The notes under the pieces are model-generated. The model saw nothing but the letters and a program-made list of their open reading frames with translations. It made no database searches and was not told where the DNA came from. This document shows positions 1 through 34,612 of a stretch of 34,612 nt of DNA, one piece after another. Each line of letters begins with the position of its first letter. Within the stretch, counting starts at the first letter, position 1. Location: contig REDH01000033.1 in assembly GCA_007693585.1 (NCBI GenBank), positions 1 to 34,612 on the forward strand, written 5' to 3'. A program made the position numbers and the translations under genes. The stretch is from Deltaproteobacteria bacterium (GTDB lineage Bacteria > Myxococcota_A > Bradymonadia > REDH01).

Positions 1-436
1 CTGCGCCCCCTTCGCCGCGCCGGCCTTCGCCGTCGTCCCCGAGGCCGACGCGCTCCCCGTCCCCGTCGCCCTCCCCGTCCGCCTCGCCGCCCCCGGCACC
101 ACCGACGCCCAGCGCACCGGCCCCACCGCCACCCTCGACGCCGGCACCCGCGTCACCGTCCACGCCCTCCTGCGCCCCGCCCCCGCCAACCCCGACCTCC
201 GCCAGCACGGCACCCTGCGCACCGACCGCCCCATCCTCGGCGTCCTCGTCGACGACGGCCTCGCGCCCCTCGACACCCTGCTGGAGTCCTCGCCCGCCGG
301 CTGGTCCGGCCCCGACGTCCGCGGACTTCGCCACCCCCTCGACGCCCTCGTGCTCGGCGACGACCGGCGCACCCTCTCCATCACCCTCGCCGGCGCCCAC
401 CCCCAACGCCTGCGCGTGCTCGTGGAGGCCCCATGA
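1..436 (+). CDS. C-terminal fragment of an unknown protein
   Basis: An open frame enters from the left edge (first complete codon at base 2) and ends at TGA 434-436, giving about 144 residues. It is rich in Ala, Pro, Leu, Val, Asp and Thr and uses almost only C-ending codons. Its last part reads as alternating hydrophobic and charged residues (for example TDRPILGVLVDDGLAPLDTLL, near bases 220-285), which suggests a beta-rich fold. I recognise no family. Its stop overlaps an ATG at 433 (ATGA), which is the far-upstream possible start of the next gene, so the two may be co-transcribed. The wobble bias supports real coding, but function cannot be assigned from this fragment. Confidence 0.5.
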   Translation, partial: CAPFAAPAFAVVPEADALPVPVALPVRLAAPGTTDAQRTGPTATLDAGTRVTVHALLRPAPANPDLRQHGTLRTDRPILGVLVDDGLAPLDTLLESSPAGWSGPDVRGLRHPLDALVLGDDRRTLSITLAGAHPQRLRVLVEAP

Positions 437-534
437 CGCCGCATCCCGCACCCCCGACGCACCGCCACCCGCACCGCGCTGCGCGCGGTACCGCCCCCGA
501 CGCTCACCCCGCCCTCCCCGCACGCCCGACCCCC

Positions 535-3087
535 ATGCGCCCCATCGCCTCGCCGACCGCAGGACTCGCCGCCCTGCTTCTGCTCGCCAGCCTCGCCGCC
601 TGCGGCACCGACGCCACCCGCGACGACGCCCACGCCCGCGCCGGACTCGACGACACCCCGCCGGGCAGCGACGTGCGCCATGACCTCGGCGGCGCAGACT
701 GCGGCGACCCCCTCCTGGCCGACCTCCCCGTGGACCCCGCCGTCCGCGCGGCGCAGGGCCTGCAGCGCTACGGCATGGCCCTCGACGGCGCCACGTTCTC
801 CCTCGACCTGCACGGCGAGGACGGGGACCTCCGCGGGCGCCTGCGCTCCACCGTGACCCTGGAACTGGACTCCGCCACCGGGCGGGCGCGGGAGTGGCGC
901 GTGGACTCGGCGCTCGACGACGCCGCCGGCGCCCCCACCGGCGCGGCGCAGGTGCTGCGCGGGCGCGAGCTCGGCGAGGGGCGGATCTGGCTCGAGCTCG
1001 CGCACCGGGCCGCCGGGGTGGAGGTGCTGCAGTGGGTCGTGCTCGACGACGCGCTGCAGGCCGAGCGGGTGACCCTGGCGGTGGCGGCGACGGGGGGAGA
1101 GGGCACGGTGACCCTGCCCGGCGGGCGAACCTACCGCACCCTCGAGCTGCTGGACGCGGACGGGGCGCGGGTGGACGGCGCGGTGGTCGACGGCTGGCTT
1201 GCGGAGCATGCGGGAGACGTGTTCGCGACGGACGCGGCGTGGGCGCTGCTGCACGCGGCGGGGACGGACCCCGGGGTGCGCGAGGCGGCGGACGCGCACG
1301 TGCGGCTGTGCCGCGCGGCGACGGTGGACGACGTGGAGGCGGGGCTGATCGGTGCGCGGGCGAAGGCGCGGTGCGACGCGGCGGCCGGCGCGAACGGGGG
1401 GCTCAAGTGCTCGCGGGTGAGCGACATCGAGGACGGGCTCAACTGGCTGCTCACGGTGAACGACGTCATGGGCGCGGTGGGGACGGGGGCCACGGTGACG
1501 GGCGTGCTCGTGGCGACGGGGGTGGTGGCCACGGGTCCGGCGATCGGCGTGGCGTTCGTGGCGGGGACAGTGGGCGCGGTGCTCGTGAACCAGGCGATCG
1601 AGCGCTGGGTACGCAACAACCAGGACCAGGTCTTCGATGCGGCCTTCGGTGCCGGGAGCGTGGTGGCCGGGGGCGGCGGGCGCGAGGCCTCGAGCTTCTT
1701 CCGGAGCGGGAGTGTCGGGGATCCGCACTTCGACACCCACGACGGCGTGGCGTTCGACTTTCAGGGGGCGGGGGAGTTTCTGCTGGTGGAGGCGACGGAG
1801 GGCGCGCCGTTCGTGGTGCAGACCCGGCAGGAGCCGGCGGACGGGGTGTGTCCGTGGGTGGCGGTGAACACCGGCGTGGCCATGCACGTCGCGGGTACGC
1901 GGGTGGCGCTGTATGCGGACGAGGCGGTGGCGCTGCACGTGGACGGGGTGGCGGTGGATTCGGCGGGCGTGCTCGCCCTGGACGGCGGCGGCACGGTGGA
2001 GCGCGTGGAGGAGGAGCGCTGGGTGGTGCGATGGCCGGGCGGCGAGCGCGTGGCGGTGCACCGCCGCAGCGGCGCGCGCAGCCTCCAGCTCGACGTGCAG
2101 GTCGCCCTGCCGGACCATCGCCGGGGACAGGTGCGCGGCCTGCTCGGCAACTTCAACGGGGACCCGTCCGACGACCTGATGACGCGGGAGGGCCGGGTGC
2201 TGGAGCCGCCGGTGCGCTGGGAGGCGCTGACGGGCACCTTCGGGCAGAGCTGGCGGATCAGCGAGGCGGAGAGCCTCTTCGACTACTTCGGCGAGCAGAG
2301 CTGGGCGATGTTCGTGAACGAGGCGTTCCCGGGGGAGCGCACCCGCATCGAGGACCTGCCCGAGGAGGACCGGGCTTTCGCGGAGCGGACGTGCACCGAC
2401 CGCGGCATCGGGAACGAGGTGGCGTGGCGGGCGTGTGTGCTCGACGTGGGCTGCACCGGGGAGATCGTGTTCGCCGACAGCCACGCGTCCCGCACCCCGG
2501 GGCAGGAGGTGGAGATCCTGCCGCCGGTGTCCTCGGAGCTGGTCACGGAGACGCTGCCCCCGGCGCCGAACCGCATCCTGTGGACCTTCGACGCCGGCGA
2601 CGGGGTGCCGGACGCCGCCCCCACGGCGGTGTCCGTGCGCGTGTCGCCGATCGTACCGTCCGAGAGCATCGGCATCTTCCAGTTCACGAGCAGCTTCGGC
2701 TACATCATCGACCCGGTGCTCCGCTTCTCCCCGCCGAGCGGGGCGACGACGGCCGCGGACGCCTTCGCGCTGGACGCGTGGGTGGCGTTCGAGGTGGAGC
2801 CCCTGGACGGTCCGGTGCGGGTGGAGCGCATTCTGCTGGCGATGGCTCGGGGGGCCGCCTTCGGTGGGGACCGCGGGCTCATCCTGCGCACGAGCCGCGA
2901 CGGCTTCGCCGAGCCGCTGTGGGAACAGGAGGTGCTGACGGTGCGTCCGGACATGCGGCGCTACAGCGCCCCGCTGGGCATCCTGGTGGACCGCCCGACC
3001 ACCTTCCGGCTGTACGGCTACACCGGCGGCGCGGGGCAGACCATCGAGATCGGGGATCTCGCGCTGGATCTCGCGCCGGTGGAGTGA
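535..3087 (+). CDS. Secreted lipoprotein with a von Willebrand factor type D domain
   Basis: The frame is open from ATG 433, but ATG 535 is preferred because it begins directly with a lipoprotein signal: a hydrophobic stretch then the lipobox L-A-A-C (850 aa). Residues about 309-358 form a long Gly/Val/Ala-rich hydrophobic segment, possibly one or two glycine-zipper helices. A VWD domain follows: GDPHFDTHDGVAFDF starts at residue 395 and the diagnostic GLLGNFNGDPSDD at 535. A Cys-containing stretch near residue 620-640 (CTDRGIG...ACVLDVGCTG) matches the region that follows VWD in bacterial relatives. The C-terminal 200 residues look beta-rich. VWD domains usually act in adhesion or multimerisation outside the cell, so a surface adhesive role is inferred. 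Codons are C-ending up to about base 900 and mainly G-ending after it. Confidence 0.85.
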   Translation: MRPIASPTAGLAALLLLASLAACGTDATRDDAHARAGLDDTPPGSDVRHDLGGADCGDPLLADLPVDPAVRAAQGLQRYGMALDGATFSLDLHGEDGDLRGRLRSTVTLELDSATGRAREWRVDSALDDAAGAPTGAAQVLRGRELGEGRIWLELAHRAAGVEVLQWVVLDDALQAERVTLAVAATGGEGTVTLPGGRTYRTLELLDADGARVDGAVVDGWLAEHAGDVFATDAAWALLHAAGTDPGVREAADAHVRLCRAATVDDVEAGLIGARAKARCDAAAGANGGLKCSRVSDIEDGLNWLLTVNDVMGAVGTGATVTGVLVATGVVATGPAIGVAFVAGTVGAVLVNQAIERWVRNNQDQVFDAAFGAGSVVAGGGGREASSFFRSGSVGDPHFDTHDGVAFDFQGAGEFLLVEATEGAPFVVQTRQEPADGVCPWVAVNTGVAMHVAGTRVALYADEAVALHVDGVAVDSAGVLALDGGGTVERVEEERWVVRWPGGERVAVHRRSGARSLQLDVQVALPDHRRGQVRGLLGNFNGDPSDDLMTREGRVLEPPVRWEALTGTFGQSWRISEAESLFDYFGEQSWAMFVNEAFPGERTRIEDLPEEDRAFAERTCTDRGIGNEVAWRACVLDVGCTGEIVFADSHASRTPGQEVEILPPVSSELVTETLPPAPNRILWTFDAGDGVPDAAPTAVSVRVSPIVPSESIGIFQFTSSFGYIIDPVLRFSPPSGATTAADAFALDAWVAFEVEPLDGPVRVERILLAMARGAAFGGDRGLILRTSRDGFAEPLWEQEVLTVRPDMRRYSAPLGILVDRPTTFRLYGYTGGAGQTIEIGDLALDLAPVE

Positions 3088-3128
3088 TTCAGGGAGGGAG
3101 CAGGCCAGGGCTTGCTCCCCCCCTCTCG

Positions 3129-3156
3129 CTGCCCGCTCGGAGACGGGCAGGCGAGG
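3129..3156. repeat. 28-bp hairpin repeat, copy 1
   Basis: This is the first of two identical 28-bp copies (other at 3201-3228). It contains the inverted repeat CTGCCCG / CGGGCAG (3129-3135 with 3144-3150) around an 8-nt loop. The stem extends by CTCG/CGAG (3125-3128 with 3152-3155) past one bulged G. It lies 41 bp after the VWD gene stop. No T-run follows, so it is a structured intergenic repeat that may slow or end transcription, not a classical terminator. Confidence 0.75.
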
Positions 3157-3200
3157 GTGCCCCAGCGGGTTGGGCGCGGGCTGGCGGATGGCTGCTGTCC

Positions 3201-3228
3201 CTGCCCGCTCGGAGACGGGCAGGCGAGG
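3201..3228. repeat. 28-bp hairpin repeat, copy 2
   Basis: This exact copy of the 28-bp unit at 3129-3156 begins 72 bp further on in the same orientation. The CTGCCCG/CGGGCAG stem is identical and the sequence between the copies is unrelated. The rest of the 3088-3568 gap shows no recognisable gene except the weak small ORF at 3326-3457. Confidence 0.75.
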
Positions 3229-3325
3229 CGTCCGGCCTGGATGAGGCGCAGGGACTTGAATCGCGCGCGACGGCGGTTATCACCTCGAGGGTACGGCCAA
3301 CCAGGCCGGTCGTCAGGAGGTCTCC

Positions 3326-3457
3326 ATGCGGTCCGCTCCGGGGGCCCGTTCTGCGCGTCACACGCGACAGCTCACCACGACCGCTACCGCGGTCCAGCTC
3401 CGACAACATACCAAGCCGGAGCGCTGCGGTGCACTGCGGCACGCTTCGCGGCGATGA
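3326..3457 (+). CDS. Possible 43-aa Arg-rich small ORF with a strong ribosome binding site
   Basis: A perfect AGGAGG at 3315-3320 sits 5 nt before ATG 3326, which opens a 43-codon frame ending at TGA 3455-3457. The peptide is basic and low in hydrophobic residues (starts MRSAPGARSARHTRQ). I recognise no family. It ends 111 bp before the AAA-ATPase-like gene and could be a leader peptide, a small protein or chance. The Shine-Dalgarno match is the only positive evidence. Confidence 0.25.
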   Translation: MRSAPGARSARHTRQLTTTATAVQLRQHTKPERCGALRHASRR

Positions 3458-3568
3458 GCCTCCCTGCAACGAGCGACCTTCACCTTGCCGCACCCCAGCG
3501 GCCGAGCTACGGTCAGGCCGGGTTCGCCGCCATGCGCACAACCCCGCTTCTCCTGCCCTCCCGGTGTC

Positions 3569-5293
3569 ATGATCCTCGGCGCCACCCACCCGCCCGACTT
3601 CCCCATCGGAGAGTCCGACTACCGCACGCTGCGTCGAGCCGGGCAGACCTATGTCGACAAGACCCTCTGGGTGGCCGACATCCTCGACAACTCGGGGAAA
3701 GTGCTGCTGGTCCCCAGGCCCCGTCGCTTCGGGAAGACCCTCAACATGACCACCCTGCGCGCCTTCCTCGAGCGCAGCGACGACGACACCACCGACTGCT
3801 TCGAGGACACCGCCCTCTGGCAGGCGAAGGATGGGGCGTACCGCGGACACTTCCAGCGCTATCCTGTCATCTACCTGAGTTTCAAGGACGTGAAGGAGCG
3901 CGACTGGACCACATGCGGTCGGCACCTCGTACGACTGCTCACCTCCACGACCCGCGACCTCGACCGGCGCGGTCACCTGGACCTCCAGGGTTCCGGTGAC
4001 ATGGCCCGCGTGAAGCAACTGACGGATACGAACGGCCCGATCGACGACTTCACCGACATGCTCGCCGACGTCACTGCCTGGTGCCACCGCGCCACCGGCG
4101 AGCGCCCCTTCATCCTCATCGACGAGTACGACGCGCCCCTCCACGCTGCCTGGCAGCACGGCTACTGGGACGAAGCCGTCTCGTTCTTCCGCGGCTTCCT
4201 CTCCGCCGGGCTCAAGGACAATCCCCACCTCCACAAGGGAATCCTCACCGGCATCCTCAAGGTGGCGAAGGAAGGCATCTTCAGTGGACTCAACCACCTG
4301 CAGACCGCCTCGCTCCTGAACGACAGGCTCGTCAACCGCTTCGGGTTCACCGACGCGGAGGTCGCAGCGCTCGCGGAGAGCGCGGGGCGGAAAGGGGACC
4401 TGGACGCGATGCGCCATTGGTACAACGGCTACACCTTCGGCGCCGTCCACCGCACCCTGCTCTACAACCCCTGGTCCGTTCTCAACTACCTCGAAGAGCC
4501 CAACCTTGGCCCCCGACCCTTCTGGAAGAACACCAGCGACAACGCGCTCATCCGTGACCTGATGATCCGGCACGCCGGCAGCGTCGGCCCCCACGTCGAA
4601 CACCTCCTGAACGGCCACACCGTCCACACCCGGCTCGACGAGAGCATCCCCGTCCAGCACCTGCACGACAACCCCCTCTCAGTGCTCGGACTCCTCACCT
4701 TCAGCGGCTACCTCACCGTCGACACCATCGCCACCAATGATGACGGGGCGTTCGACTGCGGGCTGCGCATCCCCAACCGCGAAGTCCGCACCATCTTCAC
4801 CGACACCTTCCACGGCTGCCTCCAGCAGGCGACCGTCACGGCCGCCACCGCCGGCCTCTCTGCCCTCTCCGACGCCATGCTCGACGGAGCCACCGAGGCC
4901 TTCGAGCGCCAGCTCGGCGCCATCCTCAAGGCGGTGCTCTCCTACATGGACTTCGGCCACCGACCCATCGAGGCCATCTATCAGGCCTTCATCGTCGGTC
5001 TGCTCGTCCACCTTCAGGAGTCCCACCGCGTGGTCTCCAACCGCGAAGCCGGCTACGGCCGCGCCGACGTGCTCGTCATGCCCCGCACCCCCGGCCCCGG
5101 CGCCGTGCTCGAACTCAAGGTCATCGACACCGACTACGAAGAGACCGTGCAGACGGCCCTCGAGCGCGCTGTCACCCAGCTCCAGCAGCGCGACTACGCC
5201 GCGGAAGTCCGCGCTGCCGGCGCCACCAACGTGCACCAGTACGCCGTGGTCTTCGACGGCAAGCGCTGCTGGATGGAGAGCGTGGAGGGATAG
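3569..5293 (+). CDS. AAA-ATPase-like / PD-(D/E)XK nuclease-superfamily protein
   Basis: The 574-aa protein has the architecture known as AAA-ATPase-like (PF09820 type) followed by a C-terminal PD-(D/E)XK domain (PF08011 type). The N-terminus has YVDKTLWVADIL and a Walker A-like RPRRFGKT with Lys56. FILIDEYDAP (Asp185-Glu186) is the Walker B. At the C-terminus, GYGRADVLVM (Asp500) followed by LELK (Glu515, Lys517) fits the D...ExK nuclease core. ATG 3569 is chosen because family similarity begins at once (PIGESDYRTLRRAG); the frame is open upstream to 3485 without recognisable sequence. No clear Shine-Dalgarno is present. The family is often multicopy and patchily distributed, which suggests horizontal spread, but its function is not established. 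It ends 47 bp from the convergent polyamine operon. Confidence 0.85.
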   Translation: MILGATHPPDFPIGESDYRTLRRAGQTYVDKTLWVADILDNSGKVLLVPRPRRFGKTLNMTTLRAFLERSDDDTTDCFEDTALWQAKDGAYRGHFQRYPVIYLSFKDVKERDWTTCGRHLVRLLTSTTRDLDRRGHLDLQGSGDMARVKQLTDTNGPIDDFTDMLADVTAWCHRATGERPFILIDEYDAPLHAAWQHGYWDEAVSFFRGFLSAGLKDNPHLHKGILTGILKVAKEGIFSGLNHLQTASLLNDRLVNRFGFTDAEVAALAESAGRKGDLDAMRHWYNGYTFGAVHRTLLYNPWSVLNYLEEPNLGPRPFWKNTSDNALIRDLMIRHAGSVGPHVEHLLNGHTVHTRLDESIPVQHLHDNPLSVLGLLTFSGYLTVDTIATNDDGAFDCGLRIPNREVRTIFTDTFHGCLQQATVTAATAGLSALSDAMLDGATEAFERQLGAILKAVLSYMDFGHRPIEAIYQAFIVGLLVHLQESHRVVSNREAGYGRADVLVMPRTPGPGAVLELKVIDTDYEETVQTALERAVTQLQQRDYAAEVRAAGATNVHQYAVVFDGKRCWMESVEG

Positions 5294-5340
5294 CACGCTG
5301 CGCGCTCGCCGGGGGGTGACCCTCTGCCCCGCGTTCGCCC

Positions 5341-6528
<1,188 letters not shown>

Positions 6529-6654
6529 GGTCTTGCCTCAGGAGAACGGCCCGCGGCGGGGTGCCGGAGGCCGGTGGTTCGAGCGTGGGGACTCGGGGAC
6601 CTCCGCGGGCGCGGTCGACGTCCGTCGCGGGCCTTCAGGACTCCGCCGGGGGCT

Positions 6655-7860
6655 TCAGAGGGGCAGCGGGCCGTCGGGGGTCGTCTCCACCCAGGGGAGG
6701 CCGTACTGGCCGACCTGGTGCATGAACGGGTCGGGGTCGAGCTGTTCCATGTTCCAGACACCGGGCTTCTTCCAGACCCCTTCGAGCAGGAGCTTGGCGC
6801 CGAGCATGGCGGGGACGCCGGTGGTGTAGCTGATGGCCTGGGAGCGGACCTCGCGGTAGCACTCGGCGTGGTCGCAGACGTTGTAGATGTAGTAGCGCTT
6901 GAACTGCCCGTCCTTGAGGCCCTCGATCCAGCAGCCGATGTTGGTCTTGCCGGTGTAGTTCTCTCCGAGGGACTCGGGCTTGGGGAGGACGGCCTTGAGG
7001 AACTGAAGGGGGACGATCTGGTGCCCCTCGTAGTCGATGGGCTCGATGGAGGTCATGCCGACATTCTGCAGGACCTCGAGGTGGGTGATGTAGGGCTGGC
7101 CGAAGGTCATCCAGAAGCGGATGCGCTTGAGGCCGGGGATGTTCTCGACGAGGCTCTCCATCTCCTCGTGGTAGAGGAGGTACATCTCCTTGCGACCGGC
7201 CTCGGCGAAGTCGAAGGGGGTGTGGATTTCGAGGGGCTTCGTTTCCTTCCACTCGCCGTTTTCCCAGTAGCGTCCGTTCTGGGTGATCTCCCGGATGTTG
7301 ATCTCGGGGTTGAAGTTGGTGGCGAACGCCTTGCCGTGGTCGCCGGCGTTGCAGTCCATGATGTCGATGGTGTGGATCTCGTCGAAGTGGTGCTTCTGGG
7401 CCCAGGCGCAGTAGATGTTGGTCTGTCCGGGGTCGAAGCCGCAGCCCAGGAGCGCGGTGAGGCCGGCCTTCTCGAAGCGCTCGCGGTAGGCCCACTGCCA
7501 GTGGTACTCGAACTTGGCCACGTCCGGCGGCTCGTAGTTGGCGGTGTCCAGGTAGTGCACGCCGGTTTCGAGGCAGGCGTCCATGATGGCGAGGTCCTGG
7601 TAGGGCAGCGCCACGTTGATGACGAGTTCCGGCTTGAACTCGCGGATGAGGGCGACGGTGTTCTTCGGGTCGTCGGCGTCGAGCTGGGCGGTCTGGATGT
7701 CCCGGCCCTGCATCTCCTTCACCTGGGCGGCGATGGCGTCGCACTTGGACTTCGTGCGGCTGGCGAGCAGGATCTCGGAGAACGTCTCGGGGACCTGGGC
7801 GCACTTGTGGGCAACGACGCCGCCGACGCCACCGGCGCCGATGATGAGAACCTTCGACAT
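6655..7860 (-). CDS. Carboxynorspermidine/carboxyspermidine dehydrogenase (saccharopine dehydrogenase family)
   Basis: This 401-aa NAD(P)H-dependent reductase of the saccharopine dehydrogenase family begins with a Rossmann motif, VLIIGAGGVGGVVAHKCAQ (G8-x-G10-x-x-G13). The cofactor-selecting ASRTKSKCDAIA follows at the end of strand 2. GCGFDPGQTNIYCAWAQKH in mid-protein and the C-terminal EGVWKKPGVWNMEQLDPDPF are typical of carboxynorspermidine synthases. The known reaction condenses aspartate semialdehyde with a diamine (putrescine or 1,3-diaminopropane) and reduces the imine. GGGAG lies about 10 nt before ATG 7860. Immediate linkage to nspC makes the assignment firm against the lysine-pathway paralogues. 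A promoter with a perfect TTGACA box lies upstream (7917-7945). Confidence 0.92.
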   Translation of the reverse strand: MSKVLIIGAGGVGGVVAHKCAQVPETFSEILLASRTKSKCDAIAAQVKEMQGRDIQTAQLDADDPKNTVALIREFKPELVINVALPYQDLAIMDACLETGVHYLDTANYEPPDVAKFEYHWQWAYRERFEKAGLTALLGCGFDPGQTNIYCAWAQKHHFDEIHTIDIMDCNAGDHGKAFATNFNPEINIREITQNGRYWENGEWKETKPLEIHTPFDFAEAGRKEMYLLYHEEMESLVENIPGLKRIRFWMTFGQPYITHLEVLQNVGMTSIEPIDYEGHQIVPLQFLKAVLPKPESLGENYTGKTNIGCWIEGLKDGQFKRYYIYNVCDHAECYREVRSQAISYTTGVPAMLGAKLLLEGVWKKPGVWNMEQLDPDPFMHQVGQYGLPWVETTPDGPLPL

Positions 7861-7916
7861 GGTGCATTCTCCCGCGATGGATGGGCCGCGGCCTCCCGGA
7901 GCGTGCCGCGGGCGGG

Positions 7917-7945
7917 GAATTCGGCTCTGGTGCCCGGGGTGTCAA
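7917..7945 (-). promoter_or_regulatory. Candidate promoter of the polyamine operon
   Basis: On the minus strand TTGACA (7945-7940) matches the -35 consensus at 6/6. It is followed after exactly 17 bp by GAATTC (7922-7917), a weak -10. It is 57 bp upstream of the dehydrogenase start. The -10 is poor, so only the -35 is convincing. Confidence 0.4.
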
Positions 7946-8101
7946 GGAAGAACGGGTGTGGCGCGTGGCGGGCGGCGGATGGCGGGTGGGGTCTGTCCGC
8001 TTCGCCCTGCCCGTCGTACCTTGCATCCCTGCGGGCCCGGGCCTAGCGGCGTGATTCCGGGAGCCTCCGTGCTTCCGGATCCCCCGCTCTGGAGTCCCCC
8101 C

Positions 8102-9100
8102 ATGCTGCCCATCCCCTCCGGCTGGTTCTGTATCGGCGCGTCCGAGACCCTGCCTCGGCACGCGGTGCGTCCGCTGCGCTTTGCCGGGCAGGACCGGGTG
8201 CTCTTTCGCACGGCCTCGGGAGAGGCGGTGCTGATGGAGGCGTACTGTCCGCATCTGGGTGCGCACATGGGACATGGGGGCACGGTGGAGGGGGAGACGC
8301 TGCGCTGCCCGTTCCACGGGTTCCGCTTCGACGGGTCCGGAGCGTGCACGGCGACGGAGTACGGGCAGCGGCCGCCGCGGGTGCGGGCGGGCACGGTGCC
8401 CCTCGACGAACAGGACGGGCTTCTGTTCGCGTGGCACGGCAGCCGGGGGGAGGCGCCCGGGTGGCATCTGCCGCCGACGGGCCAGGGGTCGTGGACGGCG
8501 ATTCGGCTGCACGAGATCCCGCTGTCGACGCACCCGCAGGAGATCGCCGAGAACAGTGTGGATGTGGGGCATCTGCGGGCCGTGCACGGGTACGAGTCGG
8601 TGCAGGAGCGGGAGCCGCTGCGCACCGACGGCCCGAACCTCGAGGCGCGCTACCGCTTTCGCCGTCGGCTGGAGCCCACGGGGCGCCTGGGCCGGCTGAC
8701 CGTCACCATCGACATCCACCAGTGGGGACTGGGCTGCGCGATGGTGGACACCCACGTCGCCCCGATGGGGCTGCGCCTGCGCAACTACGTGCTGGCGATG
8801 CCGGAGGACGCCTCGCGCACCCTGCTGCGCATCGGTCTTCGCGTGGCCCTGCCGGAGGTCCGCGGCCCGGTCCGCGGGGCGGCGGACCTGGCGATGCGCC
8901 TGGTGCGGGACGCCTCCTTCCCGGGCTACGTCCACGACGTGATGCAGGATGCGCCCATCTGGAACCACAAGGTGTTCGAGCCGCGCCCTGCCCTCGCGCG
9001 CGGGGACGGCCCCATCGCCGAGTACCGGCGGTGGACGGAGCAGTTCTACCCCGATCCGGCGGTGGTGCGGGGCACGGCGCCCTCCGAGGCCGCGGAGTAG
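8102..9100 (+). CDS. Rieske non-heme iron oxygenase, steroid/sterol oxygenase-like
   Basis: This 332-aa protein has an N-terminal Rieske [2Fe-2S] domain: CPHLGAH with Cys49 and His51, then CPFHG with Cys69 and His72. The mononuclear iron motif N-x2-D-x2-H-x4-H is complete (Asn151, Asp154, His157, His162), so it should be catalytic. The sequence around AYCPHLGAHMGHGG and HEIPLSTHPQEIAENSVDVGH resembles my memory of the KshA and DAF-36/Neverland (cholesterol 7-desaturase) group more than aromatic-ring dioxygenases. The substrate is therefore inferred to be a steroid or another hydrophobic ring compound. Start ATG 8102 has GGAG 8 nt upstream; an upstream extension of the frame lacks family similarity. 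No ferredoxin or reductase gene is adjacent. It is divergent from the polyamine operon across 241 bp. Confidence 0.88.
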   Translation: MLPIPSGWFCIGASETLPRHAVRPLRFAGQDRVLFRTASGEAVLMEAYCPHLGAHMGHGGTVEGETLRCPFHGFRFDGSGACTATEYGQRPPRVRAGTVPLDEQDGLLFAWHGSRGEAPGWHLPPTGQGSWTAIRLHEIPLSTHPQEIAENSVDVGHLRAVHGYESVQEREPLRTDGPNLEARYRFRRRLEPTGRLGRLTVTIDIHQWGLGCAMVDTHVAPMGLRLRNYVLAMPEDASRTLLRIGLRVALPEVRGPVRGAADLAMRLVRDASFPGYVHDVMQDAPIWNHKVFEPRPALARGDGPIAEYRRWTEQFYPDPAVVRGTAPSEAAE

Positions 9101-9235
9101 GCTGAAGGCCGGGTCCGTGAGTGGCGTCCTGCCGCACGGTCCGGGAGGTCGCCCGCGCCGGCGCAGGTCCCGTGACGGCCGGTGGAGCCGCTCGCCGGTG
9201 TGCAGCGCCGAGCGCCCAGGAAACGTTCGTCCGGC

Positions 9236-9264
9236 TTGACGGGGGATGCACGCTCGGGCATCCT
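9236..9264 (+). promoter_or_regulatory. Candidate promoter of the DUF1592/DUF1552 operon
   Basis: TTGACG (9236-9241) is followed after 17 bp by CATCCT (9259-9264), about 100 bp before the first gene of the operon. The -35 matches 5/6 and the -10 matches 3/6. Confidence 0.35.
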
Positions 9265-9367
9265 CGAACCATTCCGACGCGGTACGGCCGAAGGGCCGAC
9301 ATCGTGCGTACCGTTCCGATGCCTGACGGGGGACGACGACGCTCCCCCGGGCGCCCAGGAGGCCCCG

Positions 9368-11146
9368 ATGCCCGTGACCGCTCCCCCCACGTCACCCGCG
9401 CGCGCCCGCATCCGCCCCCTGTTCGGGCTGGGCGTCTGCCTCGCAGCGTCCAGCCTCGTCCTCGCCGCCTGCGGGGACGGAGGCGATGTGCTCCCCGAGA
9501 GCGACGGGCCTGCCCTGCCCTCGAGCGGGACGCCGAGCCTGTCGGACACGGCGCCGTCCGCCGCGCCGGACACGGACGGACCGCCGGCCACCAGCGCCCC
9601 CCTCGACCCCGCCGCCTGTGGCGCCGAGGTCGTGCCCGTACGCCGCCTGAGCCACTTCGAGTACCGCCAGACCCTGCGCGACCTCTTCCCCGACGTGGAC
9701 CTGCCGAACCTCGACCTGCCCGCGGACAACCGCCCCAACGCCTTCGACAACGACGCCGAGTCCATGCTCGCCTCGAGCGTCCTCCTCGAACGCTGGATGG
9801 ACATCGGCCTCGCCATCGCCCGAACCCTCGGCGAGGACATCCGGGACCTCGTCGACTGCCGCCCCGCCGAAGAAGCCCCCGCCGAATGGCTGCGCTGCGG
9901 CGAGGCCTTCCTGCGGGACTTCGGCACCCGCGTCTTCCGCCGACCGCTCTCCGACGACGAGGTCGAGGTCTACGGCACCTTCTTCGGCGAGCCCCTCGAC
10001 GGCGCCGGATTCACCGAGCGCCTGCAGCTCACGCTCCAGTTCCTGCTGGCCGCCCCGGAGTTCCTCTACCGCATCGAGCGCCCCCTCGAGCCCCTCGCGC
10101 CCGGCGAGCAGGGCCCCCTCGACCCCTGGGCCCTCGCCTCCCGCCTGTCCTACTTCGCGTGGGGTTCCATGCCCGACGACGCGCTCCTCGCCGCCGCCGC
10201 GGACGGCTCGCTCCTCGATCCCGCCGTCCTGCGCGAGCACGCCACGCGCCTGCTCGCCGACGACCGCGCCCGCGAAGCCTTCAGCCACTTCCACGAGCAG
10301 TGGTTCGACGTGCGCCGCATCCAGTCCACCTTCAAGCTCCCCGAGGACGGCCTCACCGAAGCCCTGCGCGACGACATGCGCGAGCAGGCCCGCCGCTTCA
10401 TCCACGGCGTGCTCTTCGAGGAGGACGGCACCGTCGCCGACCTGCTCGCCAGTGACCGCGTCTTCCTCAACGCGCCGCTGGCCGAGCTCTACGACGTGCC
10501 CGTCGGCGCCACCGACGACGACGGCTGGTTCGAGACCCGGGTCGACGAGCGCGTCGGCATGCTCACCAAGCCCTTCTTCCTCGCCAGCCACGCCCACCCG
10601 GACAAGCCCTCCCTCGTGCTGCGCGGCGCCTTCGTCCTCGAACGCATCATGTGCGTCACCCTCGGCGCCCCGCCGCCGAACGCCGAGTCCGAGGCCGCCG
10701 CCGTCGAGGAGAGCATCGACGGCCCCCTCACCAACCGCCAGTTCTACGAGCTCATCACCGCCGACGCCGCGTGCACGAGCTGCCACCAGTCCATCAACCC
10801 CATCGGCGGCACCTTCGAGCACTTCGACACCATGGGCCGCTTCCGCACCCACGAGCCCAACGGCCTGCCCATCGACAGCCACGCCACCCTGCGCGACTGG
10901 AGCTTCACCGGCGCCCAGGACATGATGGAACAGCTCTCGAGCGACGACACCGTCGACCGCTGCATGGTCCAGACCTGGACCCGCTACGCCTGGGGCGGCG
11001 CCCCGGTCGTGCAGTCCACCTGCCACCTCGACGACCTGCGCGCCCGCTACCACGCCGAGGGCGGCTCCATCCGCGACCTGCAGCTCGCCATCGCCACGCA
11101 CCCGCACTTCGCGACCTGGGTCGAGCCCCCCGCCGAGACGCCGTGA
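9368..11146 (+). CDS. DUF1592/DUF1588-family lipoprotein with a CxxCH motif
   Basis: The 592-aa protein starts at ATG 9368, set by an AGGAGG 6 nt upstream. The signal ends in a lipobox L-A-A-C. A Ser/Thr/Pro-rich linker is followed by modules known from planctomycete-type proteins. These are a DUF1587-like VPVRRLSHFEYRQTLRDLF, a DUF1595-like FGTRVFRRPLSDDEVE with FLLAAPEFLYRIE, a DUF1592-like ALASRLSYFAWGSMPDD with FHEQWFD, and a DUF1588-like RVGMLTKPFFLASHAHPDKPS. A DUF1585-like end follows. CTSCH (Cys469, Cys472, His473) could bind heme c. Biochemical function is not established for the family. Its stop overlaps the GTG start of the next gene (GTGA), so translation is probably coupled. Products of this operon should meet in the periplasm or at the outer surface. 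Confidence 0.9.
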   Translation: MPVTAPPTSPARARIRPLFGLGVCLAASSLVLAACGDGGDVLPESDGPALPSSGTPSLSDTAPSAAPDTDGPPATSAPLDPAACGAEVVPVRRLSHFEYRQTLRDLFPDVDLPNLDLPADNRPNAFDNDAESMLASSVLLERWMDIGLAIARTLGEDIRDLVDCRPAEEAPAEWLRCGEAFLRDFGTRVFRRPLSDDEVEVYGTFFGEPLDGAGFTERLQLTLQFLLAAPEFLYRIERPLEPLAPGEQGPLDPWALASRLSYFAWGSMPDDALLAAAADGSLLDPAVLREHATRLLADDRAREAFSHFHEQWFDVRRIQSTFKLPEDGLTEALRDDMREQARRFIHGVLFEEDGTVADLLASDRVFLNAPLAELYDVPVGATDDDGWFETRVDERVGMLTKPFFLASHAHPDKPSLVLRGAFVLERIMCVTLGAPPPNAESEAAAVEESIDGPLTNRQFYELITADAACTSCHQSINPIGGTFEHFDTMGRFRTHEPNGLPIDSHATLRDWSFTGAQDMMEQLSSDDTVDRCMVQTWTRYAWGGAPVVQSTCHLDDLRARYHAEGGSIRDLQLAIATHPHFATWVEPPAETP

Positions 11147-13851
11147 ACCGACACCGACCCCATCGCGTCCGCCCTGCCCTGCGGACCCTCGGGACCCTCA
11201 CCGCGGCGGGGGCGCTGCTGCTGGCCGCGTGCGGGGACGACCCCGCGGCGACGGACAGCACGACGGGACCCTCGCCCTCCCCGCCCGGGGCTTCGGACGT
11301 CCCGGTATCGTCCGGAGAGGATGTCCCGACCGCGGCCTGCGACGAGGAGAGCCACGAGGCGTTCTTCGTCGAAGCCGTCTGGCCCACCCTCGGCACCACC
11401 TGCTTCGCGTGCCACGGCGGCTCCAGCATCGGCGCCCTCGGCTCCGACCTCCGCCTCGTCGAGGTCCGCACGGCGGTGGACCACACCACCAACTACGCCA
11501 CGGCCCGCGACATCGCCCTGCGCGAGCAGGACGGCCGCTCCCTCCTGCTGCGCAAGCCGCTCGGCGAGCTCGACCACGGCGGCGGACCCCTGTTGCGCGA
11601 GGAGGACGAGGCCTTCGCCGCCCTCGTCGCCTTCGTCGAGCGCGTCTCCGCCGGGACCTGCGACGCCCCCGACGGCCACACCGCAGCCCCCGCCGGTCTC
11701 GCCAGCCTGCGCTGGAACGACGAGGCCGTGGAGGTGCGCCTGGGCCGCGTGACCCCGATCGCCGTGCAGGCCCTCGACGCGGACGGCAACACCCTCCGGA
11801 TGCCCGATGGCCTCCGCGTCACGGTGGCGGACGAGTCCATCGCCCGCGTGGAGGGCACCTCCCGCCTCCGCGGACTCCAGGAAGGCACCACCACGGTCAC
11901 CGCCCGCGTCGGCGACCTCTCCAGCCCCGCCCTGCCCGTCACCGTGCGCCCGAACCCGGACTTCGGCACAGCGGCGCTGCGCGTGCACCCCGAACAGCTC
12001 GTGCTCGCCCCGGGCGACACCCGCGTGCTCTCCGCCACCCTCCGCGAGCGCACCGGCGACCGGATCCCCGGCGCCCAGCCCCTGTGGCGCTCCGCCCACC
12101 CCGACGTCGCGACGGTGGACGAACACGGTCTCCTCACCGCCGTCGCCCCGGGCACCGCCGAGATTCGGGCGGAGTTCGAGGGGGCCACGAGCCCACCCCT
12201 CACCGTGCGCGTCACCGACGCCGCCACCGCGCTCGACGTGCGCTGGACCCTGCCCACCAGCGACGCCAGCGCCGCCACGCACCACCTGCTCGCCGCGGAC
12301 GTGCGCACCTGGCCCGTGGACAACCCGCGCTCCTTCGGGACCCCGGTGGTCGCCGAGCGCGCGGTGCTGCTGGTCGATGGCGCGGAGCACGGCCCCCTGG
12401 AGGCCTCCATCGATGGCGTCCGCGGGCAGATCGACCTCTCCACCCTCGACGTGGACTCCGCCGAGCTGCGGATCCGCGTGGAACATGGCGGAGAGACCGT
12501 GGTGTCCCCGCCCCGCGTGCTGAGCCGCGTGACGGCGGCGGAGGACGAGACGTGGCGCACCCTCGGCGGGGAGAATCCGCCGCAGTGGCGCTCGCTCTAC
12601 GGCGTGGAGGCGCGGCTCTTCGCGCTGGACGGACATTTGCACCTGCTCGCGAACCGGTGCGGACGGGAGTGCTCGCTGCTGCTGCACCAGTTCGATCTGT
12701 CGAACCCGGGCGGGGAGTGGCGAGGCGTGCAGTACCGCCAGCGGGTGCAGCTCGACTGGGACGGACAGCCGCCGGAGCGGGAGGAGGAATCGAGCCGCGT
12801 GAACCTGCCGCGGTTCGCCGGCTGGGGCTGGCCCTCGGCGGACGCGCGGGAGCCGCACGTGATGCCGGGGACGCCGGAGCGGCTCATCGTCTGGAGCAAC
12901 GAGGACGCCCGCACGCGCTTCAACCTGGAGGGGGAACCGGAGCGATTCTGGTACGACTGTCATGTGGCGCGCTGGAGCGACTCGGCGGGGCTGGACGGCA
13001 ACGGCGGCTGGCGGCTGCTCTCGCGGGAGAACCCGGCGTTCCTGGACGAACTGAGGCGGGACACGATGCCCGAGGAGCGCGGAGACCAGCGGCACCCCGC
13101 GGGCGTGGACATGGACCGGACCGAGGACTGCAACACGCCACATCTGGCGCTCGTCGACGGCGCACCGACGGTGGCCTACGTGGCGACACCGGTGCCCGAC
13201 AACGTCTGGCGGCTGCGGGTGCGCCGCTGGACCGGCAGCGAGTGGGAGAACGCCGGGCCGGTGCTCGATCTGCCGCCGATGGCGCGCATCCACGACATGA
13301 TTGCGGATGGAGAGGGACGGCTCATCGCCATCGTGGACACCCCGCAGCAGGAGGCGGAGCTTCTCCAGCTCTCGGGCGGGGCGTGGCGGCCGATCGGCTT
13401 CGAGGGCCCGGCGCGGGCGGTGCGGGAGACCGCGGGTGGCCACCTCGTGGTGGGTGCGGTCGTCGAGGGAGACCTCACCGTCCATGTGCGCGAAGGAGAC
13501 CGCTGGCGGCCGCTCGGGGCGCGGCTCAACCGGAGCGCCTGGCAGGACGCGCACGAGGTGGACCTGGTGGTGACCGGCGACCGCATCGCCGTGGTGTGGA
13601 CCGAGGGCCCGCTCGAGGGGACGCGTATGGTGTGGGCGGCGGTGTGGCTGGAGGACGCGTGGGACGTCGTGGGGGGGGCGCCGGTGGAGATGGACCCGGA
13701 CGTCCGGGCCATCGACGTGCGGGGAGTGATCGACGCGGACGGACACCTGTCCGTGACGTGGGCGCAGCCCAACACGCGGGACGAGGATCTTCAGGGGGGT
13801 GTGCGAAGCTGGTTCCGGCATGTCCGGCGCACGGCCTCCCCCCTGTTCTGA
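11143..13851 (+). CDS. Lipoprotein with c-type heme domain, two Big-like domains and a large C-terminal region
   Basis: The 902-aa frame starts at GTG 11143, overlapping the previous stop by 4 nt. A signal with LLLAAC is followed by a Ser/Pro linker. A cytochrome-like domain follows: CFACHGG (Cys87, Cys90, His91) then LREQDGRSLLLRKPLGE and GGGPLLREEDEAFAALVAFVE, as in planctomycete-type cytochrome domains. Two bacterial Ig-like (Big_2) domains follow around residues 185-265 and 280-365, each with the V-A-x-V-[D/E] plus G-T-A/T pattern. The last 430 residues contain Trp-rich repeats with the RRWTGSEWENAG type, suggesting a beta-propeller. Codons change from C-ending to G-ending near base 12540, just before this C-terminal region. 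A surface electron-transfer or binding scaffold is inferred; no exact function is known. Confidence 0.85.
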   Translation: MNRHRPHRVRPALRTLGTLTAAGALLLAACGDDPAATDSTTGPSPSPPGASDVPVSSGEDVPTAACDEESHEAFFVEAVWPTLGTTCFACHGGSSIGALGSDLRLVEVRTAVDHTTNYATARDIALREQDGRSLLLRKPLGELDHGGGPLLREEDEAFAALVAFVERVSAGTCDAPDGHTAAPAGLASLRWNDEAVEVRLGRVTPIAVQALDADGNTLRMPDGLRVTVADESIARVEGTSRLRGLQEGTTTVTARVGDLSSPALPVTVRPNPDFGTAALRVHPEQLVLAPGDTRVLSATLRERTGDRIPGAQPLWRSAHPDVATVDEHGLLTAVAPGTAEIRAEFEGATSPPLTVRVTDAATALDVRWTLPTSDASAATHHLLAADVRTWPVDNPRSFGTPVVAERAVLLVDGAEHGPLEASIDGVRGQIDLSTLDVDSAELRIRVEHGGETVVSPPRVLSRVTAAEDETWRTLGGENPPQWRSLYGVEARLFALDGHLHLLANRCGRECSLLLHQFDLSNPGGEWRGVQYRQRVQLDWDGQPPEREEESSRVNLPRFAGWGWPSADAREPHVMPGTPERLIVWSNEDARTRFNLEGEPERFWYDCHVARWSDSAGLDGNGGWRLLSRENPAFLDELRRDTMPEERGDQRHPAGVDMDRTEDCNTPHLALVDGAPTVAYVATPVPDNVWRLRVRRWTGSEWENAGPVLDLPPMARIHDMIADGEGRLIAIVDTPQQEAELLQLSGGAWRPIGFEGPARAVRETAGGHLVVGAVVEGDLTVHVREGDRWRPLGARLNRSAWQDAHEVDLVVTGDRIAVVWTEGPLEGTRMVWAAVWLEDAWDVVGGAPVEMDPDVRAIDVRGVIDADGHLSVTWAQPNTRDEDLQGGVRSWFRHVRRTASPLF

Positions 13852-13867
13852 TGCAAGGAGAGCGAGC

Positions 13868-15493
13868 ATGAGCACGAAGCGACAGCAGTCCCGACGCGGC
13901 ATCGACCGGCGGACGTTCTTCAAGGCGGCAGGCCTCGGGGCCGGCGCCTTCATGCTGCCCTCCCTCGCGCCGCGCACGGCCGCGGCCGGCGGAGGGTCGT
14001 CGCGCCCACCGCGGGTCATCTTCATGCTGACGGAGCTGGGGTGGAACCCGTTCGCCTTCCGGATGGCGCCCCCCGGAGCGCCCGAGGAGGTCCTGCTGCG
14101 CAGTGCCTACCACCCGGCATACAACAACCAGCCCGACCCGCTCTCCTGGGAGCTGGACCTGCGCACCACACCCCGGGATCGCTGGAGCGAGATCCTCGCG
14201 CCGCTCTACGACATTCGCGACGAGGTGATCGCCCTGGACGGCCTCGGCATGCTCAGCATCGGGACCGACAACCTGGGAGACGGGCACGCCGTGGGCTGGA
14301 ACCACGCGCTCACGGGACACCCGGCCGGGAGCTTCATCACCGGGCAACGGGCCATGGCCGGCCGGCGGAGCATCGACATGGAGATCGCGCACCACCTCCG
14401 CGCGCGGTATCCGCACCTCTCGGACCTGGCCGTGCTGCACATGCTGGTCGGCTACCCCGGCTGGGGCGGCGGTGGCACGGACACGTTCCACCACTGGTTC
14501 TATGACGAGACCCCGGACGGCAGCATCTTCAAGGTGCACCGCGAGGGGGAAGTGCGCCGCCTGCACGACCGCGTCTTCGGCGCGGGGCTCCCCGGGGACG
14601 ATGCGGACGCCCTCTCGCGCGCCCAGGGAGCGATGCTCGATGCCCTCGGCGACCGCTACGCCGCGGTGTCGTCCCGGCTGAGCGGCGGGGACCGCAACCG
14701 ACTGGAGCTGCACCGACAGCTCATCAGCGACGCCCGTCAGCGCATGCGCGTCCTCGAGGAGATGGTGTGCGAGGTGCCCGACGCCCCGATGACGCGCGGT
14801 GAATGGTGGAACAGCCCGCTGTCCGGCGGGGAGGCCCACCGGGCGAACATCGAGGCCTTCTTCAACCTCGCGGCGATCGCGCTGTCCTGCGACCTCTCGC
14901 GGGTGATCTGCATGGAGTTTGCCAACCAGGGCCCTTACCTCGGCGACCTCTTCGGTGCACAGGACGCGGACTTCCACGAACGCTACTCCCACGGCACGAA
15001 CCCACCGGCCCGCTGGTTCGGGGTGGAGGGGTCGCGCGCCACACAGGCGCAGTACGACTGGTGGCTCGAGGCGTACCCGGTCCTCACGCGCAAGAACCGG
15101 TTCCACACGTCGCAGGCCGCGCAGCTCGCTCAGCTCCTGCAGAGCATCCCGGACGGCGAGGGGACGCTGCTCGACAACACCCTCATCGTGCTGATGGACG
15201 AGATCTCGCACGGCAGCCACGGCCACGATCAGTGGCCGGTCGTTCTGATCGGGGGCAACGCGTTCCGAAAGGGCCGCTACATCCGTTTCCCGCGCACGAA
15301 CCCGAGCCCCGGGCGCATGTTCAGCGCGTCCGGCGCTTACAGCGGCGTACCGCACAACCACCTGCTCGTCTCCATCCTCCAGCACTTCGGCATCGAGACG
15401 GACACGATGGGGGTGGACAGCGTCCAGGCGCGCGCGCCCGGCCAGGCCTCGCGCACCATCAGCCTCACCGGGCCGCTGCACGAGCTCACCTGA
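13868..15493 (+). CDS. Tat-exported DUF1552 family protein
   Basis: The 541-aa protein begins at ATG 13868, with AAGGAG 7 nt upstream and 16 bp after the previous gene. The N-terminus carries a twin-arginine signal (DRRTFFKAAG, Arg14-Arg15, then a hydrophobic AGAFMLPSLAP and an A-x-A cleavage site), so it is exported folded. The body matches DUF1552: GWNHALTGHPAGSFITG, the central helical DRNRLELHRQLISDARQRM, NLAAIALSCDLSRVICMEF, and the C-terminal LIVLMDEISHGSHGHDQWPVVLIGG. That last part resembles the metal-binding end of alkaline-phosphatase-like (DUF1501-type) proteins. DUF1552 and DUF1592 genes are commonly paired in planctomycetes and myxobacteria. The Tat signal suggests a bound cofactor or metal, which is inference. 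It is the last gene of the three-gene operon. Confidence 0.9.
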   Translation: MSTKRQQSRRGIDRRTFFKAAGLGAGAFMLPSLAPRTAAAGGGSSRPPRVIFMLTELGWNPFAFRMAPPGAPEEVLLRSAYHPAYNNQPDPLSWELDLRTTPRDRWSEILAPLYDIRDEVIALDGLGMLSIGTDNLGDGHAVGWNHALTGHPAGSFITGQRAMAGRRSIDMEIAHHLRARYPHLSDLAVLHMLVGYPGWGGGGTDTFHHWFYDETPDGSIFKVHREGEVRRLHDRVFGAGLPGDDADALSRAQGAMLDALGDRYAAVSSRLSGGDRNRLELHRQLISDARQRMRVLEEMVCEVPDAPMTRGEWWNSPLSGGEAHRANIEAFFNLAAIALSCDLSRVICMEFANQGPYLGDLFGAQDADFHERYSHGTNPPARWFGVEGSRATQAQYDWWLEAYPVLTRKNRFHTSQAAQLAQLLQSIPDGEGTLLDNTLIVLMDEISHGSHGHDQWPVVLIGGNAFRKGRYIRFPRTNPSPGRMFSASGAYSGVPHNHLLVSILQHFGIETDTMGVDSVQARAPGQASRTISLTGPLHELT

Positions 15494-15596
15494 GCGCGTG
15501 GGGGGGGCGCCGGCGTGCCGCCGCGCTGCTGCACGGGCGGGGGAAGCTCACCCGAGCGCGTGTGGGCGCCCGCCCTCCACCGCATGCAGCCGCGAA

Positions 15597-15642
15597 GAAT
15601 CAGGCTTCCTTGCGCCGCTGCGGTCCGGCGCGGTGAGGTGTC
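15597..15642. repeat. 46-bp hairpin repeat, copy 1
   Basis: An identical 46-bp sequence occurs here and at 16730-16775 in the same orientation. It contains a GCGCCG / CGGCGC inverted repeat (stem 6 bp, loop CTGCGGTC). This copy lies 57 bp beyond the stop of the minus-strand lipoprotein gene, within the convergent gap after the DUF1552 gene. The remaining gap (15494-15698) shows no gene. Confidence 0.8.
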
Positions 15643-15698
15643 TCCAGCCCATCGAGCTGGCGCATCGCCCCACCGTGACGAATCGGTGGCCTCCCACT

Positions 15699-16364
15699 CT
15701 ACTGTGGCGGCTCGGTGGACTCTTCACTTGCACCGTCCATCGGATCGACGATGTCGGTGTAGAAGTAGACCGTCTCGACCGTGGGGTGACGAGCTGCCCG
15801 GAGCACGGTCTCGGTGTCGCATTCGGGAGCCCAGCCAAAGCCAGACTGTCTCGACCAGGCCAATCCGGGTGGGTCGGAAAGCGCGCGGTCGGCCATATGA
15901 GGCAGGGCTGCATGCTCGAAAAAGCACCGCCGATCCCTGTCGATCACCCACTCCATCTCGTCGCAGATCTCCGGGTTCTCCGACGAGGAGGAACTGCCTG
16001 GGGGAACCGGCATATTGGGACGCGGCGGCACAGGCTCGACGCAATCCCAGTCCGACATGCTCCGATCGAAGAAGAACATGACCCACTGCTCTTCGCACGC
16101 ATCGAGGGCTTCCTGACCACCGGTGATGACCGCAAGCGCCTCCTCTTCGGAACGAAGCGGATACAACGCATCGCAGGAGTCCGGGTCGGGCGCAGTGCTT
16201 CCCGGATCCAGCGGGGACTCCGCCCGCGGACTCGTGCCATCCGGCGGTGCGGACTCCTCTGCATCGCTGCCGCAGGCGCCCAGGAGGAGGCAGACACATG
16301 CAAGCCATACACCGAGCCGACCTGGCGCTTTCGCCTCTGCTCCGAGACCTTCATCAGAAGGCAA
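15699..16364 (-). CDS. Small Cys-containing lipoprotein, start uncertain
   Basis: The frame encodes a clear lipoprotein signal, GRLGVWLACVCLLLGAC, then CGSDAEES and a Pro/Ser linker. About 150 acidic residues follow, with scattered Cys (PDSCDALYP, DWDCVEP, PEICDE, RRCFFEH, PECDTE) that could form disulfides. I recognise no family. No ATG lies close upstream in frame: TTG 16364 is used here (221 aa). ATG 16460 would add 32 residues. ATG 16354 is well placed but in another frame, and a single-base slip would join its basic start (MKVSEQRRKR) to the signal. A run of nine C (minus strand) lies at 16404-16396. The gene may be misread, phase-variable or decayed. It is flanked by the two 46-bp repeats. 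Confidence 0.6.
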   Translation of the reverse strand: MPSDEGLGAEAKAPGRLGVWLACVCLLLGACGSDAEESAPPDGTSPRAESPLDPGSTAPDPDSCDALYPLRSEEEALAVITGGQEALDACEEQWVMFFFDRSMSDWDCVEPVPPRPNMPVPPGSSSSSENPEICDEMEWVIDRDRRCFFEHAALPHMADRALSDPPGLAWSRQSGFGWAPECDTETVLRAARHPTVETVYFYTDIVDPMDGASEESTEPPQ

Positions 16365-16524
16365 CGTCGCGCCGGCCCGGGCTGTGACTACAGATGGGGG
16401 GGGGCTACAATGCACAAAACACCCTCGGCGGGGAACCGCGTGGCTGCAGTTCCGATCCATGTTGTCAATCCTACGCCCATACGACATAGGGATTGCAATC
16501 AGGTTAGCAGCCAATTCAATGGAT

Positions 16525-16569
16525 ATCAACCCCCAGCTCGGATCAACAGACATCAACCCCCAGCTCGGA
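16525..16569. repeat. Two 18-bp direct repeats in an AT-richer gap
   Basis: ATCAACCCCCAGCTCGGA occurs at 16525-16542 and again at 16552-16569, 27 bp apart (about 2.5 helical turns), in a stretch visibly lower in GC than the rest. It is 161-205 bp upstream of the minus-strand lipoprotein start. It may be a tandem protein-binding site. The rest of the 16365-16794 gap holds the C9/G9 run and the second 46-bp repeat, and no gene that I can see. Confidence 0.6.
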
Positions 16570-16729
16570 GTCACAAGACGCTTCTCGGATTGCCACCCTC
16601 TCGAGCCGAATCCTCGCGACACTCGGGCCGGTCGTCGCAGAGCCGTCGTGTCTGGGATACGGCTTGTCGGCCGTCGTCGAAGCGCCCGGAGAGGTTCAGT
16701 GCGCAGTGACACCCTCGCCCGGACAACGC

Positions 16730-16775
16730 GAATCAGGCTTCCTTGCGCCGCTGCGGTCCGGCGCGGTGAGGTGTC
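16730..16775. repeat. 46-bp hairpin repeat, copy 2
   Basis: This second identical copy of the unit at 15597-15642 starts 1133 bp after it. It lies 19 bp beyond the desaturase stop (minus strand). As both copies follow the 3' ends of minus-strand genes, a role in transcript ending or mRNA protection is possible. No T-run adjoins the stem. Confidence 0.8.
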
Positions 16776-16794
16776 CGGTTCCTGTGTCTCCGGC

Positions 16795-17988
16795 TCACGA
16801 CGCGAGGGCTTCCTCGCGCTCGTCGCCGGACTCGGCGGGCGGACTGGTCCGGGCCCAGCGCATGGCCTTTCGTCCGCTGAGCACATCCATCATGCGGCGG
16901 GCGCGGCGGAAGACGTTCTCCTCGACGTAGGGGACGCCGTACTTCTCGCAGAGGGCCTTGACGCGGGGCTGTGCGCGGCGGACCTGGAGCATGGTCATGT
17001 CGGGCCAGAGGTGGTGCTCGATCTGGTAGTTGAGCCACATCTGGGGCCAGTCCACGAGGTCGGAGCCGGTGCGGTAGTTGGCGGAGCCGAGGATCTGGCG
17101 CAGGAGGAATTCGGGGCGGGAGCGGACGGGTTCGTCGAAGCGGTAGAGGTCATCGGCGGTGTGGTTGGGGCCGATGATGAGGAAGGCGTGGACGTTGCCG
17201 ATGGCTTCGGCGGCGAGGGTGTTGAGGAGGACGTTGGTGGCGGCGATGGGTCCCAGCGGGAGGAAGGCGGCGGGGAGCGCGACGAAGCGGAAGCCGAGGT
17301 TGGGGAGGAGGGACTGCTTCCAGAAGCGTCGTCCTCGGGGGGAGCGTGGGTCGAGGAGTTCGATGCGTTCGGGTTCGGGCTGGCGTGCTCTTCGGGCTTC
17401 GGCGCGTTCGAGGGCGCGCCAGGTGCTGGGGGCGTAGTAGACCCACTTCCAGGTGACGGAGAGCACGGCGACGAGGGCGGTGCGCTGCCAGGGCAGGAGG
17501 CCCTTCTCATCCATCCAGGCGGTGTTGCGTTCGAGGAGGTCGGGGTCCTCGTCCTCGCCGAGGTTGTAGTGGTGGAGGAAGTCGTGTTCCTCGTGCCAGG
17601 CTTCGGGGAGGATCCAGTCCATCCAGTCGCGCAGTCTGCGTCGTCCGCGGGCGAAGACCTTGCTGGTGTAGTGTTCGGGGATGCCGGGGACGCGGTCGTA
17701 GCTGCGGTGGCTGATGTGGTGGGTGAGGAGCCAGCGGGTGAGCAGGCCCTGGGACATCAGGAGTGCGGAGAGGGGGTTTGGGGCCATCCAGGCGGTGCCG
17801 TAGCCGAGGGCGGTGCAGAGGCGGCCCCAGCGCTGGATGCGCTGGAGGTGGTCGATGTCGTCCTGGCCGGCGTGGGCGCGGATCTCCTTCGCGAGGGCAT
17901 CGAGCTCGGCGGCGAGTGCGGCGGCGTCGATGTGGGTGAAGTCCTCGACTTCGGGTGCGGCTGGGTCGGAAGCGGTTGCGGAGGTCAA
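16795..17988 (-). CDS. Membrane fatty acid desaturase
   Basis: This integral-membrane di-iron desaturase (PF00487 type) has all three histidine boxes. From TTG 17988 these are HHISH (His90, His91, His94), H-DFL-HH (His135, His139, His140, with His132 just before), and QIEHH (His325, His326). The Q-x-x-HH third box and GSANYRTG...NYQIEHHLWP resemble acyl-lipid or front-end-like desaturases, but no cytochrome b5 domain is present. Hydrophobic segments lie around LLPNLGFRFVALPAAFLPLGPIAA. Reading from TTG 17988 gives 397 aa with GAGG 7 nt upstream; the frame is open back to TTG 18126, which adds 46 Pro/Ala-rich residues unlike the family. The exact bond position is not readable. It is divergent from the diguanylate cyclase gene. 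Confidence 0.88.
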   Translation of the reverse strand: MTSATASDPAAPEVEDFTHIDAAALAAELDALAKEIRAHAGQDDIDHLQRIQRWGRLCTALGYGTAWMAPNPLSALLMSQGLLTRWLLTHHISHRSYDRVPGIPEHYTSKVFARGRRRLRDWMDWILPEAWHEEHDFLHHYNLGEDEDPDLLERNTAWMDEKGLLPWQRTALVAVLSVTWKWVYYAPSTWRALERAEARRARQPEPERIELLDPRSPRGRRFWKQSLLPNLGFRFVALPAAFLPLGPIAATNVLLNTLAAEAIGNVHAFLIIGPNHTADDLYRFDEPVRSRPEFLLRQILGSANYRTGSDLVDWPQMWLNYQIEHHLWPDMTMLQVRRAQPRVKALCEKYGVPYVEENVFRRARRMMDVLSGRKAMRWARTSPPAESGDEREEALAS

Positions 17989-18132
17989 GGTGGGGCCTCG
18001 GGGCGTCGGAGCGGCCCGCGTTGAGCTCGGCGTCGTGTCGGGGTCGGGTTGGCGGGCGAGGGGCGCGCCGGCGGGCGCGCATGGTGTAGCATGTCGGTGC
18101 GGGGCGGGCGAGGGGAAGCGGCACAACGCGGC

Positions 18133-18161
18133 TTGACTTCGGGGGTGGTGGTCGCGAGAAC
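18133..18161 (+). promoter_or_regulatory. Candidate promoter of the diguanylate cyclase run
   Basis: TTGACT (18133-18138, 5/6) is followed after 17 bp by GAGAAC (18156-18161, 3/6), about 40 bp before ATG 18202. It lies in the divergent gap opposite the desaturase start. Confidence 0.3.
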
Positions 18162-18201
18162 GGCGGCGTGCGGTGGCGTGAGCGTGCGGATCGAGGAGCC
18201 C

Positions 18202-19446
18202 ATGGACGCGAGGCGGGAGAGCCTACGGGAGATGCTTTCGGACTGGCGGGCGCGCACGGCGGCGGCGGGTCCGGCGGCGGATCTGGCGAACATGCCTCGC
18301 CTGCGGGTCTTCGGGCTGACGGTGGCGCTGCTGAACGTGCTTCATGTCCTGTGGATCGTCCTGGCCACGCCGGGGGATCTGGGGGATCCGGATGCGTCGC
18401 GCTGGCGCGTCGGGCTGTTGTGGACGCATGGGGTGATGGCGGCGGTGATGGTGGCGGGCGCGGGGTTTGCGCACCGAACGCTTCGGACGCCGACACCTGG
18501 TGGGGTGTTGCGGCTGCTGGGGGTGGGGTTCGGCTTGCTGGGACTGCTGTGCGCGTCGGCGATCGCGGTGGTGGATCAGTGGGTGACACCGAACATCACG
18601 CCGTTCGTGCTGAGTGCGCTGGTGATTTCGTTCCTGCTTCGGCTTCGTCCTCTGGACGCGGCCCTGGTGCTGGGGATCAATGGCGTGGCGTTCGTGGCGG
18701 CGCTGGGCCTGACGCAGTCCGATCCGGCGCTGCTGTTCTCGAATCGGCTGAACACGCTTGGGGTCACGCTTGCGGCGTGGGGTCTCTCGGTGGCGCTGTG
18801 GCACGGGTTCCTGACGATCACGCAACAGCAGCGTGCGCTGGGGGAGGTGCAGGAGGCGCTGGAGGCGCGCAACCGGGAGCTGCACGAGCTGGCGCAGCGG
18901 GACGGTCTGACGGGGCTGTACAACCGCCAGACGATCATCGCGCGGGCGGGGGAGCATCTGGCGCGGGGTCGGCGGTCGGGTTCGCCCATGGCGCTGCTGT
19001 TGATCGACATCGATCACTTCAAGCGGATCAACGATACGCATGGGCACCCGGCGGGGGACGCGGCGCTTCGGCAGGTCTCGGACTGCCTTCGGGAGGGCGT
19101 GCGCGGGACGGATGATCTGGGTCGTTTCGGGGGCGAGGAGTTTCTGGTGGTTCTTCCGGACACGACGACGGAGGGTGCACGGGTGGCGGCGGAGAAGCTT
19201 CGTTCGCTCGTCGAGCAGGAAGACGCCGTGGCGGACGGGCTCGTGTTGCGGACGACGATCAGCGTGGGGGTGGCGTCGACGGACACGGACGCACACGCGA
19301 CGTTCGCGGCCCTGTACGCGGCGGCCGACGGTGCGCTGTACGCGGCAAAGGAGGGGGGGCGGAACGCGGTGCGGGTGGGGGACGCGTCGGCGCCGGATCC
19401 ACGCGCAGGGACGGGAGCTTCTCCGACGGGGCGGGGAGAGGGCTGA
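18202..19446 (+). CDS. Membrane-bound diguanylate cyclase (GGDEF)
   Basis: The 414-aa protein has about six predicted membrane helices in residues 35-210 (for example VFGLTVALLNVLHVLWIVLA and LLGVGFGLLGLLCASAIAVV). A short coiled linker (EVQEALEARNRELHELAQRD) leads to a C-terminal GGDEF domain beginning at DGLTGLYNRQ. The active-site signature is GGEEF at residues 310-314, which is competent. RGTD lies exactly five residues before it and matches the RxxD inhibitory I-site, so product inhibition is expected. The enzyme should make cyclic di-GMP from two GTP in response to a membrane signal that cannot be identified. ATG 18202 has GAGGAG just upstream; the frame is open further back without similarity. 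It is followed after 2 bp by a cation transporter gene. Confidence 0.92.
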   Translation: MDARRESLREMLSDWRARTAAAGPAADLANMPRLRVFGLTVALLNVLHVLWIVLATPGDLGDPDASRWRVGLLWTHGVMAAVMVAGAGFAHRTLRTPTPGGVLRLLGVGFGLLGLLCASAIAVVDQWVTPNITPFVLSALVISFLLRLRPLDAALVLGINGVAFVAALGLTQSDPALLFSNRLNTLGVTLAAWGLSVALWHGFLTITQQQRALGEVQEALEARNRELHELAQRDGLTGLYNRQTIIARAGEHLARGRRSGSPMALLLIDIDHFKRINDTHGHPAGDAALRQVSDCLREGVRGTDDLGRFGGEEFLVVLPDTTTEGARVAAEKLRSLVEQEDAVADGLVLRTTISVGVASTDTDAHATFAALYAAADGALYAAKEGGRNAVRVGDASAPDPRAGTGASPTGRGEG

Positions 19447-19448
19447 TT

Positions 19449-20438
19449 TTGCATCTGCACGTCGACCATGGCGCGGAGGAGTCCGGTGCGGGGGACGCGC
19501 TGGCGCGGCGGGCGATCCGCATCAGCTTCGCGGTGGCGTTGCTGGTGTTGGTGGGCAAGGTGGCGGCGGCGTGGATCACGGGGAGCAAGGCGTTGCTTTC
19601 GGATGCACTGGAGTCGACGATCCACATCGCGGCGACGGGCATCGCGGTCTTCAGCGTCTGGTACGCGAGCCAGCCTCCGGACCGGGGTCACCCGTATGGC
19701 CATGAGCGAATCGTCTTCTTTTCGGCCGGCATGGAGGGGGGCCTGATCTCGATTGCGGCGCTGTCGATCGTGGCGCTCGGCGTGCGGGACATCATCGTGG
19801 GTCCGGAGGTGCAGAACCTCGGTCTGGGTCTTCTGCTGACGGGGGCCATGGGGCTGGTGAACCTGGTGCTCGGGCTGTATCTGTTGCGTTCGGGGCGGCG
19901 GTCCGGTTCGCTGGCGGTGGAGGCGAACGGGCAGCACACGCTGACGGATGTGTGGACAAGTGGCGCGGTGCTGGTGGGGGTGGCGGTGGTGTGGGTCACG
20001 GGCCTGGTGATCCTGGACCCGCTCGTGGCGATCGGGGCTGGGCTTCACATTCTGGCGACGGGCGGGAAGCTGCTTCGGCGGAGCTTCGCTGGGCTGATGG
20101 GCACGGCGGATCCGGGGGATGCGGCGCGGCTTCGCGAGGCGCTGCAGTCGGCGTGTGCGGACGGCACGGTGGAGGACTTTCATGCGCTGCGGCTGCGGAC
20201 GGAGGGGACGACGCGCTGGGCGGAGGTGCATCTGCTGATGCCGGGCACACTGTCGCTGACGGAGGCCCACGAGCGTGCGACGGCGGTGGAGGAGCGCATG
20301 CAGTCGGCCCTGCCCGGAGCGGAGGTGCGCGTGACGAGTCACATCGAGCCGCTGGCGCATGCGCTCGCGCATCCGGAGGGTCACCGGCCCGCCGGCGATC
20401 TGTCCCTGCCCGTCGAGGGCGATCCCGAGACTCCGTGA
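19449..20438 (+). CDS. Cation diffusion facilitator family transporter
   Basis: This 329-aa CDF antiporter starts at TTG 19449, two bases after the previous stop, with a GAGAGGG ribosome site inside the end of that gene. It has the usual six-helix layout. Family marks are SKALLSDALES in helix 2, PPDRGHPYGHERIVFF in the cytoplasmic loop, and QHTLTDVWTSGAVLVGV in helix 5 with the HxxxD metal pair. The cytoplasmic C-terminal domain includes AEVHLLMPGTLSLTEAHERA. In helix 2 the metal positions read E and H (DALESTIH) in place of the common H and D, so metal preference (Zn, Fe, Mn, Co) is uncertain. CDF proteins export divalent metals in exchange for protons. Near-contact with the diguanylate cyclase gene indicates co-transcription. 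Confidence 0.92.
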   Translation: MHLHVDHGAEESGAGDALARRAIRISFAVALLVLVGKVAAAWITGSKALLSDALESTIHIAATGIAVFSVWYASQPPDRGHPYGHERIVFFSAGMEGGLISIAALSIVALGVRDIIVGPEVQNLGLGLLLTGAMGLVNLVLGLYLLRSGRRSGSLAVEANGQHTLTDVWTSGAVLVGVAVVWVTGLVILDPLVAIGAGLHILATGGKLLRRSFAGLMGTADPGDAARLREALQSACADGTVEDFHALRLRTEGTTRWAEVHLLMPGTLSLTEAHERATAVEERMQSALPGAEVRVTSHIEPLAHALAHPEGHRPAGDLSLPVEGDPETP

Positions 20439-20444
20439 GAGGCG

Positions 20445-21035
20445 ATGGCACACACTCTTGAGGACGTTCTGTCGATGTCGAACGAGGCCCTTCACGCGAT
20501 CGTGATGCAGGGCACGCCCCTGGACGTCGATGCGCTGGCGGACACGAGCTACACGGGGATCGACTGTTCGATGCCCGCGCTCTTTCATCGGCTGATGTGG
20601 AAGTCGTTCCGCAAGACGTTCCACCGGGATCCGGACACGGGGGTGCTTCGGGGGTGGAATGTGAAGGTGGAGCAGACGGGCTGGGACCGGCCGCCTGCGC
20701 CGCGGCGAGACGGCCGGGGCCGTCCGCTGACGTTCGGACACTACGAGGTGCGGGAGGCGGCGGGGGAGCGCTTTCCCGGCGGCTGGGCCGGCGGGCACTA
20801 CCTGGACTACCGGCATGCGGGCAATCGGTTCACGGACTTTCCGGCGCGGATCGGGTTCTGCCCGCTGGTGACGGTGAACCCGGGGGATCCGGGGCTGCTG
20901 CTGGGGTGGGAGGTCTTTCGGCTGGGGAGCGTCCTGCTGCCGATTCGGGACTACTGGGTGCTTCGGCGGGAGGGTGCGCTGGCGCCGGAGGACGTGTTGC
21001 CCCGGCCGGACGGGCAGCGGGCGCTGTCGGGGTAG
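20445..21035 (+). CDS. Unknown soluble protein, 196 aa
   Basis: The frame starts at ATG 20445, six bases after the transporter stop, and its G-ending codon use matches its neighbours. No signal peptide or membrane helix is visible, so it is probably cytoplasmic. The sequence has several Trp and aromatic residues (LMWKSFRKTF, GWNVKVEQTGW, GHYEVREAAG, LDYRHAGNRF, LGWEVFRLGSVLLPIRDYW), which suggests a small beta-barrel that binds a hydrophobic ligand. That is only an impression. I do not recognise the family. It lies between the CDF gene and PEP carboxylase, separated from the latter by 102 bp. Confidence 0.8.
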   Translation: MAHTLEDVLSMSNEALHAIVMQGTPLDVDALADTSYTGIDCSMPALFHRLMWKSFRKTFHRDPDTGVLRGWNVKVEQTGWDRPPAPRRDGRGRPLTFGHYEVREAAGERFPGGWAGGHYLDYRHAGNRFTDFPARIGFCPLVTVNPGDPGLLLGWEVFRLGSVLLPIRDYWVLRREGALAPEDVLPRPDGQRALSG

Positions 21036-21137
21036 GCGCGCGTCGGGTCGACCCGTGCGGCTTTTGATTGCGGTCCGGACCGACGATGAGCAACGACGGA
21101 CCGGATGCCGGAACAGCCCCCGCCCTCAGGGTAGCCG

Positions 21138-23876
21138 ATGGAACGCAGCGACGAGAAGGTCTGGAGCGACTACAACCGCCTGCTGGGCCTGCTGCACGAT
21201 GCGCTGGATCGTGCGGGCGAGCCGGGTCTGGCGAGCCACGTGCATCCCGAGGCGCCGGTGGCCGAGGTGCCTGCGCCGCCGGTGCCGGTGGATTCGCCGG
21301 AGGCCGCGTTGCAGCTCATCGGGGTGGGGTTCCAGTTGTTGAACCTGGTGGAGGAGAACGCGGCGGTCCAGGGGCGTCGTGCGGTGGAGCGGACGCCGGG
21401 GTCGGCCCCCCGGGGTTCGTTCGACGAGGCGCTCGATCGTGCTCGCGCGGCGGGGCTGAGCGACGCGGAGCTGACGACGGCGGCGGGGGAGACGTCGGTG
21501 GAGCTGGTGCTGACCGCTCATCCGACGGAGGCGAGGCGGCGCACGATGATCGCGCACTACCGGGAGCTCTATGTGCTGGTGGCCGAGCTCGAGAACCCGG
21601 TGCACACGCCGCGGGAGCGTCAGCGTCTTCTGGATCAGGCGGAGGGGTGCATCGAGCGGATCTGGCGCACGGGTGAGATTCACCTGGAGAAGCCCACGGT
21701 GGAGGCGGAGCGGTCGAGCGCGGTCCATCATCTTCTGAACCTGTTTCCGGACGCGCTGGAGCGGACGGCGGATCGGTGGGCGCGCGCGTCGTCGGCCCGA
21801 GGCCTGGGCCATGTCCGGATGCCCTCGCTGCGCTTCGGGAGCTGGGTGGGCGGGGATCGGGACGGGCATCCGTTCGTGACGCCCGAGGTGACGGCGTACA
21901 CGCTGGAGGAGATGCGTCTTTCGGCGGTGGTGCTGGCGCGTCGGCAGCTCATGCCGCTCGTGGAGCGGCTGTCGATGGCCTCGCCGTTCACGCAGGCACC
22001 GACTCGGCTTCAGCTCGGCATCGACGCGGCTGCGGCGAAGCTTGGGGACCGTGCGCCGGGTGTGCTCGCGCGCAATGCCGGGGAACCCTTCCGGCAGTTT
22101 GCCGCGCTGATCGTGGAGCGTCTTCCGGTGGAGGTGGAGCGGGGGCACATCACGCGGCTGGCGGAGCGCCCGGGGTGCTATCGCGAGGCAGCGGAGATCC
22201 TGGCGGATCTGGAGCTTCTGCGGGGTGCGCTCCGGGACATCGGCGCGCATCAGGTCGCTGCGCAGGATGTGGCGCGCGCGATCCGGGTGTTGCGGACGTT
22301 CGGCCTGCATCTGGCGACCCTGGACATTCGCCAGAACAGCACGGTGCACGAGGAGGCGATGGACGAGCTTGTCGCCTGGGCGGGGTGCGGAACCCCGGCA
22401 TTCTCGTCCATGGACGAGCGCGGGCGGCAGGCGTTTCTTCGGGAGGAGCTCTCGCACCGTCGGCCGCTGGTGCATGGCGATGCGGTCTGCGGCCCGTCGG
22501 CGGAGCGGGTCCTCGGGGTCTACCGGGTGCTCGGCGGCCATCTGCGCGAGCGAGGCCGTGCGGGTCTGGGCCCGCTGATCGTGAGCATGACGCGGCAGTT
22601 GAGTGATCTGCTGCTCCCGTTCCTGTTCCAGCGGGAGGCGGGGATGGTGGTGGCGGGAGAGGACGGCGCGCTGGTGGCGGCGCTGCCGGTGGTGCCGCTC
22701 TTCGAGACGATCGACGATCTGCGGCGTGCTCCGGAGGTGCTGGACGCGTTCCTGGCCGAGCCCCTCGTGGCAGCCACACTGCGTCGGCTGTCTCCTGGTG
22801 GGCCGGTCCAGCAGGTGATGCTCGGCTACAGCGACAGCAACAAGGACGGAGGCATCGTGGCCTCGCGGGTGGGGGTGGAGCGAGCGGAGCGGGCGCTGGG
22901 GGAGGTGGCGGAGCGTCACGGGGTCCGGCTGGAGGTCTTCCACGGGCGCGGGGGCAGCACGGCACGGGGGGGCGGGCCGAATGCGCCGTTCCTGGCGGCG
23001 CTGCCGCGGGCGAGCTTCTCGGGGCGTATCCGTTCGACGGTGCAGGGCGAGACGGTCGCCCGGGAGCTGGCCAACCCGGTTCGTGCGAGCCACACGATGG
23101 AGGAGTGGCTTGCGGGCAGTCTGATGGCGCGCCTGGAGCGCTGGCATGGTCCGGAGCGCCCGGAGGCGCTCGAGGAGGCGCTCGGCCACTTCGCGGAGCG
23201 GGCGCGTGCGCACTACGAGACCTTCTTTCGCGATCCCGCCCTGATTCCCTACTTTCGTCAGGCGACGCCGATCGACGTGCTGGAGCGCAGCGGGATCGGC
23301 TCCCGCCCCGCGCGACGGACGGGGACGCGCACTCTCGCGGACCTTCGGGCGATCCCGTGGGTCTTCTCGTGGAACCAGTCCCGTCACGGTGTGCCCGGCT
23401 TCCTGGGGGTCGGCGCTGCGCTGGACGCCCTGGCCGAGGAGCTGCCCGAGGTGTTCGCCACACTCTCGTCTGGGGTGGCAGAGGATCCGTTCCTGCGCAA
23501 TCTGCTGCGCAACGTCGAGGCGGGTCTGGCGACTTCGAGCATGGACGTGGCGCGGCGCTATGCGGTGCTCGTGGAGGATCGGGAGGTGCGAGCAGGCATG
23601 CTCGCGCGGGTCGAGGAGGAGCATGCGCGAACGCGGCAGGCGCTGGACCGGGTGTTCGGCCGCACGCTCGACGAGCGACGTCCCGGGTTGCTGGGCGCGG
23701 TCCGCGCGCGGGAGGAGGCGCTGGAGCGCGTCCACGACGCGCAGGTCGCGCTGCTGGCGGCCTGGCGACCGCTGGTGCGCACCGGCGAAGTGGAGACCCC
23801 GGAGTCCGCAGAGCTGCTCCGCAGGCTGCTGATGACGGTGAACGCGATCGCGGCGGGCCTGCGGAGCACGGGGTAG
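21138..23876 (+). CDS. ppc: Phosphoenolpyruvate carboxylase
   Basis: The 912-aa enzyme adds bicarbonate to PEP to give oxaloacetate, refilling the TCA cycle. All catalytic signatures are present: LTAHPTEARRRT with His128, GGDRDGHPFVTPEVT, HLATLDIRQNS, MLGYSDSNKDGG with Lys569, FHGRGGSTARGGGP with Arg604, and WVFSWNQSRHGVPGFLGVG. Length is usual for the family. Two of four residues known in the E. coli enzyme to bind the inhibitor aspartate look changed. The position of Lys773 reads Thr799 (VEAGLAT), and the C-terminal N-T-G reads S-T-G (Ser910). Feedback inhibition may therefore be reduced. Translation starts at ATG 21138 after weak GGGTAG. The gene is last in the co-directional run and convergent with, and abutting, the next gene. 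Confidence 0.96.
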   Translation: MERSDEKVWSDYNRLLGLLHDALDRAGEPGLASHVHPEAPVAEVPAPPVPVDSPEAALQLIGVGFQLLNLVEENAAVQGRRAVERTPGSAPRGSFDEALDRARAAGLSDAELTTAAGETSVELVLTAHPTEARRRTMIAHYRELYVLVAELENPVHTPRERQRLLDQAEGCIERIWRTGEIHLEKPTVEAERSSAVHHLLNLFPDALERTADRWARASSARGLGHVRMPSLRFGSWVGGDRDGHPFVTPEVTAYTLEEMRLSAVVLARRQLMPLVERLSMASPFTQAPTRLQLGIDAAAAKLGDRAPGVLARNAGEPFRQFAALIVERLPVEVERGHITRLAERPGCYREAAEILADLELLRGALRDIGAHQVAAQDVARAIRVLRTFGLHLATLDIRQNSTVHEEAMDELVAWAGCGTPAFSSMDERGRQAFLREELSHRRPLVHGDAVCGPSAERVLGVYRVLGGHLRERGRAGLGPLIVSMTRQLSDLLLPFLFQREAGMVVAGEDGALVAALPVVPLFETIDDLRRAPEVLDAFLAEPLVAATLRRLSPGGPVQQVMLGYSDSNKDGGIVASRVGVERAERALGEVAERHGVRLEVFHGRGGSTARGGGPNAPFLAALPRASFSGRIRSTVQGETVARELANPVRASHTMEEWLAGSLMARLERWHGPERPEALEEALGHFAERARAHYETFFRDPALIPYFRQATPIDVLERSGIGSRPARRTGTRTLADLRAIPWVFSWNQSRHGVPGFLGVGAALDALAEELPEVFATLSSGVAEDPFLRNLLRNVEAGLATSSMDVARRYAVLVEDREVRAGMLARVEEEHARTRQALDRVFGRTLDERRPGLLGAVRAREEALERVHDAQVALLAAWRPLVRTGEVETPESAELLRRLLMTVNAIAAGLRSTG

Positions 23877-26800
23877 CGTTCCGGGGTCTCTTCGATGGGA
23901 GACCTGGAAGTCCATTCGGTTCCGGACTTCGCCGGCGATACCGGTCATGCCGTTGGGTGCTCCTCCCTGACCGCCGACCGCACCGCTGTCGGGCAGACCG
24001 AAGGAGTTGCCCGTCACCACGATCCCGGACGACGCGGAGGTCATGACGCCGACGGACGCACCGCCACCACCGCGACCGCCCTGACCGCCGCCACCCCCTG
24101 TGCCACCGTCTCCGCCGCGGCGACGCCCACCGCCCGTGTGATAGCCGCGGCCTCCCTCGCCACCGCTACCTCCGACGCCACCGGTGCCTCCGTCGCCCCC
24201 CCGGCCGCCCGCTCCACCGACCTGGATGGTTCCGGCGTTGTTGACGATCCTCGCTCCCGCCGCGTTGACGGCGAGAATCCCGATGGACGCACCGCCTCCG
24301 GTGCCTGCGGTGCCACCCGTACCGCCAGCACCTCCGGCCCCGCCGCCACCGCCGCCGCCGCCCCCTGGCCGGTTGCCTGTGCACACCGTGCCACCTCCGC
24401 CTCCACCTCCGCCGCCACCGCCGCCCGAAGCTCCCGGTCCTCCGTTGAGGCCGTTGTAGGCCACCCAGTCGACGAGACCGCTCCCGGCGGTCGCGTGAAC
24501 CGAGCCGGTGGCCTGGTTGGCGAAGCGCAGGCCGGCCTGTCCGACGGAACCTGTTCCACCGTTGCCACCATTGTTCCCGCGGGATCCGGCGCTGCAACCG
24601 CTGTTCCCCGCGCCGCCGGTTCCACCCGATCCGGCGGGGCCGACCCCATTGCCACCCGCCTGGCCGCGCTGGTTCCCGTAGCCTCCCCAGCCCCCGCGCG
24701 CGCCGGCGCTGCAGGTCCCCGAGCCGCTGCAGCCGGAGCCGTTGGAACCGCCGTTGCTCGTCCAGTCCGCACCGCGACCGCCTCCGCCCGCGCTTCCGTT
24801 GTTGCCCCGGGCACCGGTGGCGCCACTCCGGCCGTGCTCCCCGGCCCGACCGCGTCCCGGAAACAGCCGGTTGTCCCGAACCTCGAAGGCTCCAGAGACG
24901 TTGACGAGCACGACAGCACGCGAGCTGGCGGCCCCACCCGAAGCGTCCGCGCTGCGAATGGTGAAGCCTGCCAGCACCCCGGGCGCACTGCGGTCGGAAA
25001 CGACAACCCCAACGGATGCGGCGCTGTCGATGGTGGACGTGTTCGCGGACGGATCGAACACGGAGAAGTCGGAGGAGAAGCCCCCCCAGAGACTCACGTT
25101 CCCCGGCAGCGTCACCGTCTCGTTGTACGTGCCGCCCGCGACGTAGACATGACTGCGCCCGGTCGTGCTGGCCCGCGAGAAGGCGTGATGGATGGAGCGA
25201 CACGGCTGGTCGACCGAGGTGCCGCACGATCCGTTGTCCGTACCGTTCGGGCGCACAAGCACGGCTGCGTCCAGCTCACCGTCGATCCCGTCGCAGTTGC
25301 GGTCTTCGCCGTTCGGGAAGTCGCTGGCGCTACATGTCCGTACCTGCTCGGTGACCCCGTACACGTAGTCTCCGGAGCGCTCGATCCAGGCGACGTACTC
25401 GTAGGCCCGATCGATCGTCAGCCCCGTGAGGTTCGCAGAGAAGGAGACGCCGGTGGCCGGTGTTCCGGAGGCGGCGACGCAGGTCACACCGGGCACCCCG
25501 TGGAAGGGGGGCAGAGGCACGAGCCCGGCACCGCTGCGTGGCTCGGGTCGGTGACAGAAGCCCTGGCTCGTCGCCGGAGGAAGACCGACGGCCGTGACCT
25601 GGCCGTTCATCCGCAGCCCCGTCTGGGTCCGGTCGGTGGCCGGGAGCGTGAGCACGCTGCCGGCCGCCTCGTTGATGCACAGCCCGCCACTGATCACCTG
25701 GCCTTCAGGGCAGCGGCACGCGCTCTCCTCGCAGAACTGTCCGCCACTGCAGACGGTTCCGCAGGCCCCGCAGTGCATGTTGCTCACGCGAGTATCGGTC
25801 TCGCAGCCGGTGAGGATGTTCGCGTCGCAGTTTGCGAAGTCCTCCGTGCATGCCGCGAGCTGGCACAGCCCGTTGATGCATACCCCATCCGCGTTGTCCG
25901 CCTCGCAGCGCGTGCCGCAACCCCCACAGTTCTCGGCGTCTGCGGTGACGTCCGTCTCGCAGCCCGTATCCACGTCCCCATCGCAGTTGGACCAGCCCAC
26001 GTTGCATGCGGAGATCACGCAGGCGCCGTCGACGCAATCGCTGCCCGCGTTCGGAAACACACAGGCGTTCCCGCAGGCCCCGCAGTCGGACGTGCTCGAT
26101 GCGATGTCCGTCTCGCAACCCGTCTCCACCAGACCGTCGCACGAGGCGCGTCCCGCATCGCACGCGAAGATCTCGCACGTGCCCATGACGCACTGAGGTG
26201 AACCGTTGTTGACCTCGCAGGCGTTTCCACACGCACCGCAGTGCAGGAGGTCGTTCTGCAGGTCCGCCTCGCCGCAGCTGCCGCATGTTCGGCTCACGGG
26301 CAGGCACTGCTCCACACCTTCGGTGATGGGCACACACTCGTAGCCCTGTGGGCAGGCCCCACCAGCGCCGCAGTCGGTCGCGCAGAACGAGCCATCGTCG
26401 ATGGCGATGCAGCGGTCCTGTGGCCCACCGCACTCGACGTCGGTCTGACACGCCCGGCACAGCCCTGTGTCCGTGGGGTAGCAGACCTCGATCAGGTCGC
26501 GGCCGCTCACGACAACGGAGACACAGGACCACAGGTCGTCGTCGCCGCAGGGCTCGAGGGCGTCACAGGTCCGGCTGCACGAGCGGCCGAAGGGCGTGGA
26601 CAGGCAGATGCCGCTGGAGCAGTCCGCGTCCGACTCGCACGACGCTCCCAGCTCGTCCTCGCGTTCTTCGGAGGTCACGGGTGGAGCCGACGGCCCCGCC
26701 GCGGAGTCGTCCGTGCCGATGGGGGCGTGTCCCGTCGAACCGGAGCAAGGTTCGCCGTCGCACAGCGCGCTGTCCTCCTCCATGTCCGTGGGAACGCCCG

Positions 26801-26903
26801 TTGCATCGGAGCAGGCCGCCAGCCCGACGAGCATGAGCGCGAGCAGGCTCGCGAACGCGCCGCGTGAACCTGGGCGATGGGTCGGGGATGGAGACTCAGC
26901 CAT
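23877..26903 (-). CDS. Mosaic surface lipoprotein: Cys-rich repeats, beta-helix and Gly-rich tail
   Basis: ATG 26903 has GAGG 6 nt upstream and begins a lipoprotein signal with LVGLAAC. Acidic and Cys-rich segments follow (ASCESDADCSSGIC, CRACQTDVECGG). At residues about 205-395 come at least three repeats of the form CGxCGxxC...C..G.C...AC...W.NCDG....GCETD. A middle part has a FN3-like region, DRNCDGIDGE (MopE-like metal-binding sequence), and a parallel beta-helix-like QPCRSIHHAF...VYVAGGTYNETV. Residues about 680-990 are dominated by Gly (GGxGG). An extracellular structural or adhesive role is inferred. No in-frame stop occurs where the protein should end: after NGMTGIAGEVRNRMDF the frame stays open to 21126 as the antisense of ppc. 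The left limit given here is the edge of ppc and is arbitrary. Confidence 0.75.
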
Positions 26904-27011
26904 GGCTACCTCTTCGCAGGCGGGGAATTCTAACGACCGACAATGCGATCGCGGACCCAGGTCGGGTCCATGCTGCGAAGGGTAGCGTGAGCGATGGAGC
27001 GGCTCACTCGA

Positions 27012-27032
27012 CGAACGTTCGAGAACCGTTCG
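27012..27032 (-). terminator. Weak hairpin between two minus-strand genes
   Basis: CGAACG (27012-27017) pairs with CGTTCG (27027-27032) around a 9-nt loop, 52 bp past the stop of the M13 peptidase gene and before the start of the mosaic lipoprotein gene. There is no T-run. It could end transcription, or be a palindromic binding site upstream of the next gene. Confidence 0.25.
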
Positions 27033-27083
27033 AGGCTGAAATCGAGGGCGAGAAGTGCGCCCGCGCGGGTCGAGATGCTCGGG

Positions 27084-29192
27084 CTACCAGATCCGCACGC
27101 GCTCCTCCGGCGGGAGGAAGAGCGCATGGTCCTCCGTGACCCCGAACGCGTCGTACCAGGCGTCGAGGTTTCGGACGACGCCGAGGACCCGGTACCGGCC
27201 CGGGCTGTGAGGGCCGTTGACGAGCTGCTGTCGGAGGGCGTCGTCCCGGAACAGGGTTCGCCAGACCTGGGCCCAGGCGAGGAAGAAGCGCTGATCCCCG
27301 GTGAAGCCGTCGATGACGGGCGCCTCTCCGTCGGGGTAGGTGACCGCGACGTGGTTGCGGTAGGCGACGTAGGCCATCTGCATGCCGCCGAGGTCGCCGA
27401 TGTTCTCCCCCATGGTCAGCCGGCCGATGATGCAGAGGTCGTCGATCGGGCAGAACTCCTCGTACTGGGCGCCGAGCCGAGCGGCGGCTTCCTCGAAGCG
27501 GGCGTTGGTCTCCTCGGTCCACCAGTCCCGGATCCGTCCCTCGGCGTCGAAGCGGCGTCCCTGGTCATCGAACCCATGTCCGATCTCGTGGCCGATCACG
27601 GCGCCGATGGCGCCGTAGTTGATGGCGGCGTCGGCCTCGGGGTCGAAGAAGGGCGCCTGGAGGATCCCCGCGGGGAAGGTGATCTGGTTCATGAGGGGGT
27701 GGTAGCTGGCGTTGACGATCTGGGGGGGCCAGCTCCAGCGGCGCCTGTCGACCGGGTGCGGAAACCGCTCGACCAGGTCGTTCCAGCGGTGCTCTGCCAG
27801 CCGCAGGCGGTTTCCGAAGTGATCCTCCGGATCGATCACGAGACCCTCGTAGGTGTCCCATATCTCCGGGTATCCGATACGGGACTCGAAGGTGGAGAGC
27901 TTCGCGAGGGCTTCCGCCCGGGTAGGCTCGTCCATCCACGGGAGGGTCTCGAGGCGTCCGCGGAAGCCGACGATGAGGTTGTCGACGAGCTCCTCCATCA
28001 TGGCGCGGGAGGCGGGCGGGAAGTGCCGTGCCACGTACTCCTGGCCGACGGCGTGTCCGAGGGAGAAGCCCACCAGCTCCGTCCCGCGCCGGTCGCGCGG
28101 TCGCATCTCTTCGGTGCCAGCGAGGGTGCGCGAAAAGAAGTCGAACCGCGCCTGGTCGAACGCGCGGGGCAGCCAGCTCGCACGATCGCTGAGGGTCCGG
28201 AAGGTCATCCAGTCGCGAAGGGTGTCGAGGTCGGCGGCGGCCACATGCGCACCGGCTGCGGCGATGGCGCTGGGCTGCGCCACGATCACGGACTCGGCGC
28301 TGCCGAGGCCCCGCAGCTCGAGCGTCCGGAGGAGGTCGAGGGCGGGGGCGAGCTCGGCGAGCGCCTCCCGGTCGAGCACATTGTAGGTCTCCGACACCTG
28401 ACGGGAGCGTTCCCGGGTCCAGTGGTCCTCGGCGATCGCCGTCTCGAAGGCGAGAATCCGGCGGGCGCGGGAGCCGTCATCCTCGATGCCCGCCAGGTCA
28501 TGAAGCCGCCCGATATACTCGAGGTAGGCCTCCCGGTACTCGGCAAAGCGCTCGGCGGGATCGAGGTAGTACTCCCGGTTGGGCATGCCGAGCCCGCTCT
28601 GCCCCATGCGCACGGCGTAGACGGTGGGATCCGCAGGATCGGGGGAGATGCTCGTCCAGTAGACGGAGGGGAGATGAATGTCGGCCATGAGGGCGGCGAG
28701 TTCATCGTGGTCCTCGGCAGCGGCGATGCGTTCGAGGAGAGGGCGGATCGGGTCGAGGCCCGACTCCTCGATGGCCTCCTCGTCCATCCAGCTCGCGTAG
28801 AGGTCGCCGATGAGCTGGTTGTTGCTGCCGGGCTCTCCGCCCAGTTCGCTCGCATCCAGAATGATGCGGTTGACGTGCTCTTCGGCCTCGAGGGAGAGCA
28901 TGTCGAACACGCCGTAGCGCGCGCGATCCGCCGGAATCTCGGTCTCCCGTTCCCACGTCCCGTTGGCGAACCGGTAGAAGTCGTCGCCGGGAACGACATC
29001 CCGGTCCATGCCGGCCAGGTCGAAGCCGAAGGTGCCGAAGCGGGGGCCGGCGGGGGTGGTCTCCCCGACGGCCATGTCGTCCGCAGGGTCTTCCGCTGCG
29101 GGGGCGGGGCTCGACTCCGGCGCCCGGGCGCTGGACGCTCCGCAGGCCACGAGGAGGAGAGCAGAGGCAAGTACACACAGCCGATGCAGCAT
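27084..29192 (-). CDS. M13-family (neprilysin/PepO-like) metalloendopeptidase lipoprotein
   Basis: The 702-aa zinc peptidase starts at ATG 29192 with GGAG 11 nt upstream; the frame extends to 29297 without purpose. A signal with LLLVAC marks it as a lipoprotein, followed by an Ala/Pro/Ser linker. The N-terminal M13 domain starts at FGFDLAGMDRDVVPGDDFYRFANGTW. The catalytic domain has the substrate-binding VNASYHPLMNQITFPAGILQ, HEIGH (His535, Glu536, His539), and ENIGD (Glu596 the third zinc ligand, Asp600). It ends in PPEERVRIW, the usual M13 C-terminus but without the eukaryotic Cys. It should cleave short peptides outside the cytoplasm. It is divergent from an S9 peptidase, so the two probably degrade peptides together. 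Confidence 0.95.
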   Translation of the reverse strand: MLHRLCVLASALLLVACGASSARAPESSPAPAAEDPADDMAVGETTPAGPRFGTFGFDLAGMDRDVVPGDDFYRFANGTWERETEIPADRARYGVFDMLSLEAEEHVNRIILDASELGGEPGSNNQLIGDLYASWMDEEAIEESGLDPIRPLLERIAAAEDHDELAALMADIHLPSVYWTSISPDPADPTVYAVRMGQSGLGMPNREYYLDPAERFAEYREAYLEYIGRLHDLAGIEDDGSRARRILAFETAIAEDHWTRERSRQVSETYNVLDREALAELAPALDLLRTLELRGLGSAESVIVAQPSAIAAAGAHVAAADLDTLRDWMTFRTLSDRASWLPRAFDQARFDFFSRTLAGTEEMRPRDRRGTELVGFSLGHAVGQEYVARHFPPASRAMMEELVDNLIVGFRGRLETLPWMDEPTRAEALAKLSTFESRIGYPEIWDTYEGLVIDPEDHFGNRLRLAEHRWNDLVERFPHPVDRRRWSWPPQIVNASYHPLMNQITFPAGILQAPFFDPEADAAINYGAIGAVIGHEIGHGFDDQGRRFDAEGRIRDWWTEETNARFEEAAARLGAQYEEFCPIDDLCIIGRLTMGENIGDLGGMQMAYVAYRNHVAVTYPDGEAPVIDGFTGDQRFFLAWAQVWRTLFRDDALRQQLVNGPHSPGRYRVLGVVRNLDAWYDAFGVTEDHALFLPPEERVRIW

Positions 29193-29365
29193 CACGCGCA
29201 GCTCCGGTTTCCGGGGGGACCCACCGCCGGGGCTTCCCCTGTCATCGAAAGGCCGAGCGCGCAAGCCGCTGCTGGCCAGATGCGACAGTCCAGCCACCGC
29301 TGCCCCACCCCTGCACCCGGCCGTTGCTCCCCCGCCGTGACTCCGCCGCCGACCCGGTTCCCGGG

Positions 29366-29462
29366 CCCCGTTGACGGCGGAGCACGCCGGTCGCCACCCC
29401 GATCTCCGCGTCGGTCACGGGACGGGGTGGCCACGCCCCCGTTGACGGCGGGAGCACGCCGG
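29366..29462. repeat. Near-identical 25/26-bp direct repeats in the divergent peptidase gap
   Basis: CCCCGTTGACGGCGGAGCACGCCGG at 29366-29390 recurs at 29437-29462 with one extra G, starting 71 bp later. Both contain TTGACG, and the second forms the candidate promoter of the S9 peptidase gene. Short stretches near 29328-29350 resemble part of the unit. The rest of the 29193-29507 gap holds no gene. Confidence 0.65.
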
Positions 29463-29470
29463 GGAATGCT
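29442..29470 (+). promoter_or_regulatory. Candidate promoter of the S9 peptidase gene
   Basis: TTGACG (29442-29447, 5/6) is followed after 17 bp by AATGCT (29465-29470, 3/6), 37 bp before ATG 29508. The -35 lies in the second of two direct repeats, so a repressor or activator may bind there. Confidence 0.35.
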
Positions 29471-29507
29471 CCCCGCGGCCCGCACCTCCCCCCGCCCCCG
29501 TGACGCC

Positions 29508-31712
29508 ATGGCCCGACGCCTCCTCTCCCTTCGATGCTCCCCCTCCCCTGTCCTGCCCGTGGTCACCGGGGGGATCGCCGCCGGACTGGTCGGCGCCGTG
29601 CTCGCGGGGTGCGGTGGCCCCCGCACCGCGCCGGCTCCCGCCGAACCAGTCGAGACCCCCGAACCCGCGGACGCCGAGGCGCCCTTCCTGTGGCTCGAGG
29701 ACGTGGACGGCGAGGACGCGCTCGCCTGGGTCCGCGAGCAGAACGAGCGGAGCCTCGCCCGCATCGAGGCCCACCCCCTCTTCGCCCCCATCCGAGAGGA
29801 GGCGCTGGAGGTCCTGACCTCGGACGAAGGGATCCCGTGGCCCACGCTGCGCGGCGGCCAGGTCTACAACTTCTGGCGGGACGCCACGCACGAGCGCGGC
29901 ATCTGGCGCGTCACCTCCCCGGAGGACTACGCGACCGAAGCGCCCGACTGGACCGTCCTGCTCGACGTCGACGCCCTCGCCGAGGAGGAGGACGAGAACT
30001 GGGTGTGGGCCGGGTCCGCCTGCCTCGAACCCGACCACGACCGATGCATCGTCTCCCTCTCGATCGGCGGAGCGGACGCGGCCGTGCGCCGAGAGTTCGA
30101 TCTCCCGAGCCGCACGTTCGTCGAGGACGGCTTCCGGCTGCCCGAGAGCAAGAGCCGCATCGCCTGGCGGGACCGGGACACGGTCTTCCTCGCCCCCGCA
30201 TTCACCGACGACGACATGACCACCTCGGGATACCCGCGGCGGGTGCTCCTGTGGAGCCGCGGCACACCGCGGGAGGACGCCACGCCACTCTTCGAGGGAG
30301 AGCGCGAGGATGTCAGCGTGTGGGGCACGCGCTTCCGCGACGGGGACGAGCCATGGGACCTCGTCGGCCGCGCGCGCACCTTCTTCACCCGCGACTACCA
30401 CCTCCTCCTCGACGACGAGCTCGTCCACGTCCCGATCCCCGACGACGCCGTCCTCGTCGGCATCATGGACCGGCATCTCCTGGTCGAGCTCAAGAGCGAC
30501 TGGACCACCGGTGGCACCACCTTTCCGCAGGGAGCTCTCCTGTCCGCCCCGGTGGAAGGCCTCACCGGCGACGGACTCGTGTTCTCCACGCTCTTCGCCC
30601 CCGGGCCCCGGCAGAGCATCGATCGCATCCTCCGCACGGAGAACACGCTCCTCGTCTCCATCCTCGACAACGTCCGCGCCCGCATCCTCCGCTTCACCCG
30701 CGTCGACGGCGCCTGGCAACAGCACGCCCTCGCCGTGCCCGAACTCGGCACCGTCCGGCTCCTCACCGCCGACGACCGCTCGGACCTCGCCTTCTACCAG
30801 TACGCCGACTTCCTGACCCCACCGTCCGTGGTTCGCCTCGCCGCGGACGAGGATACCCACGAGACCGTCCGCAACGAACCCACCTGGTTCGACGCCGACG
30901 GCATGGCCGTGGAGCAGCGCGAAGCCATCAGCGCCGACGGGACCCGCATCCCCTACTTCCTCGTCACCCCCGCCGGATTCGAACCCCGCGGCACCCACCC
31001 CACCCTCCTCGCCGCCTACGGCGGCTTCGAGATCTCCCGCACCCCCTTCTACTCCGGCGTGATGGGACGCGCATGGCTCGCCCGCGGCGGCGTCTACGTG
31101 GTCGCCAACATCCGCGGCGGCGGCGAGTTCGGCCCCGCCTGGCACCGGGCCGCCCTCCGCGAGAACCGGCAGCGCTCCTTCGACGACCTCATCGCCGTCG
31201 CAGAGACCCTCATCGACAATGGCATCACCTCCCCCGACCACCTCGGCATCCAGGGCGGAAGCAATGGCGGCCTCCTGGTCGGCGCCGTCATGGTCCAGCG
31301 CCCCGAACTCTTCGGAGCCGTCGTCTCCGCCGTGCCCCTCCTCGACATGCTCCGCTACCACCGCCTCCTCGCCGGAGCGAGCTGGATGGCCGAGTACGGA
31401 AACCCCGACGACCCCGAGGACCGCGCCTTCCTCGAGGCCTACTCCCCCCTCCAGAACCTGCGCGCCGACACCACCTACCCCACCCCGTTCATCTGGACCT
31501 CCACCCGCGACGACCGCGTCCACCCCGGACACGCCCGGCGCATGGTGGCCCGAATGCTCGAGCTCGGCCACGACGTCCTCTACTACGAGAACATCGAAGG
31601 CGGACACGGCGGCGCCGCCAACCAGCCCCAGCGCGCCTACATCGCCGCCCTCACCTGGGCCTACCTCTGGAAGCAGCTCGCCGCGGACGGCGCCCTCGAC
31701 GCCGCGGACTGA
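29508..31712 (+). CDS. S9-family prolyl oligopeptidase lipoprotein
   Basis: The 734-aa serine peptidase starts at ATG 29508 (an in-frame ATG at 29466 is possible). Its signal ends in VLAGC and a Pro/Ala/Glu linker follows. The N-terminus of the mature part (PFLWLEDVDGEDALAWVREQN) is the classical S9A beginning, followed by a beta-propeller. The C-terminal alpha/beta hydrolase domain has IRGGGEFGPAWH, the nucleophile in GGSNGG (Ser585), the Asp in DDRVHPGHARRM (Asp668/Asp669) and the His in EGGHGG (His700). It should cut after proline in short peptides. The frame is open far upstream through the antisense of the M13 gene, but that is not coding. Codons are almost all C-ending, unlike the divergent M13 gene. 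Confidence 0.95.
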   Translation: MARRLLSLRCSPSPVLPVVTGGIAAGLVGAVLAGCGGPRTAPAPAEPVETPEPADAEAPFLWLEDVDGEDALAWVREQNERSLARIEAHPLFAPIREEALEVLTSDEGIPWPTLRGGQVYNFWRDATHERGIWRVTSPEDYATEAPDWTVLLDVDALAEEEDENWVWAGSACLEPDHDRCIVSLSIGGADAAVRREFDLPSRTFVEDGFRLPESKSRIAWRDRDTVFLAPAFTDDDMTTSGYPRRVLLWSRGTPREDATPLFEGEREDVSVWGTRFRDGDEPWDLVGRARTFFTRDYHLLLDDELVHVPIPDDAVLVGIMDRHLLVELKSDWTTGGTTFPQGALLSAPVEGLTGDGLVFSTLFAPGPRQSIDRILRTENTLLVSILDNVRARILRFTRVDGAWQQHALAVPELGTVRLLTADDRSDLAFYQYADFLTPPSVVRLAADEDTHETVRNEPTWFDADGMAVEQREAISADGTRIPYFLVTPAGFEPRGTHPTLLAAYGGFEISRTPFYSGVMGRAWLARGGVYVVANIRGGGEFGPAWHRAALRENRQRSFDDLIAVAETLIDNGITSPDHLGIQGGSNGGLLVGAVMVQRPELFGAVVSAVPLLDMLRYHRLLAGASWMAEYGNPDDPEDRAFLEAYSPLQNLRADTTYPTPFIWTSTRDDRVHPGHARRMVARMLELGHDVLYYENIEGGHGGAANQPQRAYIAALTWAYLWKQLAADGALDAAD

Positions 31713-31844
31713 CCGCTGACCGACCCCGTCGCCATGCCTCGCCACGCCTTCATCGCGACGGCACGACGCACCGGCCTTCGAGGCGACACCACCGGACACG
31801 GGGCCGACACGCCTCGCGTGGCGCGACGCGTCTTTCCCCACCGC

Positions 31845-31873
31845 TTGACACCAGCCCCGACCCCGCAAACCTC
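31845..31873 (+). promoter_or_regulatory. Candidate promoter of the hydrolase-like lipoprotein gene
   Basis: A perfect TTGACA (31845-31850) lies 63 bp before ATG 31914. The -10 is poor: AAACCT at 16-bp spacing or AACCTC at 17 bp. The rest of the 31713-31913 gap holds nothing recognisable. Confidence 0.35.
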
Positions 31874-31913
31874 GCTCCGTTCGCCCCCTCCCCTTCCCCT
31901 CACGGTCCTCGCC

Positions 31914-34061
31914 ATGCATCCCACCCCGTCCCGACGCCCCGACCCGCGCCCCGTCCGCGCCCTGGTCGCACTCTCCCTCGCCCTCACCCTCCTGCTCGTC
32001 CTGAGCGCCTGCGGCAGCGACGACGCGAGCGACACGACCGCCGACCCCACCGCGGTACCCTCATCCGCCCCCTCCTCCATCCCCACCGGCATCGGCACCG
32101 GCGACACCACGACCTCTCCGCCGCCCACCTCCGACGAGCCCATCGATCCCAACCCGGACTGCGACCCCCTCGCCCCCTTCGAGTGCGCGATGCCCTGGCC
32201 GAGCAACCTCTACCTCGAGGACGACGCCTCCCGCACCACCGGACACACCCTCGCCTTCGGACCCACGACCCTCCCCGCCAACTGGCAGGGCACCCACGTC
32301 GACCCCTCCGCCTGGCGACGCATGGACGGCTACGGCGTCTCCACCCCGCTGCTCGTCCACTTCCCCAACCTCGACGTCTCCGACATGCCGACAGAGTACA
32401 CCGTCGCCATGTCCATCGAGGACGACGCCCCCATCCTCCTGTACCGCGTCGGGGAGGACGGCTCCCTCGACCGCATCCCCTACTGGGTCGACCTCGACGA
32501 CTGGGACGCCAACCCCGCACGCAAGACCCTCTACATCCGCCCCGGCGTCCTCCTCGAACCCAACACCCGCTACCTCGCCGCCCTGCGCGATCTCCGCGAC
32601 ACCGACGGCAACCCCCAGCCCCGCTCCGCCGCCTTCGACCGGCTCGTCCGCGGCGACACCGCCGAGATCCCCACCCTCGCCAACCGGCAGGACCGCTTCA
32701 ACGACATCTTCGACCTCCTCGAAGGCGAAGGCGTCCCCCGCGACTCCCTCACCCTCGCCTGGGACTTCGTCACCGCCAGCAGCGACACCCTCCACGGACC
32801 CATGCTCCACATGCGCCGCGACGGCCTCGACCGAACCGGAACCCAGGGACCCGAGATCGTCCTCGGCGAACCCGAAGTCACCCCCGACGATGAACACGAA
32901 CACTGGGCATGGGTCCTCCGCGGACACATCGAAGTCCCGGACTACATGGTGCAGGACTCACGCCCCGGCCCCCCCATCGCCGACCCGCCACGCGGATACA
33001 TCTTCCACCTCGGCGAAGACGGCATGCCCACCCCTTCCGGAACCCGCGAGGCGCCCTTCTACATCGGTATCCCCCACAGCGCCATCGATGGCCCCCCACA
33101 CGGACTCGTCCAGTACGGACACGGCTTCTTCGGCACCGCCCGCGGCGCCATCGGCGGCTGGACCCACAACGGACAGCTCGCCAACGAACACAACGTCATC
33201 TTCTTCGGCGGATTCCTCACCGGCATGGCCGAGTTCGACCTCGCCGGCGTCGAGGCCATGATCTTCGACTTCACCTACTTCACCTGGCTCTCCGACCGCG
33301 TCCACCAGGGACTCCTCGAGTGGATCCTCCTCGCCCGCGCCATGAAGGAACGCTTCGGTGACCTCGAACCCATCGTCGAACAGAACGTCTCCATCGACAC
33401 CGACCGCATGTTCTACCTCGGCATCTCCCAGGGCGGCATCTACGGCGCCACCTACATGGCCCTCGCCCCCGACATCGAACGAGGACACCTCGGCGTGCCC
33501 GGACAGAACTACAGCCTCATGGAGCACCGCTCGACCAACTTCGACCAGTTCTTCCTCGGCATCGGACTCGCCTACCCCGGAAGGGCCGCACAGGCCGTAC
33601 TCCTCTCCGCCGCCCAGACCCTCTGGGACCAGACCGACCCGGGCAGCTACTGGCGCCACATCACCGCCGAGCCGTTCGAGGACGGCCCGCCCCGATTCGT
33701 CATCGCCGCCCCCTCCAGGGGAGACCTCCAGGTCTCCACCGTCACCATGGAGGTCGTCGCGCGCTCCAACATCGGCGTGGCCACCATGGAGAACTACGAC
33801 GCCGAACGCGACATCGACCTCGTGGACAAGACCCCCTACCCGCACACCGGATCCGCCATCGTGCTCTACGACTTCGGCTTCGAGTGGCCCGAAGGCGGCC
33901 TCAACCGCCCCCCGAGCTTCAACCGCGACGACGTCGACGCCCACAACGCCCCAAGGCGCAACACCGCCCACAACGAGCAGATGTTCCACTTCTTCGAGAC
34001 CGGAGAAGTCATCGACACCTGCGGCGGAGCGCCCTGCTCCTTCCCGCCGTCCGCCCAGTAA
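31914..34061 (+). CDS. Alpha/beta-hydrolase-like lipoprotein
   Basis: The 715-aa protein starts at ATG 31914 with a lipoprotein signal (LLLVLSAC) and a Thr/Ser/Pro linker. The mature part begins FECAMPWPSNLYL. An Ig/beta-sandwich-like stretch follows (ARKTLYIRPGVLLEPNTRYLAALRDLRD). The second half has an oxyanion-type YGHGFFG (residues 401-407) and a nucleophile elbow GISQGG (Ser505), both fitting a serine hydrolase fold. The final His could be in FGFEWPEGGLNRP...AHNEQMFHF, but I cannot fix the triad. Substrate is unknown; a lipase- or esterase-like role outside the cell is inferred. The frame is open back to 31734 without similarity. Coding ends 49 bp before the hairpin array. Confidence 0.8.
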   Translation: MHPTPSRRPDPRPVRALVALSLALTLLLVLSACGSDDASDTTADPTAVPSSAPSSIPTGIGTGDTTTSPPPTSDEPIDPNPDCDPLAPFECAMPWPSNLYLEDDASRTTGHTLAFGPTTLPANWQGTHVDPSAWRRMDGYGVSTPLLVHFPNLDVSDMPTEYTVAMSIEDDAPILLYRVGEDGSLDRIPYWVDLDDWDANPARKTLYIRPGVLLEPNTRYLAALRDLRDTDGNPQPRSAAFDRLVRGDTAEIPTLANRQDRFNDIFDLLEGEGVPRDSLTLAWDFVTASSDTLHGPMLHMRRDGLDRTGTQGPEIVLGEPEVTPDDEHEHWAWVLRGHIEVPDYMVQDSRPGPPIADPPRGYIFHLGEDGMPTPSGTREAPFYIGIPHSAIDGPPHGLVQYGHGFFGTARGAIGGWTHNGQLANEHNVIFFGGFLTGMAEFDLAGVEAMIFDFTYFTWLSDRVHQGLLEWILLARAMKERFGDLEPIVEQNVSIDTDRMFYLGISQGGIYGATYMALAPDIERGHLGVPGQNYSLMEHRSTNFDQFFLGIGLAYPGRAAQAVLLSAAQTLWDQTDPGSYWRHITAEPFEDGPPRFVIAAPSRGDLQVSTVTMEVVARSNIGVATMENYDAERDIDLVDKTPYPHTGSAIVLYDFGFEWPEGGLNRPPSFNRDDVDAHNAPRRNTAHNEQMFHFFETGEVIDTCGGAPCSFPPSAQ

Positions 34062-34109
34062 CATCCGCCGACAGGACCCGCGCGAGGCACACTCCCCACC
34101 GGGACTGTG

Positions 34110-34480
34110 CGACCCACGAAGAACGCCCCCGGCGCGCCTTGCGCAACAGGGGCGTTCATCCATCCGGACGCGACGTTCCGGACTCGCGACCCACGAAGAA
34201 CTCCCCCGGCGCGCCTTGCGCAACAGGGGCGTTCATCCATCCGGACGCGACGTTCCGGATTGGCGAGCCACGAAAAACGCCCCCGGCGCGCCTTGCGCAA
34301 CAGGGGCGTTCATCCATCCGGACGCAACGTTCCGGATTGGCGATCCACGAAACATGCCCCCGGCGCGGCGTGCGCAACGGGGGCGTTCAGCCGTCCGGAC
34401 GCGACGTTCCGGACTGACGAACCACGAAAAACGCCCCCGGCGCGCCTTGCGCAACGGGGGCGTTCATGCGTCCGGATGAC
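34110..34480. repeat. Five tandem 77-bp hairpin units
   Basis: The unit is anchored by CACGAA at 34115, 34192, 34269, 34346 and 34423, exactly 77 bp apart. Each copy has AACGCCCC (or a close variant) pairing with GGGGCGTT across a GGCGCGCCTTGCGC-type core, then TCCGGACGCGACGTTCCGGA. Copies differ at a few bases, some of which change both stem arms together (A-GGGG to GGGGG). No variable spacers exist, so it is not a CRISPR. It fills the gap between two convergent genes. Confidence 0.9.
34430..34464 (-). terminator. Intrinsic terminator for the minus-strand gene at the right edge
   Basis: In the last array unit AACGCCCCC (34430-34438) pairs with GGGGGCGTT (34456-34464), a 9-bp stem. Read on the minus strand, the stem end and following bases give five T in a row (GTTTTTCG). 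It is 28 bp past the TAA of the minus-strand gene. Other units could act as back-up terminators. Confidence 0.6.
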
Positions 34481-34492
34481 GGGGTCGGGAGT

Positions 34493-34612
34493 TTACTCCT
34501 CGCCGCCGGTCTCCTCGCCGCCAGTCTCTTCGCCGCCGGTCTCGCCGCCGGTCTCACCGCCGGTCTCGCCGCCGGTCTCACCGCCGGTCTCACCGCCCGT
34601 CCCACCGCCGAA
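34493..34612 (-). CDS. C-terminal end of a protein with Thr-Gly-Gly-Glu repeats
   Basis: A minus-strand frame enters from the right edge and ends at TAA 34495-34493. The 39 visible residues are almost wholly TGGE repeats, becoming EETGGEE at the very end. The DNA is a 12-bp tandem repeat with synonymous changes (ACC/ACT/ACG, GAG/GAA), which supports coding. A good intrinsic terminator follows. Other reading frames here give Ala/Val/Arg repeats of no sense. The tail is acidic and flexible; the rest of the protein is outside the window, so no function can be given. Confidence 0.6.
   Translation of the reverse strand, partial: FGGGTGGETGGETGGETGGETGGETGGEETGGEETGGEE

Follow-up and report, generated by a model that had tools for sequence, protein, structure and literature searches.

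DUF1592 and DUF1552 proteins are encoded in pairs in planctomycetes, verrucomicrobia and the class of the genome studied here, and these genes, like those of the DUF1501 type, occur in many copies per genome in planctomycetes, verrucomicrobia and the phylum of our genome. No published biochemistry of the DUF1592/DUF1552 pair was found in the literature. By analogy, the nearest studied counterpart of the module described below is Cbp2D of Cellvibrio japonicus, which has the architecture CBM2-X158-FN3-X183-DUF1587-X132 (PMC8981238) and is required for growth of Cellvibrio on insoluble cellulose, for which its authors propose that a Cbp2D/E heterodimer carries out the cleavage directly (PMC12542752). 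In Cbp2D and in the Teredinibacter proteins TERTU_3803 and TERTU_2913, a heme c domain lies N-terminal to DUF1587, a second CxxCH domain is present, and FN3 or pf08450 domains belong to the same chain (PMC8981238, PMC10916295). CjX183, the heme c domain adjoining DUF1587 in Cbp2D, reduces copper polysaccharide monooxygenases (LPMOs) in vitro (PMC8981238), and the X183 domains of Teredinibacter gave no electrons to their LPMO (PMC10916295). The proteome of a lignocellulose community also lists a CBM2- and DUF1592-containing protein from Cellvibrio (PMC6004670). In freshwater Verrucomicrobia, PSCyt/PSD domains are combined with Big_2, WD40 or CBM domains and the neighbouring families are conserved (PMC5615132).

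The locus analysed here occupies positions 9368-15493 of the window, i.e., the whole stretch of 34,612 nucleotides that was analysed, and consists of three genes, A, B and C, in this order. The order was confirmed, and coordinates, overlaps and motifs were as given in an initial annotation of the DNA. The features are as follows, with the evidence in brackets.

9368..11146, + strand: gene A, DUF1592-family exported lipoprotein with PSD3-PSD5-PSD4-PSCyt3-PSD2, 592 aa (Pfam)
9470..9472, + strand: lipobox cysteine of A, LAAC, Cys35 (sequence)
10772..10786, + strand: CTSCH heme c motif of A, residues 469-473, inside PSCyt3 (sequence)
11143..13851, + strand: gene B, middle lipoprotein, 902 aa (GTG start; homologue at locus L062)
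11320..11688, + strand: N-terminal heme domain of B, residues 60-182 (20-row alignment A10, invariants kept)
11401..11415, + strand: CFACH motif of B, residues 87-91 (sequence)
11692..12171, + strand: two Big_2 Ig-like domains of B, residues about 184-343 (PF02368, two stretches)
12271..13848, + strand: conserved C-terminal region of B, residues 377-902, without Pfam family, last third beta-propeller-like
13868..15493, + strand: gene C, Tat-exported DUF1552 protein, 541 aa (PF07586 match)
14975..14992, + strand: degenerate HXXSHH site of C, HERYSH (HERYSHG) (69-protein comparison)

The five domains of A, its CxxCH motif, the putative lipobox, the Tat signals and the gene order are shared with the known DUF1592/DUF1552 pairs, from which the locus differs by the third gene between the two and by C, whose clade is divergent and does not have the usual HXXSHH motif. 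Cbp2D and the TERTU proteins are single chains, including a CBM in the case of Cbp2D, whereas in the window a heme domain is found on a separate chain and a Pfam search of A and B for a CBM found none. In addition, X183 has His/Met ligands, in contrast to the invariant His of the heme domain of B. The extra domains of the verrucomicrobial PSCyt proteins are fused to the PSCyt protein itself, unlike the separate B (PMC5615132). A further group for comparison is formed by two-heme PSCyt2/PSD4/PSCyt3-like proteins with a DUF1501 gene following (L066, L080, L081 and others), whose N-terminal heme domain is the closest to that of B and whose partner family DUF1501 is homologous to DUF1552; in that group, however, the heme domain is fused to a PSD-type protein and there is no Big_2/propeller subunit.

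Gene order and distribution of the three-gene locus

Gene A starts with ATG and has AGGAGG at 9357-9362, the GTG start of B lies inside the end of A with an overlap of 4 nt (GTGA), and the gap between B and C is 16 bp, with AAGGAG upstream of C as a good ribosome-binding site. A scan for promoters and terminators found nothing. Because GC is about 73% in this region, where long open reading frames are cheap, homology and not the open frames decides whether the genes are real. When GTDB contigs were scanned broadly for the pattern, a single relative came up, CATLTV010000118.1 (contig 118 of G027; L062, also L082), from a MAG of the same class but of another family, which encodes A, B and C in identical order, with identities to the window of 45-47% for A, 33% for B and 50% for C. 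The B homologue lies at 7269-9716 of L062, and the genes flanking A-B-C there are unrelated to those in the window. The window genome contains one DUF1592 (PSD4) gene, namely A, and one DUF1552 gene, namely C.

Within the class and phylum, DUF1552 was present in 55 of 96 genomes, with up to 14 copies. The neighbourhood survey comprised the window and 80 loci with 69 DUF1552 proteins above 100 bits, and a DUF1592 gene immediately adjoined DUF1552 in 61 of the 69 (58 upstream, 3 downstream), which is not an unbiased rate, as loci were more likely to be chosen if they had a strong DUF1552 match or a B-like heme domain. The A-C pair is therefore a widespread known unit, with a high frequency in the class and phylum of the window. 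Only in the window and L062 (2/69 loci) does B intervene, so that the two genes are not immediately adjacent. Among 379 genomes of the phylum, a profile of its C-terminus recovered full-length B from two. The conserved heme-Big partner of DUF1552, for which the initial annotation had suggested this survey, was thus not recovered: among the survey loci, no family recurs beside DUF1552 in more than seven, and none of the recurrent families is a heme-Big protein. In L111 (G008), a third member of the DUF1552 clade of the window and L062, A and C overlap by ATGA and there is no B.

Other genes were seen next to DUF1552. In four loci of the window's own family (L165, L166, L167, L168), a gene of about 310 aa follows DUF1552, and in L168 its product resembles a lipoprotein; L165 and L166 have such a gene between two DUF1552 genes, a small tandem array, as opposed to the single divergent copy of the window genome. 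In L113, L115 and L162, a protein of 480-524 aa with five CxxCH motifs, a possible alternative electron partner, comes directly after DUF1552.

Elsewhere in the window, a Rieske protein with a KshA_C domain is encoded at 7616-9100 (+), on the same strand and 267 bp directly upstream of A; in L062 it does not adjoin A. Genes for saccharopine-dehydrogenase-like and PLP decarboxylase proteins at 5341-7860 (-) probably belong to the carboxynorspermidine/carboxyspermidine polyamine route. A prolyl oligopeptidase (S9) of 1572 aa at 26994-31712 (+) has about 880 residues without assignment preceding its propeller domain, and an open reading frame of 884 aa at 433-3087 (+) contains a von Willebrand type D domain.

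Heme sites in the DUF1592 protein and the middle lipoprotein

PSD3, PSD5, PSD4 (= DUF1592), PSCyt3 and PSD2 were identified in A in that order, each above its Pfam cut-off and with CTSCH in PSCyt3, so that the description of A as a DUF1592-type lipoprotein with CTSCH holds. The column of Cys35 contains Cys in at least 90% of 29 aligned DUF1592 proteins. C469, C472 and H473 of the heme motif are invariant in this 29-row alignment (A8) and 100% conserved in 77 aligned sequences of the DUF1592 family, whose members were picked for having a CxxCH. In the DUF1592 tree, the window groups with L062 and L111 (0.991), and the nearest sequence outside is L078 (0.70). A itself is without an N-terminal heme domain, whereas the DUF1592 proteins closest to it beyond the clade (L078, L063, L064) have one in cis. 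A match to the rubber oxygenase RoxC was rejected (NCBIfam NF051462, 12.9 bits vs. a cut-off of 900), as were hydrogenase matches, which were far under cut-off; searches of solved structures with A found no convincing relative.

A heme domain of the type missing in A is found at the N-terminus of B. Its profile matched 20 sequences in the surveyed loci, and in all 19 besides B the match lies at the N-terminus of a DUF1592-family protein. Of these 19 proteins, 16 are of the two-heme type and show degenerate PSCyt2/PSD4/PSCyt3 signals, several of them with a Tat-exported DUF1501 gene next downstream, and it is the two-heme PSCyt proteins with DUF1501 that gave the closest matches to the domain of B (E down to about 1e-16); the remaining three (L063, L064, L078) are DUF1592 proteins adjoining DUF1552. 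Those of L063 and L064 carry CBM_2: there, DUF1552 is followed by a two-heme DUF1592 protein with a C-terminal CBM_2 cellulose-binding domain, an arrangement reminiscent of Cbp2D. By sequence homology, then, the heme domain of B belongs to DUF1592-family proteins elsewhere, which the initial annotation had missed. PSCyt1 (PF07635) did not match it at E up to 1, and a PDB search revealed neither homology to X183 nor a convincing relative.

In the heme-domain family, 11 positions do not vary (Cys, Phe, CxxCH, Ala, Asn, Lys, His, Gly, Cys), and B retains 11 of 11, including CxxCH, the second His and the two flanking Cys. A second ligand of the iron could plausibly be the invariant His that is distant from CxxCH. 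Since the invariants are kept in B, and cytochrome c assembly (Ccm) proteins and TatC are encoded in the host genome, the two heme c sites proposed for the locus are plausible. However, the B of L062 opens directly with the Ig-like region, lacks the heme domain and has no CxxCH anywhere. On this comparison, the module does not always have a heme on B, and a heme in trans cannot be essential to it. The initial annotation had staked its proposal on a conserved third partner and conserved CxxCH motifs, which is partly contradicted for B, its one homologue being heme-less; the CTSCH of A is conserved. In a tree of the heme domain (120 columns, weak support), B was not placed with the DUF1552-linked group, and the tree does not show whether the donor was DUF1501- or DUF1552-linked. 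The simplest story told by these sequences would be that the heme domain was lost from A in the clade and regained on B in the lineage of the window.

Remaining domains of the middle lipoprotein and the DUF1552 protein

The lipobox of B is LAAC with Cys30, and the Big_2 match scores 52 bits against a cut-off of 22.8, so that B is, as described earlier, a lipoprotein of 902 aa with CFACH and two Big-like domains. No canonical lipobox was seen in the B of L062, as opposed to the clear LAAC in A and B of the window. The C-terminal half, with which a Pfam search matched no family and searches of solved structures found no convincing relative, is a new, unnamed domain, in which Cys506, Cys510, Cys606 and Cys663 are conserved and a W-x-x-[LIV]-[GSQ] motif repeats at 471, 526, 623, 748, 788 and 840. 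An AlphaFold2 model of B from a two-row alignment has a mean pLDDT of 42, with 62-78 at residues 181-270. In this overall low-confidence model, residues of about 670-830 form successive four-strand units, mostly at pLDDT 50-81. Foldseek matched the Ig part to S-layer and Big_2 proteins, and the model also to LigA, Big_2-CBM56 and, at low TM-scores, several propellers, including the lectin PLL2. The probable propeller of the initial annotation is therefore retained in part: the strand units and these matches support but do not prove a beta-propeller in the C-terminal part.

C carries SRRGIDRRTFFKAAG, in which the RR of a Tat signal is present; Arg14/Arg15 are invariant across the 69 DUF1552 proteins. 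PF07586 matched C with 90.2 bits (cut-off 30), and its assignment as a Tat-exported DUF1552 protein was thus correct. Strong DUF1552 members score 200-350 bits, and C is a divergent member of the family. The tree of C agrees with that of A, with window and L062 joined first and L111 next (supports 0.991-1.0). The HXXSHH motif is not intact in C: the column of its first His is 95% His in the DUF1552 family and contains Glu371 in C; within the clade, L062 has Glu here as well and L111 has Ser. The later His375 is retained in C. His140, Cys341, His375 and His451 show little or no variation across the 69 proteins. AlphaFold2 gave no usable fold of C (two-row alignment, pLDDT 34), and searches of solved structures with C and with DUF1501 found no convincing relative.

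Comparison of profiles with hhalign revealed that DUF1552 and DUF1501 are homologous (E 6.5e-12). DUF1501 is presumably a member of the alkaline-phosphatase-like superfamily. From this homology follow two parallel export systems at the level of sequence, i.e., a two-heme PSCyt protein with DUF1501 and a DUF1592 protein with DUF1552.

Interpretation of the module

The export signals, heme motifs, gene order and domain homology of A, B and C are established from the DNA, and the exported, probably surface or periplasmic redox unit that had been suggested for the locus has the support of these data. We propose, regarding the case as about evenly balanced, that the locus is a three-gene variant of the DUF1592/DUF1552 unit with a second heme provided in trans on B as a scaffold or binding lipoprotein. 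A and C would act together outside the cytoplasm, with B, at the surface or in the periplasm, serving as a stalk and binding subunit; docked on A/C, it would contribute the second heme, so that electrons could be relayed via the heme of A, the heme of B and an outside acceptor. C, as a relative of DUF1501, probably offers a site for catalysis or binding that depends on a metal. By analogy with Cbp2D and with the DUF1592 proteins carrying CBM_2, the module probably acts on a polymer, with a polysaccharide as the likeliest candidate. The three-gene variant is favoured by the order A-B-C, which is kept in a genome of another family despite different flanks, by the A-C adjacency in 61 of 69 loci, by the agreeing trees of A and C, by the heme domain of B, which is of the DUF1592-family type, keeps the 11 invariants and is found in cis in the nearest outside relatives of A, by Ccm and TatC in the genome, and by the homology of DUF1552 to DUF1501, which follows the parallel two-heme proteins. 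Against it are the heme-less B of L062, the lack of B in L111, AlphaFold2 models that are of low confidence for B and unusable for C, the altered HXXSHH of C, the failure to find a CBM in A or B or an LPMO_10 in the genome, and the tree of the heme domain, in which B is apart from the DUF1552-linked group.

The same observations can be read differently, with A and C as the functional pair and B as an unrelated or accessory lipoprotein for surface binding or adhesion, the heme domain of which would be a recent shuffle without a role for A/C. The rarity of full-length B (2/379 genomes), the heme-less B of L062, the tight A-C pair of L111 and the Foldseek matches to S-layer, LigA, Big_2-CBM56 and PLL2 lectin all fit such an insert; nevertheless, B keeps its place between the two genes in two families whose flanks differ, and its heme domain is specifically of the DUF1592-family type with every invariant residue retained, and we therefore regard the insert as possible but on the unlikely side. 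Through its homology, this domain makes a stronger link between A and B than their adjacency does. The altered HXXSHH also implies that C might not be catalytic, and the module would then be a pure electron conduit or a surface scaffold around a degenerate DUF1552 protein. This would be in line with the clade-wide replacement of the first His (E371, E and S) and the low PF07586 score, but H140, H375, H451, C301 and C341 are retained and invariant, H370 is one residue off and could take over, and the 50% identity of C to its L062 orthologue indicates constraint, which makes a non-catalytic C rather improbable. Finally, the module could be an electron donor to an LPMO, as proposed for the X183 domain of Cbp2D on the basis of LPMO reduction by CjX183 in vitro (PMC8981238). 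The Teredinibacter X183 domains, which did not deliver electrons to their LPMO (PMC10916295), and the lack of any LPMO_10 match in the 97.7% complete genome of the window (search restricted to the AA10 class) speak against it, and we consider such a role very unlikely.

Returning to the three-gene variant with its heme in trans, the A-C pair is ordinary in these bacteria, and it is B that is rare. A broader and rather speculative idea, to which we give little weight, is that DUF1592/DUF1552 and PSCyt2/DUF1501 represent a general exported heme-plus-metalloenzyme machine for the attack on polymers that works without a copper monooxygenase, from which in the window the heme module would have been split off as a detachable subunit on a substrate-binding propeller. 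The pair is present here in a single copy, whereas relatives have as many as 14 copies of DUF1552, so that the effect of a knock-out could be interpreted in a relative that can be cultivated and likewise has one copy. What is new about the locus is that a heme domain which is fused elsewhere is provided here in trans, and since a domain of the DUF1592 family is thereby located on a separate chain, a direct contact between the subunits A and B is a concrete and testable prediction.
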